This document shows, in pieces, positions 1 to 64,000 of a DNA stretch of 64,000 nucleotides (the stretch's first letter is position 1; each line of letters opens with the position of its first letter). The notes under the pieces are model-generated. The model had not been told where the DNA came from. It ran no database searches and saw only the letters and a list, made by a program, of their open reading frames with translations. Source of the DNA: Paraglaciecola sp. MB-3u-78 (GTDB lineage: Bacteria; Pseudomonadota; Gammaproteobacteria; Enterobacterales; Alteromonadaceae); the NCBI RefSeq assembly GCF_002835935.1, contig NZ_PJCF01000010.1:1-64000 (forward strand), in the 5' to 3' direction. Both the position numbers and the translations under genes were made by a program.

Positions 1-105
1 TTGAATAAACAGCAGTGCATCATCATAAACAAAAGCAATGTTCAAAACTGGCTTGCACAACAGTGTGAGACGCTTGTTTTGAATTATGTGAAAACGGTTG
101 AGTAA
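1..105 (+). CDS. possible 3' end of a gene entering from the left
   Basis: The frame is open from the first base to a TAA at 103-105, giving about 34 residues ending in NYVKTVE. No family is recognised and the 5' part lies outside the window. The last ~30 bases fall inside a repeat whose other copy near 36390 is not coding, so this may be chance readthrough. Low confidence. Confidence 0.25.
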   Translation: MNKQQCIIINKSNVQNWLAQQCETLVLNYVKTVE

Positions 106-234
106 TAGACGAAAAATAGCCGATTATCACTCCCTCAAGGATATAAAAGAGATGCCAATATGGAAACATGAGGCATCACGTATTTTCATTTTATGAAAAA
201 TGATGTTTTGTTCTACCTATACTCAAAAATCTTA
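74..234 (+). repeat. inverted repeat copy A (partner 36240-36400)
   Basis: The sequence here matches, in reverse complement, 36240-36400. Blocks such as GTTGAGTAATAG, CACTCCCTCAAGGATATAAA and TTTACCTATACTC-like ends recur in the same order, with small indels. By eye the identity is roughly 80-85%. It lies just upstream of htpX and contains no convincing gene. It could be a MITE-like element or a duplicated intergenic segment. Confidence 0.75.
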
Positions 235-302
235 CATTTTTAGACTTGTTAAATCCTAAATCAACACCACAATATTGCGATATTAGCTTTTGAGTATGGA
301 TT

Positions 303-1181
303 GTGTTTAGGATAGCGATTTTTTTATTGACCAACTTGGCCATCATGTTCCTGCTTGGCCTGACCTTCAGCTTGCTTGGATTCGAAGGCTTACTGGCACA
401 AAACGGAGTGGATTTAAATCTCAATGCACTGCTGGCCTATTCGGCCGTCATTGGCTTTTCCGGCTCAATCATTTCATTGTTACTTTCCAAATTTATGGCT
501 AAGCGCAGCATGGGGGTGCATGTCATCAACCAGCCCAGTAATTCCAAAGAAAAATGGCTTATTAGCACTGTGCAGCGGCAAGCAAGACAAAGGGAAATAG
601 GTATGCCTGAGGTAGGGATTTTTAATCATCCTTCGCCGAATGCTTTCGCCACGGGTTGGAACAAAAATAATGCCCTTGTGGCGGTAAGTACTGGCTTGCT
701 TGAACAAATGACTCAGGATGAGGTTGAGGCCGTGCTGGCCCATGAAATCAGTCATGTTTCCAACGGCGACATGATCACTTTGACCCTCGTACAGGGGGTG
801 GTCAACACCTTTGTGGTATTTATCTCTCGGGTGATTGGCCATGTGGTGGATCGCGTGGTGTTTAAGGTTGAACGAGGCCATGGCCCGGCTTTTTGGATAG
901 TGTCACTCTTGGCGCAGTTTTTATTGGGCATATTGGCCATGAGTATCGTCATGTGGTTCTCCCGCTATCGGGAATTTCGTGCTGATGCCGGTGGCGCGCA
1001 ATTGGCCGGAAAATACAAGATGATTGCCGCATTGAAGCGTCTGCAAAGTTTTCAGGGAACGGTTGATATGCCGGATGAAATGGCTGCCATGGCCATCAGT
1101 GCGGGCAAGGTCAGTGCCCTTTTTGCCAGTCACCCTCCTTTGGAGAAACGCATCCAGGCACTGAGTGATAAGGACTATTAA
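303..1181 (+). CDS. htpX: HtpX-type membrane zinc metalloprotease
   Basis: HtpX (M48B) is an inner-membrane protease that degrades misfolded membrane proteins together with FtsH. The 292-residue length matches the family. The N-terminus (MFRIAIFLLTNLAIMFLLG) is close to the E. coli form and makes the first membrane segment. A second segment lies at about residues 36-57. The catalytic zinc motif HEISH is at about 147-151, with a downstream EFRAD motif supplying the third ligand. Two further hydrophobic stretches follow the active site. The start is GTG at 303, chosen because the protein then begins exactly as HtpX does. It is monocistronic and converges on the nuclease gene downstream. Stress control is usual for the family but no sigma-32 or Cpx site was identified. 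Confidence 0.95.
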   Translation: MFRIAIFLLTNLAIMFLLGLTFSLLGFEGLLAQNGVDLNLNALLAYSAVIGFSGSIISLLLSKFMAKRSMGVHVINQPSNSKEKWLISTVQRQARQREIGMPEVGIFNHPSPNAFATGWNKNNALVAVSTGLLEQMTQDEVEAVLAHEISHVSNGDMITLTLVQGVVNTFVVFISRVIGHVVDRVVFKVERGHGPAFWIVSLLAQFLLGILAMSIVMWFSRYREFRADAGGAQLAGKYKMIAALKRLQSFQGTVDMPDEMAAMAISAGKVSALFASHPPLEKRIQALSDKDY

Positions 1182-1276
1182 GGCAAAATGTCCTTAGCCG
1201 TGGATTAAAAAATGCACCCCCAATACTGGCGACGTAATCCACAGCAATGACTGGGGTCCATTTAAAATGGGTAAAG

Positions 1277-1294
1277 AAGGTATATTTACCTTTT
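1277..1294. terminator. possible terminator between convergent genes
   Basis: A 6-bp stem (AAGGTA / TACCTT, loop TATT) is followed by TT and preceded by an A-rich stretch. It lies between htpX and the convergent nuclease gene. A second short stem (TGGCCC / GGGCCA) follows at 1298-1313. The T tract is short, so this is a weak call. Confidence 0.35.
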
Positions 1295-1351
1295 GCCTGG
1301 CCCATTAGGGCCAAGCCCGCAGCCGAACTAATAGACCGCCAACTTCTAGTC

Positions 1352-4300
1352 TTACTTCAACTGGAAGTGGGCGGTATGGGTAGAGCCATCAATCAACTTA
1401 ATGCTCAGCTGACGACAGCTGTTTTTCCAAGCTTTTTCCGTTTTCCATACATAGTCGTATTGCCCGGAACCCTCTTCATTAGACAGGCTGCTGCTGCCTG
1501 CTGTAGCAGTTTCCTCACTTTCACCCAATAATGAACCAGAGTCACAATCAATTTGCTGGGAGATAGGATAACCGTCAGCAAGGATATCTAGGCCGTAATT
1601 GCTGTTCAGACTGAATTTCACTGGAACACTGCGACCCGCCTTAATCCGATTGATTGCTGGCATATTATCAATCGGCCTAAAGAATCCAGTGAAGCCATAA
1701 TTCAGTAGTTCAAGACCAACAATGACTGGATCGTGATCTGATGAGCGATAAGCATCCGGTGCATAAATGGCATCCTGAGCATCCTTTTTAAAACTCGTAT
1801 CGTAGTCAATCAAGTCCGGTTCATCTGCATTGATATGCCACTCGGTAATACCCGTAACTTGTGAGAGAAGCGAAGGGTTTGCCAACGCATAATCCAGATA
1901 ACCAATTTGTCCATCAAATACATAGGAATAGGCTGCTTCACCGTTAAAGCTGGCTGCTAGATCAGTGTAACCGCCATCGATTAGTACATCGATTGGCTCT
2001 TCTTTATCATAGGAGTTTAAGTCTCCAATGATGAGTACGTCGGAATCGTTGCTATCAGTAGGATCACTGGCGAGCCAGTCCACTAATGCAGCGGCAGCAG
2101 ATGCCCTAGTCAGATTGCAATTGCCTGCACCATCACCGGTATTCGGATCTCCAACAGAGTCGCAATTGCTGCCCTTCGACTTCAGGTGATTGACCGCAAC
2201 CGTCAAGATAGATCCTGTAGAGGTAGCGACAAAAGTTTGTGCCAGGGCGGGGCGGTTTTTTGTGTCGTCGAAACGAGGGTCGACGCTTGCGTCCAATATG
2301 GCACTACTGCCATGTGGAGCGACCTTCGTTTGATTGAAGATGAAGCCGACGGCAATCTGGTCAGTACCAATTTTTGCTATGCCAGGATCTACAAATGAAT
2401 AGGTACCGGGCAAAGTGGCATCATTTAGACCAGTGACTAGGTCTTGTATGGCACTTAGGCTGCCATACCCATCGTTTTCGATTTCCATCACACCAAAAAC
2501 GTCTGCATCAATGTTTACCATAGCGGCAACAATCTTATCCCGTTGACGAGTGAACTCGTCAAGGTTATCTGCCCCACGCGAAGTGGGGAAACCACTCCCA
2601 AAGCCATCACCATTGAAGTAGTTGAGCACGTTAAAAGAGGCTACCTTGAAGTTGCCGCCAGTCAATTCAGGTTCGGCCGCACGCAGGTTCACGGCAACGT
2701 GATCAGCGCCTTGGGTCGGATGAACCCGATAGAGCCTGAACGAATAGTCCAATACACCTGTGACATTCGCAACTGTATCGCCACCACGGAACAGGTTCGT
2801 CAGGTTGAAGTCACCACCATTTGGATGAATGGCTGGGTCCGAGTTCTGACTCGATCGCCCATCGTCTAGGGTTATCTTATCCAACAGGAAGTTTGCAGCA
2901 GCGGCAATGGCATCAGGGCCGGGCTCAAATTCCGCGGTCGGGGTGAGGTGTCTTTCGGAAGTGAGTACAATCTCGTTGAAACGGTCAAAATTGAAATACT
3001 CAGCAATGACCAGCGCCTGAGGGAAAGTCACCGCCATACCCTCGTAAGCCTCAAAATCTTCTACGTTCGAAACAGGCAAAGACAACACAGTGGTAGTTGG
3101 TAAAGCAACACCGGTGCCACACACTGAGAAGCCGGTGATATTATTTAACTGAGTCAATTCAAAGAATTCAGTCACTGAACCTCGAATACGCACTAAATCA
3201 CCTATTGCAGGTGTATTCGCCGTATCAAAAATACGCAGCCCTTCTGAGGTGGACGGGTCAGCATCGGTATCAGCATCTTCTTCCTGCACAAAATAGCCTC
3301 CGATATAGCCGCTCCCCTGAAAAACTGCGGTAACAACAGCTTCGACTTCGCGAATACTGTCGACATATGGGCTGACTAACCCACTTCCCTGTATGTCATG
3401 GATTGGTGTAGCAACATCTGCGCATACACCGACAGGGTCGGCAATGATAGTTTGGGAAATATTGACTGCCCCTGGCGTGTTCTCAGCCTCGCCAATTACA
3501 AGTGTTCCTGAGTACCCCAGGATCCCAAATAGGTGAAAATCATTACGTACCCAATCGGTAATGGCATCCGTGTCTGTGCCGTTGGGAATTCGTGAAGCTC
3601 CGCCTGGGGCAAAACTGGAGATACCATCGTAGTTAGGGCCAAGTACTACGCTAGAGTATGACAGATCACTTAGACCGCCATCGTAGACTGCCACATCGTC
3701 AACGATCCTTGTCCAAGGCGCAGCACCATCGATTATCCCGTCGTCATTGCTATCAATATCGTAACCGACACTTCCAGTGAAGCCTTCGACCAACAGCAGA
3801 GTGATCGACCCGTTCTCTATATTTAGTGTGCCGACATTAGTTGTCCAAAATCCTCCACCGTCAGTGTTACCAACGGCAAATATTCGATCAATACTTCCCG
3901 GACTGACGCTGTCTCCTTCTATCTCAAGGATTGTGAATGCTGAGTAATCGGTGCCAGGACTCCCGAACACTTCTATAAATTCAACATCTGGCCCCGTCGT
4001 GCTTGCTGAAAACTCATTTATAATGGGGTCAATTGGCCCTCCAGCACAGTTCACAGTGTGTGAGCCCAGACCATCAAAGTCATTCTGAACAAAGATGTCC
4101 CATTCAATAGCTGCATCAAATGCATCATTAGGATCCGTATCGCCTACACAAACTGATTCAGCACGGCGCAACGTATCATTTTGTCCACCTCCAGGCCATT
4201 GGCTACCGGGGTCGACACCAATCTGACCGAACGCATCCACTACTATTCCATTTTTTCTCAGTACCACAGCATCATTACCGTTAAAGTTGATAACGCTAGT

Positions 4301-4639
4301 ACTGATGAGATCTGCCTGCGCCAAAATAGTAGCATCGGCTGAACCATGCGCGAGAACGAATACATCGCCATCCGTTATAGTTCCGGAAAGTAATACCGAC
4401 TGACTGATTGTGGGACTGCCGTTACTATAAAGTTCCAGCTGGTAACCCCCGGCAGCTAAATTTACCGGTGAACCCGTACCGTTGTATATTTCAATCGCCT
4501 TGTTGAAACTACTTCCTTCTATGTATTCAGATATAACCAGTTCAGCCAGCGACGCACTCGCAAGTGGCGTAAAAAAAGTTAGGGCGTTAAGAGCCAAGAG
4601 ATTTATTGGCGAATACTTGCGGGAAAAATATTGACTCAT
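1352..4639 (-). CDS. ExeM/NucH-family secreted endonuclease with lamin-tail domains
   Basis: A 1095-residue exported nuclease, expected to digest extracellular DNA for nutrients or biofilm remodelling. A signal peptide (about residues 1-30) precedes a lamin-tail domain (about 31-150, LVISEYIEGSSFNKAIEIYN). A second LTD-like segment starts near 205 (INEFSAS). An OB-fold-like segment follows at about 430-510 (VRIRGSVTEF). An endonuclease/exonuclease/phosphatase domain covers about 660-975, with ASFNVLNYF, a catalytic Glu in VMEIEND, HLKSKGS, GDLNSYD and the terminal SSDHDPV. The C-terminus (about 980-1095) is a PxKF domain with VPVKF, perhaps for surface anchoring or export. It is a stand-alone gene; its start is the ATG after a CCAGAGGAAGG-like ribosome site. 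Domain order is normal for ExeM/NucH. Confidence 0.9.
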   Translation of the reverse strand: MSQYFSRKYSPINLLALNALTFFTPLASASLAELVISEYIEGSSFNKAIEIYNGTGSPVNLAAGGYQLELYSNGSPTISQSVLLSGTITDGDVFVLAHGSADATILAQADLISTSVINFNGNDAVVLRKNGIVVDAFGQIGVDPGSQWPGGGQNDTLRRAESVCVGDTDPNDAFDAAIEWDIFVQNDFDGLGSHTVNCAGGPIDPIINEFSASTTGPDVEFIEVFGSPGTDYSAFTILEIEGDSVSPGSIDRIFAVGNTDGGGFWTTNVGTLNIENGSITLLLVEGFTGSVGYDIDSNDDGIIDGAAPWTRIVDDVAVYDGGLSDLSYSSVVLGPNYDGISSFAPGGASRIPNGTDTDAITDWVRNDFHLFGILGYSGTLVIGEAENTPGAVNISQTIIADPVGVCADVATPIHDIQGSGLVSPYVDSIREVEAVVTAVFQGSGYIGGYFVQEEDADTDADPSTSEGLRIFDTANTPAIGDLVRIRGSVTEFFELTQLNNITGFSVCGTGVALPTTTVLSLPVSNVEDFEAYEGMAVTFPQALVIAEYFNFDRFNEIVLTSERHLTPTAEFEPGPDAIAAAANFLLDKITLDDGRSSQNSDPAIHPNGGDFNLTNLFRGGDTVANVTGVLDYSFRLYRVHPTQGADHVAVNLRAAEPELTGGNFKVASFNVLNYFNGDGFGSGFPTSRGADNLDEFTRQRDKIVAAMVNIDADVFGVMEIENDGYGSLSAIQDLVTGLNDATLPGTYSFVDPGIAKIGTDQIAVGFIFNQTKVAPHGSSAILDASVDPRFDDTKNRPALAQTFVATSTGSILTVAVNHLKSKGSNCDSVGDPNTGDGAGNCNLTRASAAAALVDWLASDPTDSNDSDVLIIGDLNSYDKEEPIDVLIDGGYTDLAASFNGEAAYSYVFDGQIGYLDYALANPSLLSQVTGITEWHINADEPDLIDYDTSFKKDAQDAIYAPDAYRSSDHDPVIVGLELLNYGFTGFFRPIDNMPAINRIKAGRSVPVKFSLNSNYGLDILADGYPISQQIDCDSGSLLGESEETATAGSSSLSNEEGSGQYDYVWKTEKAWKNSCRQLSIKLIDGSTHTAHFQLK

Positions 4640-5150
4640 GCTACCTTCCTCTGGTTATTTGTCTGTGTTTTTTTTGCTTTGAGTTTTTGTGCAAATAATG
4701 AGCACTGTGAGTTCAAGATTAGCATAGGAAATACGTTTCACAAGTTGAAAAATAAATTCCGTGCGGACTTAAAAAGGAAGGTAAAATGTAGATTTTTAAC
4801 TACTAAAAAGTTGTAAAAAACCAAGAGGAAATACGGAAGCTAAATGGGTGCTAGTTGACCTAACAGGGATATGTAGACCTTCTACTAAGTTGCTCCGAAT
4901 GTCGCAACAACTGAGTTAGCAGGACTTCGAAGGGTTAGGCATCAATCATAAGTTAGTGCCTTAATGAATGTTTTTACTTTCAACACCTATCAAGTCAGGT
5001 GCAGTTATTTGGGTTTTCTTTATAGAACCCATAGTAGACTAAAGTAGTAATTACTTATTGCATTTACATAATTTTAGAGTAGTTTAAATCCCTGATAAGT
5101 AAAAACTTACTTTTTCAAGTGGTAGTTAAGGGAATAAAAGATGTTAGTCC
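4640..5150. other. intergenic region, no gene recognised
   Basis: About 510 bases of AT-rich sequence between the secreted nuclease and the HEPN-like remnant. It should hold promoters for both directions. I see no RNA gene, long repeat or convincing coding frame. Confidence 0.5.
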
Positions 5151-5429
5151 ATGGACTATAACCAACTTAAACAGCGCCATCGCGCTGAGTCTTGTCAGAA
5201 CGACCTTGATGGTAAATTTCTTTTACTGTGGTTCGCTTTTAATGCAGCTTATGCCCAAGATATTGCATGTTTGAATGTAAATGAGGCTGCCACCTTCTCC
5301 CAATTTGTGACCAAAACCTGCGATTTAGACCAAGACAAAGGCCTGACTAAGCTAGTGTGGGTGGGCTGCCCCAGCGAGATGATTAACATGGGTTTCATGT
5401 TAATGGTTTTTGATATTAGGATGCTGTAA
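5151..5429 (+). pseudogene. truncated HEPN-like protein remnant
   Basis: The frame encodes 92 residues. The N-terminal part (about residues 1-40, with DLDGKFLLLWFAFNAAYAQD) resembles the opening helix of a HEPN-type family whose full members are several hundred residues long. HEPN proteins are frequently RNases of toxin-antitoxin and phage-defence loci. The similarity breaks down after the DKGLTKLVW segment, and no R-x4-6-H catalytic motif of a complete HEPN domain can be seen. It therefore looks deleted internally and at the 3' end. The stop at 5427-5429 directly abuts the TTG start of the methyltransferase-HNH gene, so translation may be coupled. Family assignment is from memory and moderate. 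Confidence 0.5.
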
Positions 5430-7253
5430 TTGGCATCGCAGTTTTATAACGACAATGCTAATGAATTAGCACAGCAATACCTATCAAAAACATTTGAAGA
5501 GGTACATCAAAGCTGGTCTCAATTTTTGCCCGAAATTATAGATAACCCCAATGCCCGAATCTTAGATTTAGGTGCTGGCGCGGGTCGCGATGCTAAATAT
5601 TTAGCGCAACTAGCCGAAAAAAAGCATGGTGCAAGCAATCAAATAAAGGTCTTTGCCGCAGAGCCCGCAAACCTACTGGCGCAATTAGGCGAATTACAAA
5701 CCCGTCACCTTAACGTTAAATGGCTTGAAGATTCACTACCCGCATTGAGTAAAGTGACCAAGCAAGAAATCAGTTTTGATTTAATACTACTCAGCGCCGT
5801 ATGGATGCATATTCCCCCCAGTGATCGCGCCCGTTCAATACGAAAATTGGCCAACCTACTTAAACCCGGCGGCAAACTGGTTATTTCATTACGCCATGGG
5901 CAAAATCAAGAAGAATTTACCCAGCGTAAAATGCACCTTGTTTGTGCTGACGAATTAAAACGGCTAGCCACTGATGTCGGGCTATTCACCAAACTAGAGA
6001 CCCCGAAAGAAGCAGACAAATTAGGTCGAAATCACGTCTCTTGGCAAACACTTGTGTTACAGCTGCCAGATGATGGCACGGGTGCTTTCCCGTTTATTCG
6101 CCATGTAGCAATCAATGATGGTAAAGCGGCAACCCACAAACTTGCCTTGTTAAGAGTGTTGCTACGCATTGCAGATGGTCACCCTGGGGCTGTATTGCGA
6201 CGAGAATCATTTGCTTTGGGTGGCAAAAATGGTGATCGCGTTATTTTACCCGTGGGATTAGTGGCGCTTTATTGGTGTCATCAATATAAAGATTTAATAG
6301 ATACGCATCAGTTATACCAAACACCCAATAAAAGCCCCAACATGGGCTTTATGAAGCCTAATGGCTGGCATAAGTTAACGCATCGCACAGCTTCAGATTA
6401 CCGTATTGGTAATTTATTCACAGGTGATGATGCGGTAGCACTACATAAAACCATTTCGGCAGCGGTTAGCAATATTAAAACCATGCCTTGCCGTTATATT
6501 ACCTTCCCTAATAGAAACGCTAATAGCAATGCAACCGTATTTGACGTTGCAAGCAGGTCAGTCAAAGCCAAAGACAGTATTTTCCTCGACTTACAAACCC
6601 TTGAACAATGGGGTGAATTCTCACTGCCTGAATCGACTTGGTTGGCGTTTAATCGTTATGCCTGTTGGATTGAACCAGTACTTATCAGTGAATGGGTAAA
6701 AACCATGTCGAGCTATTCTGGCAATGCTGAGTTTTCAACTCCTGAAAAGCAATTTCACCTATACCAAGCATTAAATTGGCTAGAGCCAAAACGAACCACA
6801 ACCGAAGTACGCCATCGGTTTGAACAGTTAAAGCAGCAATCTCCAGAATTAGCACAATGTGTGTGGACGGCCAAATCATTAGAGAAAAAATACGACATTG
6901 ATCACAGCATGCCATTCGCTCGTTGGCCTAATAACGATCTATGGAATTTATTACCAAGCGATAGCCAAATTAACAATCAAAAAAGTGATCGATTGCCAAC
7001 AGAGCACAAACTAAAAGCTTCGAAAGAGCGAATTCAACATTGGTGGCAAATGGCATGGTTAGATCAACATTTGCCTCCAGACCAAGCGCCTTCAACCTCT
7101 CTAATACGGGGCCAAAGCCAGCGCTTTTTCGCTGAAGCAAATATTGCATTACCGGGACTAAGTTCAGATAACACATCCATAGATGACTTGTTTGAAGCAT
7201 TGGTCATGCAACGTGGGCGCTTGAAAGAAATGCAGCAGTTGCGGGAATGGTGA
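5430..7253 (+). CDS. class I SAM methyltransferase fused to HNH nuclease domain
   Basis: A 607-residue two-domain protein. Residues ~30-200 form a class I methyltransferase fold, with the SAM-binding motif LDLGAGAGRD at 45-54 and the post-motif FDLILLSAVWMHIP at about 114. A long middle region (about 210-480) is not recognised. Near residues 488-525 lies an HNH-type signature: IDHSMPFARWPNNDLWN, then NLLP and an N-x2-K-S-D-R-LP tail. This suggests a DNA nuclease whose action could be governed by methylation, as in a one-polypeptide restriction-modification enzyme; that role is inference. The TTG start at 5430 has an ATTAGG ribosome site ending ten bases upstream and follows the HEPN remnant without a gap. 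An alternative is RNA modification or repair. Confidence 0.75.
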   Translation: MASQFYNDNANELAQQYLSKTFEEVHQSWSQFLPEIIDNPNARILDLGAGAGRDAKYLAQLAEKKHGASNQIKVFAAEPANLLAQLGELQTRHLNVKWLEDSLPALSKVTKQEISFDLILLSAVWMHIPPSDRARSIRKLANLLKPGGKLVISLRHGQNQEEFTQRKMHLVCADELKRLATDVGLFTKLETPKEADKLGRNHVSWQTLVLQLPDDGTGAFPFIRHVAINDGKAATHKLALLRVLLRIADGHPGAVLRRESFALGGKNGDRVILPVGLVALYWCHQYKDLIDTHQLYQTPNKSPNMGFMKPNGWHKLTHRTASDYRIGNLFTGDDAVALHKTISAAVSNIKTMPCRYITFPNRNANSNATVFDVASRSVKAKDSIFLDLQTLEQWGEFSLPESTWLAFNRYACWIEPVLISEWVKTMSSYSGNAEFSTPEKQFHLYQALNWLEPKRTTTEVRHRFEQLKQQSPELAQCVWTAKSLEKKYDIDHSMPFARWPNNDLWNLLPSDSQINNQKSDRLPTEHKLKASKERIQHWWQMAWLDQHLPPDQAPSTSLIRGQSQRFFAEANIALPGLSSDNTSIDDLFEALVMQRGRLKEMQQLREW

Positions 7254-7757
7254 GTGTTTAGTTTGGCTGTTACTCCATTTAAAGAGTGAAAACTTAATGG
7301 ATAAAATGAGAGTGCAGGTTAGGATTTACGTTAAGTCGACCCTGACACTAAATATTCTCAAAAATAATCGGTGAACATACATGCGAGGGTAGAGCAAAAG
7401 CATCGGCTGTGCCGCCAATGCATGAGCTGCGCTCACTGGGATTAAAAACGGGGATAAAATATTTACTTTGCTTTTTATGGTAAAAATAGTAGTCTCGAAT
7501 GTGGAAAAAAATCATTAAAAATAATAATTTAAGTTCGATGGATTTTAATAGGTATGACGAGTGATTTGCAGTTATTACACCTTGCGTTTAATCGGGTAAA
7601 GGAATTGTCGCTTAAATATGGTGATTCAATTCCTTATCTGATTTTATTTTTTCAACGAACCTGCCCCCATAGTCTCCTGACAATATTTATATCGGTCTCA
7701 TATGATTTATGGCAAAACTTTTCAAATAAAATTTAATCGTAATGGAGAAAGGTTAAG
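7254..7757. other. upstream region of the DISARM-like operon
   Basis: About 500 bases that must contain the promoter of the operon starting at 7758. A 60-codon frame (7554-7736, ATG start, product beginning MTSDLQLLHLAFNRVKEL) is present, but it has no recognisable family and a weak ribosome site. I see no clear operator or RNA structure. Confidence 0.4.
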
Positions 7758-8564
7758 TTGCAGTATAATCAACAAATTCGCTTAGTAAGAAATCTCGCGC
7801 AGGAAACGTTTTTGCAGTCACGGTTTGATTGTGTCTTTGTTATTTGTAAATCCCCCCAGTTACTTTCGTTGCTCGCTTGTTTTTTTGCTAAAAGGATCAT
7901 TAAAAAACCGTATGAACAGGGGACGTGTTTTTACACTCCAATAAATGACGATAAATATCGGAAGATATCTATCGTTGAACAAAAAGACTATGCGGGAAAT
8001 ATTGGTTACTCGTTCATAGAGAAAAAAGGCCGTGGTGATTTGTGTGAGAGCTGGAAACCTAGTGCATGGTTTGAACAACAGGCGATATTGGCGCTCGAAC
8101 AAGGCAATAAATCGTGGATTGAAGGTAACAATGTTGCAAGAGCTAACTTAAAACGACACCCAAAAGTCTTGTTTCCAACCGTCGTGTCGACTAAAGCAGG
8201 CTTTGAGGTCTGTTTAGATGTAGTTGTTAAGGAAGGGCGTTCGTTAGGAAAAATGCTTAATATCCATAGTTTTGAAGGGAATGCAGAGACAATAAAGTTT
8301 GTAACTAAAAGAAATGTCGAGCCAGAAGAACAAAACCTAATTTGGGTGAATGCGATACCCCGTACAATAAAATACAAAAAACAGATCGTCTTTATTTCTC
8401 AAAACTATAGTAAATTAGACCAACTAAAAGTCGATATCGATGACCTATTTCTAGAGTCTGAAACTCCTAAAGTTTTAACCTTGGCCGATTTAACCGGCGA
8501 TACCAAAGATCTAGTGGCTTCAACCAATGTTAATTTGCCTGTCTCTATTTGGAGAGCTTCATGA
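7758..8564 (+). CDS. unknown protein, first gene of DISARM-like operon
   Basis: A 268-residue protein of no family I recognise. It has a hydrophobic strand-like segment near residues 25-45 (VFVICKSPQLLSLLACFF) that looks like a buried beta-alpha unit rather than a membrane helix. The rest is mixed alpha/beta with no evident metal or nucleotide motif. The TTG start at 7758 is preceded by GGAGAAAGG. The stop overlaps the ATG of the next gene (ATGA at 8561-8564), a sign of translational coupling and shared function. With the next protein it sums to about 734 residues, similar to the size I recall for DISARM DrmE. A split DrmE is one possibility, but no motif proves it. Confidence 0.7.
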   Translation: MQYNQQIRLVRNLAQETFLQSRFDCVFVICKSPQLLSLLACFFAKRIIKKPYEQGTCFYTPINDDKYRKISIVEQKDYAGNIGYSFIEKKGRGDLCESWKPSAWFEQQAILALEQGNKSWIEGNNVARANLKRHPKVLFPTVVSTKAGFEVCLDVVVKEGRSLGKMLNIHSFEGNAETIKFVTKRNVEPEEQNLIWVNAIPRTIKYKKQIVFISQNYSKLDQLKVDIDDLFLESETPKVLTLADLTGDTKDLVASTNVNLPVSIWRAS

Positions 8565-9961
8565 GCGAAATATCTGAATTCAGTAATTTTTCAAGCTGTA
8601 GTATCGAGATAGTAAACTATAACTTTCCCCCTTTGGACGAATTTCTCTTATTATTAAATGAATTGAAAATTAGTAGTTTCAATGACGAATTGAAAACTTC
8701 TGTTTACACAAAGTTTAAAGAGATAACAAATCGTTTATTAAGTGGTAGAGCACTTGATGATGATGTAGCAGAAAAAACATTAGGATACTTCAAAAAATGC
8801 AATCAAGCTGGATTGCCAATCGAGTTTTTTCAATCTAGCCCTAAACGACTACTCAAAATAGTTAAAGATTATTTTGAAATAAAAGTGATTCTTCAAGCAG
8901 CTATTGAAGCCGTCATAAAGAAAAGCCCTCACGATTTCATATTCGTTTTTTGTTCAGATGATAAAGATTGGGATGAGATTTCTTCTGCTCTGTCATCTGA
9001 AAACGCCGAAAAAGTACGTCGTATTAATAGGCATACAATTCGACATAAATATATAAATCACTCGTTGTTGATTTTTGGTCCAGCATATTGGTTTTCTGAG
9101 TTTCTTTCATTCCCTTGTGCAGAACAAATATTTATTGTCCAGCCAAACGGTTTTTCGACGCATAAAGTTATTAAAAGGGATATTTTTAGTGGCCCCAATA
9201 ATGCAAACAACTTATGGACAGCTAATAAAACCAATATATCAATTACCAGCATGCAAATAGATGTTCATCCTCTGAAGGGTTATGAAAAAGATAGACCCAA
9301 AGAGATAGATGCAATTACTCAAACTACACTCTATTCGGATATTATAAGTGTACGTTCTTCAATTGACTCTTGCGAAGTTATAGATAAAGACGGATTTATT
9401 AAATACGTTCAGCTAAACAAAAATTATTTAACTATCTCCTTAGATGGACGCTTGGGGAGTTCAGTCTTTAGTGGTGAAGATACCTTCGAAGATATAGGTT
9501 ACATAGTGTCAGATATAGACTATGAGGACATGACACACGAAGATGTTGATAATGAACTTAAAAGCCAAATGGAAAGATGGAAAACCCCCCTTCGTGAATA
9601 TGGACTAAATCAAGGTTTAGTCGACCAATTAGGAACGTTAGGCTCAATTAAAGCCAATATTCAAAACGTTCGAAATTGGAGTAAGAAGAATTCAATAGCC
9701 CCATTGTATAGTCAAGACTTTATAGCTGTTCTCTCGTTCAGTGGCATCGGGAAAGAAGAGTTTTCATATTTTTTTAAACTCGCTAAAATTATTAGAAGCA
9801 AATCAATTTCGTTAGGGCACAAAAAATCTGACATCTCGAAAGAGATTGTAAAAAAAGAGATTTCGAGCCGTTTGAGTAATAATTTCTCACTTCCTTCGCT
9901 GCTTACTATTGGCAATATCAAAGTCCATATAATTGAGCCTCAAAGGAATATAAATGGCTAA
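8561..9961 (+). CDS. unknown protein, second gene of DISARM-like operon
   Basis: A 466-residue protein from the ATG at 8561, which overlaps the previous stop by four bases and has GGAGAG just upstream. A TTG twelve bases earlier is a less likely start. The middle part (about residues 120-175) alternates hydrophobic strands and loops (FIFVFCSDDKDWDEI, LLIFGPAYWFSEFL), suggestive of a degenerate Rossmann or P-loop-like fold, but no Walker motif is visible. A helical C-terminal part has W-x5-I-x-P near residues 370-380. The function is unknown. It overlaps the NERD-helicase gene by eight bases, so it is made together with it. A diverged DrmE or a targeting subunit is possible; neither is demonstrated. 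Confidence 0.7.
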   Translation: MSEISEFSNFSSCSIEIVNYNFPPLDEFLLLLNELKISSFNDELKTSVYTKFKEITNRLLSGRALDDDVAEKTLGYFKKCNQAGLPIEFFQSSPKRLLKIVKDYFEIKVILQAAIEAVIKKSPHDFIFVFCSDDKDWDEISSALSSENAEKVRRINRHTIRHKYINHSLLIFGPAYWFSEFLSFPCAEQIFIVQPNGFSTHKVIKRDIFSGPNNANNLWTANKTNISITSMQIDVHPLKGYEKDRPKEIDAITQTTLYSDIISVRSSIDSCEVIDKDGFIKYVQLNKNYLTISLDGRLGSSVFSGEDTFEDIGYIVSDIDYEDMTHEDVDNELKSQMERWKTPLREYGLNQGLVDQLGTLGSIKANIQNVRNWSKKNSIAPLYSQDFIAVLSFSGIGKEEFSYFFKLAKIIRSKSISLGHKKSDISKEIVKKEISSRLSNNFSLPSLLTIGNIKVHIIEPQRNING

Positions 9962-11669
9962 TTTGATTCCAAGAGTTATGTCGCCTAATAACCCAAGCGA
10001 TGGGGAAATACATCTTTTTAAACGTTTTGAACAAGATGAAAACACTTTAGATTGGCATGTACTACACTCGCTAAATATAGCTCATCATAAAACGCAGGTT
10101 ATGGGAGAAATTGATTTTTTAGTAATGATTCCGGATATATGTGTATTTGCTATCGAGGTTAAGGCTCATAGGTTCGTAAAGTTCGCTCACGGTATGTGGT
10201 ATTTGGGTAAAGACAGCAAAGGAGACTCTAAAAGCCCGTTTAGGCAAGTAAACGATGCAACCTTTAGCTTAATTGAGTATTTAAAAACTAAAAACAACGA
10301 CCTGTCACATTTGCCTATTTTCCCACTAGTGTTATTTACTCACACTGAGCTAAATTGTGAAAGTATTGAATGGCATCCTGCAGAAGTGTGCTGCGCGAAA
10401 GAGTATAGAAAGCAACCAATATCAACTTTACTACTGAAACGAGCTAAATTCTTCAAAAACAGGTTGAACAACAATACCTCAGTAAAATGGCAGTCAAATT
10501 TTGAAAGTAGACCTTCTGATAAAGATATTCACAATTTGATAGACGTTTTAAGGCCAGAGATTGAGCTTTTCGGAAATGAGATTGACACACGAGCTAGTGT
10601 AGCCATTGAAATTGAAGCTTTTACAAAAGAGCAGTTTGTTGCGTTAGATGCAATGGCTGATAACCCTCGTGTGCTCTTTAAGGGGCCTGCTGGCGTTGGC
10701 AAAACGGTCTTAGCCGCAGAGGTTGCAATGCGGGCGAAAAGCGAGGGGAAAAACGTTTTATTCCTATGTAAAAATACCATGTTAGCGAGATTTTTACGGG
10801 ACAAGTACGCTACAGAGAGCTTGACCATACTGACAATAACTGAGTTGTTGGAAAGCATTGTAAGCGCGGAATTTAAGCAATCAAAAAATCGCCAGGTGGA
10901 TAGTTATTGGAATTCAGAGTTACCTGAAGAGGCCTACGGGGTATTGTTAAATGACGAACAAACAGCTAAATCTTATGACTTTTTGGTCATAGATGAGGCT
11001 CAAGATATCTTGATAAATGAAAACTGGTTAGATTGCGTAGAGCTGCTAGTAGATAAAGGATTTTCATCGGGCAACTGGTATGTTTTTGGTGACTTCGACT
11101 TTCAAAATTTGTATTCATTATACTCGTCTACAAATATATTGGAGTCATTTCAACAAAGAACACATGGTTTCCCAACATTTAAACTTTCGATAAATTGTAG
11201 AAATATAAAAAAAGTATCTGATTTAAGCTTTTCTTTATGTTCACTAGAGTTACCGTACTCCAAGCATTTGCGGAATAATCAACCAATAGCGGAGTCGAAA
11301 TACTACTTTTATAAGTCAGAATCAGAGTTAAAAAAGAAACTCTTAGAGCAAATCAAATACTTAGTAAACCAAGGTTTTTCGCCTAGCGATATTGTTATTC
11401 TTTCTAAAGTAGCGGAAAGCAAGTCAACATGTTTTAAGTATGCATCTGAATTTGGAGCAACTAGATTTGATTTTTGTGAAAATTCTTTGCAGTACACTTC
11501 AATTCACAAATTTAAAGGTTTAGAAGCACCAATAATAATTCTAGTGGACTTTGATGAGATTGAGTCTGAACAATCAAAAAAATTACTCTATGCCGGCGCA
11601 AGCCGCGCAACTGAGAGTGTAATTTATTTGTTTGGATCTTTAGTTAGAGAGTATTTAATAAAAAACTAA
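9954..11669 (+). CDS. NERD nuclease domain fused to UvrD-like SF1 helicase
   Basis: A 571-residue protein. The N-terminal NERD domain, a PD-(D/E)XK nuclease relative, shows GEID at 51-54 and EVK at 68-70, the expected acidic/lysine catalytic set. The helicase part carries Walker A GPAGVGKT near 243-250, Walker B VIDEAQD near 345, a GDFDFQNLY motif III, an SINCRN motif IV, KFKGLE motif V and YAGASRATE motif VI near 546. Such proteins are expected to unwind and cut DNA. The ATG at 9954 has AAGGA six bases upstream and overlaps the previous gene. This is not a standard component of described DISARM loci (DrmA, B, C, D, E, MI, MII), which makes its placement here notable. Confidence 0.9.
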   Translation: MANLIPRVMSPNNPSDGEIHLFKRFEQDENTLDWHVLHSLNIAHHKTQVMGEIDFLVMIPDICVFAIEVKAHRFVKFAHGMWYLGKDSKGDSKSPFRQVNDATFSLIEYLKTKNNDLSHLPIFPLVLFTHTELNCESIEWHPAEVCCAKEYRKQPISTLLLKRAKFFKNRLNNNTSVKWQSNFESRPSDKDIHNLIDVLRPEIELFGNEIDTRASVAIEIEAFTKEQFVALDAMADNPRVLFKGPAGVGKTVLAAEVAMRAKSEGKNVLFLCKNTMLARFLRDKYATESLTILTITELLESIVSAEFKQSKNRQVDSYWNSELPEEAYGVLLNDEQTAKSYDFLVIDEAQDILINENWLDCVELLVDKGFSSGNWYVFGDFDFQNLYSLYSSTNILESFQQRTHGFPTFKLSINCRNIKKVSDLSFSLCSLELPYSKHLRNNQPIAESKYYFYKSESELKKKLLEQIKYLVNQGFSPSDIVILSKVAESKSTCFKYASEFGATRFDFCENSLQYTSIHKFKGLEAPIIILVDFDEIESEQSKKLLYAGASRATESVIYLFGSLVREYLIKN

Positions 11670-11680
11670 TAGGGAATTTT

Positions 11681-14600
11681 ATGAAGGGTTGGGATGTGCG
11701 TGACAATATAATTTTGAAAACTATAAGAGAGGAGCTAATAGGCCCCTGTGCATATGGAGACAAATTTAATTGGAAAAGCGGAACTATTAAAAAAAGCGAA
11801 GTTAACAGCCCCCTGACTTGCGACGACGACGGTGAGGAGATTCTTAAGGTCTATCCTCTCAAAAGATACGGTATGGGCGTTTTGTATCCTCTAGAGAGTA
11901 TAACTGAAATACCCGACGAATCTGACACTTCCGTGGATAGCAAGCTTCTTGAGCAGGAGCAAGAAGGTATTGAGGCTCCACAGTTATCTAAACAAGTAAA
12001 AACTAGTAACACTGATGATAGTAATGATTTCGATATCTCACTCACGAACGCCAGGCTTCCTTCAAGCATGGGCGTTTCCTTTATTTTTGATGATTCTATT
12101 TGCTCTAATTTTGAAATCAAAATTACAGGGGCTTTCTATTTACCATTTAATACTCAAGATGACGAAGGCCATCGATATAACTGGTGGAAAAGAGAACCTA
12201 TTTCACTTGAGATTTTCCTAGGTATTAAAAGTAGTATTCAAAGGATTAGTGAACCCCTAAAAAGTCATACAAATGATACTAGACTATCTAATTTTTACAT
12301 TGAAGGAGTTATCAGAAAGTATGGACGAAAAGCTGTAGCAACAATTGTGCTTGTTAACAGAACAGACCTTAGTCTTGCTGGTGGGAACACATATCAAGGA
12401 AAAAATCTCTACAGTTTGTTTCAAACTCAGCTCTTTGTGAGAACCATTAATAACGAAAAAGAGGTTATAGAAGCTGTATTGCCATACCCTTCGCAACCTA
12501 TCGACTCATTTACGGACTTAAGTAATGATGATCGTAGTAATGAGCTGGTTTATCAAAATGCTCAGTCATTTGGCAGAGGTCACGGTGTTGCGGTCGATTG
12601 GAATGCTAAACCTTACGTCAATCTTAATTCAGTTTCCCAAATTTTTACTGAAGTAATGCCAACCTTTGAGACTCCTAGCATTTCGGCAGAAGTAGAAAAT
12701 AAAAAAGAAAAATTAGAAATCTCAATGGAGGCGCTGTCAAAAATTGAGCCAGGTAGCGAAGGTGAAATTCAACTATTGAAGCTTATAAAATGGTACAACG
12801 GCTGGATAGATGAGCTAATTGTACAGAAAGAAAACATTAAGCACTCTGAAGAAAAAATTCAAAAAGAGTTGATGATTCAAGCTAATAAACATATAGAACG
12901 ATGCAAAAAAGCTAGCGACAGAATAACGGAAGGATTCAAACGAATCCAAAATGACCAGCGAGTTAAATTAGCCTTTCAGCTCACCAATCTTGCTATGTTA
13001 AATCAGCAGAAAAGAGCGCCCAAAACAATTCGTAAAGCCCATATAATTGATGACAAGATAATATTTAAAACACCTTTTAAGCCCAATATTTCGGCAAAAG
13101 GAGTGTGGAGACCTTTTCAAATAGGCTTTCTTCTTATGTGTTTAAGTGAAGCAGCCGAATCAGAACATATCGAAAGGGAGTTGGTCGATCTTATCTGGTT
13201 TCCGACTGGGGGTGGGAAGACGGAGGCATATTTAGGGCTAGCTGCTTTTACATTACTTTTCAATCGTATGGAATATAAAGACTACTCTTCTGGTGTGCAG
13301 GTGCTGATGAGGTACACACTTCGATTATTAACCGCTCAGCAACTTCAACGGGCTGCGACGCTAATTTGTTGCCTAGAGGTTATAAGACGAACTCATAATA
13401 TCCAAGGAGGTACTTTCAGCATAGGTCTTTGGGTTGGGAGTAAAAACACACCAAACAAAAGAAAAGACGCTTTAAGTAAATTTAGTAGAATGAAAAAAGC
13501 AATAAGGGAAGGTGGAAAGATAGAAAACCCATTTTTGCTTGATAGGTGTCCGTATTGTGGGTCACAAATGGGGGTTGCTGGTAAAGATGGTAAATTCTTG
13601 TCTGGCTACAAAAAAGAAAGGACTAGCGAGACTATAGCTTTCAAATGTGAAGATGTTAGTTGCGATTTTTCGAGTGGCATACCGGTTGTATTAATTGATG
13701 AAGATATATATGAACAAAAGCCCTCAATCGTAATCGGCACAGTTGATAAGTTTGCTATGCTAGCGTGGGAGCCAAAGATCCGAAATCTATTTGGTATAGA
13801 CTCAAATGGAAAGAGGGACCTACTGCCACCGCAATTAATCATTCAAGATGAACTTCACTTAATAACAGGTCCTTTAGGGACAATGGTTGGACACTATGAA
13901 CCATTGATTGAAGAGCTTTGTTCTTATAAGTCCAATAATGGAAATACTGTAAAACCTAAGATTGTGTGCGCTACAGCGACAACTAATGGTTATGAAGATC
14001 AGGTCAGGGCTATTTATGGTCGTGAGCATACTGAAATTTTTCCACCGCCTGGTTTATCTGCTGATGATTCTTTTTTCTCGAAATATGAAAAGGATGAAAA
14101 TGATAATCTCGCTCCTGGTCGAAAATATGTAGGAATATGCGCTCCAGGTTTAGGTTCTGTTCTAACAACACAAGTCCGCGCACATTCCGCGATGTTGTTT
14201 TCATCCAATAGAGTTGAATTTGACAAAAGAGACCCATGGGTCACCCTTTTGAGTTTTTACAACAGTATAAGGGAGTTAGGTGGCGCACTGACATTGTTTC
14301 AAGCAGATATCACATCGTACTTACTTGAGTTAAAAAGGCGCTATCCTAGGTTTTTACTTCCGAGGTATATCAATGGAGGAATGGAGCTAACAAGTCGCTT
14401 ACAGGATGACGAAATACCAGCTGCAATTACACTTCTAGAGCGTGGCTTAAAGCATGAGATCTTTAATGCTAATTTTTATCAGTCGCTTTTAATAGAACTC
14501 GAAGAATTTCTCCTAATTGAACCTAATTCAAAAATTGTTTCTCAACCATTAATTGATGAGTTAACGACTAACAAAACACTAATGTTGGAAGCATATGTGC

Positions 14601-15400
14601 TGGTTGATAACTTTAACCGACTGTGCAAAAAAGAGAAATGGGATATACCGAAAACGATATCCTCATTAACTAAAATATTGCAAGGTCGAGATGTTACTCC
14701 TTTTTGCTTAGCTTCAAGTATTATTGAAGTGGGGGTTGATATAGATAGGTTATCTTTGATGTCTATTGTCGGTCAACCAAAGACTACCGCTCAGTACATT
14801 CAAGTATCCGGTAGAGTTGGGCGACGGCCTTCAGAGCGTCCAGGATTGGTTGCTACTATTTACAATAATGGTAAACCACGTGACAAATCTCACTATGAAG
14901 ACTTTAGGTCTTATCATCAACGCCTTTATGCGCAAGTTGAGCCTTCTTCAGTAACACCCTATTCAAGACCAGCTATTGAAAGAGGTTTTGCTGCATTAAT
15001 GGTTGCTCATGCTAGACAGTTTTTACCACTAACCACGAAGCCAAAAGATGTTCCTAAAAAGCACTTTGAGGACTGGCTAGATAGATTGATAGATATTCGT
15101 TTTTGTTCGATGCAGAAAGACGAACTTCAGGATATTAAATCTTATTTCCATAATCGTTTTATAAAAAGTTGGACTTTGCGAGGGCAGACATCAGAAACGT
15201 GGGGGCATTTGAAACCTGAAACAGAGCCACATGAAACAGACTATATATGCCCTTTGGGTTCTTCAGGGCGAAAAACGCACCAAGTTGAATGCCCTACCAG
15301 TATGAGGAACGTTGATGGTGAATCGGTCGTATGGATAAGTCCCAGAGCATATGAAATACCTGAGGACGATGATGTTTGGGAGGAGTTTTTAGGCTTATGA
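11681..15400 (+). CDS. drmA: DrmA-type DISARM helicase
   Basis: A 1239-residue SF2-like helicase matching the size and layout of DISARM DrmA, the translocase core of an antiphage system that acts with DrmB. Walker A (FPTGGGKTEAY) is near residue 507. A zinc-binding insertion (CPYCG with later CEDVSC) is near 622-655. The DEAH-like box reads QDELH near 722. The helicase C-terminal part has SSIIEVGVDIDR and the arginine finger motif VSGRVGRRP near 1042-1050. A coiled-coil-like stretch rich in Glu and Lys lies at about 345-430. It starts eleven bases after the NERD-helicase gene with AGGGA upstream, and its stop overlaps the drmB ATG. Family assignment is confident; interaction with the extra subunits is inference. 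Confidence 0.9.
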   Translation: MKGWDVRDNIILKTIREELIGPCAYGDKFNWKSGTIKKSEVNSPLTCDDDGEEILKVYPLKRYGMGVLYPLESITEIPDESDTSVDSKLLEQEQEGIEAPQLSKQVKTSNTDDSNDFDISLTNARLPSSMGVSFIFDDSICSNFEIKITGAFYLPFNTQDDEGHRYNWWKREPISLEIFLGIKSSIQRISEPLKSHTNDTRLSNFYIEGVIRKYGRKAVATIVLVNRTDLSLAGGNTYQGKNLYSLFQTQLFVRTINNEKEVIEAVLPYPSQPIDSFTDLSNDDRSNELVYQNAQSFGRGHGVAVDWNAKPYVNLNSVSQIFTEVMPTFETPSISAEVENKKEKLEISMEALSKIEPGSEGEIQLLKLIKWYNGWIDELIVQKENIKHSEEKIQKELMIQANKHIERCKKASDRITEGFKRIQNDQRVKLAFQLTNLAMLNQQKRAPKTIRKAHIIDDKIIFKTPFKPNISAKGVWRPFQIGFLLMCLSEAAESEHIERELVDLIWFPTGGGKTEAYLGLAAFTLLFNRMEYKDYSSGVQVLMRYTLRLLTAQQLQRAATLICCLEVIRRTHNIQGGTFSIGLWVGSKNTPNKRKDALSKFSRMKKAIREGGKIENPFLLDRCPYCGSQMGVAGKDGKFLSGYKKERTSETIAFKCEDVSCDFSSGIPVVLIDEDIYEQKPSIVIGTVDKFAMLAWEPKIRNLFGIDSNGKRDLLPPQLIIQDELHLITGPLGTMVGHYEPLIEELCSYKSNNGNTVKPKIVCATATTNGYEDQVRAIYGREHTEIFPPPGLSADDSFFSKYEKDENDNLAPGRKYVGICAPGLGSVLTTQVRAHSAMLFSSNRVEFDKRDPWVTLLSFYNSIRELGGALTLFQADITSYLLELKRRYPRFLLPRYINGGMELTSRLQDDEIPAAITLLERGLKHEIFNANFYQSLLIELEEFLLIEPNSKIVSQPLIDELTTNKTLMLEAYVLVDNFNRLCKKEKWDIPKTISSLTKILQGRDVTPFCLASSIIEVGVDIDRLSLMSIVGQPKTTAQYIQVSGRVGRRPSERPGLVATIYNNGKPRDKSHYEDFRSYHQRLYAQVEPSSVTPYSRPAIERGFAALMVAHARQFLPLTTKPKDVPKKHFEDWLDRLIDIRFCSMQKDELQDIKSYFHNRFIKSWTLRGQTSETWGHLKPETEPHETDYICPLGSSGRKTHQVECPTSMRNVDGESVVWISPRAYEIPEDDDVWEEFLGL

Positions 15401-17256
15401 GAAATGACAGTAAAGTAAAAACTAGAAAGGGACAATTAATACATACTTTTGGTGTAGGTGCCATGCAGACTAATAAAGATGGAGTTGCGATGATTACTTG
15501 CGGCTTAGATCATTGGTTTGAGGCGGAAAGTATTCCACCGATGCTGGACAAAAGTAGTATTCAAAAATTTGAACGTGTTGATGAAAGGTTACAGAAGAAG
15601 CTCGGTGTAAAGTCGTTTCGCCTCCCTCCTGACTTCAAAATCGTAGAAGATGGTATAGTAAAGAGAGTACCGATACCGGCAAAAAAATTTCCTTTATGGC
15701 ATGTTTGTAGTAATTTAAGTTGTCAAATGCTGCTGCGTGGCCTGAAAGAGGAAAACGATGACAAGCCTAAAAAGTGCGAATGTGGTGCACCTGCATATCA
15801 ATCTAGGTTTGTGACGACATGTCCAGACGGGCATCTCGATGATTTTCCATGGTTTGCTTGGCTTAATAGCCAAACAGGGGGGGAGTGTATAGAAGGAAAA
15901 TGCAAACTCAAATTGGCTGGGACGGGCAGTTCCTCTGTTGCAGATATCAAGGTCAAATGCACAGTTTGTAATACGCGTGGGGTTTCCCTAAGAGGAATAT
16001 TTCAGAGCGAAAATGACCCAGAAACAGGTCATCTGGTCTCTACACTATCAAACGCTGGCATATCATGTAAGAGTAATTCACCATGGATTGCAGAAAAGAA
16101 AGAGAACAGCTGTAATAAGGCCATGGTAGCTGCTTTAAGGCAATCTACTAATGTCTATTTTTCAAAAACTGACTCTTCGATCTACTTGCCTCTTGATTCT
16201 CAGGCCTCCCTAGAAGATATTGCAGATTCCTTTGCAGAGTTAACCGATTTACAAAAAGCAAAAGTCAATGGCAACGATGATTTGAATTATAAAGTTGACT
16301 TATTGAGCATGATATTCAACGGTCAGTATACTGAAAACAAGATTAGACAATATCTGAAAAGTCTAGAGCAGAACGATGATGATAACGCGCAAAGTGAAGA
16401 CGAATATCGATTTCAGGAAAGAAAGTTCTTTTTGAAAAATGTGTCTGAAAGAACATTGTCTGTAAAGCCTCAAGATTTAAATATCTACAATGATTGGATC
16501 AGCGATTACTTTAAGTATATTGCTCTGGTAGATAAATTAACGGTCACCCAAGCAATGTATGGGTTTGACCGCTTAACGCCAAGCACCAGCAAATCAGTTG
16601 ATGATTATAAAAAGATGCTTTGGAAGGACGAAAGAAATATATCTGAATGGTTACCAGCTGCACAGAGTCATGGTGAAGGTATTTACATCGAGTTTGATGA
16701 TAAAAAGATTGAAGAGTGGTCTAAAGAATATGGAGCCTCATCTTCGTTTGCTAATTTAGTTAGGAACAAAGAGCAAAATACATATCTAGACAACATTGAA
16801 ACTCTGACGCCAGCCTTAATGCTAGTACATAGCTTTTCACATCTTCTTATGAACCGTTTGGTTTATGAGAGTGGTTATAGTTCTGCCGCTTTACGTGAAC
16901 GTTTATACGTATCTGATAAAGACGATAAAAAAATGTATGGCGTGTTGATTTATACTGCATCTGGCGACACCGAAGGTTCTTTAGGAGGCCTGGTTAGAAT
17001 AGGAAAATCAGGAAAGCTCGAACAAATCATTAAAAAAGCTGTTTTGGATGCACAATGGTGTAGCTCTGATCCAATCTGCTTCGAAAGTGGGGACAGTGGT
17101 GGGCAAGGTCCAAATGGGTTGAATTTAGCCGCATGCCATAACTGTTTGTTGCTGCCAGAGACATCATGTGAGCTATTCAATACCTTTTTAGATAGAGTTG
17201 CAGTTAATGGCGATATTTCTCCGTTGAGGGGTTTCTTTGACGGATTGAACAAGTAA
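15397..17256 (+). CDS. drmB: DrmB-type DUF1998 protein of DISARM
   Basis: A 619-residue protein with the features of DrmB, the DUF1998 partner of DrmA. An early Cys-rich zone has CSNLSC, CECG, TCPDGH and CKLK/CTVC pairs, probably zinc ribbons. The C-terminal DUF1998 part has HSFSHLLMNRLVYESGY, the GDTEGSLGGL segment and a terminal Cys cluster (ACHNCLLLPETSC). The ATG at 15397 overlaps the drmA stop (ATGA), typical for this gene pair; a TTG 21 bases earlier is also possible. Only six bases separate it from the STAS-GHKL gene. DrmA and DrmB are known to bind DNA together and to recognise ends or unmodified DNA in class 2 systems. The same role is assumed here. Confidence 0.9.
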   Translation: MRNDSKVKTRKGQLIHTFGVGAMQTNKDGVAMITCGLDHWFEAESIPPMLDKSSIQKFERVDERLQKKLGVKSFRLPPDFKIVEDGIVKRVPIPAKKFPLWHVCSNLSCQMLLRGLKEENDDKPKKCECGAPAYQSRFVTTCPDGHLDDFPWFAWLNSQTGGECIEGKCKLKLAGTGSSSVADIKVKCTVCNTRGVSLRGIFQSENDPETGHLVSTLSNAGISCKSNSPWIAEKKENSCNKAMVAALRQSTNVYFSKTDSSIYLPLDSQASLEDIADSFAELTDLQKAKVNGNDDLNYKVDLLSMIFNGQYTENKIRQYLKSLEQNDDDNAQSEDEYRFQERKFFLKNVSERTLSVKPQDLNIYNDWISDYFKYIALVDKLTVTQAMYGFDRLTPSTSKSVDDYKKMLWKDERNISEWLPAAQSHGEGIYIEFDDKKIEEWSKEYGASSSFANLVRNKEQNTYLDNIETLTPALMLVHSFSHLLMNRLVYESGYSSAALRERLYVSDKDDKKMYGVLIYTASGDTEGSLGGLVRIGKSGKLEQIIKKAVLDAQWCSSDPICFESGDSGGQGPNGLNLAACHNCLLLPETSCELFNTFLDRVAVNGDISPLRGFFDGLNK

Positions 17257-17262
17257 CGAATC

Positions 17263-18240
17263 ATGCACAAAGTTGTAGCCCCGAAAAAAGTTGATCTGAA
17301 CACAACGCAGATATTTATTGATGCGCTAGATCAATGCATCAAAAACCCTGTTGTGGCAGTTGATCTGAGGGGAATCGAATTTATTACTCCTACATCTATG
17401 CTTTTAATAGGCTCTAAGATTCGACGATGGCAGAAGTTCCGTCGCGAGCACGCCTTAAAAACTATGCTAGGCAGAGATGACAAAAACGATTCCCTAAAAT
17501 ATATGTCACACATGGGCTTTTTTGATTACATTAATGCGTCAAATTCTGAAGGAAAAAAAATGGGGGAGGCTCATGGGAGCAGCACATATATTCCTATTAT
17601 CGAGATCAAAAAGCCTCTATTTGTAAATCTACAAGACTGGTATGAAGAAATAATTTCCTCAGTGCGAGGGCTAGCAAACGTTCTAGCTGGAACATTCCAC
17701 GATACTGAAGAACATCGCTTTTTTATATATACCCTCAGAGAAATCGTAAGGAATGTTTTTGAGCATTCTAATGCTGAAAATTGCTTCATTTGCGGACAAC
17801 GATGGGGAAATGGTCGGGTTGAAATCGGAATTTTGGATGAAGGGATTGGAATTCAAGAGAGTCTCAGCAAATCATTTCGCGTAAAAGACGATAACCAAGC
17901 TATCCAAATGGCTATTAAACCCGGAGTATCCTCCACTAGTCATATTTCTACAGACTTAAATCAATACGATAACTCAGGGTATGGGTTATATGTTCTCACT
18001 GAAGTTGTAGCATCTTTTGGTAAGTTTTCTATTGGCAGTAACACTCGAAGGATGACAATAACTAAAAACAACCAGAAAATAGACACATCTAGTTTTGCAG
18101 GAACATATATTGGGATTGAAATGGATGCTGCACCCAAACAGTTCTCAACCCTGTTAAAGGATATAATTGACGCTGGTGAATCAGAGGCGGGGGCTACTAA
18201 AGTCGCAAGTTCAGCTTCAAAAATGTCAAAACTTGGCTAA
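17263..18240 (+). CDS. STAS-like domain fused to GHKL ATPase, in defence operon
   Basis: A 325-residue protein joining a STAS-like N-terminus (about 1-110, with VAVDLRGIEFITPTSMLLIG) to a GHKL/HATPase domain. The ATPase motifs are clear: N box E160-x3-N164 (REIVRNVFEHS), G1 box DEGIG at 192-196 and G2 box GYGL at 239-242. No phosphoacceptor His or transmembrane segment is visible, so it is not a standard sensor kinase. The two domains are those of partner-switching anti-sigma and antagonist pairs, fused in one chain. It is the last gene of the operon, six bases after drmB, and its stop overlaps that of the converging methyltransferase. An ATP-dependent switch controlling the complex is plausible; the MORC/MutL-like clamp role of other GHKL proteins is an alternative. 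Confidence 0.85.
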   Translation: MHKVVAPKKVDLNTTQIFIDALDQCIKNPVVAVDLRGIEFITPTSMLLIGSKIRRWQKFRREHALKTMLGRDDKNDSLKYMSHMGFFDYINASNSEGKKMGEAHGSSTYIPIIEIKKPLFVNLQDWYEEIISSVRGLANVLAGTFHDTEEHRFFIYTLREIVRNVFEHSNAENCFICGQRWGNGRVEIGILDEGIGIQESLSKSFRVKDDNQAIQMAIKPGVSSTSHISTDLNQYDNSGYGLYVLTEVVASFGKFSIGSNTRRMTITKNNQKIDTSSFAGTYIGIEMDAAPKQFSTLLKDIIDAGESEAGATKVASSASKMSKLG

Positions 18241-19841
18241 CGAATCAAGATTTCAGCAACTATTTTAGCAATTTGTCGAGCAAGTAACGGCGGCACTGCA
18301 TTCCCAACTTGGACATATTGTTGAGTCCTGTTTCCAACAAAGAAGTAATTGTCGGGGAAGGTTTGAATGCGGGCCGCTTCTCTTACTGTAAAGCTTCTGC
18401 ACTGGCTTGGGTCGTAATGGATGTAGTAATGACCATCTTTGGATATATGGCTTGTTACTGTGGTCGCTGGGGTGTGAGCTAGCTGTACTCTGAAACGATC
18501 TGCAAATTTCCCGCTGTTAAAGTTTTCATGGTTAGGTTTTAGTAAGTCAGGATAATCTTTAGATTTTGGAAATGGATTATCCCATTTATTTTTTTTGGCT
18601 ACTATTGCCCAAGTACTGCAATACATATATCTGTAGAGATCTTTTTCGATATGTCCGCGTGTTTCGTGATTGATCACATAGTTATCCAGCTTCGTATCTT
18701 TGTACCAATTCTCCAAAGTGGTATTATTTTCAATTGATAAGTTTTTAGTTTTCTTAATTCCAAAATTACTTCCTTGTTTTTGCTTAGGCACATTTATTTT
18801 ATCAATGACTTTTTCTATGTTCTGGGCTATTGATTCAAAACCTGACTTCTTCAGTGTTTTTGAAAGCATGGCTTTTGAACCTTTTAGTGTATCTACCCAG
18901 CGTTCATCACTGTTTACTCCTTTGGATAATCCACTTCTTAGCTTTGGTAAATCATTAAGAACGTCTTGTGTTGACGTTTGAGTAGCAGACGGGGATAGAA
19001 TCAAACTGTTGTCCCACTTATCGGCAATATCTTCACGTAAACCGAGCAAAATAACTCTGTGTCTTCGCTGAGGAATACAAAAATCCTCAGTTTTGATTAT
19101 ATAGTTTTTTGCGGCCGTAATTTCATCATGACCTGCTTTTACACCGTTTTCTGGAGATGGGCACACGAGGGATACAATTCGATAGTTGTGGCGAGTTCTT
19201 CCTTTTTGAACCTCAGTATTTGTAGCTTTACAGGGATTATGAAGATCTTTTCGCATGTTATCAAAAATAGACTCCCCATTAATTTTTGCAGATAGAAGGC
19301 CTTTGACGTTTTCCATTACAAATACCAGAGGTTGATACTTGGCAATTACCTTCAAGTACTCTAAATACAAAAAATTTCTTGAGTCATCTTCTGCTTTGTA
19401 ATCTTTTATTCCAAGGTTTCTGGCACGGCCAACTAGTGAATATGCCTGACAGGGCGGTCCACCAATAAGCATGCACTCATCAGCGCCGATGGAGTCTGCG
19501 ATAGCAATATCAATTTTATCGTTGTCTTCACCGAGGGTTAAACATCTGGCTTCATTTTGCGCGGCGCTAACTTGTTTTGCAAAACGTTTTATTTTGTAGA
19601 GTTGCTCTTCAGGGGTTTTACCTAACTCGCCTCGAAGAAATTGATAATACTCTTCGGGTGTATCTTCACCAAACTGTCGATAAAAAGCGCGAAGAGTTAA
19701 AGTTCGATGCGCACTTGCTTCTTTTTCAATAGAAATAGCTATTTTGAAAGGGTTAGAAGCATTTTCTTTATAAGCAGAAAATCCTTCCCCAAGACCACCG
19801 GGCCCAGCAAAGAGGTCAATTATTTTTATTGGTTTTGTCAT
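18237..19841 (-). CDS. drmMII: DNA (cytosine-5) methyltransferase, DrmMII-like
   Basis: A 534-residue 5-methylcytosine methyltransferase. Motif I DLFAGPGGLGEGF is at 9-21, motif IV GGPPCQ with catalytic Cys131, motif VI MENVKG near 182, motif VIII PQRRHRV, and the C-terminal motif X VGNAVPPLLARQ. It would mark self DNA so that the helicase complex ignores it; class 2 DISARM uses such an enzyme (DrmMII). It is on the opposite strand and converges on the operon with the two stop codons interlocked at 18237-18240. It thus has its own promoter at about 19850-19900. Separate transcription would let modification precede restriction. The target site cannot be read from the sequence. Confidence 0.9.
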   Translation of the reverse strand: MTKPIKIIDLFAGPGGLGEGFSAYKENASNPFKIAISIEKEASAHRTLTLRAFYRQFGEDTPEEYYQFLRGELGKTPEEQLYKIKRFAKQVSAAQNEARCLTLGEDNDKIDIAIADSIGADECMLIGGPPCQAYSLVGRARNLGIKDYKAEDDSRNFLYLEYLKVIAKYQPLVFVMENVKGLLSAKINGESIFDNMRKDLHNPCKATNTEVQKGRTRHNYRIVSLVCPSPENGVKAGHDEITAAKNYIIKTEDFCIPQRRHRVILLGLREDIADKWDNSLILSPSATQTSTQDVLNDLPKLRSGLSKGVNSDERWVDTLKGSKAMLSKTLKKSGFESIAQNIEKVIDKINVPKQKQGSNFGIKKTKNLSIENNTTLENWYKDTKLDNYVINHETRGHIEKDLYRYMYCSTWAIVAKKNKWDNPFPKSKDYPDLLKPNHENFNSGKFADRFRVQLAHTPATTVTSHISKDGHYYIHYDPSQCRSFTVREAARIQTFPDNYFFVGNRTQQYVQVGNAVPPLLARQIAKIVAEILIR

Positions 19842-19910
19842 TCATAATAGCAACAGTAATTTAGTGCCGTATCATACCAGGATAATAACCCTAATCCAGT
19901 ATTTATAATC

Positions 19911-19960
19911 TTAAAACTGGGGGCAGGGTCAACTTAATTTTAAAACTGGGATAAGGGTCT
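19911..19960 (+). repeat. short direct repeat at island junction
   Basis: Two imperfect copies of a TTAAAACTGGG...GGGTC unit lie side by side at 19911-19930 and about 19939-19959. They sit between the methyltransferase gene and an IS4 fragment and probably mark the edge of old mobile DNA. Confidence 0.5.
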
Positions 19961-20005
19961 GACGTATCTTCACGAATAACACATAAAAAACAATGTGTTA
20001 AAGAA

Positions 20006-20215
20006 ATGAAAGTTAAAAACATTGTAAATGATTTTCTCATCAATTCCAGTCCCATGCACAAAATGAGACGGCTGGCTCTGGTCGAATGCATCAACAGCAT
20101 TGTTAATGGCAATTCCCTTACGGTTACGAGTATGGGGCATGCTATTGAGAGCAAGACCTTTGAAAAGCATTCGATCAAACGAAGTGAAAGACTGTGTTCC
20201 AACGACCACCCCGAC
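20006..20215 (+). pseudogene. IS4-family transposase N-terminal fragment
   Basis: The frame encodes a segment beginning near MHKMRRLALVECINSIVNGN and continuing through KHSIKRSERLCSN. This resembles the N-terminal region of IS4-family transposases. The similarity stops after about 70 residues and no DDE catalytic core follows, so this is a scrap of an inactivated element. It lies directly in front of the phage-type replication gene. Confidence 0.6.
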
Positions 20216-20462
20216 TATTACATGGTTTTCAAAGGGGCATCATATCGATGTTTGCATTGATATATGTAATCAATTTGGTGAGTTTTTTCCATCTGAGTCA
20301 TGTGGACAAACTATTAAACAAGGTCAGATACGTGATTTATTCGCCAGAGGGCTATTAGCCAAAGAGCTAATCCAATCCTTTGGTATTAACTATTGGCGTT
20401 TCAGTGCGAGTGAGTCCGGTAAAAATCATCTAGAGGAGGCTAAAGATGACGGCTCAAAGTAA
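20100..20462 (+). CDS. small unknown frame ahead of the replication gene
   Basis: A 120-codon frame whose first half overlaps the IS4 fragment in another frame and is probably not native. The second half (from about 20238, FGEFFPSESCGQ, then DLFARGLLAKELIQSFGINYWRF) looks protein-like and overlaps the ATG of the replication gene by 17 bases, as small phage genes often do. No ATG, GTG or TTG start exists in the native part, which suggests the IS insertion removed its 5' end. Function unknown. Confidence 0.35.
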   Translation: MLMAIPLRLRVWGMLLRARPLKSIRSNEVKDCVPTTTPTITWFSKGHHIDVCIDICNQFGEFFPSESCGQTIKQGQIRDLFARGLLAKELIQSFGINYWRFSASESGKNHLEEAKDDGSK

Positions 20463-22213
20463 TGCAGAAAAGATAGAGTATAAGCTGAATAAGTTTTCTC
20501 ATGTTTATCAAAAGTTTCCATTTTTGAATCACGAGCGGTATGAATGTGCTGTTGATAGAGCAGATGTGAAATTTATCTTTGAGCAACTCAGTAAAGTCCC
20601 TGACGAGATGAAACAGTTAATCCTCGATAATGCATTTAAGTTAAAGGAAAGAAGAGAGCGTAATTTATATATTCTTCACCACACTGAAAAACTGGTTAGC
20701 TTCTTGCCCGAAAAACTTCGTCGTTCAATGGCGACAGATGATGAGGGGGTCCGAGTCATTGTACAAGACTGTGCTGATAGATGTCGTCGAATGGCTTTAC
20801 ACCATAACGTCAATGGACGGGTAAAACCGTCAACTGCAGTGCCTATTAATGAAGATTTCAGTTACGCAACAAAGCGCCTTGAACCCTTAACGGAAATTTG
20901 TGGGTCGAATTCAGGTGAAACCTTTCGAATACTCACAGAGTATGCCGCCTCATTTCGCATTGAAGCGATAAAGGTTACGGAAAAAGGCGCAACGGAATTA
21001 GGCGCAATAAAGCGCATGTGTGATAAAAATTGGTGGATGCGCCGATTACGAAAAATCTTCAATCAAGCTTATCAGCAAACCGCTATTGAATTAAACCTCG
21101 TGCATAAGTACAAACAAATTTATGCCAGCGATTTAACCGTAAAAAAGAGACAACAGCAACGCGCCTATAATGAACAAATGCTCAGTTCAATGAGTGTCAT
21201 TAATGATGCAGGTCAGCGTTTTTCATTAAAGGAATTATCCGATTTAAATGTCTCTAATCCAGCTGTTAGAAAAGCTGAACTCATGGTGCGCATGCGTGGC
21301 TTTGAGGAACTATCTAAAGAGCATGGTCATCAAGGGATATTTATTACCATTACTTGCCCATCAAAATATCACGCAGTCTATTCAAAATCTGGCCAACCTA
21401 ATCCAAAATATCAACATTTAACACCTTATCAGGCTAATCAGTATTTATGCGGTTTATGGTCACGTATACGCGCACAATGGAATAGAAAAGATATCAAACC
21501 TTATGGCTTTCGAGTATCAGAGCCGCAGCATGATGGAACACCTCACTGGCATATCCTGTTGTTTGTAGAGCCTCAGCATATTGATGAGCTTAAACAGGTG
21601 GTTAGTCATTATGCATTAGAGGAGGACGGAGACGAAAAATGTGCAGCTCAAAACCGTTGTGACTTTAAATTAATCGATCCAGAAAAAGGCAGTGCAACAG
21701 GTTACATAGCCAAGTACGTATCAAAAAACATTGATGGACTAGGTCTTGATGTGGGGGTTTATGGCGAAAATCCCATTACAGCAGCACAACGAGTAGACGC
21801 ATGGGCATCCTGTTGGTGTATTCGTCAATTTCAACAAATTGGTGGTGCTTCTGTTTCTGTGTGGCGTGAATTAAGACGATTAAATTGACGATTCATTTGA
21901 AAAGGCACGTATAGCAGCAGATTCAAGTAAATGGCATGACTATATTAATGCCATGGGTGGTGTATTTGCTAAACGTAAAGACCAACTGTTAAAGCTTGCT
22001 TATGATGCTAGCTTTAATAGTGACACCGGTGAATGTAAGCTCGGTTTTTATGATGGCAATATAATACAAACCGTAAAAGGGTTGATGTTCAAAGGGAAAA
22101 TGATCATCACCCGCTTTTACAGTTGGAGAATGGAAAAGGCAGGAACTGACGTTTTTAACTTGGAGTATTTCTTTACGTCCGCTTTGGGCATGCTGCTGCC
22201 CTCTCGCCATTGA
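20446..22213 (+). pseudogene. P2 gpA-like HUH replication endonuclease, frameshifted
   Basis: The first frame (20446-21888, 480 residues) encodes a phage GPA-family rolling-circle replication initiator that nicks the origin through a Tyr. Visible motifs are ITITCPSKYH, the metal-binding HWH (TPHWHILLF, near residue 367) and the catalytic-Tyr stretch YIAKYVSKNIDG near 420. After RRLN a TGA ends the frame. The family's continuation (DDSFEKARIAADSSKWHDY, then INAMGG) resumes one base further on at 21887 and runs to 22213. A single-base change therefore split the gene, and the distal part ends in unrelated residues. Its start ATG follows GAGG. It is probably a remnant of a P2-like prophage or satellite and likely inactive, although the HUH domain itself is intact. 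Confidence 0.8.
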
Positions 22214-22227
22214 CGCGTTTGTTAGAT

Positions 22228-22710
22228 CTATGCTTGCAGCGATTTTTGAAGCGCATTTAGATAACCTTTTATCTGCTTGTGGTTAATATCGCCAATTACT
22301 CCATTAGTCACCATACTAAGCTCGTCGCTTTTCATAAGGCCTCCTTTGGTTATATTGGCTGACCCCACAACCGCTGTATAAGCACCTTTGGCTTCTAAGT
22401 AATAAATTTTAGCGTGAACTACTCGGTGAGCATTTTTTGCCATGTAGTGAGTAACGTTCTTCCAGCCCGCTATTCGTTTTGATGCTCTTTTGTGAGTATG
22501 AGCCTGATTTGAAATTATTGTGATTTTCGTCTTGTTTTCTAAAGCTTGTTTAATCACTGGAGTTAACACCTCGATACCTTCATTTTTCAGCCACCCAGAG
22601 CAAAGAATACATACCTCTGAATCTAGTATTAGTTCTGATAATATTTGAAGGTGATTTTTACCATGCGAAGAATTTGGAAGTTCGGGATTTTGGACCAGGG
22701 TAATATTCAT
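22228..22710 (-). CDS. small phospholipase D-family nuclease
   Basis: A 160-residue protein with one PLD motif: H99-x-K101 (VVHAKIYYLEAKG) followed by GSAN at 116-119 and KSDELS. Single-motif PLD proteins of this size, such as Nuc, dimerise to cut DNA without a metal. No signal peptide is seen, so it acts in the cytoplasm. DISARM normally includes a PLD protein, DrmC, next to drmB; none is found there, and this gene 2.4 kb beyond the methyltransferase is the only PLD gene in view. It is shorter than the DrmC size I recall (about 240-250 residues), and mobile-element scraps separate it from the operon. It could be DrmC-like or an independent nuclease. Confidence 0.8.
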   Translation of the reverse strand: MNITLVQNPELPNSSHGKNHLQILSELILDSEVCILCSGWLKNEGIEVLTPVIKQALENKTKITIISNQAHTHKRASKRIAGWKNVTHYMAKNAHRVVHAKIYYLEAKGAYTAVVGSANITKGGLMKSDELSMVTNGVIGDINHKQIKGYLNALQKSLQA

Positions 22711-23531
22711 GCGAGGCTCTCACAGTGTATTAGTGCGACTTTACAAGGTCGTTTAGCTTACTAGCTACATTACCTTGTGTGCTTGAAAAGTCCATAGTCT
22801 GCTTTATGCGTGAAGCGGTTGGGCTTCTACGTTCGCTTTATGGCCGAGGCTGGTTTGATCGCTTAACGCAGTTTAAGGCACCATAATAGTTGAGTGAATT
22901 TTAATAACACAGTTTGTGTGGACAAGTGTTCACTGAACTGCTGTTTATACATTTTTCTTTAAGGGTTTCAGTACATCTCAGTTAAGTAAAAGCAGCTAAA
23001 AATTGAGAGCACTTAGATAGTTTTGTTACTTTGAATGAATAGAGTGATAATTTCCTCAATTGGAAGAGATGCTAATCTAGTTAAATATTCTTTTAATGGA
23101 TAGTTTTTAAGAGCGCTCCTCTTGTTGTAATAATTCCCTGTTATGGATGGTAACAGTGATGGTCATTTCACTTGTTGCGGTCGCAGTGGCCTGGAAAACA
23201 GGTTTAGCGCCACCACCCTAAGGAACCCAATTATAGTTAACATAAATTCACATTTACGGGTTTTCTTAAACATAAGGTCGATTTGGCTGTAGAATATTGA
23301 TATTAAATGGGAAATAAAAAGCGTTAAAAACGGTACCCCACTTTACACCCCTTTAAATCATGCAAGCTAGTGATAATGCAGATTAACTGCTAGTTTGCCA
23401 ATAAAATCTATGGGTGAAACGCTTGCATAAGTTTACTCCGGTTACATTGTATTATGGTGTTTTTAATTTATATTTTACGCGCGCTATCTTAATTATTCGT
23501 TGACCGCAAAGATTTTATTTTATGTTATTTT
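22711..23531. other. intergenic region, remnant-like sequence
   Basis: About 820 bases without a convincing gene. A short frame near 23150-23220 would encode a hydrophobic tail (VISLVAVAVAWKTGLAPPP) that may be a scrap of a lost membrane protein. A 36-base sequence at 23257-23292 recurs in direct orientation at 26474-26510. Confidence 0.4.
23257..23292 (+). repeat. direct repeat bracketing the toxin-antitoxin pair, copy 1
   Basis: The core CGGGTTTTCTTAAACATA and following GTCGATTTGGCTGTAG match 26474-26510 with a few substitutions. The two copies enclose hipBA and higBA. Confidence 0.5.
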
Positions 23532-24812
23532 TTAAATTTTAAAGTCTTCATGAAGTTTGCTCCAATGCGCTTTCAACACTACTTTGTGCCCAGCATCCAT
23601 GGGAAGAGTCTTAAGTGCCTCTGGCCAAAACTCTCTTGCCTTACTTAGTGTATCGTCCAAATGTGGCTTTATTGCCCGCCATGGGATACCTGATTTATTT
23701 GCCCACCACTGAAAATGTTCCAAAGAGACTACGTACCAATCCTTCGTTTTACCAAGATTGAGTGCGTATTGGCTTTCGTTGTCAATATAAACGCTGGTTG
23801 TCACAATATCGTAGGCTGGTGAAAAACGTGGTGTGAACTTATCAGGGTATATAAGGCTCCAGTTCTTTAAGTGAGCGTCTCCGTTCGCCAAAAGGATATT
23901 AACCAGTAATCGCCTTGCGAACTGTTGGGCGTCGGCTAGCGCGTCACCAGAAAAGTCATAAATGACTTTTCCGATATTCTCATAATTAGCACTAGCGTAT
24001 TTTTCGTGCGGGTATTTAACCAGAATCTGCGCGAAATCTTCCATGTGGATACGCTGATCACCCGCGCGATCAAATCGTTTGATAGCAAAGGCTTGCTTCT
24101 CATCGGGTAAATTGATTTGCGGAAGATTATCGAGCTTATCCAGCTCCACAAGTTTGATTTCAGGAATATCTACGCCAACAAGCTCAGCAAGCGACATGGC
24201 AGTATATTCATTTAATGGCACAAATTTATGTTTAGTTGATGGTGTCTTGATAATCCAGTCACCCAGAACATCACCCTTGGATAAATTATAACGACCATCC
24301 TTTTCCTTCATGGAAAATTTCATCTGTACGCCAGCCAAAGAAAATTTATTGTCTCTTCCCTTTTTATCAAGAGCATCTTTCTCAAATTTAATCGCCTTAG
24401 CCTTTCCGTGCGTGTTGAGCACATAATCGGGAACATCTTCTGGCTCCATTGGCATGGCTTCGATAGCCCCCGGCAAATCCGCGCCGAGATACGAGAATAT
24501 GTGAAATTCATTGTCGATATGCACCTTTAGGCCCTGTGCAATAAGTTCTCGTAATGAACCTTCTGGCAGCAAATTTGAAAGTACAGGATGCAGCCGTTGA
24601 TTTCTTGCCCATGGCTCAGCCATAAGCTTGTCTGCATTTGGAAATTTGGGGTGTGTAATCAAGCTGAATGTCGGGCGCTTGGGGTTGTGTGTAAACTCAT
24701 CTGCCATACTCAACACATTACGACCATTCTTATAGCCTGCGAGGTAGCCGATAAGTGCACCGTGGATAGTGAGCTTTAAAACATTCACTTCATCATGTGT
24801 ATCTGTGATCAC
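23532..24812 (-). CDS. hipA: HipA-type serine/threonine kinase toxin
   Basis: A 426-residue HipA-family protein. HipA kinases phosphorylate glutamyl-tRNA synthetase or related targets and push cells into dormancy; HipB neutralises them and represses the operon. The N-terminal subdomain contains FSLITHPKFPNADKLMAEPW and LLPEGSLRELIA. The kinase part has SLAGVQMKFS (gate/ATP loop), DWIIKTPS, AFAIKRFDR, the catalytic ANGDAHLKNW loop and FSPAYDIVTT. All look intact. The start overlaps the hipB stop by four bases (24809-24812), the usual hipB-hipA order. It sits at the right side of the defence island, consistent with a stabilising or abortive-infection role. Confidence 0.9.
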   Translation of the reverse strand: MITDTHDEVNVLKLTIHGALIGYLAGYKNGRNVLSMADEFTHNPKRPTFSLITHPKFPNADKLMAEPWARNQRLHPVLSNLLPEGSLRELIAQGLKVHIDNEFHIFSYLGADLPGAIEAMPMEPEDVPDYVLNTHGKAKAIKFEKDALDKKGRDNKFSLAGVQMKFSMKEKDGRYNLSKGDVLGDWIIKTPSTKHKFVPLNEYTAMSLAELVGVDIPEIKLVELDKLDNLPQINLPDEKQAFAIKRFDRAGDQRIHMEDFAQILVKYPHEKYASANYENIGKVIYDFSGDALADAQQFARRLLVNILLANGDAHLKNWSLIYPDKFTPRFSPAYDIVTTSVYIDNESQYALNLGKTKDWYVVSLEHFQWWANKSGIPWRAIKPHLDDTLSKAREFWPEALKTLPMDAGHKVVLKAHWSKLHEDFKI

Positions 24813-25132
24813 TCATTCTCTCCCAATAGACCTTGCCATGGGTCGTCAACTAGCGACTTTCTTTTTTCGGTAGCCGATTGACTTGTATTGCTAGGGATTG
24901 CGGATTCGTCAGCCAACAAGGCCAATACGACATCTAACTTTTCTTGTGGAATGAGCAGCAATTCACTTTTAAGCCCCTTGGCAATCAGCTCAAGAGTATC
25001 GAGCCTTGGATTTCCTTTGGATTCTAGCCGCTGATATTGCTGACGCGATATCCCCACGCGTAGCATCATATCGTGCTGTTTGAGTGACAGTGCTATGCGA
25101 CGTTTTTTGATCTGTTCGAGTAGTACATTCAT
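24809..25132 (-). CDS. hipB: HipB-type XRE antitoxin and autorepressor
   Basis: A 107-residue protein with an XRE helix-turn-helix at about 8-60 (RIALSLKQHDMMLRVGISRQ, QYQRLESKG, then LDTLELIAKGL). It would bind HipA and the operators upstream. The ATG at 25132 was chosen because the alternative ATG at 25144 lies inside the first operator-like half-site. Neither has a good ribosome site, so an essentially leaderless message is possible. The C-terminal extension (about 70-107) is likely the HipA-binding tail. Confidence 0.85.
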   Translation of the reverse strand: MNVLLEQIKKRRIALSLKQHDMMLRVGISRQQYQRLESKGNPRLDTLELIAKGLKSELLLIPQEKLDVVLALLADESAIPSNTSQSATEKRKSLVDDPWQGLLGENE

Positions 25133-25135
25133 TAT

Positions 25136-25210
25136 GAAACACATATGTTGCTATTTTCACATAAGAAACATACTAGTTGCTTTTTTGTATTTTAGCAATA
25201 TATGTGTTTC
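25136..25210. promoter_or_regulatory. hipBA operator/promoter with repeated half-sites
   Basis: GAAACACATATGTTGC at 25136-25151 recurs as a near-perfect inverted copy GCAATATATGTGTTTC at 25195-25210. A third, weaker direct copy GAAACATACTAGTTGC is at 25165-25180. An ATATGTTGCTATTTT segment recurs near 25251. The spacing and position directly upstream of hipB fit cooperative HipB autorepression. Confidence 0.65.
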
Positions 25211-25682
25211 TTTTGTGTATTTAGAATCAGTTCCACGATAAAAGCAATTAATATGTTGCTATTTTTTCATAGGTGAAGTCATCATGTTATCGTGAAAGAT
25301 AAAGCCCAATCAGGGTTCCCTAGAACAAAGTGGCATTTCGGCGTGTAGCGAATAGTTCTCATTTAGGGGGCTGTGGACATATCGACCAATTGTATCACGT
25401 TGGCTTGCAGACTATATAAAACAACGCCTGTGGCGTTTCGTCGTTTCTTCCCAACATAAGCCGCAGGATAACTAAACGTATCATTTCCTTTGACAATATA
25501 TGAATAGTTAAACAAATCGACAGGTGGCGTGAGTTCCTTCCACCCTAATGAGCCCTGTTTTTTTAATCAGAGTAGTATTACATGAGAATCAACATAAGCT
25601 TCTGAATTCATAGTTGATAGTTTTTTTAATTAAGTGTGTATTGTGTTACCATACACTATACTGGATGTTTAAGGAGTACCTT
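25211..25682. other. intergenic region between hipBA and higBA
   Basis: About 470 bases with divergent promoters for the two toxin-antitoxin operons. No further gene is seen. Confidence 0.4.
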
Positions 25683-25970
25683 TTGATTGTTAGCTTTAAA
25701 TCAAAAGTATTAAAAGAGCTCTGGCTTACGGGCGATACAGGATTGCTGCCATCAACGTATGTTTATGACGTTATTGAAATATTAGACCTATTAGACGCAT
25801 CAGAATCCATTACTGATTTAGAGTTGTTAGGTGGGTTTAAAATAGATGAATATCAGCCATCTAATTGGGCTGTAACAGTCACGGTAAATAGTGTAGAGCC
25901 CATTGGAAGCGTAACTTGTTATTACAAGCAAAGTAAGGCTTATGATGTGGACTTAAATGAGTACGATTAG
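25683..25970 (+). CDS. higB: HigB/RelE-type mRNA interferase toxin
   Basis: A 95-residue RelE-superfamily toxin, expected to cut mRNA on the ribosome. It follows the HigB pattern: IVSFKSKVLKELWLTGDTG, a middle ILDLLDASESITDLELLGGF segment, a WAVTVTVN strand and a C-terminal YDVDLNEYD. The TTG at 25683 is chosen because AAGGAG (25671-25676) sits six bases upstream and the protein then begins as HigB does. The longer frame from 25614 lacks this. The antitoxin gene follows after nine bases in toxin-first order, as is usual for hig loci. Confidence 0.8.
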   Translation: MIVSFKSKVLKELWLTGDTGLLPSTYVYDVIEILDLLDASESITDLELLGGFKIDEYQPSNWAVTVTVNSVEPIGSVTCYYKQSKAYDVDLNEYD

Positions 25971-25979
25971 GAGTACATT

Positions 25980-26285
25980 ATGACATTGGTAAGAAGTAAT
26001 AAACTGCCAGCAACGCACCCAGGTTTAATATTTAAAAAACGTATATTAGAAGCGCATGATTTGACCGTCAGCGAGGCGGCTAAAAAAATGCATATAAACA
26101 GACCTCACCTTAATAACTTTTCAACAGGTAAAGTTAGTGTAACTGTTCCATTGGCGATGAAGCTTGAAAAATCCACAGGCATAAGTGCAGGATTTTGGCT
26201 GAATTTACAGAAGACTTATGATCTGTTCATTAATCGCAACTTAATTATTGATTGTGAGCCATTGTTCAACTTAAAAACAGCGTAG
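25980..26285 (+). CDS. higA: HigA-type XRE antitoxin
   Basis: A 101-residue HigA-family antitoxin. The N-terminus ATHPGLIFKKRILEAHDLTV leads into a helix-turn-helix (SEAAKKMHINRPHLNNFSTG), then VPLAMKLEKSTGISAGFWLN and LQKTYDL, all typical of this family. It should bind HigB and repress the operon. AGGAG ends six bases upstream of the ATG at 25980. It forms an operon with higB. Confidence 0.9.
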   Translation: MTLVRSNKLPATHPGLIFKKRILEAHDLTVSEAAKKMHINRPHLNNFSTGKVSVTVPLAMKLEKSTGISAGFWLNLQKTYDLFINRNLIIDCEPLFNLKTA

Positions 26286-26424
26286 GAAGCAATGAATGGC
26301 AATCTGACAACCTAGAGTTCTACATCTAGTACTGTCAATGTAACTAATTGTTTTATTTAAGAATACCGTGTTGTTTTTGGAGTTGATTCATATCTAGCGA
26401 GCAGGTTTGCTGTTCTGTTGCCGA

Positions 26425-26458
26425 CTGAGTTTGTGCAAAAATGTTTGCACAAACTCAG
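26425..26458. terminator. perfect 15-bp hairpin after higBA
   Basis: CTGAGTTTGTGCAAA and TTTGCACAAACTCAG form a perfect 15-bp stem with a four-base loop. There is no T tract after it, so it may be a factor-dependent or bidirectional terminator, or a protein or recombinase site rather than a simple intrinsic terminator. Confidence 0.45.
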
Positions 26459-26473
26459 CGTGTAGTCATAAAT

Positions 26474-26510
26474 CGGGTTTCTTTAAACATAGTGCCGATT
26501 TCGCTTGTAG
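26474..26510 (+). repeat. direct repeat bracketing the toxin-antitoxin pair, copy 2
   Basis: CGGGTTTCTTTAAACATA followed by CCGATTTCGCTTGTAG matches 23257-23292 in the same orientation, with several differences. Confidence 0.5.
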
Positions 26511-26713
26511 CAAATGAGAATCATTTACAATAGACCAATTCCCCCCTCAAAACTCACTTGAGCATTCCCAATGCTGAGGCAATAGTTTGATCAATTCTAG
26601 GATGATGAGTACCGGTGAAAAGCCCACAGATAAGTTGAGGTTGTCGAAGCCATAATTTTATCTAAGACTGAAGCTGCAAGCACTAACTTGGAAATACATA
26701 AAATAACAAATAG

Positions 26714-26968
26714 CTAGTTGTGCTTCACTATTCTGTCGAGGAATGTTTCCAGTTCGAAAGCGTTAAACACTTCTGCATCTCTTCTGGCGAGTGACTTGGC
26801 AGTCGATAAAGTTACGCCTAACCTGTTAGCGATATGTTTTAACGGAATGCTATCGAAATCTACATGTTTATGAATTTCGATTATTAGATCGGAGCACTTT
26901 TTATCTAACATAGTGTTCTCGGATAATTCTGAAATGGCTTTATAGGTATTGTCGTATGCTAAGTTCAT
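26714..26968 (-). CDS. small helix-turn-helix protein
   Basis: An 84-residue protein with a likely helix-turn-helix at about 41-66 (LKHIANRLGVTLSTAKSLAR) and a helical N-terminus. It has no recognised family. It is transcribed away from the adjacent recombinase gene and could be a small transcriptional regulator or excision factor of the island. The ATG is at 26968; the protein looks complete, and codon use resembles its neighbours. Confidence 0.55.
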   Translation of the reverse strand: MNLAYDNTYKAISELSENTMLDKKCSDLIIEIHKHVDFDSIPLKHIANRLGVTLSTAKSLARRDAEVFNAFELETFLDRIVKHN

Positions 26969-27130
26969 TGAGATATTTTTTTGATGTATCTGCCAATAGT
27001 TATCGATGCAGTTTATATTAAGGTGCTTTGTTTGGCTATTTTGACTACTGTTTCCAATATAAGGTCAATTCGTAATAATTGACATTATTACGAATTGACA
27101 GGGTTTATTTACGTCTGTACCCTGCTTCTT

Positions 27131-28432
27131 ATGAAATACCATCCCATCACCGACACCATCAACTTATTGCCTCAGCAACGAGAGTTGTTGAACTCTTCCG
27201 AGTTTGCACAGGTTTACCCCTCTTTGGATGAATACCTAAACAAAATGGAAGACAACGGCATTGCTGCACGCAAGGATTTGGGGTTGTTGCTGCATTTTCT
27301 GGTCAGCGTAGTGGGCAACTCAAAAGGCACACAGACACGCTTTCGAAATGAGGCGGAACGTTTTACCCTGTTTTGCTGGAACGAAAAGAACAAGTCAATA
27401 TTAGCATTAGGTACAGAAGACATCCGAGATTACATCGATTGGATTTGGTCACCGCCTAAAGCACTGATTTCTGATACCACCATTGCCAGTCGCTTTAAAG
27501 CTAAGGCTGGTACTGATATACGCACTGTGAATAAAACCTGGCGACCATTTGTCCTTCGGCAGTCCAAAGCCAACCGCAAAACCAATGAGCTCATTTCACC
27601 AGAACGTTCAGCTTTAGATAAGCCTAAAAACCGCTACAGTCTTAATCAAACATCATTGCAAAATTCTTACGCCTCCTTGAATGTGTTTTTAAAAGAGCTA
27701 TGGGAATCTGAACACATTGCACGCAATCCCATTAGTCTGATAAAGAAAAGCTGTAAGTACATGGTAAAAGGCAAAATCTATAAACCTCCACATACCTTAG
27801 ACGATGAAACCTGGCAGCTATTTGTGGATACGCTTACGCAGGCGGCAGATGAAAATCCTGCATACGAAATGCATAGATTTCTGGTTCTTACGTTAAAAGT
27901 GTTGTTTTTAAGGATTTCAGAGCTTTCACATCGTGATTATTATACACCGATATTTGGACATTTCAGACAGGACCCCAGCGGTGAAGGCTGGGTGTTGAAC
28001 ATCATTGGTAAAGGCAAAAAAGAACGCCTAGTAACGGTACCCGACGAATTTATCGACAATGTGCTAATTCGCTATCGAGAGTCATTAGGGTTAACCCCCC
28101 TACCCCATATCGACGAAAACACGCCCATTATGCCGTCACAAAAAACCGGTCAACCGCTTCATCAAGATAGCTTGAATAATATGGTAGAAGAAGCTTTTGA
28201 TTTGGTGATCAAGTCGTTAGTTAAAAAGGAAAAAAAGCCACAGGCTCATGCCATTGCTGGCGCCTCTTCCCATTGGTTAAGACATACTGGCGCCACGCAG
28301 GCTTTAGGTGAAATCAGCGAAACGATGTTAGCCGAAGAGCTTGGCCATGCGAGTGTTAAGACTACTGTAGAGGTTTATGTGGCACCGGCACATAGGGATC
28401 GCATTAAAAAAGGTGTGTCACGAAAGCTTTAA
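27131..28432 (+). CDS. tyrosine recombinase/integrase at island edge
   Basis: A 433-residue site-specific recombinase. The N-terminal SAM-like core-binding region spans about 60-200. The catalytic domain shows the first Arg in LRISELSH, the Lys of IGKGKKERLV, HWLRHTGATQ, LGHASVKTT and the nucleophile in VEVYVAP. All six catalytic positions appear present. The start is ATG at 27131 (MKYHPITDT); an in-frame TTG at 27095 gives a less natural N-terminus. The N-terminal part is of the type seen in chromosomal island integrases of marine gammaproteobacteria. It probably mobilised some of the defence genes to its left, though no att duplication was identified. Confidence 0.85.
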   Translation: MKYHPITDTINLLPQQRELLNSSEFAQVYPSLDEYLNKMEDNGIAARKDLGLLLHFLVSVVGNSKGTQTRFRNEAERFTLFCWNEKNKSILALGTEDIRDYIDWIWSPPKALISDTTIASRFKAKAGTDIRTVNKTWRPFVLRQSKANRKTNELISPERSALDKPKNRYSLNQTSLQNSYASLNVFLKELWESEHIARNPISLIKKSCKYMVKGKIYKPPHTLDDETWQLFVDTLTQAADENPAYEMHRFLVLTLKVLFLRISELSHRDYYTPIFGHFRQDPSGEGWVLNIIGKGKKERLVTVPDEFIDNVLIRYRESLGLTPLPHIDENTPIMPSQKTGQPLHQDSLNNMVEEAFDLVIKSLVKKEKKPQAHAIAGASSHWLRHTGATQALGEISETMLAEELGHASVKTTVEVYVAPAHRDRIKKGVSRKL

Positions 28433-28935
28433 CGAAACAACAAAATTCGATTTAGTCCCTCAAGCAACTTCATTTATTCAAGAAGGATAGTTTGAAATAC
28501 AGGTAGGTACAGTAAACACCAATTTGGTGTCGCAATAGTCTCTGTTGACTTTGAATCGGTTCCCGAAGATACAGAAATTGTCACACAGCTCCAAATTGCG
28601 ACAATTTGATAGCTTCATAAAAAGACCAGTAATTATCTCTAGCAAGACATATATAGATATCTTTATCCCTTTTTTCTCCATGCCCGATGTGTCTGTTTGC
28701 GGCACATTTGTCTCAGCACTAAGCTCTTGTGTGGCTTTGATATTATTGGGGCTAAAGTAGCCTTTGTGTGCGAGCATATTAGTGTTTGAAACTGAAACTC
28801 CTTTAACCCCGCGATTTTGTGCACTTAGATTTTGCCCAAATTACGTAATGTTTGTAACTAGGAAAAACCAAAGCTTAAACTCTATAAAAATTCGACAAAT
28901 TAATGTTTGAAACTCAGACTGGCCTAATAAGCTGA

Positions 28936-29147
28936 CAGACTATATTGAGCGATTTAGTCATTGGTGCTAGCTTAGCCGAACGACTGCTTTGCCCAAGAAA
29001 GCGGACGTAGCGATTTATTGTGGTTTAGTCCGGTTTGAGCGATCAGCGGTCATAGGATTGAATAAAACGTGACTTGTAAGCGATTGATCATAGGAGCCGT
29101 TGAGTAATCGCGGTAAAAGTCAAAAATTGCCTGATAGCTGACGTAAG
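28936..29147 (+). repeat. dispersed intergenic repeat, copy 1
   Basis: It begins with CAGACTATATTGAGCGA and ends with ATTGCCTGATAGCTGACGTA. The same blocks in the same order and a similar interior (GGTCATA, CCGTTGA) occur at 41131-41299; the end block alone recurs at 40949-40970. Confidence 0.6.
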
Positions 29148-29190
29148 ATATTGTTGATTTTCAGTGTTGTTGTTTGACAAGAATGTGTCA

Positions 29191-29208
29191 TTCCCGCGAA
29201 TGCGGGAA
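29191..29208. repeat. short GC-rich palindrome
   Basis: TTCCCGCGAATGCGGGAA forms a stem of seven pairs. It is isolated in non-coding DNA and resembles REP-type intergenic palindromes. Confidence 0.45.
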
Positions 29209-29522
29209 CCACCAAATAGCCCCAGTAAGCTCAATCGATTCTCACCCAACCAAGTCAAAATATAAGTCTTTTCAGCTAGGATTTAACTCATTGATGAGCC
29301 GGCTTTTCCATTCTAGGTTTCATTTCTTGAGCTAAAGCCCTCAACTTGTTTGTTTTTATGTCTTGGATTCAAATAATAAGTGCATAACTTGAACGGGTAA
29401 AAAAGACGGGAAGATGTCATCATCTGCTTCCTCAGTATAGGCGATCGTCACCGCTACTTAATCGTCTGACTGCAATTCGCTCATTTTTGCCATTCAGCCC
29501 TGCTTAATTTGACGATGAAAAT

Positions 29523-29822
29523 ATGATGATTTTTGTAAAAAATGACACTCTGTTGTCAATCTACAGCTTTGATCTTTTTGGGTTACCATTTGGTGACAAA
29601 CGATTAACCGTCGCAGCAAAGACGGTAGAAAAACACGTTGTGCACTACAGACAGCTTTATGAGCAACTGAGCATAAAAAAAACCACCTCAAATGAGATGG
29701 CTTTAACTTTAGGTTTGTATGTAAAACGTTGGCAGCAATGGGGCAAGGCTGCCATTGGAGCATGGGTCACGGTACCTAGTGCTAAGCCCTATGTTGCGTT
29801 CTCGCGAGACATTCGCTGCTAA
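29523..29822 (+). CDS. uncertain small protein, perhaps transposase scrap
   Basis: A 99-codon frame. The segment LPFGDKRLTVAAKTVEKHV recalls the LGDxRLTxR helix at the N-terminus of IS4-type transposases, and WQQWGKAAIGAW is also compatible with a DNA-binding scrap. No catalytic region follows. Its stop overlaps the stop of the ice-binding-like gene. It is either a transposase remnant or a spurious frame. Confidence 0.3.
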   Translation: MMIFVKNDTLLSIYSFDLFGLPFGDKRLTVAAKTVEKHVVHYRQLYEQLSIKKTTSNEMALTLGLYVKRWQQWGKAAIGAWVTVPSAKPYVAFSRDIRC

Positions 29823-31105
29823 AATGTTAAATCTGCGGTGCATAGTTTTAAGTAAGTTGAATATGGTGAAGGTAAAATAGTCCATCCCCCGGGGTTTAAG
29901 ATAGAAGGTGCGTTCCATGCATTGTCACCACGTCCTGACCCGATCCTCTTCATCAACGACCACCCATAATCCGAAGATATTTCCATCCTCCTACTACTGA
30001 CTTGTATTTCTGTTCCGTCGGTAAACGTGTGATGTGTTATATCTTTACTGTCTGTGACTGGAAGCAAAACGCGTGTATTCGCTAACCGTTCTAGACTGTA
30101 ATGAGTGTCATCCCACAACGGACACACGACCGGTTTTGGGTAATTACATTCACTATCGAAATAATCTACTGCTACTGCGCCAATCGCATAAACGCTCCCG
30201 CACACACTGCTCGTAGCGCCATTCACCGCGCCATTCACATACGCCACGCCTTGAAATTTTGACCCCGCGCCAAGATTGAGCGCGCCACCCAAAATCCACG
30301 TGATATTTGAAAATTTCGCACCATTTATCAATATGAAAGTCGACCCAGCGCTTAAAGTCATAGCCTCGCTAGATATCATCGTGAACTGCGCATCCGGGTC
30401 ACCGTTGGCATCAAAGGTCACCGGGGCATTGGAACCCCACATTAAGTTAATCGCACCGAACTTATAAACACCCGGACCAAACGTAATTCCTGAGATGTCT
30501 CCATTGGAAATAACTCCATCCACCCCCTTACTATCTGTGATTTTCTTTGTTATAGCAGTCATCGCAGCAGTCATCGTATCGGTACTATCGATAAAGCCTG
30601 CGACATAGTCAGAATATTCCCTACTATTTCGACCTGCCTCGGCCCCGAAAGTCGTCGCTCCTAAAGCCTCTGCAGCGTAATACGTCGCACCGACTTCTAG
30701 TGTGATGGCTGCACCAGACTTGATAGAGCCGACCTCACCGTAAGCGCCTACGACCACGGCGGCCCCTGCGTTGATATCCTGAGCGGTGCCATAAGTCCCG
30801 ACTCCCACGGCAGCGCCAGCGGAGATTTGTTTAGCGTTTGACCCGACACCCGTAGTAACGGCAGCGCCAGCATAGATATCTTTTACGCCAGTGTGGGCAC
30901 CAATAGAAACGGCCGCTTGTGCAGCCAGATGTCCGTTAACATGGTAGTCGGAGTTATCATCTTCGGGGTGTGCGGCTATGCTTAGCGCCGCCCCCGAAAT
31001 TGCAGAATACTTAGATAAATCCATCTCTTTCGATTGAACATTTGCTAAACCCGCGACACACAAAGTCAAACTGGTTAAGCAGGTTTTTAATAATATATTT
31101 TTCAT
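29819..31105 (-). CDS. secreted DUF3494 ice-binding-like protein with repeat region
   Basis: A 428-residue exported protein. A signal peptide covers about 1-25. Residues ~40-130 contain imperfect repeats of roughly 18-19 residues with the core AGAAVxxG (YAGAAVTTG, SAGAAVGVG, NAGAAVVVG, KSGAAITLE), suggestive of a beta-solenoid. Residues ~180-330 form a DUF3494 domain: GVYKFGAINL, FTMISSEAMTLSAGSTFILI, WILGGALNLGAGSKFQG and SVCGSVYAIGAVAV. DUF3494 proteins bind ice or act as adhesins. A C-terminal ~100-residue tail with two Cys is not recognised. The solenoid front is unusual for the family. It stands alone among mobile-element debris, consistent with the frequent horizontal transfer of this family. 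Ice binding itself is unproven. Confidence 0.85.
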   Translation of the reverse strand: MKNILLKTCLTSLTLCVAGLANVQSKEMDLSKYSAISGAALSIAAHPEDDNSDYHVNGHLAAQAAVSIGAHTGVKDIYAGAAVTTGVGSNAKQISAGAAVGVGTYGTAQDINAGAAVVVGAYGEVGSIKSGAAITLEVGATYYAAEALGATTFGAEAGRNSREYSDYVAGFIDSTDTMTAAMTAITKKITDSKGVDGVISNGDISGITFGPGVYKFGAINLMWGSNAPVTFDANGDPDAQFTMISSEAMTLSAGSTFILINGAKFSNITWILGGALNLGAGSKFQGVAYVNGAVNGATSSVCGSVYAIGAVAVDYFDSECNYPKPVVCPLWDDTHYSLERLANTRVLLPVTDSKDITHHTFTDGTEIQVSSRRMEISSDYGWSLMKRIGSGRGDNAWNAPSILNPGGWTILPSPYSTYLKLCTADLTF

Positions 31106-31474
31106 GTGATTTTCCTTTTAATCCCTTCACAAGAATTTTGGAAGGTAATGGCTAAAAGTGATACGTCATCACTACTGCTATGAGGTACAGCATATGGTAT
31201 GCAAAAAAAATATCTCGACATAACAATGATTTAAAAAAATACCGCTTAGCATGTTTTCTAATACGACAAGGTTTGATATCTGAGCATCTACCACAAACAT
31301 TGAGACCTTAATCTGAACTGATTATAAAATTAATGTTGGGGGACCGAAATTGAACTTTGGTATATTAGACTTTTGTCTCATAAAAGTCTGTTGAACTAAG
31401 CCGCTGCGCGGAGCCTGTCATTTTTTATCTTTGAGTCACACTTATCTGTGGGAAGAAACTAAAGAAGACACCCA
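31106..31474. other. intergenic region upstream of ice-binding-like gene and intron
   Basis: About 370 AT-rich bases. It should contain the promoter for the leftward ice-binding-like gene; the right part forms the 5' flank of the group II intron remnant. No gene seen. Confidence 0.4.
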
Positions 31475-32160
31475 GTGCGCCGAGATAAATCGGTAGAAGA
31501 TCGGAGGTGCAAGTCCTCTACTTGGTAAGGTAAGCACACCGCCAAGTCCCCGAGTCATGGGCTTTGCACCGTAAGGTGTCGAGTTAAGCGTTGACAGGGG
31601 AAACCATAGGCCGAGTATTGAGCTGCGAAATCCTCACTTAAGCGTGCTGACCTTGTTGGGTGAAGGGGAAGGCAATACGACCAATAGATGAAATGCCATA
31701 TACGGCGGTGCTAGTTATTGGTTGACGCTTCGCAGTCATAGACCTTGTGCATGTGGTGATGTCTTTTATGCGGAACTCGGGAGATCCAGCGGTTTGGTGA
31801 GACACGTTTTGTCTTACACATTAAGGGAAAGTCATGAGACAAAGCCTTTGATGATAAGCCACTGGAAGTCAGACAGTCTCATAGTAATGAGGAAGCATGC
31901 GAACAAATTGGGTTAATCACCAAGGCGGAGTGTGTGGAGCGAAGGGGACTGACAGAGAGGAAACGTTTTCAGCAGAAGATTAGCCGTGACTCAGAGCATG
32001 GGATATTTAGCTTCAGGTTTGGAAATGTTGGGGAAAGTAGCGAAGCAGTATAAGTTTATTCAACGCTTTCACCTTTGACTCTATGTAGGAGCCGTATGCG
32101 TTAGTAGCGCCCGTACGGATCTGTGCCGGAGGCCTGTTTTATGTTGAATAAATCAATGTA
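31475..32160 (+). mobile_element. group II intron remnant lacking its reverse transcriptase
   Basis: The 5' end starts with the group II consensus GTGCG at 31475, followed by sequence typical of bacterial domain I (ATCGGAGGTGCAAGTCC, then CCGAGTCATGGGC). A domain IV entry region resembling the leader of intron-encoded proteins follows (GGGAAAGTCATGAGACAAAG, GATGATAAGCCACTGGAAGT). Only a frameshifted ~70-codon scrap of the reverse transcriptase N-terminus remains (about 31946-32085). The sequence then passes directly into domain V. The 3' boundary is approximate. Loss of the protein means it could only splice or move with a helper enzyme, as ORF-less group II introns do. Confidence 0.8.
32089..32121 (+). 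ncRNA. group II intron domain V
   Basis: GAGCCGTATGCG-TTAGTA-GCGCCCGTACGGATC folds into the conserved catalytic hairpin, with the two stems separated by a small bulge. This is the active-site domain of the ribozyme and appears intact. Confidence 0.8.
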
Positions 32161-32520
32161 AATCAGGGCTTTACGGCAATTTTTAAAAATAGCGAAAAAC
32201 CCGTTATGTTCTAAACTTTACTTTGCTCCCAAAACCGCCACTTACCTCCTATGTGTCTATGTAAATACTCATAAGTGCAACTCATTATTATGATAAAAGT
32301 ACACAAACCTAAAACCAGTTTTCTCTTTCTGCATATTTACATCCAACCAGATCACTCAATAACATCGAAGCCGATCACTTTTGGGGTAAATGTTATTCAG
32401 TGACCGGCTTAATGTTGTTGCCCAACTTTTACTCTTTTTTGTCTGTCCAATAGGTGTTTTTAACCGTTATTCTTTTCATTTTTGATGGTGAGAATAACTA
32501 TGCCAATGGCACCTATTTAA
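32161..32520. other. intergenic region between intron and IS21 remnant
   Basis: About 360 bases. It contains CCGATCAC...GTGACCGG-type inverted halves (about 32370-32407) and the 16-mer ATGTGTCTATGTAAAT, which recurs near 42215. Both could be ends of lost insertion sequences. Confidence 0.35.
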
Positions 32521-32963
32521 ATGTGTAAGTCAAAAGAGATTTTAAGACTCAAATACGGCTGTTTGCTCAGCCATCGAAAAATAGCCAAAAGCTTATCTGT
32601 TTCAGCGTCAATTGTGTCTATTTATGCCATTCGTGCCACCTCTCTTGGGATCACTAGCTGGCCGCTTGATTAAAAATGGAGTGATGAGACGCTTCAACGA
32701 GCACTCCTCAAAACCAAAACCAAACCTAAGAGTAAGGGTTACATCATCCCCAATTGGTCTGTCGTCCAGCAAGAGTTGAGGCCGAAAACGATGACATTGC
32801 AGTTATTGTGGGAAGAATATGGTGAGCGGTATCCAGAAGGTTTTTACAGCTAAAACCACTTCTTTTGTCTATATAAAACATGGCTAAAATGTCAAAAACC
32901 ATCCATGCGTCAAAACCATAAAGCAGGTGAAAAACTGTTTGTTGATTATTGTGGACCCACCAT
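32521..32963 (+). pseudogene. istA: IS21-family istA transposase remnant
   Basis: Joined frames give an IstA-like N-terminus: KEILRLKYGCLLSHRKIAKSL, then a stop, then LQRALLKTK, VVQQELRPK, MTLQLLWEEYGERYPEGF, another stop, and HKAGEKLFVDYCGPTM. These match successive parts of IS21 transposases, but with internal stops and no DDE core or istB after it. It is inactive. Confidence 0.75.
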
Positions 32964-33615
32964 GAAAAAAACAAAAGGGGTCAAAAAGAAAAGGGGTCAA
33001 GTTGCTTGCTTCACAATACTCTTGATCAATTCCTCGAATAGGCTAAAAGACCTGCGGGGTCGTTGAAAATCGATAGGGTCAGTGAAATTGATTGACCAGA
33101 AGTTCAACGGCGGCTTATGGCACAAAGTTCTCCTTCAAGTTTAACGCTCGACTGTCTGCTATTAGGCTCATTGGAGCCATTCGCTGAGCGTCGCAAATGT
33201 GCCATAAGCAATCGAGTAGCTTGGCTTATGGCTTGCGAACTACAAGACTCAAAATCGATGGGTTCTAGTAGCTAGGAAAAAGATTAAATTTACACAAATA
33301 AATTTAATTGTGAGTAGGCTTTGCTTCGGATTTTGAGTACTTTCATTTCGAACATAGAAGCCCTTAATTAATTTTGGTACAAAATCTCAAAACAACCTAA
33401 AGCAGAATTTATCATAATTGTTAAATAGGTTTATTTTCAATATATGTTAATTAGAAAGCCTCTGCCTAGAGGTTGTTATTGAATCAAAATAAAAAATACA
33501 ATAATATTTCTTCAACTCATACACTTAGGATTTTCAGGATCATTCTACTATTCATAAAGAATGGCTGGAAGTATAACCATATCCTACAAATCAAAAATTT
33601 TAATGGAGCTATACC
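32964..33615. other. intergenic region upstream of acyl-CoA ligase
   Basis: About 650 bases. Near its start AAAAGGGGTCA occurs twice (32972-33000). Sequences around GGCTTATGGCACAAAG and CTTTGTGCCATAAG-like parts (about 33110-33240) are inversely repeated. The last ~120 bases are AT-rich and likely hold the promoter for the ligase gene. No gene seen. Confidence 0.4.
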
Positions 33616-35244
33616 ATGTTAGGTTTAATGCAAGATCGCCCCTTACTTATTTCTCAAATGATTGAGCATGCAGCTCTGAACCATGCTGATGCAGAAATCG
33701 TTTCCAGATCGGTTGAAGGTCCGATTCATCGTTATACCTATAAGGACTGTGCAGTTCGATGTCGTAGATTAGCGAATGCGCTGACTAAACTGGGCACAGA
33801 ACAGGGTGATACTATTGGAACGCTGGCCTGGAATGGCTACCGTCACCTTGAACTCTATTTCGGTGTGGCTTCGATGGGTTCTATCTGCCATACGCTTAAT
33901 CCCAGACTTTCTCAAGAACAACTCGTTTATATTATTAACCATGCCGAAGATAAATTCTTTTTTACGGATCTGACATTTGTACCATTGCTGGAAGCTGTGG
34001 CAGATAAACTGCCAACCGTTAAGCAGTTCATTATCATGACCGACCGAGCTCACATGCCTAAGACTAAACTAGCCAACGTGCTCTGTTATGAAGAGCTGTT
34101 GGATGCTGAGAATGACGATTATAAATGGCCGCTTTTCGATGAAAACACAGCCTGTTCGCTTTGCTACACATCCGGCACAACGGGTAATCCCAAAGGGGTG
34201 CTTTTCAGCCATCGTTCAACTACTTTGCACAGTTACGCTTCCTGTATGCCGGATGCACTGGGACTTTCTTCTATGGACGTCATGTTACCTGTGGTACCAA
34301 TGTTTCATGCCAATGCCTGGGGGATTCCCTATGCAGCTGCCATGTGCGGTACCAAGCTAGTGATGCCAGGCTGTGCCATGGATGGTGAATCGATTTATGA
34401 ACTGATGGAAAGCGAAAAGGTGAACCTCTCTGCTGGGGTTCCAACTGTCTGGATGATGTTGCTTGGCTATCTCAAACAGAATAATAAGACATTTTCCACT
34501 ATGAAGGCGACCATTATTGGTGGTTCCGCTGTGTCCCGTTCCATGATTGAAACCTTCCGTAACGACTATGGTGTTGATGTGCTCCATGCCTGGGGTATGA
34601 CAGAAACCAGCCCCTTGGGAACCGCCTGTCGTATGAAATTCAAACACAAGAACCTTTCCAATGATGAGTTGAACAGCCTTAATCTAAAGCAGGGCCGTGC
34701 TGTCTACGGTGTTGAAATGAAGATTGTGGATGACAAAGGCGAACAACTGCCATGGGATGGTGTTAAGTCCGGCAACCTGCTGGTTCGGGGACCCTGGATT
34801 TGTTCAGGTTACTTCAAGGATGAAGGAGGACAAGTGGTTGATGCAGATGGTTGGATGGATACAGGTGACGTGGCAAATATCGATCCTGACGGTTTTATGC
34901 AGATTACGGATCGTTCCAAAGATGTGATTAAATCAGGTGGTGAGTGGATATCTTCAATTGATGTGGAGAACGAAGCGGTCGGTTGTAAAGGCATTGCAGA
35001 AGCAGCTGTTATTGCGATCCCTGATCCAAAATGGGACGAGCGTCCTTTGGTGATTGCGGTGAAGGAAGCAGGCTCCGATGTCACCATGGAACAGGTGATT
35101 GCGCACCTGGCGAAAACCCTGGCGAAATGGCAGCTACCCGATGATGTAATATTTGTTGAGGAACTTCCCCATGGCGCTACAGGGAAACTACAAAAGAACA
35201 TACTTCGAGAGACATACAAGGATTACAAGCCGTCTGTCCCATAG
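33616..35244 (+). CDS. AlkK-like medium/long-chain acyl-CoA ligase
   Basis: A 542-residue member of the AMP-forming ligase family, converting a fatty acid to its CoA ester. The P-loop [12 protein letters not shown] is near 186-197, followed by [10 protein letters not shown], the GWGMTE-type motif ([12 protein letters not shown]), the motif [16 protein letters not shown], the hinge [17 protein letters not shown], and the catalytic Lys in [11 protein letters not shown]. Overall it resembles the AlkK/DmdB-type branch ([20 protein letters not shown]). The ATG at 33616 has TGGAG upstream. It stands alone between mobile-element remnants, but its substrate class matches the lipid cluster at 42-61 kb. 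The exact chain length is not predictable here. Confidence 0.85.
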
Positions 35245-35418
35245 GCACTTCTCACAAAGGAAGAGTAATGAATCTTTTTGTTGTTGATCTAGACTCGCAG
35301 TGAAGCGTGCTCAAAAGCATATTCTTATCAAATAGTAATTACAGGTTCCCATAACCTTGTTATCAGTGGGTAATAGCGAGGGCAATCACTAGTTTAATAC
35401 AACTGTCTATGAGCCTAA

Positions 35419-36237
35419 CAAGATGAAAAAATTACAATAACACACCCTGATGATTGGCATCCTCATGTTCGAGACAATGAATATTTAGTCGATGTTGTTC
35501 CACATACAACCGCTACCTTTTCTCGCGTTATTATTATGCCAAATCTAAAGCCGCCGGTAACCTCCGTAGCGCAAGCGCTTTGTTACCGAGATCGTATTTT
35601 AGCAGCGAGTCCTAATAAGAGTTTTGATCCACTGATGACTTTGTATTTAACCAATAATACCTCTGCTGATGATATTATTGCTGCTCACAATAACGAACAT
35701 GTCTATGCAGTTAAATATTATCCCGCTGGTGCAACAACTAATTCTGATGCTGGCGTAACTGATATTAAAAATACTTATCCTGCTTTAGAAAAAATGCAAC
35801 AATTGGGTATACCCTTATTAGTTCATGGTGAAGTAACCGATCAAAGCATTGATCTATTTGATCGTGAAGAAGTTTTTATTGAAACTGTTTTAAGGCCTTT
35901 AATAGAAGACTTCCCAAAACTAAAAGTTGTTTTAGAACATATCACAACAAAACAAGCTGCTGAGTTTGTTGCTAAAACAGGTGATAATATTGCAGCCACT
36001 ATTACTGCACACCATTTATTATTTAATCGTAATCAGATGTTTAAAGGCGGTTTGAATCCACATTATTATTGTTTACCCATATTAAAACGTGAAACACATC
36101 GTGAAGCATTAATCGCAGCGGCAATCAGCGGTAATAAAAAATTCTTTTTAGGCACAGACAGTACACCACACACTCAAGATAATAAAGAATCCACATGTGG
36201 ATGTGCTGGAATATATTCTGCTCATGCCGCAATTTAA
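35419..36237 (+). pseudogene. pyrC: dihydroorotase (PyrC) pseudogene, both ends lost
   Basis: The frame is clearly dihydroorotase, the third step of pyrimidine synthesis. It has DDWHPHVRD (metal-binding HxH), [70 protein letters not shown] and ESTCGCAG. It opens just after a stop at 35416 and has no ATG, GTG or TTG before the HxH motif; the first ATG (35536) lies downstream of these ligands. The 3' end stops after [13 protein letters not shown], about 95 residues short of a normal 345-350-residue enzyme. The inverted repeat copy B begins right at this breakpoint. A functional pyrC must lie elsewhere. Confidence 0.85.
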
Positions 36238-36239
36238 CT

Positions 36240-36400
36240 TTAGAGTATAGGTAAAATAAAACGTTATTTTTCATAAAATCAAAATACATGATGCCTCATA
36301 TTTTCCATATTTACCTCTCTTTTATATCCTTGAGGGAGTGAAAGTCGGCAATTTCTCCTCTATTACTCAACTGTTTTAACAAAATTTAAAATAAGAAATA
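36240..36400 (-). repeat. inverted repeat copy B (partner 74-234)
   Basis: The reverse complement of the htpX-upstream segment at 74-234, with small indels and substitutions. It begins at the exact point where the pyrC frame is cut off, which suggests an insertion or rearrangement boundary. Confidence 0.75.
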
Positions 36401-36834
36401 AGCGCCTCCCACCGTCCGGTTTTAGGCTCATTACAGACAGTCATCATTGACGCGATTTACACTTAAAATGTAAGCTTAAGAGCTAACAAATTATCTTTGG
36501 GATATCCCTCAACTTTGTTGTGTATTGCGAGGACAAAAAAGCTCGTCGCATAGCAAACTTTTGCTCAAACCCTTTCGCTGCGATATGCACTGTTGAACGA
36601 CCATACCGGGCGTTTATTGAATCCATACAGGTCATCAGTATAGTGTTGTCATTCGAGTCAAAACTTGGTTGTATATTCTAACTTCAGCAGAAGAAGATGA
36701 TACAAGGCGTCACGCCAAAGAAATGCTGAATGATGCATTTGGAAAGTATTATGGCGAGACTCATCACAATAAATAGGCTAAAAGAAAGGCATAGATGAAA
36801 AGGGGGGTAATCGTATTCAGGTCACGGAAATGGA
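36401..36834. other. intergenic region with a short orphan frame
   Basis: About 430 bases. An open frame at 36621-36776 has no start and encodes about 51 residues ending EEDDTRRHAKEMLNDAFGKY-like sequence; it looks like the tail of a lost gene but is not recognised. Nothing else is seen. Confidence 0.35.
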
Positions 36835-37449
36835 TTACAACCCTTTTAATCTATCCAAATGTTCATTAGCCGCCTCTTGAATAGCAGCACTGGTTCTCTT
36901 TTTGGCATGCATGGCTTTACACGCTAAAAAACCCATTTTAAAAGCATCTTCGATTAATGAAAGCATATATTGAAACGTCGAAGCTCTGAACCTGAGCTTC
37001 GCTCTTAATAGTTGCCCTTTATCATGTACATCAATGCCTGTAGGCATTTTTAGTTCTGCAACATGCTCTTTTGCTGTTTGTATTTCCCACTCAGGATCCA
37101 TTAAATATTCCAGGATCAGATCATAGTTTTCATTACCTAGTCTCGCTTTATCCGCTATAGCCTTTAGACGCTGTAGCGTCTCATCCTTAATGGTTAATGT
37201 CGTAGTATTATGTTTGGCGCTATATTTATATTTACGAAATCGACCGCTTAATCTTCTGTGAGCATCGGGAGTGAGGGCAGACTTTAACGTCTTCATCGCT
37301 TGTTTCGGAAATTGACCACTGTATGGAGGTATTGCGCCACCATCTGACAAGATATCGTCTATTTTAATGTATTTTTCGACTAAGCCGTCAGTGACAAAAC
37401 GCACCCAATATTGGTCTGGTTGTGCTTCTTTACTCGTGCTTTTTGCCAT
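36835..37449 (-). CDS. unknown soluble protein divergent from a recombinase gene
   Basis: A 204-residue protein of unrecognised family, rich in Lys and helix-forming residues. A middle segment (about 80-105, TTTLTIKDETLQRLKAIADKA) looks like a strand followed by helices, similar in style to ribbon-helix-helix or plasmid DNA-binding proteins. A C-terminal helix follows at about 150-200. There is no signal peptide. It is divergent from the recombinase at 37812, with four TGTTAC-NN-GTAACA palindromes between, so it may be the protein that binds them. That is inference. The gene looks intact. Confidence 0.6.
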   Translation of the reverse strand: MAKSTSKEAQPDQYWVRFVTDGLVEKYIKIDDILSDGGAIPPYSGQFPKQAMKTLKSALTPDAHRRLSGRFRKYKYSAKHNTTTLTIKDETLQRLKAIADKARLGNENYDLILEYLMDPEWEIQTAKEHVAELKMPTGIDVHDKGQLLRAKLRFRASTFQYMLSLIEDAFKMGFLACKAMHAKKRTSAAIQEAANEHLDRLKGL

Positions 37450-37528
37450 CTCTGTGATGCCTGTAATGTTGAGGTAATAATAGTCGATATAAAAATATTA
37501 CTACATTGTCTATTAAAATACAGTTATT

Positions 37529-37731
37529 TGTTACCTGTAACATTTATTCACATCACAAAGCGCATCCGTTCCCTTTATTATTTATGTTACAGATAACAAT
37601 ATGAAAGATCCAAATTCGGGACAAAATACCTAAGTTTATGTAGGCTCACGCATTTATTGTTACCGGTAACAATTTAATATAATAAAAATAGCATCACCTT
37701 ACCCCACATAGAATATTTGTTACAGGTAACG
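37529..37731. promoter_or_regulatory. four TGTTAC-NN-GTAACA palindromes
   Basis: Sites at 37529-37542 (TGTTACCTGTAACA), 37585-37598 (TGTTACAGATAACA), 37658-37671 (TGTTACCGGTAACA, perfect) and 37718-37731 (TGTTACAGGTAACG). They lie in the 360-base gap between divergent genes, spaced 56, 73 and 60 bases start to start. This is the pattern of a multi-site operator or a partition/replication-type binding array; the bound protein is unknown. Confidence 0.75.
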
Positions 37732-37811
37732 TTTTTTGTTGACCGGCGCACTCCCCTGCTCTATTATTCCAGATAAGTGTAATTATCTAGAATAATAGAA
37801 ATGGCGATAAA

Positions 37812-38780
37812 ATGACTGACTTGATGAACGTGAGCAACATTTCTGATGAAACTGTACGATCACAAGTGTTAGCTAATCTCGAAGAATTCAAACACGACCT
37901 ATTGGACGACATGGCCAGTAATACCAAACGGGCCTACTTAAGTGATTTTGAACATTACTTATCTTTTTGTTTAAAACACGGGTTAGTGAGTATGAGTGAT
38001 GATTGGCGAGTGACGAAAGACACCATCAAAACATACTTTGTTTCACTCATGGTATCAGAGCTTAAAAACGCATCAATTAAACGCAAACTCAGTTCAATTA
38101 AATTTTTTATCGGTATTGCAGAACTACCGGATCCGTTTAAACACTCCAAGCTATTACGTGATTTTATAACAAACAAACTCAAAAAAAAGCCAGCAGCGCA
38201 AACACAGGCAAATCCTATTACTGCAGAGGTTTTAGTGGCGCTCAATGAGACATTTAACCCCCACTCACTGTTGGATACACGCAATAAACTGCTGGTTAAT
38301 CTTGCTTTTGACAGCTTGTTTCGGGCATCGAATTTGGCGGAGATTGAAGTGGCACACATCGATAGAGAGCATGGATCTGTGTTTGCTTCATATTCAAAGA
38401 CAGACCAGGAAGGACAAGGGAGTTATGGCTACATATCGCCTAGAACCATTATATTGCTTGACGAGTGGTTAAACGCATCGGGGATCACAGAAGGGTTTAT
38501 TTTTAGAACGCTATCACCGAAACAAACCGTACAACAAAAAACTATGGGTTATCAAGCTATCTACAAGACGTTTAAAAACTTTGGTGGTGCTAGGTATTTA
38601 GATAACAAAATAAGTTACAGCTGCCATTCAACAAGGGTTGGTGCAACCGTCAGTATGACAGAACAAAATAGACCGTTAATAAAAATCATCCAAGCGGGTA
38701 ATTGGAAGTCCGAAAGAATGGCTATTCGGTATGGGCAGCGCACCAATGTTGCCAAAGGAGGAATGGTTGACATTATTTGA
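37812..38780 (+). CDS. tyrosine recombinase, plasmid/island type
   Basis: A 322-residue recombinase. The core-binding region (about 15-120) has NTKRAYLSDFEHYLSFCLKH. The catalytic domain shows Arg in DSLFRASNL, Lys in SKTDQEGQG, HSTRVGAT, the Trp in place of the second His in GNWKSERM, and nucleophile Tyr in IRYGQR, so the active site is complete. The ATG at 37812 follows ATAAAATG after a GGCGAT stretch. It could move an element that includes its divergent neighbour. It is distinct from the recombinase at 27131. Confidence 0.85.
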   Translation: MTDLMNVSNISDETVRSQVLANLEEFKHDLLDDMASNTKRAYLSDFEHYLSFCLKHGLVSMSDDWRVTKDTIKTYFVSLMVSELKNASIKRKLSSIKFFIGIAELPDPFKHSKLLRDFITNKLKKKPAAQTQANPITAEVLVALNETFNPHSLLDTRNKLLVNLAFDSLFRASNLAEIEVAHIDREHGSVFASYSKTDQEGQGSYGYISPRTIILLDEWLNASGITEGFIFRTLSPKQTVQQKTMGYQAIYKTFKNFGGARYLDNKISYSCHSTRVGATVSMTEQNRPLIKIIQAGNWKSERMAIRYGQRTNVAKGGMVDII

Positions 38781-39110
38781 TAGAGCGCAGCTATTTTCCT
38801 TTTAGAATGACAAAGGCTTCTATCGACTGGACCGAACCATAATAAATTCGACGATAACATTTGAAGAAATCCATAAAAAAAATTATCAAGTGGCGAGAAA
38901 TTCACGGTAGTTATGAAAATAATTGAGTATTTAATTGCTCTTATATGGATTGGACAAACTAAGGACAAAAATTATAATTTGATTGGAGGTCATTCTCTGC
39001 ATTTGTATAATATTCAAAGAAGTAGCGAGGGGATCTGAACTATGCCAGAAAGAAAGCTTGTTAATTCAATTGTTTATTGAATTAAGTAATTGGAAATTAC
39101 TGCAAATCAC
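38781..39110. other. intergenic region, nothing recognised
   Basis: About 330 AT-rich bases downstream of the recombinase; no gene, RNA or clear att site seen. Confidence 0.4.
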
Positions 39111-39338
39111 TTAGCGATTGCTCAAAGTAATCAAAGAAACTAAGCGCTGTTTAAGGGTTGGTTTATGCTTTTCATCTATTTCAGTTGATGCCCTAGTGAA
39201 ACAAAAGCTGCTTGTAATCTCTATGGGGAGTTTAATTTTCTTATCAGGGTCAGGAACTAACTCTCCATCTATCAGACGGGTTGGAACTAAATATCTTTGA
39301 CCATCAATTTCAATAATGTCGTCGCCTGATTGGTTCAT
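39111..39338 (-). CDS. small hypothetical protein
   Basis: A 75-residue frame starting MNQSGDDIIEIDGQRYLVPT. The first half reads like a real small soluble protein (acidic, with a short beta-hairpin pattern DIIEIDGQRYLV). No family is recognised and it has no operon partner. The ribosome site upstream (CAAGGCAAAAGT) is plausible. Treat as hypothetical. Confidence 0.4.
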   Translation of the reverse strand: MNQSGDDIIEIDGQRYLVPTRLIDGELVPDPDKKIKLPIEITSSFCFTRASTEIDEKHKPTLKQRLVSLITLSNR

Positions 39339-39933
39339 ACTTTTGCCTTGTTGAAATTAGGTTTTATGGGGTCTGCATGGGCTTTAAAGCTGACACTAAG
39401 TGATGTCGATTTTCTGCTTCACTTATACGGTCTCAAATTCCTCTGTAGCAGACCTCGGTAATAGTGATTTGGCACTATAAGTTGCTGGCCATTAATAGTT
39501 GGCCACTACAGTCTATAAAAATCAATCGTTCGAAAATACGCAATACGAAATAGCCAGGCTTTAAAGCTATTAATTGGGGGCTGTTCGTTTTGCTTGACCG
39601 TTACTTCTGTGCCGCCTCGATACGATGGCAGGCTCTTAAAAACCGACACAAAAAAACTCTTGCATGAGGTCTTTGCTATCGTCAGGGTTGCCCGTTATGC
39701 GAAGCGAATAGTTAAAAAGCGGTTTTATACCCTTTTTCGCTTTTTGAACAAGCTGTTCATCAGTACGAGTAAACAAAGTTAATTTCCCTAATATTGGTCC
39801 TGCTTATACAGTCGGTACTAGGCGAAAAATAGTTGTAAACTACGTAGACAAAAGTACAACGCAAGGCAATGGCACTATCGGAGAATAAACGTTCTTCAAG
39901 ATCACAAATAGATTTAGCGGAGTGGCGCACTTT
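39339..39933. other. intergenic region, possible transposase scrap
   Basis: About 595 bases. One frame near 39590-39660 encodes LLDRYFCAASIRWQALKNR, which vaguely recalls the LDRYF segment of DDE transposases, but it is too short to call. Nothing else is recognised. Confidence 0.3.
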
Positions 39934-40545
39934 CTACTTGTTGTGCAGCCGGTAAACTAAGTATGCCGATTCAGCGGTTTTAATGGCGACACCGGCTATT
40001 GCAGCAGCCGGCTGAATTTGCCTGATATCAGGGAAAAACGGCGCGAACACGTCGATGGCTTGAACAATGGCTTTGCCAGTAGAGAGCGAGGCCTGTACGT
40101 TGTTTATCCTGTTTTTATCTGTCCACGCGTCTATGGCACCATAGGTTGATACAATGAACTCCAAGGACTGAATAGGTTGATTCATTTCTTCAGGAAAATA
40201 CTGCTTAATTAGGGACGCACTGTTTGACGCTAGCGACAGGTAGGCATTGCGAATTTCTTTATCGGACGCTTTGTTAACTGCAGCGCCGTAGCTTAAAGAA
40301 CTGGATGTAAAAGGGTTGTTTTTACTTTGATTTGCTAAATACTGTGTATAGTTTTGCGGCAAACCGGTAATTGGTGAGGTTCTAAATATAACGTTGCTTA
40401 CGCTTTGCTGATTACCCGTTAACAATACCTCAGCATCAAGTTCCTCGGTCCACGCTATGTCGTGGCTGCCTGACGTCAGGCTTTCAATGTCGGCTTCAGA
40501 CTCTGGTTTAACTTTCACAACTCTGAGCGTGGATTTATTATTCAT
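39934..40545 (-). CDS. unknown protein of the mobile region
   Basis: A 203-residue protein without a recognised family. The N-terminal ~60 residues are polar. About 70-110 are Ser/Asn-rich and a C-terminal ~60 residues are mildly hydrophobic and Ala-rich (IQPAAAIAGVAIKTAESAYL) but too interrupted for a confident membrane segment. No signal peptide. It stands alone between repeats. The ATG at 40545 follows AGTAGGTGCC in the coding sense. Its intact length suggests a maintained gene. Confidence 0.5.
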   Translation of the reverse strand: MNNKSTLRVVKVKPESEADIESLTSGSHDIAWTEELDAEVLLTGNQQSVSNVIFRTSPITGLPQNYTQYLANQSKNNPFTSSSLSYGAAVNKASDKEIRNAYLSLASNSASLIKQYFPEEMNQPIQSLEFIVSTYGAIDAWTDKNRINNVQASLSTGKAIVQAIDVFAPFFPDIRQIQPAAAIAGVAIKTAESAYLVYRLHNK

Positions 40546-40948
40546 TTTGGCACCTACTGTTGAACCAAATACCAGCCAGCGTTGAGGTGACTAGGCATTT
40601 ACTTTACATGAGTAAGCGAACTGCAGGGCGCTTTTTTTCAGATTATCAGGATATTCTGTGCTTGGAAAACGCTTTCAGCAAACAGAGGGGCGAATTACAA
40701 AAGAACTTGGAATGTGGTGGCATTCTTCTTTGCTTCATCAGCTTTAATAGTTACTGAGTCGCCTACGTCTCGCATAATCATCTTGGAAAGACAAATATAC
40801 CGGTACTCATAATCAAGGTCACGTCATCAAAATAGGAAGAAACTTGATTGCTACCATCTACTTCTATTCTTTTGGCTTGAACACTAAGCAGCAAGTTTTT
40901 AGGCATGGTGATTGAAACATTTCCTTTATAAGTAAAGAAGGACTCACA

Positions 40949-40970
40949 TTGCCTGATAGCTGACGTAAGC
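40949..40970 (+). repeat. dispersed intergenic repeat, partial copy 2
   Basis: ATTGCCTGATAGCTGACGTA matches the end block of the repeats at 29123-29147 and 41273-41299. Similarity to the 29147 copy continues downstream for about 40 bases (GACAAGAA-GTG). Confidence 0.6.
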
Positions 40971-41130
40971 AATTTGTAGATTTTTGCGATATTGATCGAC
41001 AAGAAAGTGCCAATACCCACCATTCGGAGTCACTTCAGTTAAACTGATTTTCGCGATAAATTGTCAGTCTAGTTCGCAGCCCAAATAGACAGCTAACGAC
41101 CTATAGCGGACTTAAGAGAATTCAAGCTAT

Positions 41131-41299
41131 CAGACTATATTGAGCGAAGAATCATCATACGATTAATCAAACTTGACTGACGGCAATGAGCAAATTCCGG
41201 TCATACGACTGAAATGAATCGCGACTGGCAAGTGAAGGTTCATCACAACCGTTGAATAGTATTGGTTAGCGCCAAAAATTGCCTGATAGCTGATATAAG
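41131..41299 (+). repeat. dispersed intergenic repeat, copy 3
   Basis: It begins CAGACTATATTGAGCGA and ends ATTGCCTGATAGCTGATATA, the same order of blocks as 28936-29147 with a shorter interior. Confidence 0.6.
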
Positions 41300-41538
41300 C
41301 GATATCAATTTTTAACTTATCTGAAAATTTCGTAAATTGGCGACAAATCTATTCTTTAAATCCCCCGACTGCGGCATTTAGAATAACGCCATTATGTAGA
41401 CAACTAACGGCAAGCAGCCTGCATATCGGAAAGCCCAACCCTGCCTTTTGGGCGCCTTGTTGAAGGAAGGCTGTTTGACTACTTTTTGTGTCGGGTATCG
41501 TCAATGAGGCTAACGCTACGCCCTAACCAACGCCACTT

Positions 41539-41973
41539 CTAGGGTACTGAATTAACTTCACCTTTCTTGTTAACCACTTGGGTTAATAGAGGCAGCGATA
41601 ACCTTTTTCGGGCTTTGCAGTAGGCGGCTGTGTTTGCACTGGTATTGTTCACGAATTGTGCCTGAATGAGCATGTCGTTTACGGCTTTACTGCACGATCT
41701 ATCTTCATTTAAGGTTTGTGCGAGAAAAATAGACAGTGTTTTAGTTGGCGTATAAATCCGCTCACGATGGTTATTGGGTAGGTTGTTTTCAATCGTTAAG
41801 GCTGGCTCATCTTGAGAGAGTAAGGCTAAAAAGTCGACTGCATGAGTATTATTGGCTAAATAATGGATCTTCTTCTGTTGGGAAAGGTGAATATGGGAGA
41901 TAATGGACGTGAAGGCAGAGTACTTTGTGGCTGTTTTTGTGGTGAAAATATTCTACAACGGTTTCTGCCATTT
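41539..41973 (-). pseudogene. IS4-family transposase remnant
   Basis: Leftward frames give IS4-type N-terminal sequence: FLAQTLNEDRSCSKAVNDML, then ANTAAYCKARKRLSLPLLTQ, ended by a stop at 41539-41541. A frameshift around 41860 separates an upstream start near 41973 (MAETVVEYFHHK). The catalytic DDE region is missing. It differs from the scrap at 20006. Confidence 0.7.
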
Positions 41974-42134
41974 TTTAGTATTGTCTTTTAATTTAACTGA
42001 CTGTTATTAAATAATTATTTTATTAAATTAGTGCCATTCTGTTCTGCTTCCCCTTATTCATAACCCCCTTTATTCAAAAATCACTGAGTTTATACAAACA
42101 CCCATTTAAATATCGAGTCAATTAGAGTGATGAG

Positions 42135-42214
42135 ATGGACGTTCCCTCCCTAATACGGCGTCAATGCGCCAAAATAGAATTTCCAACAAGACTATTTAGA
42201 TAGGGAACGTCCAT
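42135..42214. repeat. 80-bp element with perfect 13-bp terminal inverted repeats
   Basis: ATGGACGTTCCCT at 42135-42147 and AGGGAACGTCCAT at 42202-42214 are perfect inverted repeats around 54 bases. The 16-mer ATGTGTCTATGTAAAT starting at 42213 also occurs near 32255. This looks like a miniature or collapsed insertion element. Confidence 0.6.
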
Positions 42215-42468
42215 ATGTGTCTATGTAAATTAAAAATATAGTTGCTTAAGTGTATCGGTCAAGGGTGAGTCTTAAGCAATATGAAATTAGCCAGTAACAG
42301 ATGATTATAGAAAGAACATGGCAAAAATAATGAAAATTCTACTTTAGTTACTAGCCTTGAAAACATGATCCCACGTTGCTAAGTCATCGAATTACACCTC
42401 TGAATATTTAGTATTCAACCATAGGTCTTCAGGAGGGTCTTTGTTGTTGACGCACATGGTGAGTATTT

Positions 42469-42483
42469 TGTCGTATCAGGACA
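42469..42483. promoter_or_regulatory. putative AraC-regulator operator, SDR side
   Basis: TGTCGTATCAGGACA followed by CTG closely matches the perfect palindrome at 45522-45536, and the preceding GGTGAGTAT matches GGTGAATAT there. It lies about 100 bases before the SDR gene. Confidence 0.6.
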
Positions 42484-42585
42484 CTGTGACTGAGACCGCT
42501 TTGTATTATAAAGCGTTTGTTGTCGACTACTTTACAGTTGGAAATACTTTCAACAATTGGGATCGTTAAAAAATGGCGGAATATA

Positions 42586-43380
42586 ATGAATAAAAAAATG
42601 GCATTGGTAACAGGGGCATCAGACGGAATTGGTCTTGAGTTTTGCAAAATTCTGGCGGAACGGGGACACAATCTTATTCTGGTTGCCCGCCGTGAGCAAA
42701 AGTTGCAGGATGTTGCCCGTGACCTCAGTGAACACTACAAAGTAGACTGCATTGTGATGACTGCTGATTTATCAGAGCCACAAGCTGCTCAGAAGCTTTT
42801 TCAGAGGGTAAAGAGTAACCAACTGAACGTCAATTTTCTGGTGAATAATGCGGGTCTATTGGCCAATGGTTCATTTACTGATCTGGATCTGAGCACTCAA
42901 GAAAATATGTTAATGGTGAACGTATTAGCCCTCACTTCATTAACCCATTTATTCGCTACTGATATGGCTTCTAGAGGTGGCGGACATATTCTCAATCTCG
43001 CTTCTTTGGCTGCATGGACAGCTATTCCTAATCAGAACGTCTATGCAGCCAGCAAAGCTTATGTCCTGTCTTTCAGTCATGCTTTTGCCGATGAAATGAT
43101 GGTGGCAGGCACAGGAGTTGTCGTTACAGCTTTGTGTCCAGGCTATACCGCCACGAAAATGTTGTCCAATCCTGACCAGGGAGGCCTACTCAAAATTCCC
43201 AAGGCTGTCATATCATCACCACAATCAGTAGCGGAAAAAGGGATAAATGGATGCTTGGCTGGTAAAACAACAATTATCCCCGGCTTGTCTAATCAGATGA
43301 CGGCCTATGTTTCCCAACTATTTTCAAAAATGATGGTTACCCGATTGATGGGGAAAATGTATAGAAAAAATATGACCTAA
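42586..43380 (+). CDS. short-chain dehydrogenase/reductase
   Basis: A 264-residue classical SDR. The cofactor motif TGASDGIG is at 10-17, NNAG near 89, the catalytic Ser in LNLASLAAW and the YxxxK in VYAASKAY near 150. It uses NAD(P)H to interconvert an alcohol and a carbonyl; the subfamily resembles DltE/acyl-reductase-type SDRs acting on hydrophobic substrates. The ATG at 42586 has GGCGGA five bases upstream; an earlier in-frame ATG adds an unrelated N-terminus. The epimerase gene follows 90 bases later, probably in one operon. A role in fatty aldehyde or ether-lipid metabolism is inferred from the cluster. Confidence 0.85.
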   Translation: MNKKMALVTGASDGIGLEFCKILAERGHNLILVARREQKLQDVARDLSEHYKVDCIVMTADLSEPQAAQKLFQRVKSNQLNVNFLVNNAGLLANGSFTDLDLSTQENMLMVNVLALTSLTHLFATDMASRGGGHILNLASLAAWTAIPNQNVYAASKAYVLSFSHAFADEMMVAGTGVVVTALCPGYTATKMLSNPDQGGLLKIPKAVISSPQSVAEKGINGCLAGKTTIIPGLSNQMTAYVSQLFSKMMVTRLMGKMYRKNMT

Positions 43381-43470
43381 AAGGAGTTGTCCAGAACAAA
43401 CTCAAATTATTCAAACGTAATCAATGTCGGGTATGTAACAGGCTATAGTCAGTATGATAGGAGGTATATT

Positions 43471-44442
43471 ATGAAACAATCGAAAATAAGCATTTTGATA
43501 ACCGGAGCTAATGGTTTTATTGGCAAAGCGTTGATGGATTATTACAAAAAAAATGGAGTTTCAGTCGTCGGAGTGGATTTGCAGGGTAACGGTGACGATG
43601 TTCATCAGGCGGATATTGCCAACCCTGAAACATTTGCTGAATTATTAGAAAACTGCAGTGTCGTTATCCATACGGCAGCCTTGGTCTCTAACGCCATGAG
43701 CGATGTGGATATGTGGAGGGTTAATGTACTGGCCACATCTAAACTGATAAATGCTGCACAGATGCATCAGGTAAAGCGATTTGTGCAAATATCATCAATC
43801 GTTGCTTTTGGAAACAAAGCCAAAGGAGAGTTAAATGAGGATTATCCAGTTCATGCCGATGGGGGGAGCTATGTTTTAACAAAACTGGCTTCTGAGCATA
43901 CCGTACTGGCAGCACAAACTCAGGGCAATATTGAGGTGGTCATTATTCGCCCTGGGGATGTTTATGGTCCTGGCAGTCGGCCTTGGATTATATTACCTTT
44001 GGAGATGCTCAAGAAAAATCAGTTTATGCTACCCGCGATGGGAAAAGGTTACTTTCGACCGCTCTATATCGATGATCTTATAAGGGGTATTGCTCTGGCG
44101 GCATCTAGTGATAAAGTCGCCGGTCAAATATTGATCTTATCTTGCAAAGGTTATGTCACGACAAAAGAGTTTTTTAAACATCACTGTAGTTGGCTGGGTA
44201 ATAAAGGACCGATGACGGTTCCAACATCTGTTGCTTTAGTTCTTTCTTATATCGTTACTGGGATCAGTAAACTATTTGGTAAGGCAAATGAGGCTTCGCC
44301 AGCGAGTATTTATCAGCTAAATACTCAGAGTTGGTTTTCTATAGATAAAGCGGAACGACTACTGGGCTGGAAGCCTGAAGTTACCTTAACCGAGGGCATG
44401 AAACGTAGCCGTGAATGGGCTGAAAAACACGGCTATTTATAA
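43471..44442 (+). CDS. NAD-dependent epimerase/dehydratase (extended SDR)
   Basis: A 323-residue extended SDR. The Rossmann motif TGANGFIG is at 11-18. A VVIHTAALVS segment, the Ser in VQISSIVAFG and YVLTK (catalytic Tyr and Lys near 134-138) follow. RPGDVYGPGSRPW is typical of the 3-beta-HSD/epimerase group that acts on sterol-like or lipid alcohols as well as sugars. AGGAGG ends nine bases before the ATG at 43471; a longer N-terminus from 43387 lacks such a site. It ends ten bases from the converging AraC-type regulator. The substrate is unknown. Confidence 0.85.
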   Translation: MKQSKISILITGANGFIGKALMDYYKKNGVSVVGVDLQGNGDDVHQADIANPETFAELLENCSVVIHTAALVSNAMSDVDMWRVNVLATSKLINAAQMHQVKRFVQISSIVAFGNKAKGELNEDYPVHADGGSYVLTKLASEHTVLAAQTQGNIEVVIIRPGDVYGPGSRPWIILPLEMLKKNQFMLPAMGKGYFRPLYIDDLIRGIALAASSDKVAGQILILSCKGYVTTKEFFKHHCSWLGNKGPMTVPTSVALVLSYIVTGISKLFGKANEASPASIYQLNTQSWFSIDKAERLLGWKPEVTLTEGMKRSREWAEKHGYL

Positions 44443-44451
44443 CACCTCAGG

Positions 44452-45486
44452 TTAGCGATATGAACCGGGAGTTCGCCCGGTCCATAACTTGAAGCCTCGG
44501 TGAAAAGAGCGTATTTCCATATAGCCCAGTTCATCTGCAATCGTTTCCACAGTTAACTCTGTATGCTCAAGATAATGCAGAGCCAATTCCAGTCGTAACT
44601 CATTTAAGACTTCTTTATAACTTAATCCTTCCTCTTTTAGTTTCCTTTGCAAGGTACGGTTGCTCATACCCAGTTGACGAGCAATGGTTTCACTACTAGG
44701 CGTTCGTTGTCTCAAAATCAGAATTAATATGTTTTTAACCTGAACAGATACTGGCTGATACTTGTCAATAATTGCCATTGCCTGGGTAGCGTGCTCAAGT
44801 AAAGTCTGTAGCAATTGTTCATTGGCCTGAGGTAATATTTCATCCAGAACCTCCTCTTTAAATACAATACAACTCAAGGGTTTATTGAAACAGACTTCAC
44901 AACCAAAAATTTCTTTATACTCATTTAACAAGCACTCGTCTTGTGGGGGGCTGTGTGCAAACCAGATACTGTGACTACAGTTTATTCCCAGATAATGGCG
45001 ACCATAGGTATGCCACGAACCCAAAACATGTTCCACCTCGTGTCGTTTTGCCTGAGGGTCAGAAAAAGTACAGAGCCAACTTTGATAAATATAACCATTA
45101 TCATCAGTGATTGAGGTCTGTCCCATATCCCCTACAATTTTTTCAAAAATAGGGATTTTTGCCTGGATTTTGCGCAGCGTCGAGCAGTTCATTGCAATAT
45201 AACCCAAAACGCTATACGAAGAAGGTTCAACATATTTTGCTGCATGCAGCCCAAAACAGGGGTCGCCACTTTCAATGATCAGCAATCTGATTAACTTTTC
45301 CATCGCAGAATTGGAAAAATGTTTGTTATTGTCTTGGAGTATTTCTGCATCAATGCCAGCAAGTTTTAACAAACTATAACAATCAATGCCGCAGTCTTCT
45401 GCGGCTTTCAAGTAAGGTTTGAGTGCGGGGACAGAAGCGAGTCCGAACCTGTCATTTTTTGAACTCTCTATATTCAAGCTAATCAA
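44452..45486 (-). CDS. AraC/OruR-type transcriptional regulator
   Basis: A 344-residue regulator. The N-terminal ~200 residues match the arabinose-binding-like domain found in OruR/ArgR-type AraC proteins (SVLGYIAMNCSTLRKI, FEKIVGD). The C-terminal ~100 residues hold two helix-turn-helix motifs (SSETIARQLGMSNRTLQRKL; VETIADELGYMEIRSFHRGF followed by WTGRTPGSYR). It is divergent from the flavoenzyme operon and convergent with the epimerase gene. Matching palindromes lie at 45522 in front of its own divergent promoter and at 42469 in front of the SDR operon. It is therefore the likely controller of both arms, sensing a substrate of the pathway. That link is inference. Confidence 0.9.
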   Translation of the reverse strand: MISLNIESSKNDRFGLASVPALKPYLKAAEDCGIDCYSLLKLAGIDAEILQDNNKHFSNSAMEKLIRLLIIESGDPCFGLHAAKYVEPSSYSVLGYIAMNCSTLRKIQAKIPIFEKIVGDMGQTSITDDNGYIYQSWLCTFSDPQAKRHEVEHVLGSWHTYGRHYLGINCSHSIWFAHSPPQDECLLNEYKEIFGCEVCFNKPLSCIVFKEEVLDEILPQANEQLLQTLLEHATQAMAIIDKYQPVSVQVKNILILILRQRTPSSETIARQLGMSNRTLQRKLKEEGLSYKEVLNELRLELALHYLEHTELTVETIADELGYMEIRSFHRGFKLWTGRTPGSYR

Positions 45487-45521
45487 GCTCCCAGAGTTGT
45501 TGGCGTAAACGGTGAATATAT

Positions 45522-45536
45522 TGTCGTGTCACGACA
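45522..45536. promoter_or_regulatory. putative AraC-regulator operator, divergent promoter
   Basis: TGTCGTG-T-CACGACA is a perfect 7-1-7 palindrome, 36 bases upstream of the regulator's start codon and about 110 bases before the flavoenzyme gene. A near copy at 42469-42483 precedes the other operon. Confidence 0.65.
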
Positions 45537-45648
45537 CTGATTTTGATGCACGTTATGTTTTAAAATTAAACATCGGCGAAACAAGTGGTTCACACAAAAT
45601 TAACACCCAAGAATATATATAACTTTATCAATCTTGGCAATAAGGTAC

Positions 45649-47256
45649 ATGAAAATGCGAAATTGGAATAATTGGGGTGCCCAAAACAGTCAATACACGA
45701 CTCAGTTAAACGATTCTATGAAGGAAATGCTTGAATCAATGCTAGGTTCTTCGATTGGGTTACCTCCAGCCACCATTGACCAAGTAATGGCCAACGTACC
45801 TAAATCACGTTTACCCGCCAACCCTTTGGTAACGATGGACGCCGAGATTCGTTTGCGCCACGCCCGCGGACATAGTTTTCCCGATTGGCTAGCTATGCGC
45901 TGCAACAAAGTTGACTCATTTCCTGATGGCGTGGCGTTTCCTGAAACGTCTGAAGAAGTGCAGCAGCTATTGCAATATGCCCGAGACAATAATGCTGCGG
46001 TGATACCTTACGGCGGTGGCACTTCGGTTGCAGGACACATTAATCCTCAGCAGAGTGAAAAACCAGTGCTCACCATTGACATGGGTCAAATGAAGCAATT
46101 ACTAAATCTTGATATAGAAAGCCGGCTCGCTGTATTTGGTGCAGGCGTTTGTGGACCGGAACTTGAACAACAACTACAAGAAAAAGGATATACGCTCGGT
46201 CACTATCCTCAATCATGGGAGCTTTCTACATTGGGAGGCTGGATTGCCTCTCGTTCCAGTGGTCAACAATCTCTGCATTATGGTCGTATAGAACAACTTT
46301 TTGCTGGGGGAAAAATCGAAACACTCAAGGGATGCATGGACATTCCTACTTTCCCTGCCTCGTCTGCAGGACCTGATATTCGTGAAATAATTATGGGTTC
46401 TGAAGGTCGGATGGGGATTATTACCGAGGCTACTGTCAGGGTGAGACCTTTACCGGAACATGACTCATTTCATGTCATATTTTTCCCTTCCTGGGAAAAG
46501 GGTCTGGCGGCAGTCCGCAATATTGCCCAAGCGGATGTACAATTATCAATGGTGCGACTAAGTAATGCATTAGAAACAGGCAGCCTGATAAAAATGGGCG
46601 GTCTCCCTGTTGAAGCATTGGAACAGGCATTAGTTGAAAACGGCATCGGGGAAGGCAAAACAATGCTGACTTACGGATTAACTGGTTCCAATGAACAATG
46701 TCAGTTTGCGTCTCAATTAACTGCCAAATACTGTGACCAGCAAGGTGGTTTTGCCGGTGATGACGCACTTGGAAAACAATGGGCTCATGGCAGATTCAGA
46801 GCGCCGTATTTGCGCGAACCACTGGGAGATGCAGGATATGCTGTAGACACAATGGAAACCGCGCTGGACTGGGTTCGAGTTCCACAAGCCGTAGAAAACA
46901 TTGAAACAGCGATCCGTAATGCCTTGCAGGATGAGAATGAAAAAGTGTTTGCATATACCCACCTATCCCATGTTTACGGACAGGGTTCTAGTGCGTACAC
47001 GACTTATTTGTTTCGCTGTGGTAGCAGTCATGCAGCAACTTTCAAGCGCTGGCAAAAACTCAAAGCAGCCGGTGCTCAAGCTATTGTCGATAGCGGTGGA
47101 ACGATTAGCCATCAGCACGGCGTTGGGGTCGACCATAAAGCCTATCTGATGGCTGAAAAAGGTCCACTGGGTATCGCTGCAATTCGTAATTTATTAGAAA
47201 TGTTTGATCCCCCTGGTCTAATGAACCCAGGAAAACTATTGCCGGATGCAGAATAG
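45649..47256 (+). CDS. alkyl-DHAP-synthase-like FAD enzyme
   Basis: A 535-residue FAD-dependent protein of the VAO/PCMH family, closest in pattern to alkyl-dihydroxyacetonephosphate synthase, which swaps the acyl group of acyl-DHAP for a fatty alcohol to make an ether bond. The FAD domain has IPYGGGTSVAGH near 120 and the pairs GHYPQSWELSTLGGWIASRSSG and GSEGRMGIITEATVRVRPLP. The C-terminal cap has SHVYGQGSSAYTTY and a GTISHQHGVGVDHK motif whose His residues match the AGPS active-site region, then MNPGKLLPD. The ATG at 45649 follows AAGG. It is the first of three co-directed genes with a dehydrogenase and a kinase. Synthesis or reversal (ether cleavage) is possible. A D-lactate/glycolate dehydrogenase role is less likely. 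Confidence 0.8.
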   Translation: MKMRNWNNWGAQNSQYTTQLNDSMKEMLESMLGSSIGLPPATIDQVMANVPKSRLPANPLVTMDAEIRLRHARGHSFPDWLAMRCNKVDSFPDGVAFPETSEEVQQLLQYARDNNAAVIPYGGGTSVAGHINPQQSEKPVLTIDMGQMKQLLNLDIESRLAVFGAGVCGPELEQQLQEKGYTLGHYPQSWELSTLGGWIASRSSGQQSLHYGRIEQLFAGGKIETLKGCMDIPTFPASSAGPDIREIIMGSEGRMGIITEATVRVRPLPEHDSFHVIFFPSWEKGLAAVRNIAQADVQLSMVRLSNALETGSLIKMGGLPVEALEQALVENGIGEGKTMLTYGLTGSNEQCQFASQLTAKYCDQQGGFAGDDALGKQWAHGRFRAPYLREPLGDAGYAVDTMETALDWVRVPQAVENIETAIRNALQDENEKVFAYTHLSHVYGQGSSAYTTYLFRCGSSHAATFKRWQKLKAAGAQAIVDSGGTISHQHGVGVDHKAYLMAEKGPLGIAAIRNLLEMFDPPGLMNPGKLLPDAE

Positions 47257-47278
47257 TGAACATGGTTTGGGGGTATAA

Positions 47279-48889
47279 ATGAGCTCGATAAATAGTATTT
47301 TTTCTGATCGTAAAACGTTGGTTAATGAAATCAGTCAAGCTGATGCACCTGAGTGGGATCTCATCATTATTGGCGGAGGCATTACTGGCGCAGCTGTTCT
47401 TAGGGAAGCGGTTCGCTGTGGTTATCGTAGCCTACTTATTGAGCAGAAAGACTTTGCTTGGGGTACTTCAAGTCGTTCTTCGAAGATGGTTCATGGTGGT
47501 CTGCGTTATCTGGCCTCTGGACACTTTGCGCTAACAAAGGACTCACTGACTGAGCGCGAACGTCTGTTATCTGAAGCGCCAGATTTGGTTAAGCGCGCCG
47601 GGTTTTATTTTATCATTCGTAAAGGCCGTTTTCCAGGAAGGTGGTCAATGTCTATTATTCTTAAAATATATGATTACATGGCTGGTGTTAGAGATGCCTG
47701 CTATTACGCCAGTGACAAAATACAAGAGCGATTTAGAGGGATCAGGACAAAAGGACTCAAGGGTGGCTGGTATTACACTGATGCCAGCACAGATGATGCC
47801 CGTCTGGTATTGCGCCTGCTGCAGGAGGCAAGCAGCCACGGTGGACAGATGTTGAATTACGTAAAAGCTAAAAATCTGATTATCCACCAAGATAAGGTCA
47901 GTGGCGTTACTGTGGAAAATAGCGTGAATGGCGAGGTCTTTGATTTGCGAGCAAAGGTTGTAGTTAACAGTACCGGGGTTTGGGCAGATAAACTGCGTAA
48001 TAAGGTAAATGGGGAACAACGTATCCGACCATTGCGCGGCAGTCATTTAGTGATTGCGACTTCTCGACTACCTATATTCGACACACTTGTCATTTTTCAC
48101 CCCGTGGATAATCGCGGTGTATTTATTTATCCTTGGGAAGGTGTTGTGCTGGTGGGAACTACCGACCTGGATCACTCTGGTGACTTAGATATTGAGCCAT
48201 CAATTACAAATCAAGAACTTAATTATTTACTGCAATCTGCCAACTTTGAGTTTCCAGATTTAGCTTTATCGCGAGATGACATTATTTCCACTTGGGCAGG
48301 AGTCAGGCCGGTTATTGGAAGTGATAAATCTAAAGATCCCTCTAAGGAACGACGCGACCATGCGGTCTGGATAGATAAAGGACTTGTTACTGTTAGCGGA
48401 GGTAAACTAACAACCTTTCGCACCATTGCTCTGGACGCACTTAAGGCTGCTAGCGAACAATTGAGACCAGCATCTACGAGTAATGATGATGATAGAATTT
48501 TTGCAAAAGTATCTGTTCAAGCTGAGGAATTGCTTCCAGAAAACCCCGAGAGGGCTAGGAGATTAATAGGTCGCTATGGTGAAAAAGCCAGCGAACTACT
48601 AGTGACGGCAATAACGGATGAACTGGCTTTGATTGATGGGACACAATATAGTTTTGCTGAGTGTCGATGGGCCTTGAAACACGAAATGGTATACCACTTA
48701 GATGATCTATTATTGCGACGCACGCGTCTAGGATTGGTATTACCGAAGGGAGGAGAGGCCGTGTTTTCTCGCTTGCAGGATATGTTTAAACAAGAGTTAG
48801 GTTACAGCGATGAAAAATGGCGTAATGAGTTGCAGCGCTATCAGGAAATCTGGCGTTCTCACTATAGTTTGCCGGATGAAAAGAAATGA
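47279..48889 (+). CDS. glycerol-3-phosphate dehydrogenase-like FAD protein
   Basis: A 536-residue FAD-dependent GlpD/GPO-family enzyme that would oxidise sn-glycerol-3-phosphate or a 1-O-alkyl form of it to the DHAP compound. The FAD motif IIIGGGITGAAVLREA is near 30-45. It is followed by SSRSSKMVHGGLRYL, GTTDLDHSGD, WAGVRPVIG and VSGGKLTTFR, all hallmarks of the family. The C-terminal ~130 residues form the GlpD cap. GGGG ends six bases upstream of the ATG at 47279. Its stop overlaps the kinase start (ATGA, 48886-48889). The pairing with an AGPS-like enzyme rather than glpF/glpK suggests the substrate is not plain glycerol phosphate. Confidence 0.85.
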   Translation: MSSINSIFSDRKTLVNEISQADAPEWDLIIIGGGITGAAVLREAVRCGYRSLLIEQKDFAWGTSSRSSKMVHGGLRYLASGHFALTKDSLTERERLLSEAPDLVKRAGFYFIIRKGRFPGRWSMSIILKIYDYMAGVRDACYYASDKIQERFRGIRTKGLKGGWYYTDASTDDARLVLRLLQEASSHGGQMLNYVKAKNLIIHQDKVSGVTVENSVNGEVFDLRAKVVVNSTGVWADKLRNKVNGEQRIRPLRGSHLVIATSRLPIFDTLVIFHPVDNRGVFIYPWEGVVLVGTTDLDHSGDLDIEPSITNQELNYLLQSANFEFPDLALSRDDIISTWAGVRPVIGSDKSKDPSKERRDHAVWIDKGLVTVSGGKLTTFRTIALDALKAASEQLRPASTSNDDDRIFAKVSVQAEELLPENPERARRLIGRYGEKASELLVTAITDELALIDGTQYSFAECRWALKHEMVYHLDDLLLRRTRLGLVLPKGGEAVFSRLQDMFKQELGYSDEKWRNELQRYQEIWRSHYSLPDEKK

Positions 48890-50454
48890 ACCAATGTGAA
48901 TCGAAATATTTTTTGACCATTGATAACGGAACTCAAAGTGTCAGAGCTTTGGTGTTTGACCGTCAAGGTCAGTTGCTGGCAAAAAGCAAGATAAATATTG
49001 AGCCTTACGTGGAGCCTCAAGTGGGTTGGGCTGAACAAGATCCGCAGTATTATTGGGACTCGCTTTGTAAGGCTTGCCAGCAAGTATTGCAGCAACTAAA
49101 TGCTCCCAAAGAATCCATCGCTGCTGTGTCAGTGACGACCCAACGCACCACCGCTATAGCCCTAGATGTGAATGGAGACGCTCTATACCCGGCAATCACT
49201 TGGCTTGATCGGAGAAAAGTAGATACCAAACCCGCATTAGGTTTTGTTGAAAATATGATGATGCGTTTACTGAAAGTGAAACCTTCCGTAGACGATTTCC
49301 ATGCACAGTCTGAGGTCAATTGGCTTGCTCAGAACAAACCAGAAGTATGGCAACAGGTACACAAATATTTAATGCTCTCGGGTTACCATAATTTTCGCTT
49401 AACAGGTCAATACAAAGACGCAGTGGCAAGCCAGGTAGGTTACCTGCCTTTTGATTTCAAAAAGCTAGGCTGGGCAAAGACGAACGATTGGAAATGGCGC
49501 GCTATTCCAACACTGAGACCTGACATGCTACCTGAGTTAGTTAAAGCTGGAGAAGTTTTAGGTTATATCACAACTGAAGCATCAAGAGATACCGGCATAC
49601 CGGCGGGCGTACCTGTCATCGCTTCTGGTTCAGACAAAGCTTGTGAAGTCCTCGGTTCAGGTTGTATAGAAACCGGTATCGGAAGTTTAAGTTATGGCAC
49701 TACCGCGACATTGAATATCGCTGGTGACAAATATTTGGAGCCTGTACCACATCATCCAGCGTATCCAGGCATCATTCCCCAAACCTACAATACTGAAGTG
49801 ATGATCAATCGAGGATATTGGATGGTGACCTGGTACAAGGAAGAATTTGGCCTACAGGAACGGTTGCTGGCTAAAGAAAAAAACACCACGCCTGAAACTC
49901 TGCTGGATGAATTACTACGCTCTACTCCCCCCGGTTCTTTAGGACTAGTATTACAACCCTATTGGGGAGCAGGTACATCTGCAAAAGATCCTTCAGCCAG
50001 GGGGGCAATGATTGGTTTTGGCGAAATGCATACAAGAGCCCATATTTATCGTTCAATTATTGAGGGGCTCACCTTTGCGTTAAAGGAAGGTAAAGAATTG
50101 CTGGAAAAACGTTCCGGAAATCTTATTGATGTTTTAAACATATCCGGTGGCGGCTCACAGAGTAATGAAGTAATGCAAATCAGTGCCAATATCTTTGGGA
50201 TGAATGTACATCGCCCCCATACTTTTGAAACATCGGGGCTTGGCGCCGCTATAGCCTGTGCAGTGGCCACCAATGTTTACCCTGACTTTAAAATAGCGGT
50301 TAGCCAAATGGTGCACTCTGGTGATGTATTCAAACCAAACCCTGAACACCAACAAGTATATGACCGTCTTTACAAAGAAGTATACAGCGGTATGTACGGG
50401 AGTTTACAAACGGGCTATCAGAAGATACAGAAAATCACCGGATATCCGTCATGA
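48886..50454 (+). CDS. FGGY-family carbohydrate (glycerol-type) kinase
   Basis: A 522-residue FGGY kinase. The N-terminal phosphate loop reads DNGTQSVRA at 13-21 (glycerol kinase has DQGTTSSRA). VSVTTQRTTAIAL, ITWLDRR, SGSDKACEVLG, SYGTTATLNI and the C-terminal ISGGGSQSNEVMQI and GLGAAIACA signatures are present. It would phosphorylate glycerol or a substituted glycerol with ATP. It differs from true GlpK in several substrate-side residues, so an alkylglycerol substrate is possible. The ATG overlaps the dehydrogenase stop by four bases, indicating coupled translation. A possible short gap before the DUF3604 gene (63 bases) may hold another promoter. Confidence 0.85.
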   Translation: MNQCESKYFLTIDNGTQSVRALVFDRQGQLLAKSKINIEPYVEPQVGWAEQDPQYYWDSLCKACQQVLQQLNAPKESIAAVSVTTQRTTAIALDVNGDALYPAITWLDRRKVDTKPALGFVENMMMRLLKVKPSVDDFHAQSEVNWLAQNKPEVWQQVHKYLMLSGYHNFRLTGQYKDAVASQVGYLPFDFKKLGWAKTNDWKWRAIPTLRPDMLPELVKAGEVLGYITTEASRDTGIPAGVPVIASGSDKACEVLGSGCIETGIGSLSYGTTATLNIAGDKYLEPVPHHPAYPGIIPQTYNTEVMINRGYWMVTWYKEEFGLQERLLAKEKNTTPETLLDELLRSTPPGSLGLVLQPYWGAGTSAKDPSARGAMIGFGEMHTRAHIYRSIIEGLTFALKEGKELLEKRSGNLIDVLNISGGGSQSNEVMQISANIFGMNVHRPHTFETSGLGAAIACAVATNVYPDFKIAVSQMVHSGDVFKPNPEHQQVYDRLYKEVYSGMYGSLQTGYQKIQKITGYPS

Positions 50455-50517
50455 ATCGATGTTTCTCAGCTGCATGTACGACGATAATTTCACAATGAAA
50501 TCTTCAGGAGAGTAGAT

Positions 50518-52419
50518 ATGAAAATGAATATATTTGGAAGGTTGGGCATTTGCACTGTGTTTTACGCATGCCTTGGTCACAATAGTCTTGTTTGGGCTGA
50601 AAAGCGTGTCGAGCATAATACTTCAAAAATTAAGGCTGTGGTCTACTCACCAACAATAGAGCTTGATTATCCTCAGCAGGTGTTTTGGGGGGATACTCAT
50701 CTTCACACAACGTTATCACAGGATGCTAATAACTTAGGCGTGCGGCTCGGTCCAGAGGATGCATTCCGTTTCGCTAGAGGTGGCACTGTAATGGCTACTC
50801 ACGGGCAGAAAGCTCGTCTGAGAAGACCACTGGATTTTCTGGTTATTGCTGATCATGCCGAGGGGCTGGGCTCAATGCAAATGCTTGCAAAGGAAGTTCC
50901 CCTTTTGATGAAGAACGAACAACTGAAAAAGTGGCGCGCCTTACAGAAAAAAGGCGATATTCGCTCCCAACTGGCGATATCAGCTGATGGCTTGGTGAAT
51001 GGATGGCCAGATGAACTCGATTTGACCGAAATCCGGCAACCCGCATGGCATCGTCTTATCAAGGCTGCTGAAGAAAACAATAAACCTGGTATATTTACTG
51101 CCTTGCATGGCTTTGAATGGTCTTCTTGGCCAGGTGGTAGCAATTTACACCGTGTGGTTATATTCAGAGATGCGGCTGACAAAGTTTCTAAAGTAATGCC
51201 ATTTTCCAGCAATATCAACGATGATCCAGAAGCTTTATGGGACTATATGGATGATTATCAACAACAACAACAGGGTCAGGTTCTGGCCATTCCTCACAAC
51301 GGTAACCTTTCCAATGGTCTAATGTTTAATGGAAAATCCTTTGATGGTAAACCACTCGATGAACGATCAGCGGCTAGACGCGCTCGTATGGAACCCCTTT
51401 ATGAGGTCACGCAAATCAAAGGAGATGGAGAGGCTCATCCACTGCTCTCTCCCAATGACGAATTTGCCGATTATGAAACGTGGGACAGAGGCAACTTTGC
51501 CGGCATAGAAAAAACACCGGAAATGTTACCCGCTGAGTATGCCCGATCGGCACTCAAAATAGGTATTTCTCTTGGTTCCACGCTGGGTACTAACCCCTAC
51601 AAGTTCGGTATGATTGGCTCGACCGACTCCCACACGGCCCTTTCAACAACCGCTGAAGATAATTTCTACGGCAAACACAGTGCTGGCATGGAACCAGGAC
51701 CAAACCGGGTAAAGGGTGTTGTTGGTAAAGCTGGAGACAAGGTGGTGTATTCGTGGGAGCAGGCTGCTTCTGGCTATACAGCTGTTTGGTCAACAGAAAA
51801 CACCCGCGCTGGCATTTGGGATGCCATGAATCGTAAAGAAGTATATGCCACCACAGGCAGTCGTATCAGTCTACGATTTTTCGGCGGTTGGGCGTTTACA
51901 AGTGCCGATGCAGTAAAAACTAATCTAGCCCATGTCGGATATAAGAAAGGTGTGCCAATGGGCGGGGATTTGGCAAGAGCGCCTGAAAATACCACGATTA
52001 GTTTTCTGATCGCCGCCACTAGGGACCCTATGGGCGCGAATCTTGATCGGATACAGGTCGTAAAAGGTTGGGTGGACAAGGCTGGCTCTACCCATGAAAA
52101 AGTCTATGACGTTGCCTGGAGCAACAGTGAGCAACGCAGTATCGCTAAAAACGGCAAGCTAATGCCGGTTGGTAATACAGTTGACCTTGATAATGCGTCA
52201 TACACCAATAAAATTGGCTCTGTCCAGCTAAGCACTGTCTGGATCGATCCAGACTTTAACGCAACGCTGCAAGCTTTTTATTATGTGAGAGTGTTGGAAA
52301 TACCTACCCCAAGGTGGGTCACCTACGACTCGGTACGTTTTGGCGTCGAAGTGCCGGCTGAATCACCAAAAACACATCAAGAAAGGGCTTATAGCTCCCC
52401 TATCTGGTACACGCCATAA
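50518..52419 (+). CDS. secreted DUF3604 (PHP-like) protein, first copy
   Basis: A 633-residue exported protein. A signal peptide covers about 1-27. A PHP-like metal centre is suggested by WGDTHLHTT near 58-66, VIADHAEGLG near 111, LHGFEW near 195, HNG near 260 and STDSHTALS near 368. The C-terminus ends in the family-typical RAYSSPIWYTP. DUF3604 proteins resemble PHP phosphoesterases, but the substrate is unknown; a periplasmic phosphodiesterase acting on phospholipid head groups is my inference from the cluster. AGGAG ends seven bases upstream of the ATG. A paralogue follows after 91 bases. Confidence 0.85.
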   Translation: MKMNIFGRLGICTVFYACLGHNSLVWAEKRVEHNTSKIKAVVYSPTIELDYPQQVFWGDTHLHTTLSQDANNLGVRLGPEDAFRFARGGTVMATHGQKARLRRPLDFLVIADHAEGLGSMQMLAKEVPLLMKNEQLKKWRALQKKGDIRSQLAISADGLVNGWPDELDLTEIRQPAWHRLIKAAEENNKPGIFTALHGFEWSSWPGGSNLHRVVIFRDAADKVSKVMPFSSNINDDPEALWDYMDDYQQQQQGQVLAIPHNGNLSNGLMFNGKSFDGKPLDERSAARRARMEPLYEVTQIKGDGEAHPLLSPNDEFADYETWDRGNFAGIEKTPEMLPAEYARSALKIGISLGSTLGTNPYKFGMIGSTDSHTALSTTAEDNFYGKHSAGMEPGPNRVKGVVGKAGDKVVYSWEQAASGYTAVWSTENTRAGIWDAMNRKEVYATTGSRISLRFFGGWAFTSADAVKTNLAHVGYKKGVPMGGDLARAPENTTISFLIAATRDPMGANLDRIQVVKGWVDKAGSTHEKVYDVAWSNSEQRSIAKNGKLMPVGNTVDLDNASYTNKIGSVQLSTVWIDPDFNATLQAFYYVRVLEIPTPRWVTYDSVRFGVEVPAESPKTHQERAYSSPIWYTP

Positions 52420-52510
52420 TGTTCTTTTTAAGTCCAATATTACAAAGGAAAAAACGATCTAATCGTCTGAATACGAAACAATTTCGAGGTTTATCTATGG
52501 AGATGTCAAA

Positions 52511-54367
52511 ATGATGAAATGGCCACTTTTAATCTTGCTGGCTGTCGTCATATCGACAGCAAAAGCAGATGAGTCAGTTCAAGCCAAACAGATGGCAAAA
52601 GTTAATAATGACCGCAACGCATTTTTTGGTGATTTGCATGTTCATACCAGCTGGTCATTGGACAGTTATATTTTTTCAAATACCAATGGCCCCCGAGAAG
52701 CATTACTTTATGCAATGGGTAAGCCTGTAGCTATTGCTGGTGACACAAATAATATGCACCAGTTAAAAATACCACTGGACTTTGTTGCTATTACTGATCA
52801 CGCCGAGTCTTTTGCTTATACAGAGCGCTGTTTACTTGATGCCGATAATTCAAGGTTTGACAGTGCAACCTGCAACAGTGTCAGAGAGCGTGAACTGAAA
52901 ATGTTCTATAGGGCATTTAAGACTCTGGCACTGGATCCACCACAACATCTCGCAGATGTCTGTGAAAACAAACAGAGTTGTCGCGAAAGTGCTAAAAATC
53001 CCTGGAAAGAAATGCAGAGGCTGACTGAAAAATACAACCAGCCAGGAAAATTTACTACTTTGCACGGTTTTGAGTTCACTCCCAACTATAAGGGCGGCGG
53101 AGGCTCAGTACACCGCAATATTATATTTGCCAATAGTTCCGTCACAGAAGAAGCGATGAGCGTTTTTGATTTACCTTCTGCACGAGAACTCTGGGCATGG
53201 CTAGAAGAAAATTGCATAGGTGATTGTGACGCTATCACTATTCCGCATAACTCTAATATTTCCTGGGGAAAACATTTTGCCTTGAGTAATACGGATGGCA
53301 GTCAATGGTCAAATCTCGATTATTCTCGCCGTGCAAAGTTTGATCGGCTGGCCGAAATACATCAAGGTAAAGGTAATTCAGAATGTTATTTGGGTATTGG
53401 TACTCAGGATGAATTCTGTAACTTTGAACTGATTTATGATCCCTGTAAAGAAGGACAGGAAGTCGGGTGCGTACAACAAAGTTCAATGCTAAGAAACGGT
53501 TTGAAAACAGGTCTCAAGTTAGAAAAAAAGCTCGGTTTCAATCCCTTTGCCTATGGCATTATTGCCAGCACGGATACTCATAATGGTAATCCGGGAGGAA
53601 CCATGGAAAAAGGCTATCCGGGTCATCAGGGAAAACCAGAATCAACCCCAGTCAAACGACTAACTGGCGGTCTTCAAGTCAAAAAAGGCCGTGGTTCAGT
53701 AACCTATAACCCTGGAGGTCTGGCCGGGGTCTGGGCTAATAATAATACTCGGAATGATATCTATTCTGCATTGAAGCGCCGTGAGACCTTTGGTACCTCA
53801 GGCAACCGCATACGCATTAGAATGTTTGCTGGCTGGGATCTGGATAAATCATTGGCCTCTGACAATGACTGGAGTTCACTTTATACCCTTGGCGTTCCAA
53901 TGGGAGGGACATTACTGAAGACCGAGAAAAAACGGTCCTTGTCTTTATTGGTATGGGCTGCCCGTGATCCTCAAACCGCTCCGTTGCAGAGATTACAAGT
54001 TATCAAAGGCTGGTTGGATGATAAGGGCACCGTTCACGAGCAGACCTTTGATGTTGCATGCTCCGACGGATTGAGCCCTGATCCTGATACTCACCGCTGC
54101 CCGGACAACGGTGCCAAGGTTGACAGCAATAATTGCGAAATCTCCCAGGATAAAGGTGCGACTCAGCTTTCCGTTGTTTGGCAAGATCCCAATTTTAACC
54201 CTGAACAATCTGCTTTTTATTATAGCAGAGCACTTGAAAATCCAAGCTGTCGTTGGAGCACCTACGATTTACTTGCGACAAAACGTAAGGTTAACCCAGC
54301 GATCCCAGTAGCAGAATTTATTCAGGAAAGAGCTTGGGGCTCTCCTGTCTGGTATAAGCCCTATTGA
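52511..54367 (+). CDS. secreted DUF3604 (PHP-like) protein, second copy
   Basis: A 618-residue paralogue of the preceding gene. A signal peptide covers about 1-20. FGDLHVHTSWSLD near 39-50, VAITDHAESFAYTERC near 95-110, LHGFEFTP near 185, HNSN near 246 and STDTHNGNPGG near 355 provide the PHP-like ligands. The C-terminus is RAWGSPVWYKPY. It has several Cys (for example ENKQSCRES, CIGDCD, NFELIYDPCKEGQEVGC) that are absent from the first copy and could form disulfides in the periplasm. The ATG at 52511 has GGAG upstream. The two copies are quite diverged, suggesting different substrates rather than a recent duplication. Confidence 0.85.
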   Translation: MMKWPLLILLAVVISTAKADESVQAKQMAKVNNDRNAFFGDLHVHTSWSLDSYIFSNTNGPREALLYAMGKPVAIAGDTNNMHQLKIPLDFVAITDHAESFAYTERCLLDADNSRFDSATCNSVRERELKMFYRAFKTLALDPPQHLADVCENKQSCRESAKNPWKEMQRLTEKYNQPGKFTTLHGFEFTPNYKGGGGSVHRNIIFANSSVTEEAMSVFDLPSARELWAWLEENCIGDCDAITIPHNSNISWGKHFALSNTDGSQWSNLDYSRRAKFDRLAEIHQGKGNSECYLGIGTQDEFCNFELIYDPCKEGQEVGCVQQSSMLRNGLKTGLKLEKKLGFNPFAYGIIASTDTHNGNPGGTMEKGYPGHQGKPESTPVKRLTGGLQVKKGRGSVTYNPGGLAGVWANNNTRNDIYSALKRRETFGTSGNRIRIRMFAGWDLDKSLASDNDWSSLYTLGVPMGGTLLKTEKKRSLSLLVWAARDPQTAPLQRLQVIKGWLDDKGTVHEQTFDVACSDGLSPDPDTHRCPDNGAKVDSNNCEISQDKGATQLSVVWQDPNFNPEQSAFYYSRALENPSCRWSTYDLLATKRKVNPAIPVAEFIQERAWGSPVWYKPY

Positions 54368-54439
54368 CCCTAATTAAATGTAAATGAAAGTATCTATTCA
54401 CAATAATAAAAACTTAATAAACCCTTAATAGAGATTTAT

Positions 54440-56800
54440 ATGAATTTTAAACTAAAAATAATGCCTTATGTTGTAGCCTTGGCTATGACAAGCATAACCG
54501 TCATTGCTGCAGAAGATTCTGATGAACCATCAGCTGATCCAGAGTTCGAAAAAATAGTCATCGTTAGCGCAACTCGCCGAGCGGAGAATGTACAGTCGGT
54601 ACCAATATCCTTAACAGTCGTCGATGGTGATTATATGGCGCGCTCGGGTATTAATAATTTAAAAGACCTATCGACTCATGTCCCTAACTTTAATATGAGT
54701 AACAGTAGTCAGGTGACTAACACACGTTTAATCATTCGCGGTGTTGGTTCGGTCGGTAATACTGCCGTTGAAGGAAGTGTTGGGGTCTTTATTGATGGTG
54801 TTTATTACCCAAGACCCGGTTCTGTCATTAGTAATTTACTCGATATCAGTGCTGTAGAGGTTTTACGAGGACCACAAGGAACGTTGTTCGGACGTAACAC
54901 CCCAATGGGGGCCTTAAACATAACAACCAATGATCCTACTGACGACTTTAGAGCGAATACACATGTTAGTTATGGAAATTATAATGATTTAAACATTGGC
55001 ACGACAATATCCGGTGGGTTGTCAGATTCTATTTATGGCTTGGCAAGTGTTAACTATACCGACCGAGATGGGTATGGTTATAATGAATTGACTAACAAAG
55101 AGATCGGCGACGCAGAAGATCTTACTTTCCGTGGTAAATTATTGTTTGATATTTCAGACACAGTCGAAGCAAAATTGACAGTGGACCTTGCAGAAGTAAA
55201 TCACACTGGTGCGATAGTCGAATTATTACCAGAAACTAATAGCCCCCTTTTTATAGGTACTACGCAGGCTCTATATAGCGTGCCAGCAGGTAGTGGTGAT
55301 GATCCTTATGATAATGTTGTCAATCAGGTTAACGATGACAAAGCGACAGATAGCCAATGGGGTGTAACGGCTCAATTTAAGATCGATATATCAGATTTTG
55401 AACTCAAATCAATCACCGCAATCAGAAATTGGGAAAATGATTACCAAGATGAAAGCAGTCTTCGCATAGCGGCTGATTTAGTTCCAAGAAATAGCTTCTA
55501 TTCCAACGGCACCTTCTCCCAAGAATTTCAAATTTTATCTCCCGAAGGAGACACATTTGATTACGTAGCAGGTCTGTTCTACTACAAAGAAGATTTTGAC
55601 GTTGACACTTTCTTTGATGCAGGTTCTGATTACTGTTCACCGACAATCTTTGGCATTGTAAGGGGACAATTGATAGCAGCGGGTATGGATCCTACAACGG
55701 CTATGGCGACGGCTTTAGGTCAAGCGAACGCGTGTGGTGGATTTGCACAGGATAAATTTGTTACTTCTCAATTTAGGCAGGAATTAGAAAGTCTAGCTAT
55801 CTTTGCCCAAGGTACTTTTCATATAAATGACAGCTTAGATACGACATTTGGTGTACGTTGGACCAACGATGAAAAAACGGGGTCTTTTGAACAACAACTG
55901 AACAACCCTTTTGCCGCCATATTTCGCTCACCAGAATCGACGCCTGACCTCAACGTTGATGAGAGCAAAGTTACTTGGTTGGCTAACGTGCGTTATCAAT
56001 TCAATGATGATGTGATGGGATTTTTTACAGCATCTACCGGTTTTAAGTCAGGTGGATTCAACTCTCAAGGTACATTAGTTGCTTTAGGTGACCGCAGAAC
56101 GTTTGCCAATGAGACGACTGAAAATCTAGAAATAGGTATCAAATCGTCATTCTTTGATAAGGCGTTAACCGCAAATGTGACCCTTTATCAAACTGATATT
56201 AAAGACTTCCAATCACGCTCCTTCGATGGCCTCAGCTTCGTGACGACTAATGCGGGTGAATTACGTCAAAAAGGCGTTGAAATCGATTTTAAATATAGCG
56301 CTACGGATAATTTAAACTTTAGCGGTGGATTAGGTACCTTAGATTCTGAGTTCCTCAGTTATCCGAATGGTTCAGGCTTACCTGGTGGAGCGGTTCAAAA
56401 TTTAACCGGAACAGCTAATCACTGGTCACCGAAACTACAGGCTAACTTGACAGCTGACTGGAACATTCCTTTAAGTACAAACCTCTCTTTGTTTGTGCGA
56501 CCGGCTATTAGTTATGTTGATAATCAGAATATTGGCGGGACAACTAATCAAAATCCACAAACTATTCAACCTAGCTATTCGCTAGCAAGTTTACGCGTAG
56601 GTGTTGAAGATTTTGGTGCAGGCTGGAGATTAACTGCTTTTGTCGATAATTTGACCGATAAGGGCTACTGTAGCACTATGTTTGACCAACCTTTAGGGGG
56701 TAGCTTGGGCGCTGTAAATGCGACAAACAATACAACTGCAATCCGTTGTGTAGTAGGTGCGCCAAGAACCTATGGATTAACATTTTCATATCAGTATTAA
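54440..56800 (+). CDS. TonB-dependent outer-membrane receptor
   Basis: A 786-residue receptor. A signal peptide (about 1-23) precedes a TonB box-like EKIVIVSATRR and a plug domain to about 160 (RLIIRGVGSVGNTAVEGSVG, VLRGPQGTLFGRN). The beta-barrel follows, with GFFTASTGFKSGGFNS and YGLTFSYQY at the end, the aromatic C-terminus needed for outer-membrane insertion. It resembles the large proteobacterial group of unknown-substrate receptors (often annotated as siderophore- or vitamin-like) found with catabolic genes. Two Cys-containing loops lie near 398 and 430 (DYCSPT, ANACGGF). It lies directly downstream of the DUF3604 genes with a 72-base gap. Uptake of a lipid-derived substrate is inferred. 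Confidence 0.9.
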   Translation: MNFKLKIMPYVVALAMTSITVIAAEDSDEPSADPEFEKIVIVSATRRAENVQSVPISLTVVDGDYMARSGINNLKDLSTHVPNFNMSNSSQVTNTRLIIRGVGSVGNTAVEGSVGVFIDGVYYPRPGSVISNLLDISAVEVLRGPQGTLFGRNTPMGALNITTNDPTDDFRANTHVSYGNYNDLNIGTTISGGLSDSIYGLASVNYTDRDGYGYNELTNKEIGDAEDLTFRGKLLFDISDTVEAKLTVDLAEVNHTGAIVELLPETNSPLFIGTTQALYSVPAGSGDDPYDNVVNQVNDDKATDSQWGVTAQFKIDISDFELKSITAIRNWENDYQDESSLRIAADLVPRNSFYSNGTFSQEFQILSPEGDTFDYVAGLFYYKEDFDVDTFFDAGSDYCSPTIFGIVRGQLIAAGMDPTTAMATALGQANACGGFAQDKFVTSQFRQELESLAIFAQGTFHINDSLDTTFGVRWTNDEKTGSFEQQLNNPFAAIFRSPESTPDLNVDESKVTWLANVRYQFNDDVMGFFTASTGFKSGGFNSQGTLVALGDRRTFANETTENLEIGIKSSFFDKALTANVTLYQTDIKDFQSRSFDGLSFVTTNAGELRQKGVEIDFKYSATDNLNFSGGLGTLDSEFLSYPNGSGLPGGAVQNLTGTANHWSPKLQANLTADWNIPLSTNLSLFVRPAISYVDNQNIGGTTNQNPQTIQPSYSLASLRVGVEDFGAGWRLTAFVDNLTDKGYCSTMFDQPLGGSLGAVNATNNTTAIRCVVGAPRTYGLTFSYQY

Positions 56801-56806
56801 CCTATT

Positions 56807-56839
56807 TGCCCGTATAGTGATCTTTATACTATTCGGGCA
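56807..56839. terminator. hairpin after the TonB receptor gene
   Basis: TGCCCGTATAGT pairs with ACTATTCGGGCA (one mismatch), loop of about nine bases, seven bases after the receptor stop codon. The T tract is poor, so a factor-dependent or bidirectional terminator is possible. Confidence 0.55.
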
Positions 56840-57043
56840 TAAGTATTATTGAAGATATCTTTTCCTAAGTCGGAAAAATGCTTGGTTTGCATACTGAAAA
56901 ACAGGGTTCAACCCCACTATTAACTATTACCGCACTAAGTGAATATATGATGCAAATGACACACTTAGTTAACGAAAATAAAGTTGATATAATTGGGAAA
57001 ACTGATCCACTATGAGTTTCAATGAATTAAGGTTATTAAGCTA

Positions 57044-57943
57044 ATGCGGTCAGGAAAAATCATCAGAGATCCCCTTGTACATTTTTTAGCCATAGGTTTG
57101 GGGTTTTTTCTTTTGTTCAACTTAGTCTCCGACGATAAATGGCAGATCGATGACCAAATAGTAGTGGTGGACGAACGGGCTCTGCTGGAATTTATGCAAT
57201 TTCAAGCAAAAATGTTTGATACCGAGCATTTTACTAAGCAACTGGCTTCACTTACAGCTAAGGAAAGACAGCAACTCATTGACGGCTATATTCGGGAAGA
57301 AGTGCTCTATCGAGAAGCAAAAAACCTGGGAATGGAGTTAAATGACAATCTAATCCGGCGCAGGATGGTCGGTAAAATAGAATACCTTACCCGTAGCATG
57401 ACCTCCCAGTTGGTTAATGCAAGCCAAGCGCAATTGAAAGCTCTCTATCAAGAGCGAAAAGATGAATATTATATTGAACCCTCAATAACTTTCACCCATG
57501 TGTTTTTTGACATGGAAAAGCACGGCCTAACTCAAGCACAAGAACTCGCCGGATCTCAGTTGGATGAATTCATCAGCAAATCAATGCCCACTTTTACCGA
57601 AGCAGCAAAGTACAGTGAACGCTTTCCCTACCATCTGAACTATGTGAAGCGCTCCCGCAGTTTTATTCAGAGCCATTTTGGAGAGTCCTTTACGCAAGAC
57701 CTGTTCACTGGCGAAACCAATAATAAAGACTGGTTTGGCCCCATTCAGTCTGCATATGGTTATCACCTGGTACTGAAGCTTGAACAAACTGAAGGGCGTT
57801 ATCCGCCAATTGGTGAAGTAATGGACGAACTTTCTGAAGAATTCAAGCGTCAGCAAACCCTGGAACTGCAAAACCAAGCCATTCAATCATTAATTGATGC
57901 CTATCAAATCGTCATTGATTTACCTTCTGCAGAGACGAGATAG
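57044..57943 (+). CDS. membrane-anchored parvulin-type peptidyl-prolyl isomerase
   Basis: A 299-residue periplasmic folding helper. One N-terminal transmembrane segment (about 12-28, HFLAIGLGFFLLFNLV) anchors it. A SurA/PpiD-like helical chaperone part follows to about 140. A PPIC parvulin domain occupies about 145-260 (ITFTHVFFD, FGPIQSAYGYHLVLKLEQ). It may help fold the neighbouring exported DUF3604 and receptor proteins; this combination of an isomerase, a HupE-like protein and DUF3604 genes is a familiar type in marine bacteria, to my recollection. It is coupled to the next gene by a one-base overlap (TAGTG). Confidence 0.8.
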   Translation: MRSGKIIRDPLVHFLAIGLGFFLLFNLVSDDKWQIDDQIVVVDERALLEFMQFQAKMFDTEHFTKQLASLTAKERQQLIDGYIREEVLYREAKNLGMELNDNLIRRRMVGKIEYLTRSMTSQLVNASQAQLKALYQERKDEYYIEPSITFTHVFFDMEKHGLTQAQELAGSQLDEFISKSMPTFTEAAKYSERFPYHLNYVKRSRSFIQSHFGESFTQDLFTGETNNKDWFGPIQSAYGYHLVLKLEQTEGRYPPIGEVMDELSEEFKRQQTLELQNQAIQSLIDAYQIVIDLPSAETR

Positions 57944-58956
57944 TGAGGCTGATATTAATACTGGCACTGCTAATTACCAATTTCAGCGTCTTTGCAGATG
58001 ATGCCAGACCGGTTCTGGTGCAGGTGGAAGAAGAAACATCGTATCAATATAAAGTGTTATTCAGAGTGCCAAATAATGGGCGCTTAGACGCCTGGCCAGA
58101 ACTTGAATTTCCAGCGCACTGTAAGGATCTTCATTCATCAGAAGTCATGGCTGGCGATAGCCATGTCCAACACCTTATTTTGCAATGTCAGCATTCAATG
58201 CAAGGTGGTCTTGTCGAGATCAATTACCTGTCCAGCAACCCGGGGTTTTACAACCTGTTCCAGTTCACCGACAGTGACGGGCAACAGTCATCCCAGTTAC
58301 TAAAACCATCACAGAATAGCTGGCAAATTCCTGAAGATCTGAGTAAGGATATTGTCATGCAAGAATTTACCATTCTGGGCATTGAACATATTTGGGCTGG
58401 ACTGGATCACCTACTATTTGTAACCTGCCTGGTATTGTTGACGGCTGGTCGCTGGAAGCAATTGTTGTTGGCCGTAACGGGTTTTACTCTGGCTCACTCA
58501 CTGACGCTGGCGTTGGCAGCGTTGGAATTCGTTTATTTCCCAATCCCCCCAGTAGAAGCAGTCATTGCCTTGAGCATATTATTTTTAGCTACAGAAATTG
58601 CAAGACAACAACATGAGAACTTGACCTATCGTTATCCGATTTTAGTCTCAAGCAGTTTCGGCTTGCTCCATGGTTTTGGTTTTGCTGCTGTATTGATGGA
58701 CATCGGTTTACCTCAACAAGAGACAGGCATAGCCCTGCTCGGCTTTAATATAGGCGTAGAAATAGGTCAGCTATTGTTTATATCTGTTTTGCTTTTTGTT
58801 ATGTTTTTGTCAATGGCTGTAACTAAAAAAAATCTCCGCGAATTTTTTAACTCTGGTGAGTTACATAAAAAAGGAGTTCTCTATATTTTGATAATTTATG
58901 TGGTTGGCAGCCTATCAGCTTATTGGACTTTTGAGCGCCTCTATCAATTTTTTTAA
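57943..58956 (+). CDS. HupE/UreJ-type membrane protein
   Basis: A 337-residue membrane protein. A signal peptide (1-18) and a ~120-residue periplasmic domain precede a HupE/UreJ_2-type membrane half. That half opens with the metal-associated motif IEHIWAGLDHLLF near 147-160 and has GFTLAHSLTLALA, then a GLLHGFGFA motif and several further helices. HupE and UreJ relatives transport nickel or another metal. Here it could supply the metal of the PHP-like enzymes; that is inference. The start is GTG at 57943, overlapping the preceding stop by one base. Confidence 0.8.
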   Translation: MRLILILALLITNFSVFADDARPVLVQVEEETSYQYKVLFRVPNNGRLDAWPELEFPAHCKDLHSSEVMAGDSHVQHLILQCQHSMQGGLVEINYLSSNPGFYNLFQFTDSDGQQSSQLLKPSQNSWQIPEDLSKDIVMQEFTILGIEHIWAGLDHLLFVTCLVLLTAGRWKQLLLAVTGFTLAHSLTLALAALEFVYFPIPPVEAVIALSILFLATEIARQQHENLTYRYPILVSSSFGLLHGFGFAAVLMDIGLPQQETGIALLGFNIGVEIGQLLFISVLLFVMFLSMAVTKKNLREFFNSGELHKKGVLYILIIYVVGSLSAYWTFERLYQFF

Positions 58957-59093
58957 AGCCTATATTTGCCCCAATTTAGAGAAAATCAATTGTTTATCAC
59001 AGAAACATCTAAGCAAAATTTTATGGTTAATAGATGTGCTCTAAACCCCGCTCACTGTTAAAGTTATAAATAAGTATTAAAAAAGGTCCTTTT

Positions 59094-60692
59094 ATGGAAT
59101 TTGATTATATCATCATTGGTGCAGGCTCAGCCGGTTGTGTATTAGCTGCTCGCTTGTCACACAACCCTGATAATTCAGTGTGTTTACTCGAAGCTGGCGG
59201 CCCAGATAACAGTGTTTTAATTCGTGCTCCTATAGGTGTGGCAGCCATGTTGCCGACTAAAATTAATAATTGGGCCTTTAAAACGATCCCTCAAAAAGGC
59301 TTAAATGGGCGCCAAGGTTATCAACCAAGAGGGAAAACTTTAGGTGGAAGCTCATCCACTAATGCCATGTTGTACGTTCGTGGAAATAAATGGGATTATG
59401 ATACTTGGGCCGCATTAGGCAATGAGGGTTGGGGATATGAAGATGTACTGCCTTATTTTAAAAAGTCAGAAGGCAATGAAGTCTTTTCTAATGAGTTTCA
59501 TAATAGCGACGGCCCCTTAGGTGTGTCTAACCCATCTGATGCTAGCGATCTAAATGATATGTTCATTAGTGCTTGCGAAAAAAATGGCATCCCATTTGTA
59601 GATGATTTTAATGGTGCTGAGCAAGAGGGTGCATTTTTTTATCAAAGAACGGTTAAAAATGGTGAACGCTGCAGTGCAGCTAAAGCGTTTTTAACCCCTA
59701 ATTTATCTAGACCTAACCTCACTGTTATCACTCATGCTGTTACTGAAAAAATTCTGTTCGAAGATAAAAAAGCCGTAGGAGTGCGCTATAAAAAAGATAA
59801 TCAATCAGTGGAAATCAAGTCCACTAAAGAGATTATTCTAAGTGCGGGCACCTTTGGCTCTCCCCAAGTATTGATGTTATCTGGTGTTGGAGCGGCGCAA
59901 CATTTATCCGACAAGGGCATTACCACAATTCACGATTTAGCCGGGGTTGGACAAAATTTACAAGACCATATCGATTATGTCCAGACTTACAAAGTATCCA
60001 GTAAAGCGGATACTTTCGGCATTTCTTTAACTGGTGGATTCAGGATAATTAAATCCATGTTTCAATGGAAAAAAAGTAGGACTGGCAAAATCACCAGTAC
60101 CTTGGCTGAATCAGGTGCTTTTTTCCATACTAAAGAGGGCTTGAGTGCCCCCGACGCTCAGTTTGTTTTTGTCCCTGGGATTGTTGATGATCATGCTCGA
60201 AAAATAAATATGGGCCATGGATATAGCTGTCACATTACGGTTTGTCGCCCTGAAAGTCGCGGAGAAGTGACATTACACAGCACAGATCCAACCGACACAA
60301 TGCTGATAGACCCTAATTTTTTGGGTGACGCAAGAGATATGCAAACGATCATGGCCGGCGCACAGAAAATGCAAACAATTCTAGAAGCTGATGCTTTCAG
60401 TAAGATCCGAAAAAACATGCTGTATGTTGTCGAAAAAGGCAATACACAGCAATTAGAGCAGGACATACGTAACCGTGCAGACACGCAATACCATCCAGTT
60501 GGAACCTGTAAAATGGGGCCTGCATCAGATAACTTGGCGGTCGTTGACTTTCAACTTAGGGTTCATGGATTACAAGGATTAAGGGTAGTCGATGCCTCTG
60601 TTATGCCTAACTTAGTCAGTGGCAATACCAATGCGCCAACTATCATGATTGGTGAGAAAGCAGCTGACATGATCTTAGGGGCTCATACCTAA
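59094..60692 (+). CDS. GMC-family alcohol dehydrogenase, AlkJ-like
   Basis: A 532-residue GMC flavoprotein. The FAD-binding [14 protein letters not shown] is at 9-22. [20 protein letters not shown] is the GMC signature 1 region, [16 protein letters not shown] signature 2. The C-terminal active-site His is in [13 protein letters not shown] near 466 and the second in [16 protein letters not shown] (Asn here). The overall pattern is that of AlkJ/choline-dehydrogenase-like proteins that oxidise medium and long-chain alcohols at the membrane. AAAAGG lies eight bases before the ATG. It is monocistronic and ends at a bidirectional terminator. It could consume the fatty alcohol released by the ether-lipid enzymes upstream. 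Confidence 0.85.
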
Positions 60693-60713
60693 GCATAAAG
60701 TGAATGGTTCAAT

Positions 60714-60744
60714 AAAAAAGCGAAGGTTTAACCTTCGCTTTTTT
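60714..60744. terminator. bidirectional intrinsic terminator
   Basis: AAAAAAGCGAAGGTT-TAACCTTCGCTTTTTT forms a near-perfect hairpin with A and T tracts on either side, so it can stop transcription from both the GMC gene and the leftward ligase fragment. Confidence 0.9.
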
Positions 60745-60772
60745 ATTGGGGAAGTAAAATCCTAAATATTGT

Positions 60773-61399
60773 TTATTTACGCAATTCTCTGCGTAATAAC
60801 TTACCTACCGATGACTTAGGCAACTCTTGCATAAATACGATTTTTTTCGGGACCTTGTAAGCAGTCAACAACACTTTGCAATGGGTTAAGATATCACTTT
60901 CTGACACCTCAAATTTAACAGTGATGTAAGCACAGACTTTTTCGCCTGTTTTCTCATCTGGTTCACCGATAACTGCAGCTTCTAAAATTGCATCGTGCTG
61001 AGAGAGACCATCTTCAATTTCATTCGAATACACATTAAAACCCGATACAATGATCATGTCTTTTAAGCGGTCCACAATTTTGATGGTGCCATCATCTAAA
61101 CGTATGCCCACATCCCCTGTTTTGAAAAAGCCGTCTTTGGTTATCACCATCGCAGTTTCTTCTGGCATATTCCAATAGCCTGCCATAACTTGTGGACCCC
61201 TAACCACAATTTGACCTTCTTCAACAATCTGATCGTCTTCATTCCAAAGTTCAATTTCAGTGCCCTGCACTGGTGTACCTACTGTTCCTAAATGTTCTTT
61301 TCCCGGCTGATTAAAACACACCACAGGTGAAGTCTCAGATAGGCCATAACCTTCTGATATAGAACAGCCGGTAGTTGATTTCCACATATTAACAACCAT
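60773..61399 (-). pseudogene. 5'-truncated FadD-like acyl-CoA ligase
   Basis: The 208-residue frame covers only the C-terminal third of a FadD-type long-chain acyl-CoA ligase: EGYGLSETSPVVCFN, DGFFKTGDVGIRLDDG, the hinge IVDRLKDMIIVSGFNVYSNE and the catalytic Lys of SSVGKLLRREL. A normal enzyme is about 550 residues and the AMP P-loop is missing. Sequence upstream of 61399 shows no continuation in any frame, so the 5' part was lost in a rearrangement. The first ATG is internal to the original protein. It is probably inactive. Confidence 0.8.
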
Positions 61400-62357
61400 T
61401 GAAATGAGAGCATAGTCCCTTAAAGGTATAAAATATGATGGATTAATATTCTATAAAAACTATATTTCATGGAGATACAAGTCCAGAGTCATTAGGAGCA
61501 TTGATTTATACGTATGTATGTATGTATGTAGTGAGATAGTTAAGTTGGCCACCTAACAAGAGATGTTGTAATTAACTTCTTAGCTGAATTTAAAGGGACG
61601 GAATTTAAAGTGGTCGTAGTCAATTTAAACAATAATTTTTCCGTTAATCTGCTTTTAAAGTAACGTTGGAAATTGACATCGCTTAAGTCAGCTTTGTCGG
61701 AATTTTTGTCGTTAGCAGATTGGTAAAAATCGACCTATAGCGGACGTTATCAGCATTCGAATTAATGTTCACTTTGTGCGCAAAGGAGAAATCAGAGTTT
61801 TAAGATGTGACTGTTTGTCGAGGTCAACTGTGCACCTGTTAGTTGACTTAAACAGGTCTAAAGCTCACTCAATAATTCTCGGCATAACGGACGTTCCCCC
61901 AATCGGTTTTGAGACTGATTTCATGATAAAAAAAGCAAAATACAGTTATAGAACGAGAACAATATCTATGACTGCTGCAAGCTCATTCTTGCCGTTGGTG
62001 TTTCGTATCTGAACGCTAACTGTTGCCACTGAGCGGGAGATAGGAATAAGAAAATGTTTGGCATAATTCCTAGTCGATTTGGATCCACAGCTGACATGAA
62101 ACGCTGTTCTGTCCAGTCGTTTTTGTGAAGCCATTGATTACCAATAGAATAGTGAAGAGATGGGCAGTGTTGCACTGAAAGACTCTTCATTTTGATCCTA
62201 GCTCTCATTCCAGCCAAAAAACCTCGTCAACAATATTATTATCAATCAAGGACGGATGTTGGAATATTCTTGGTCACTCAGGCCTATAAACTATATTAGT
62301 ATATATAGATATTTCATCCAAGTGACTAACTGCAATGTTTGAAGCGGCGCTATAAAA
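61400..62357. other. intergenic region with microsatellite and repeat traces
   Basis: About 960 bases. It contains GTAT repeats (61512-61530) and the 14-mer GACCTATAGCGGAC (61732-61745) shared with 41098-41111. A frame at 61776-62012 looks spurious. The last ~80 bases must hold the promoter of the following nuclease gene. Confidence 0.45.
61512..61530 (+). repeat. tetranucleotide (GTAT) microsatellite
   Basis: Almost five tandem GTAT units. It lies in non-coding DNA between the truncated ligase and the nuclease gene. No role is evident. Confidence 0.7.
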
Positions 62358-64000
62358 ATGATTACACCCGATATCGCTATAGCTTATACAGAGTGTCAGC
62401 TAAAATCTTACCTTTTATTATATTCCGATAAAAAAGGGGGCACCCATGAATACATTTCTATCATGGCAGAAGAAACAGAAAAGAACAGAGAGAAGTATTT
62501 AATCGGGATTAAGAAAGATGTTCCTGCGGCAGAACTATACTCTATTGAAGGGTTTGAAAAAGGAACGTCTGTTCTGCTTGAGGCCAACTTAATATTTCAT
62601 GACTTGAAAGCTCATGTTGTCTCGCTAACGAGAGCCAAGGCAGTTTCGTCTCAAACAAAACATCATTATTCACCGACTTTGGTCGTCGGAACACATAAAA
62701 TTGCCAAAGAGCAAAAATTTCATTTGGCTTTCATAGCGCATGTATTGTCCAATATCCAGAAGGGGAAGCCGGTATCAGGCACTATTGTGGTAAATGGGGG
62801 CAAAGCCCATACGATTAAATTAACTTCGATCTACAAGGATGTTGATACGGTTCTTAAACAAATAAAGGTGTGGACACAAGACATAAATTCTCTACCACCA
62901 CCAATCATTCTTAACAAGCACTGTTCACTTTGTCCATTTCAAGAAGATTGCGAAAACACAGCCGCAGAAAAAGATGATTTAAGTCTGTTGAGTAGATTGA
63001 GCCAAAAGGAAATCCAAAAATATCACAAAAAAGGAATTTTCACCGTCAATCAACTTTCCTATTTATTTAGACCTAGAAAACAACGCAAAAGAAAACAAAC
63101 ACCAAAGTCTCCACTACATTACCGAGCTGAAATTCAAGCTCTGGCTATCAGAACTAAGAAGATCTACATTCAAGAACTTCCAGTGCTGTGCAGGCCAGGA
63201 GTTGAACTGTTTCTAGATATTGAAGGAACACCTGATCAGGATTCCTATTACCTCATTGGTTTGATTGTTGTGAATGGAGATAAAAAGTCGAGTCATTCTT
63301 TCTGGGCAGATTCTATAAATGACGAACAGCAAATTTGGGATAGTTTTATTGAAAAAACAAATGAATACCCTGATGCCCCAATCTACCATTATGGCAGCTA
63401 CGATGCTAAGGCTGTACGTCAGCTTAAAAATCGATATGGCAATGGTTCAGAGACTATGGATGAGCGTTTAGTCAATGTGACCACGCTCATTTATGGAAAA
63501 ATTTATTTTCCGGTCAGGGCAAATTCACTAAAAAAATTAGGTTTTTTTTTAGGAATTACTTGGTCACATCCCAAATCATCAGGTTTACAAAGTCTGGTTT
63601 GGAGATATCGTTGGAATGAAGAAAGAAATCAGCAACATAAGCAAATATTAATCACTTATAATCAAGAAGATTGTAAAGCCCTATACATACTAACCACTGA
63701 GCTTACAAAGATAATTGAAACAGCTGATTCAAAATGGAATGTCGACTTTGCCGATCAACCCAAAAAGCATGTTACAGATATTGGTAATAAAATTCACGAA
63801 GAACTAGATTTAATGCTCAAATTTGCTCACGTTCGTTACAACCAGAATAAAATACATTTAAATTCAACCGAATGTTCGAGTTCACCCAGGGAAAGCGCCC
63901 AACAATCCGTCACCGCAAAATATGTGCGAATTACTCCCAAGCCAATGAAAGAAGTTTGCGTGCCCAGAATGAGAAGGTGCCCTGCATGCCATCGTTTGCT
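62358..64000 (+). CDS. TM0106-like RecB-family nuclease with RNase H-like domain, cut by window end
   Basis: At least 547 residues, open from the ATG at 62358 to the window edge. The first ~185 residues resemble the RecB/Cas4-like part of TM0106-family nucleases, ending in a probable iron-sulfur Cys set (CSLCPFQEDC near 190-200). A helical LSRLSQKEIQKYHKKGIFTV element follows, of the kind that precedes an RNase H-like fold. Residues ~280-440 contain the RNase H_2-type ELFLDIEGTPDQDSYYLIGL, IYHYGSYDAKAVRQL and, later, NQEDCKALY. The visible C-terminal end has RCPACH, so a zinc-binding domain, perhaps transposase-related, may begin at the window edge. It may belong to DNA repair, defence or an insertion element. 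The RecB-like catalytic residues were not individually confirmed. Confidence 0.75.
   Translation, partial: MITPDIAIAYTECQLKSYLLLYSDKKGGTHEYISIMAEETEKNREKYLIGIKKDVPAAELYSIEGFEKGTSVLLEANLIFHDLKAHVVSLTRAKAVSSQTKHHYSPTLVVGTHKIAKEQKFHLAFIAHVLSNIQKGKPVSGTIVVNGGKAHTIKLTSIYKDVDTVLKQIKVWTQDINSLPPPIILNKHCSLCPFQEDCENTAAEKDDLSLLSRLSQKEIQKYHKKGIFTVNQLSYLFRPRKQRKRKQTPKSPLHYRAEIQALAIRTKKIYIQELPVLCRPGVELFLDIEGTPDQDSYYLIGLIVVNGDKKSSHSFWADSINDEQQIWDSFIEKTNEYPDAPIYHYGSYDAKAVRQLKNRYGNGSETMDERLVNVTTLIYGKIYFPVRANSLKKLGFFLGITWSHPKSSGLQSLVWRYRWNEERNQQHKQILITYNQEDCKALYILTTELTKIIETADSKWNVDFADQPKKHVTDIGNKIHEELDLMLKFAHVRYNQNKIHLNSTECSSSPRESAQQSVTAKYVRITPKPMKEVCVPRMRRCPACHRL

Follow-up and report, generated by a model that had tools for sequence, protein, structure and literature searches.

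The window, the whole 64,000-nucleotide stretch of Paraglaciecola sp. MB-3u-78 DNA analyzed here, carries a gene cluster that we interpret, from profile matches and conserved gene order, as probably a DISARM locus on the class 2 side, in which DrmE is represented by a DrmE-like part that is perhaps split, DrmC is absent, and a NERD nuclease domain fused to an SF1 helicase (NERD-SF1) serves as the nuclease partner. Its gene content groups it with a widespread set of loci that lack DrmC and encode a NERD-SF1 protein. NERD-SF1, which is present where DrmC is absent, is a concrete candidate for the nuclease with which DISARM destroys phage DNA.

Gene Organization of the Locus

Six forward-strand genes in the list of open reading frames (7758-18240) are tightly coupled, and a 5mC methyltransferase gene (18237-19841) converges on them (Table 1). 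Gene 1 overlaps gene 2 by 16 bases, or by 4 if gene 2 starts at ATG 8561; gene 2 overlaps the NERD-SF1 gene by 8, and a gap of 11 separates the latter from drmA. The drmA and drmB genes overlap by 25 bases, or by 4 with the alternative drmB start, and the STAS-GHKL gene follows drmB after a gap of 6. Since the TAA of the STAS-GHKL gene (18238-18240) shares letters with the reverse-strand TAG of the methyltransferase gene (18239-18237), the two stop codons are interlocked. The six coupled genes and the interlocked stops described in the earlier note are therefore in place, with overlaps of 4 to 25 and gaps of 6 to 11 bases depending on the starts chosen, and its observation that no DrmC adjoins drmB also holds, since neither the operon nor its immediate surroundings include a PLD gene. 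The order is repeated in two other loci, L003 and L002, indicating that the arrangement is not due to chance.

Table 1. Features of the DISARM locus and its surroundings (positions in the window)
Feature	Position	Strand	Length (aa)	Basis or remark
Methyltransferase-HNH (SAM methyltransferase-HNH fusion), upstream neighbor	5430..7253	+	607	Pfam Methyltransf_23, HNH_4
Promoter-like site ahead of gene 1	7677..7706	+		CTGACA-18-TATGAT, 10/12
Gene 1, fast-evolving alpha/beta protein	7758..8564	+	268	ORF; TTG start
Gene 2, DrmE-like; residues about 265-470 match a divergent DrmE C-terminal domain	8549..9961	+	470	Profile-profile comparison and bridging sequences
NERD-SF1, NERD nuclease domain (PD-(D/E)xK superfamily) fused to SF1/UvrD-type helicase	9954..11669	+	571	Pfam, PADLOC
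DrmA, YprA-family SF2 helicase	11681..15400	+	1239	PADLOC DrmA 2.9e-201
DrmB, DUF1998/MZB protein	15376..17256	+	626	PADLOC 5.3e-77, Pfam MZB; alternative start ATG 15397
STAS-GHKL ATPase/kinase, CapK/VapK-like	17263..18240	+	325	Pfam HATPase_c 8.8e-6
DrmMII-type cytosine-5 DNA methyltransferase, convergent	18237..19841	-	534	PADLOC DrmMII 1.1e-95, Pfam DNA_methylase
PLD ORF behind phage GPA gene	22228-22710	opposite to operon	160	Weak DrmC match 2.5e-7, PLDc_2

The TTG start of gene 1 is preceded by an RBS-like ggagaaagg. The promoter-like site ahead of it is weak, since the stretch contains 3 such sites where 2.6 would be expected. A homolog of the methyltransferase-HNH protein is 77% identical in L002, where its gene lies 21 bp upstream of gene 1, and homologs adjoin DrmAB in L048, L091 and L133; it is possible that this recurrent upstream neighbor is accessory to the system. 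No clear attachment repeats are seen at the island edges. Three stretches from the same genus (L127-L129) have only HtpX in common with the left flank of the window, apart from a single remote match (27%) to a distant gene of the window, and so an empty site could not be demonstrated.

DISARM Core and the DrmE-like Genes

The DrmA protein of the window contains GGGKT (510), DELH (723) and QVSGRVGR (1041) motifs and aligns with the solved Serratia DrmA (7s9v_A) at E 4.3e-137. The alignment begins at Serratia residue 167, and so the N-terminal region of Serratia DrmA is unmatched in the window protein. The drmB gene is a separate DUF1998 gene adjoining drmA, and its product scores 401 bits against NCBIfam DrmB_fam (cut-off 240). 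The methyltransferase contains PCQ at 130 and ENV at 177, and its gene sits convergent at the equivalent place in L003. The identities of DrmA, DrmB and DrmMII proposed earlier are thus confirmed by PADLOC profiles, by NCBIfam for DrmB and by the solved Serratia DrmA, as is that of the NERD-SF1 helicase by Pfam NERD (3.8e-13) and UvrD_C_2 (6e-9).

The earlier note had left genes 1 and 2 as two unknowns, which does not hold for gene 2. An hhalign comparison of a six-row gene 2 family with four DrmE proteins gives a probability of 97.8 and an E-value of 1.1e-12, with NERD and DrmB controls at 0.26 and 0.15; a three-row alignment (window, L002 and L003) is weak against DrmE (probability 6.3). In agreement with the former, the gene 2 HMM matches the C-terminus of a bridging protein of L103 (9e-11), which itself matches NCBIfam DrmE_fam at 3.4e-53, and Pfam DrmE_C is the best match, below its cut-off, of three gene 2 homologs. 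The window protein has no Pfam, PADLOC or NCBIfam match, including DrmE profiles at E 1, six gene 2-type homologs have no DrmE_fam match, and a fold search with its weak AF2 model (pLDDT 56) yields no match at E <= 0.001. Based on the profile comparisons, the C-terminal half of the gene 2 product appears to be a divergent DrmE C-terminal domain, and together with DrmMII it places the locus on the class 2 side.

The gene 1 product has homologs in L002 and L003 with 35-37% identity, no Pfam match and a single weak PADLOC match (Csx1, 0.039), and its AF2 model (pLDDT 60) has no PDB fold match at E 0.001. Comparison with DrmE gives no profile match and no detectable homology; its hhalign score as an N-terminal part of DrmE is 18.1, and the highest of 10 column-shuffled controls scores 17.7, so that a detectable relationship was rejected. 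Because the gene 2 product carries a DrmE-like C-terminal domain, genes 1 and 2 may represent a split DrmE, with gene 1 as the candidate N-terminal half by its position only. A one-piece DrmE is encoded in an equivalent gene order in L045, L052, L090 and L103; a plasmid search with those of L045 and L052 finds no match. An 801-aa L. plantarum protein (L012) was rejected as DrmE, having neither a PADLOC nor an NCBIfam match.

Recurrence of DrmC-less Loci with NERD-SF1

All seven genes recur in Pseudoalteromonas (L003) and six in a Colwellia MAG. A search of other genomes for the six-gene order, as the earlier note had suggested, finds it in L003 and L002; L004 has the same order up to the end of its contig, and so does, without the GHKL gene, a Rhodococcus plasmid (L008). 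Equivalent orders occur across distant taxa, namely Gammaproteobacteria, a Deltaproteobacteria MAG, Rhodococcus and Deinococcus.

Among 37 sampled DrmB loci, a count that excludes the window, L002-L004, plasmid loci and L133, with canonical Bacillota class 2 loci carrying DrmC lying outside the sample, the NERD-SF1 helicase is present in 17, DrmC in 13 and both in none (Fisher p 2.2e-5, with kinship ignored and loci within clades not being independent). The count keeps L025 and L065, both too short to judge, L062, L096, L101, L102 and L104, which are truncated by contig ends, and L064, L092 and L099, which are cut on one side; the genome samples overlap, and each locus is counted once. NERD loci contributed in part to the DrmB search profile (A6), and the DrmC, DrmD, DrmMI and DrmE HMMs derive from loci within the sample; NCBIfam and PADLOC verify the DrmC of L049, and similarity alone those of L054, L055 and L060. 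NERD is found in 0/13 loci with class 1 markers (DrmD/DrmMI) and in 17/24 of the others, on either side of drmAB. These counts bear out the recurrence of DrmA/DrmB loci with NERD-SF1 and without DrmC, and no published description of such loci was found in the open-access literature, consistent with the variant being undescribed. The distinct clade that had been anticipated does not appear in the tree: NERD is absent from the class 1/DrmC clade, and the NERD loci do not form one clade. Nor is NERD obligatory, since the DrmC-less L047 and L130 have an SF1 helicase with no NERD domain detected, and L005, L010 and L012, likewise DrmC-less, have no NERD within the stretch read. When 89 further ORFs from the 17 NERD loci are scanned, the 25 families listed include no PLD or DrmC, a result that adds little because 65 Pfam and 223 PADLOC families were matched.

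On plasmids, 55 records have a DrmB match (40 listed, 13 inspected). A further search gives 15 records with a NERD-SF1 match, and in 9 of these, with two near-duplicate pairs among them, a DrmB match lies no more than about 4 kb away.

NERD-SF1 as the Candidate Nuclease

The best PADLOC match of the NERD-SF1 protein is RTasNERD-Hel (2.2e-33), followed by C3a187 NERD+UvrD (2.4e-16). The NERD catalytic residues E18, D54, E68 and K70 are kept in 26/26 sequences covering them, and the SF1 Walker A K250 and Walker B D347 in 27/27, all 27 sequences being from DISARM loci. NERD-SF1 is otherwise scarce: the 6.48 Mb genome has one copy, and a match of any kind occurs in 11/148 genomes of the order, six of the 11 having short partial matches only. 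A possible functional replacement of DrmC by NERD fits the anatomy of the locus, and the NERD-SF1 protein is probably the nuclease of this DISARM.

An alternative is an ordinary class 2 DISARM served by a nuclease in trans, either the PLD ORF or another host PLD protein, with NERD-SF1 as a helper in processivity or repair. The PLD ORF does resemble DrmC weakly and matches PLDc_2, but it sits 2.4 kb beyond the methyltransferase gene, behind a phage gene and on the opposite strand, and no L003 ORF matches the DrmC or PLD HMMs, so that it was rejected as a displaced DrmC. The mutual exclusion of NERD-SF1 and DrmC in the sampled loci, as would be seen for alternatives, and the preservation of the NERD residues wherever they are readable also make this explanation unlikely. 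Less likely again is a defense island of adjacent modules that share no mechanism: a DISARM core, an independent NERD-helicase system resembling Nhi, C3a187 or RTasNERD-Hel, and a VapK-like module for regulation. NERD-helicases do exist away from DrmAB (PADLOC models; L044, L118), and STAS-GHKL likewise occurs outside DISARM, namely in L117, in phages and on plasmids, but the genes overlap, their order is repeated in distant taxa, and NERD, found in nearly half of the sampled loci, is missing from the class 1/DrmC clade. A protective role of NERD-SF1, processing self DNA or lesions made by DrmAB rather than attacking phage, is very improbable: repair roles are common for RecB/UvrD-type SF1 helicase-nucleases, but no positive evidence for it emerged in this analysis, and the nearest PADLOC relatives are the RTasNERD-Hel, NERD+UvrD and GajB defense proteins.

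STAS-GHKL Protein

The GHKL half scores 26.6 bits against HATPase_c (cut-off 26.4), and its E160, N164, D192, G194, G196, G239 and G241 residues are invariant in 9/9 aligned sequences. The STAS half has no Pfam match, and is so labeled from the look of its sequence and from its resemblance to CapK/VapK as described in the available text of PMC13373217; W56 in this half is invariant in the window, L002 and L003. Beside DISARM, the gene was found only in the window and two close relatives, with 0/37 sampled loci carrying it, and it was rejected as a standard component of NERD loci, contrary to the earlier suggestion that it belongs to a recurrent type. It is a lineage-specific addition. No STAS substrate gene is recognized in the operon, and a PF14213 (DUF4325) search of the genome finds none. 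Viral contigs scanned with patterns from the GHKL and NERD alignments yield no confirmed relative; such scans reach mainly close relatives.

Plausible Mechanism

If, as we infer, the locus acts in phage defense through an active nuclease and kinase, DrmMII would methylate host DNA, as its family suggests, and DrmAB would load where phage DNA exposes a 5' single strand or a fork, and unwind it. Binding of Serratia DrmAB to 5'-tailed DNA is demonstrated in the available text of PMC9142583, where unwinding is a hypothesis. NERD-SF1 may then be recruited to the displaced strand to unwind and cut it, as its kept catalytic residues, its adjacency and its exclusivity with DrmC suggest. The DrmE-like pair, the fastest-evolving part of the locus, might sense or adapt to phage. 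In this lineage only, STAS-GHKL could be an ssDNA-responsive kinase that phosphorylates a partner and thereby licenses or boosts the complex, by analogy with CapK/VapK. A bolder proposal, tentative and rather doubtful, is a kinase-gated DISARM: nearly half of DISARM diversity would have NERD-SF1 as its built-in nuclease, and in this marine lineage a STAS-GHKL kinase activated by ssDNA would license the complex directly, having lost the STAS protein that is its usual substrate and acting on a DISARM subunit in its place. If STAS-GHKL does work like CapK/VapK, ssDNA sensing by a kinase would be joined to a helicase-based restriction system. According to the same part of PMC9142583, DrmC is dispensable in tested systems and often missing, and a dedicated nuclease may thus be unnecessary for DISARM.

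Comparison with Known Systems

CapK/VapK, as described in the available text of PMC13373217, and the window protein appear to have STAS and GHKL parts and the N-box asparagine in common, a likeness by description only, and VapK F54 and window W56 are aromatic residues of similar number in the STAS half. CapK/VapK have an adjacent CapS/VapS STAS gene, whereas the window GHKL gene has none and closes a DISARM operon; the CapK-associated operons listed in that text do not include DISARM. RTasNERD-Hel, C3a187 (NERD+UvrD), Nhi and GajB helicases (PADLOC) are NERD-SF1 proteins of the same kind, but the window gene lies between a DrmE-like gene and drmA, and the operon matches include no reverse transcriptase or GajA. 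TALON, described as largely restricted to Chloroflexota, likewise has operons that encode both a helicase of the YprA family and a NERD-type nuclease, but it has an ARMADA-like YprA, a fused DUF1998, and TPR-CSD and TBP genes (PMC12458937). Membership in ARMADA/TALON was rejected, as no TPR-CSD or TBP is among the operon Pfam matches, drmB is separate from drmA, and DrmA matches DISARM profiles.

DISARM class 1 (DrmD, DrmMI, DrmA, DrmB and DrmC) has homologous DrmA and DrmB, the Serratia DrmA aligning with that of the window, but the locus lacks DrmC, DrmD and DrmMI, no window ORF being above thresholds with the DrmD and DrmMI HMMs. With class 2, DrmA, DrmB and DrmMII are shared by profile, and gene 2 appears to carry the DrmE C-terminal domain. 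The locus differs from class 2 in lacking DrmC, in its strongly diverged and perhaps split DrmE, in the convergent methyltransferase gene, and in the added NERD-SF1 helicase and STAS-GHKL. Type II is defined by DrmA, DrmB, DrmC, DrmE and DrmMII in the available text of PMC9252829, according to which PADLOC type II requires DrmC, and detectors of this kind may therefore miss or mislabel many DISARM loci.

Gene content of the locus and its relatives

All seven genes described in the earlier note were found as open reading frames where it had placed them, joined through short overlaps or gaps, and the interlocked stop codons of the STAS-GHKL gene and the converging methyltransferase gene were confirmed on the sequence letters. 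DrmA, DrmB and DrmMII are without doubt identified from profiles, and the solved DrmA of Serratia (7s9v) aligns with that of the window at an E-value of 4.3e-137, from residue 167 of 7s9v onwards. Pfam shows that the helicase gene encodes a NERD domain fused to an SF1/UvrD-type helicase, to which the PADLOC models RTasNERD-Hel and C3a187 are closest. A genome scan has shown three relatives, and the same six-gene order, for which the earlier note proposed a search, is present in two of them. In Pseudoalteromonas sp. MSK9-3 (L003) the set of seven is complete, with the methyltransferase gene again convergent; a Colwellia MAG (L002) contains the operon's six genes, of which the final one is truncated by the contig end; and in a Deltaproteobacteria MAG (L004) gene 2, NERD-SF1, DrmA and DrmB are present up to the end of the contig. 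On the Rhodococcus opacus plasmid L008, two hypothetical genes are followed in turn by NERD, DrmA and DrmB, and the GHKL gene is absent. Identities between the window and L003/L002 are 61/63% for DrmA, 59/62% for DrmB, 55/58% for NERD-SF1 and 55/55% for GHKL, and that of DrmMII with L003 is 49%. Those of gene 1 (35/37%) and gene 2 (36/38%) are the lowest, indicating that these are the fastest-evolving genes of the locus. A SAM methyltransferase-HNH fusion adjoins DrmAB loci from different DrmAB clades (see table). It could serve DISARM as an accessory gene or be a common companion in islands.

Features related to the STAS-GHKL gene and to the SAM methyltransferase-HNH fusion
Feature	Stretch	Position	Remarks
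STAS-GHKL relative	L068	5001-6190	Streptococcus phage; DUF4325 STAS-like gene next downstream
STAS-GHKL relative	L038	7128-8972	Phaeobacter; preceding gene with sub-cut-off HEPN match
STAS-GHKL relative	L117	10573-12889	Partner is an ABC-ATPase-like gene
STAS-GHKL relative	L070	1914-3158	Nostoc; fused to DUF4325
SAM methyltransferase-HNH fusion	window	5430-7253	
SAM methyltransferase-HNH fusion	L002	601-2385	77% identical to window copy; 21 bp upstream of operon
SAM methyltransferase-HNH fusion	L133	12868-14628	E 8e-288
SAM methyltransferase-HNH fusion	L091	4759-6477	
SAM methyltransferase-HNH fusion	L048	10115-11874	Split over two ORFs

Relation of gene 2 to DrmE

Genes 1 and 2 had been taken as two unknowns, which holds for gene 1, with no Pfam match and a single weak PADLOC match (Csx1, 0.039), and no longer for gene 2, the C-terminal half of which is predicted from profile comparison to be the DrmE C-terminal domain. 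A six-row gene 2 family (window, L002, L003, L004, L005 and L008) matches a four-row DrmE family with a probability of 97.8 and an E-value of 1.1e-12 over columns 264-486, against probabilities of 0.26 and 0.15 for the NERD and DrmB control families. With the three-row family (window, L002 and L003) alone the match is weak (probability 6.3 with a score of 32.6, or 0.8 when set against just two DrmE rows); its score nevertheless exceeds those of 20 of 20 column-shuffled controls (maximum 22.9). Matches to single DrmE proteins are uneven, with probabilities of 94 for L045 and 3 for L052. The one-piece protein of L103, which matches NCBIfam DrmE_fam at 3.4e-53, is matched at its C-terminus by the gene 2 HMM at 9e-11. 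Pfam DrmE_C is the best match, always below cut-off, of the gene 2 homologs of L004 (6.7e-4), L003 (0.036) and L002 (0.12). Gene 2 of the window gave no Pfam DrmE_C match and nothing in Pfam, PADLOC or NCBIfam searches, nor did DrmE_fam match any of six gene 2-type proteins (L003, L004, L008, L042, L058 and L059). A split DrmE appears to occur also on the Priestia plasmid L010, where a gene of 278 aa has a DrmE C-terminal match below cut-off (2.6e-11) and a Pfam DrmE_C match above it. Judging from gene order only, gene 1 may be the remaining part of DrmE.

NERD-SF1 and DrmC in DrmB loci

DrmB searches over 394, 398, 369 and 395 genomes in overlapping samples, with a profile built on 12 DrmB sequences, several of them from NERD loci, gave 37 distinct DrmB loci, those of the window's genome and L004 being left out, which were annotated with HMMs built in this analysis. 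NERD-SF1 is present in 17 of these loci and DrmC in 13, never together (Fisher p 2.2e-5, kinship ignored), and seven have neither (L025, L047, L056, L057, L065, L099 and L102). Class 1 markers occur in 13 loci, none with NERD; the other 24 comprise 17 with NERD, four with DrmC, of which three are on cut contigs and the fourth is L093, and three with neither. In 12 of its loci NERD-SF1 precedes drmA, and in five it follows drmB. No NERD domain was detected in the SF1 helicase of L047 or L130, and L131 has a UvrD-annotated helicase with DrmD- and DrmMI-like matches and without NERD. DrmB was found in one of 21 other genomes of the window's genus, there too with NERD-SF1 adjoining drmB.

In one DrmAB clade (L046, L048, L050, L061, L063 and L064), drmB is followed by a gene pair, the first product (387-534 aa) being SF1-like in 5/6 loci and the second having 468-563 aa; a NERD-SF1 gene lies behind the pair in L050, L063 and L064. 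These loci are possibly another subtype.

Among 27 NERD-SF1 proteins, every one from DISARM loci, E18, D54, E68 and K70 of NERD are conserved in 26 of 26 covering sequences (L062 is truncated at the start), both K250 (Walker A) and D347 (Walker B) in all 27, and E348, the Walker B glutamate, in 26. NERD-SF1 is otherwise scarce: the window's genome has one copy (threshold 1e-5), and among 148 genomes of the order 11 have a match of any kind, which is short and partial in six. On plasmids, nine of 15 NERD-SF1 records, with two near-duplicate pairs among these nine, have a DrmB match within about 4 kb by coordinates.

In a FastTree tree of DrmA+DrmB, rooted arbitrarily on L012, a single clade of 14 class 1/DrmC loci (support 1.0) contains no NERD locus. 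The NERD loci are spread over several other clades and therefore do not form a single one. L005, L010, L012 and L047, in which NERD was not found, fall in the non-class-1 part of the tree as NERD loci do. The window groups with L002 and L003 in a clade of their own (support 1.0), inside a wider group (support 0.945) that includes one-piece-DrmE loci with NERD.

STAS-GHKL gene

The loci found with the STAS-GHKL gene next to DrmAB are those of the window, L002 and L003. Of the recurrent, distinct clade with NERD and STAS-GHKL and without DrmC that had been anticipated, the recurrence of NERD without DrmC was borne out, whereas the loci fall into several clades and none of the 37 has STAS-GHKL. 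A close homolog in G094 (6e-122) is placed after an ABC-ATPase-like gene, with neither DrmA nor DrmB in a 20 kb neighbourhood, and more distant homologs are on plasmids and temperate phages; the kinase module looks portable, with varied partners. PADLOC DrmA model PDLC02567 (1750 positions) matches the GHKL gene at model positions 112-271 (E 7.7e-5) and the window DrmA at 636-1241; these separate parts suggest that a GHKL-DrmA fusion protein may exist somewhere.

Genomic setting

The G+C content ranges from 0.45 to 0.50 between 1 and 4 kb and from 0.35 to 0.42 between 4 and 30 kb; composition alone marks no island because much of the remaining window is also at 0.37-0.47. To the right, 20446-28432 contains a phage GPA-type replication gene, a 160-aa PLD gene (NgoFVII-like), two HTH genes, one beside hipA and the other next to a weak HigB-like gene, and a tyrosine integrase. 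These mobile-element and toxin-antitoxin genes make it likely that the DISARM system is island cargo; a search for attachment repeats and an empty site found neither. An Ice-binding-like protein gene at 29819-31105 (Pfam Ice_binding 5.6e-19) fits a cold-water host.

Possible mechanism and comparison with known systems

PMC9142583 describes Serratia DrmAB as autoinhibited, with DNA bearing a 5' overhang causing its rearrangement, and DrmC as dispensable. In the present locus NERD-SF1 is probably the nuclease, the DrmE-like pair may serve as an adaptor or sensor, and the GHKL protein would be a switch that responds to ssDNA. Rival explanations are a PLD nuclease acting in trans, a stack of independent modules and a host-protecting role.

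According to PMC13373217, CapK (HTH-STAS-GHKL) and VapK (STAS-GHKL) are kinases each paired with a STAS partner, and ssDNA activates CapK, requiring W68, of which F54 of VapK is named as the equivalent. W56 of the window protein, likened to W68 and F54 through this published description, is invariant across the three DISARM copies, and its column in a nine-row alignment is aromatic in six rows (W in three, F in two, Y in one), with S, A or L in the remaining three. Unlike CapK and VapK, the window gene has no recognised STAS partner gene; a PF14213 search of its genome, positive in three of 14 control genomes, finds none.

In the open-access literature searched (including PMC12458937, PMC10952713, PMC10270631, PMC9142583, PMC9252829 and PMC12926258), no link between NERD and DISARM was recognised; PMC12458937 ties NERD to TALON and gives DISARM as typically having the PLD protein DrmC. 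In some Pseudomonas DISARM-like loci, as described in PMC10270631, the added nuclease-like gene encodes an RmuC-domain protein, other than NERD.
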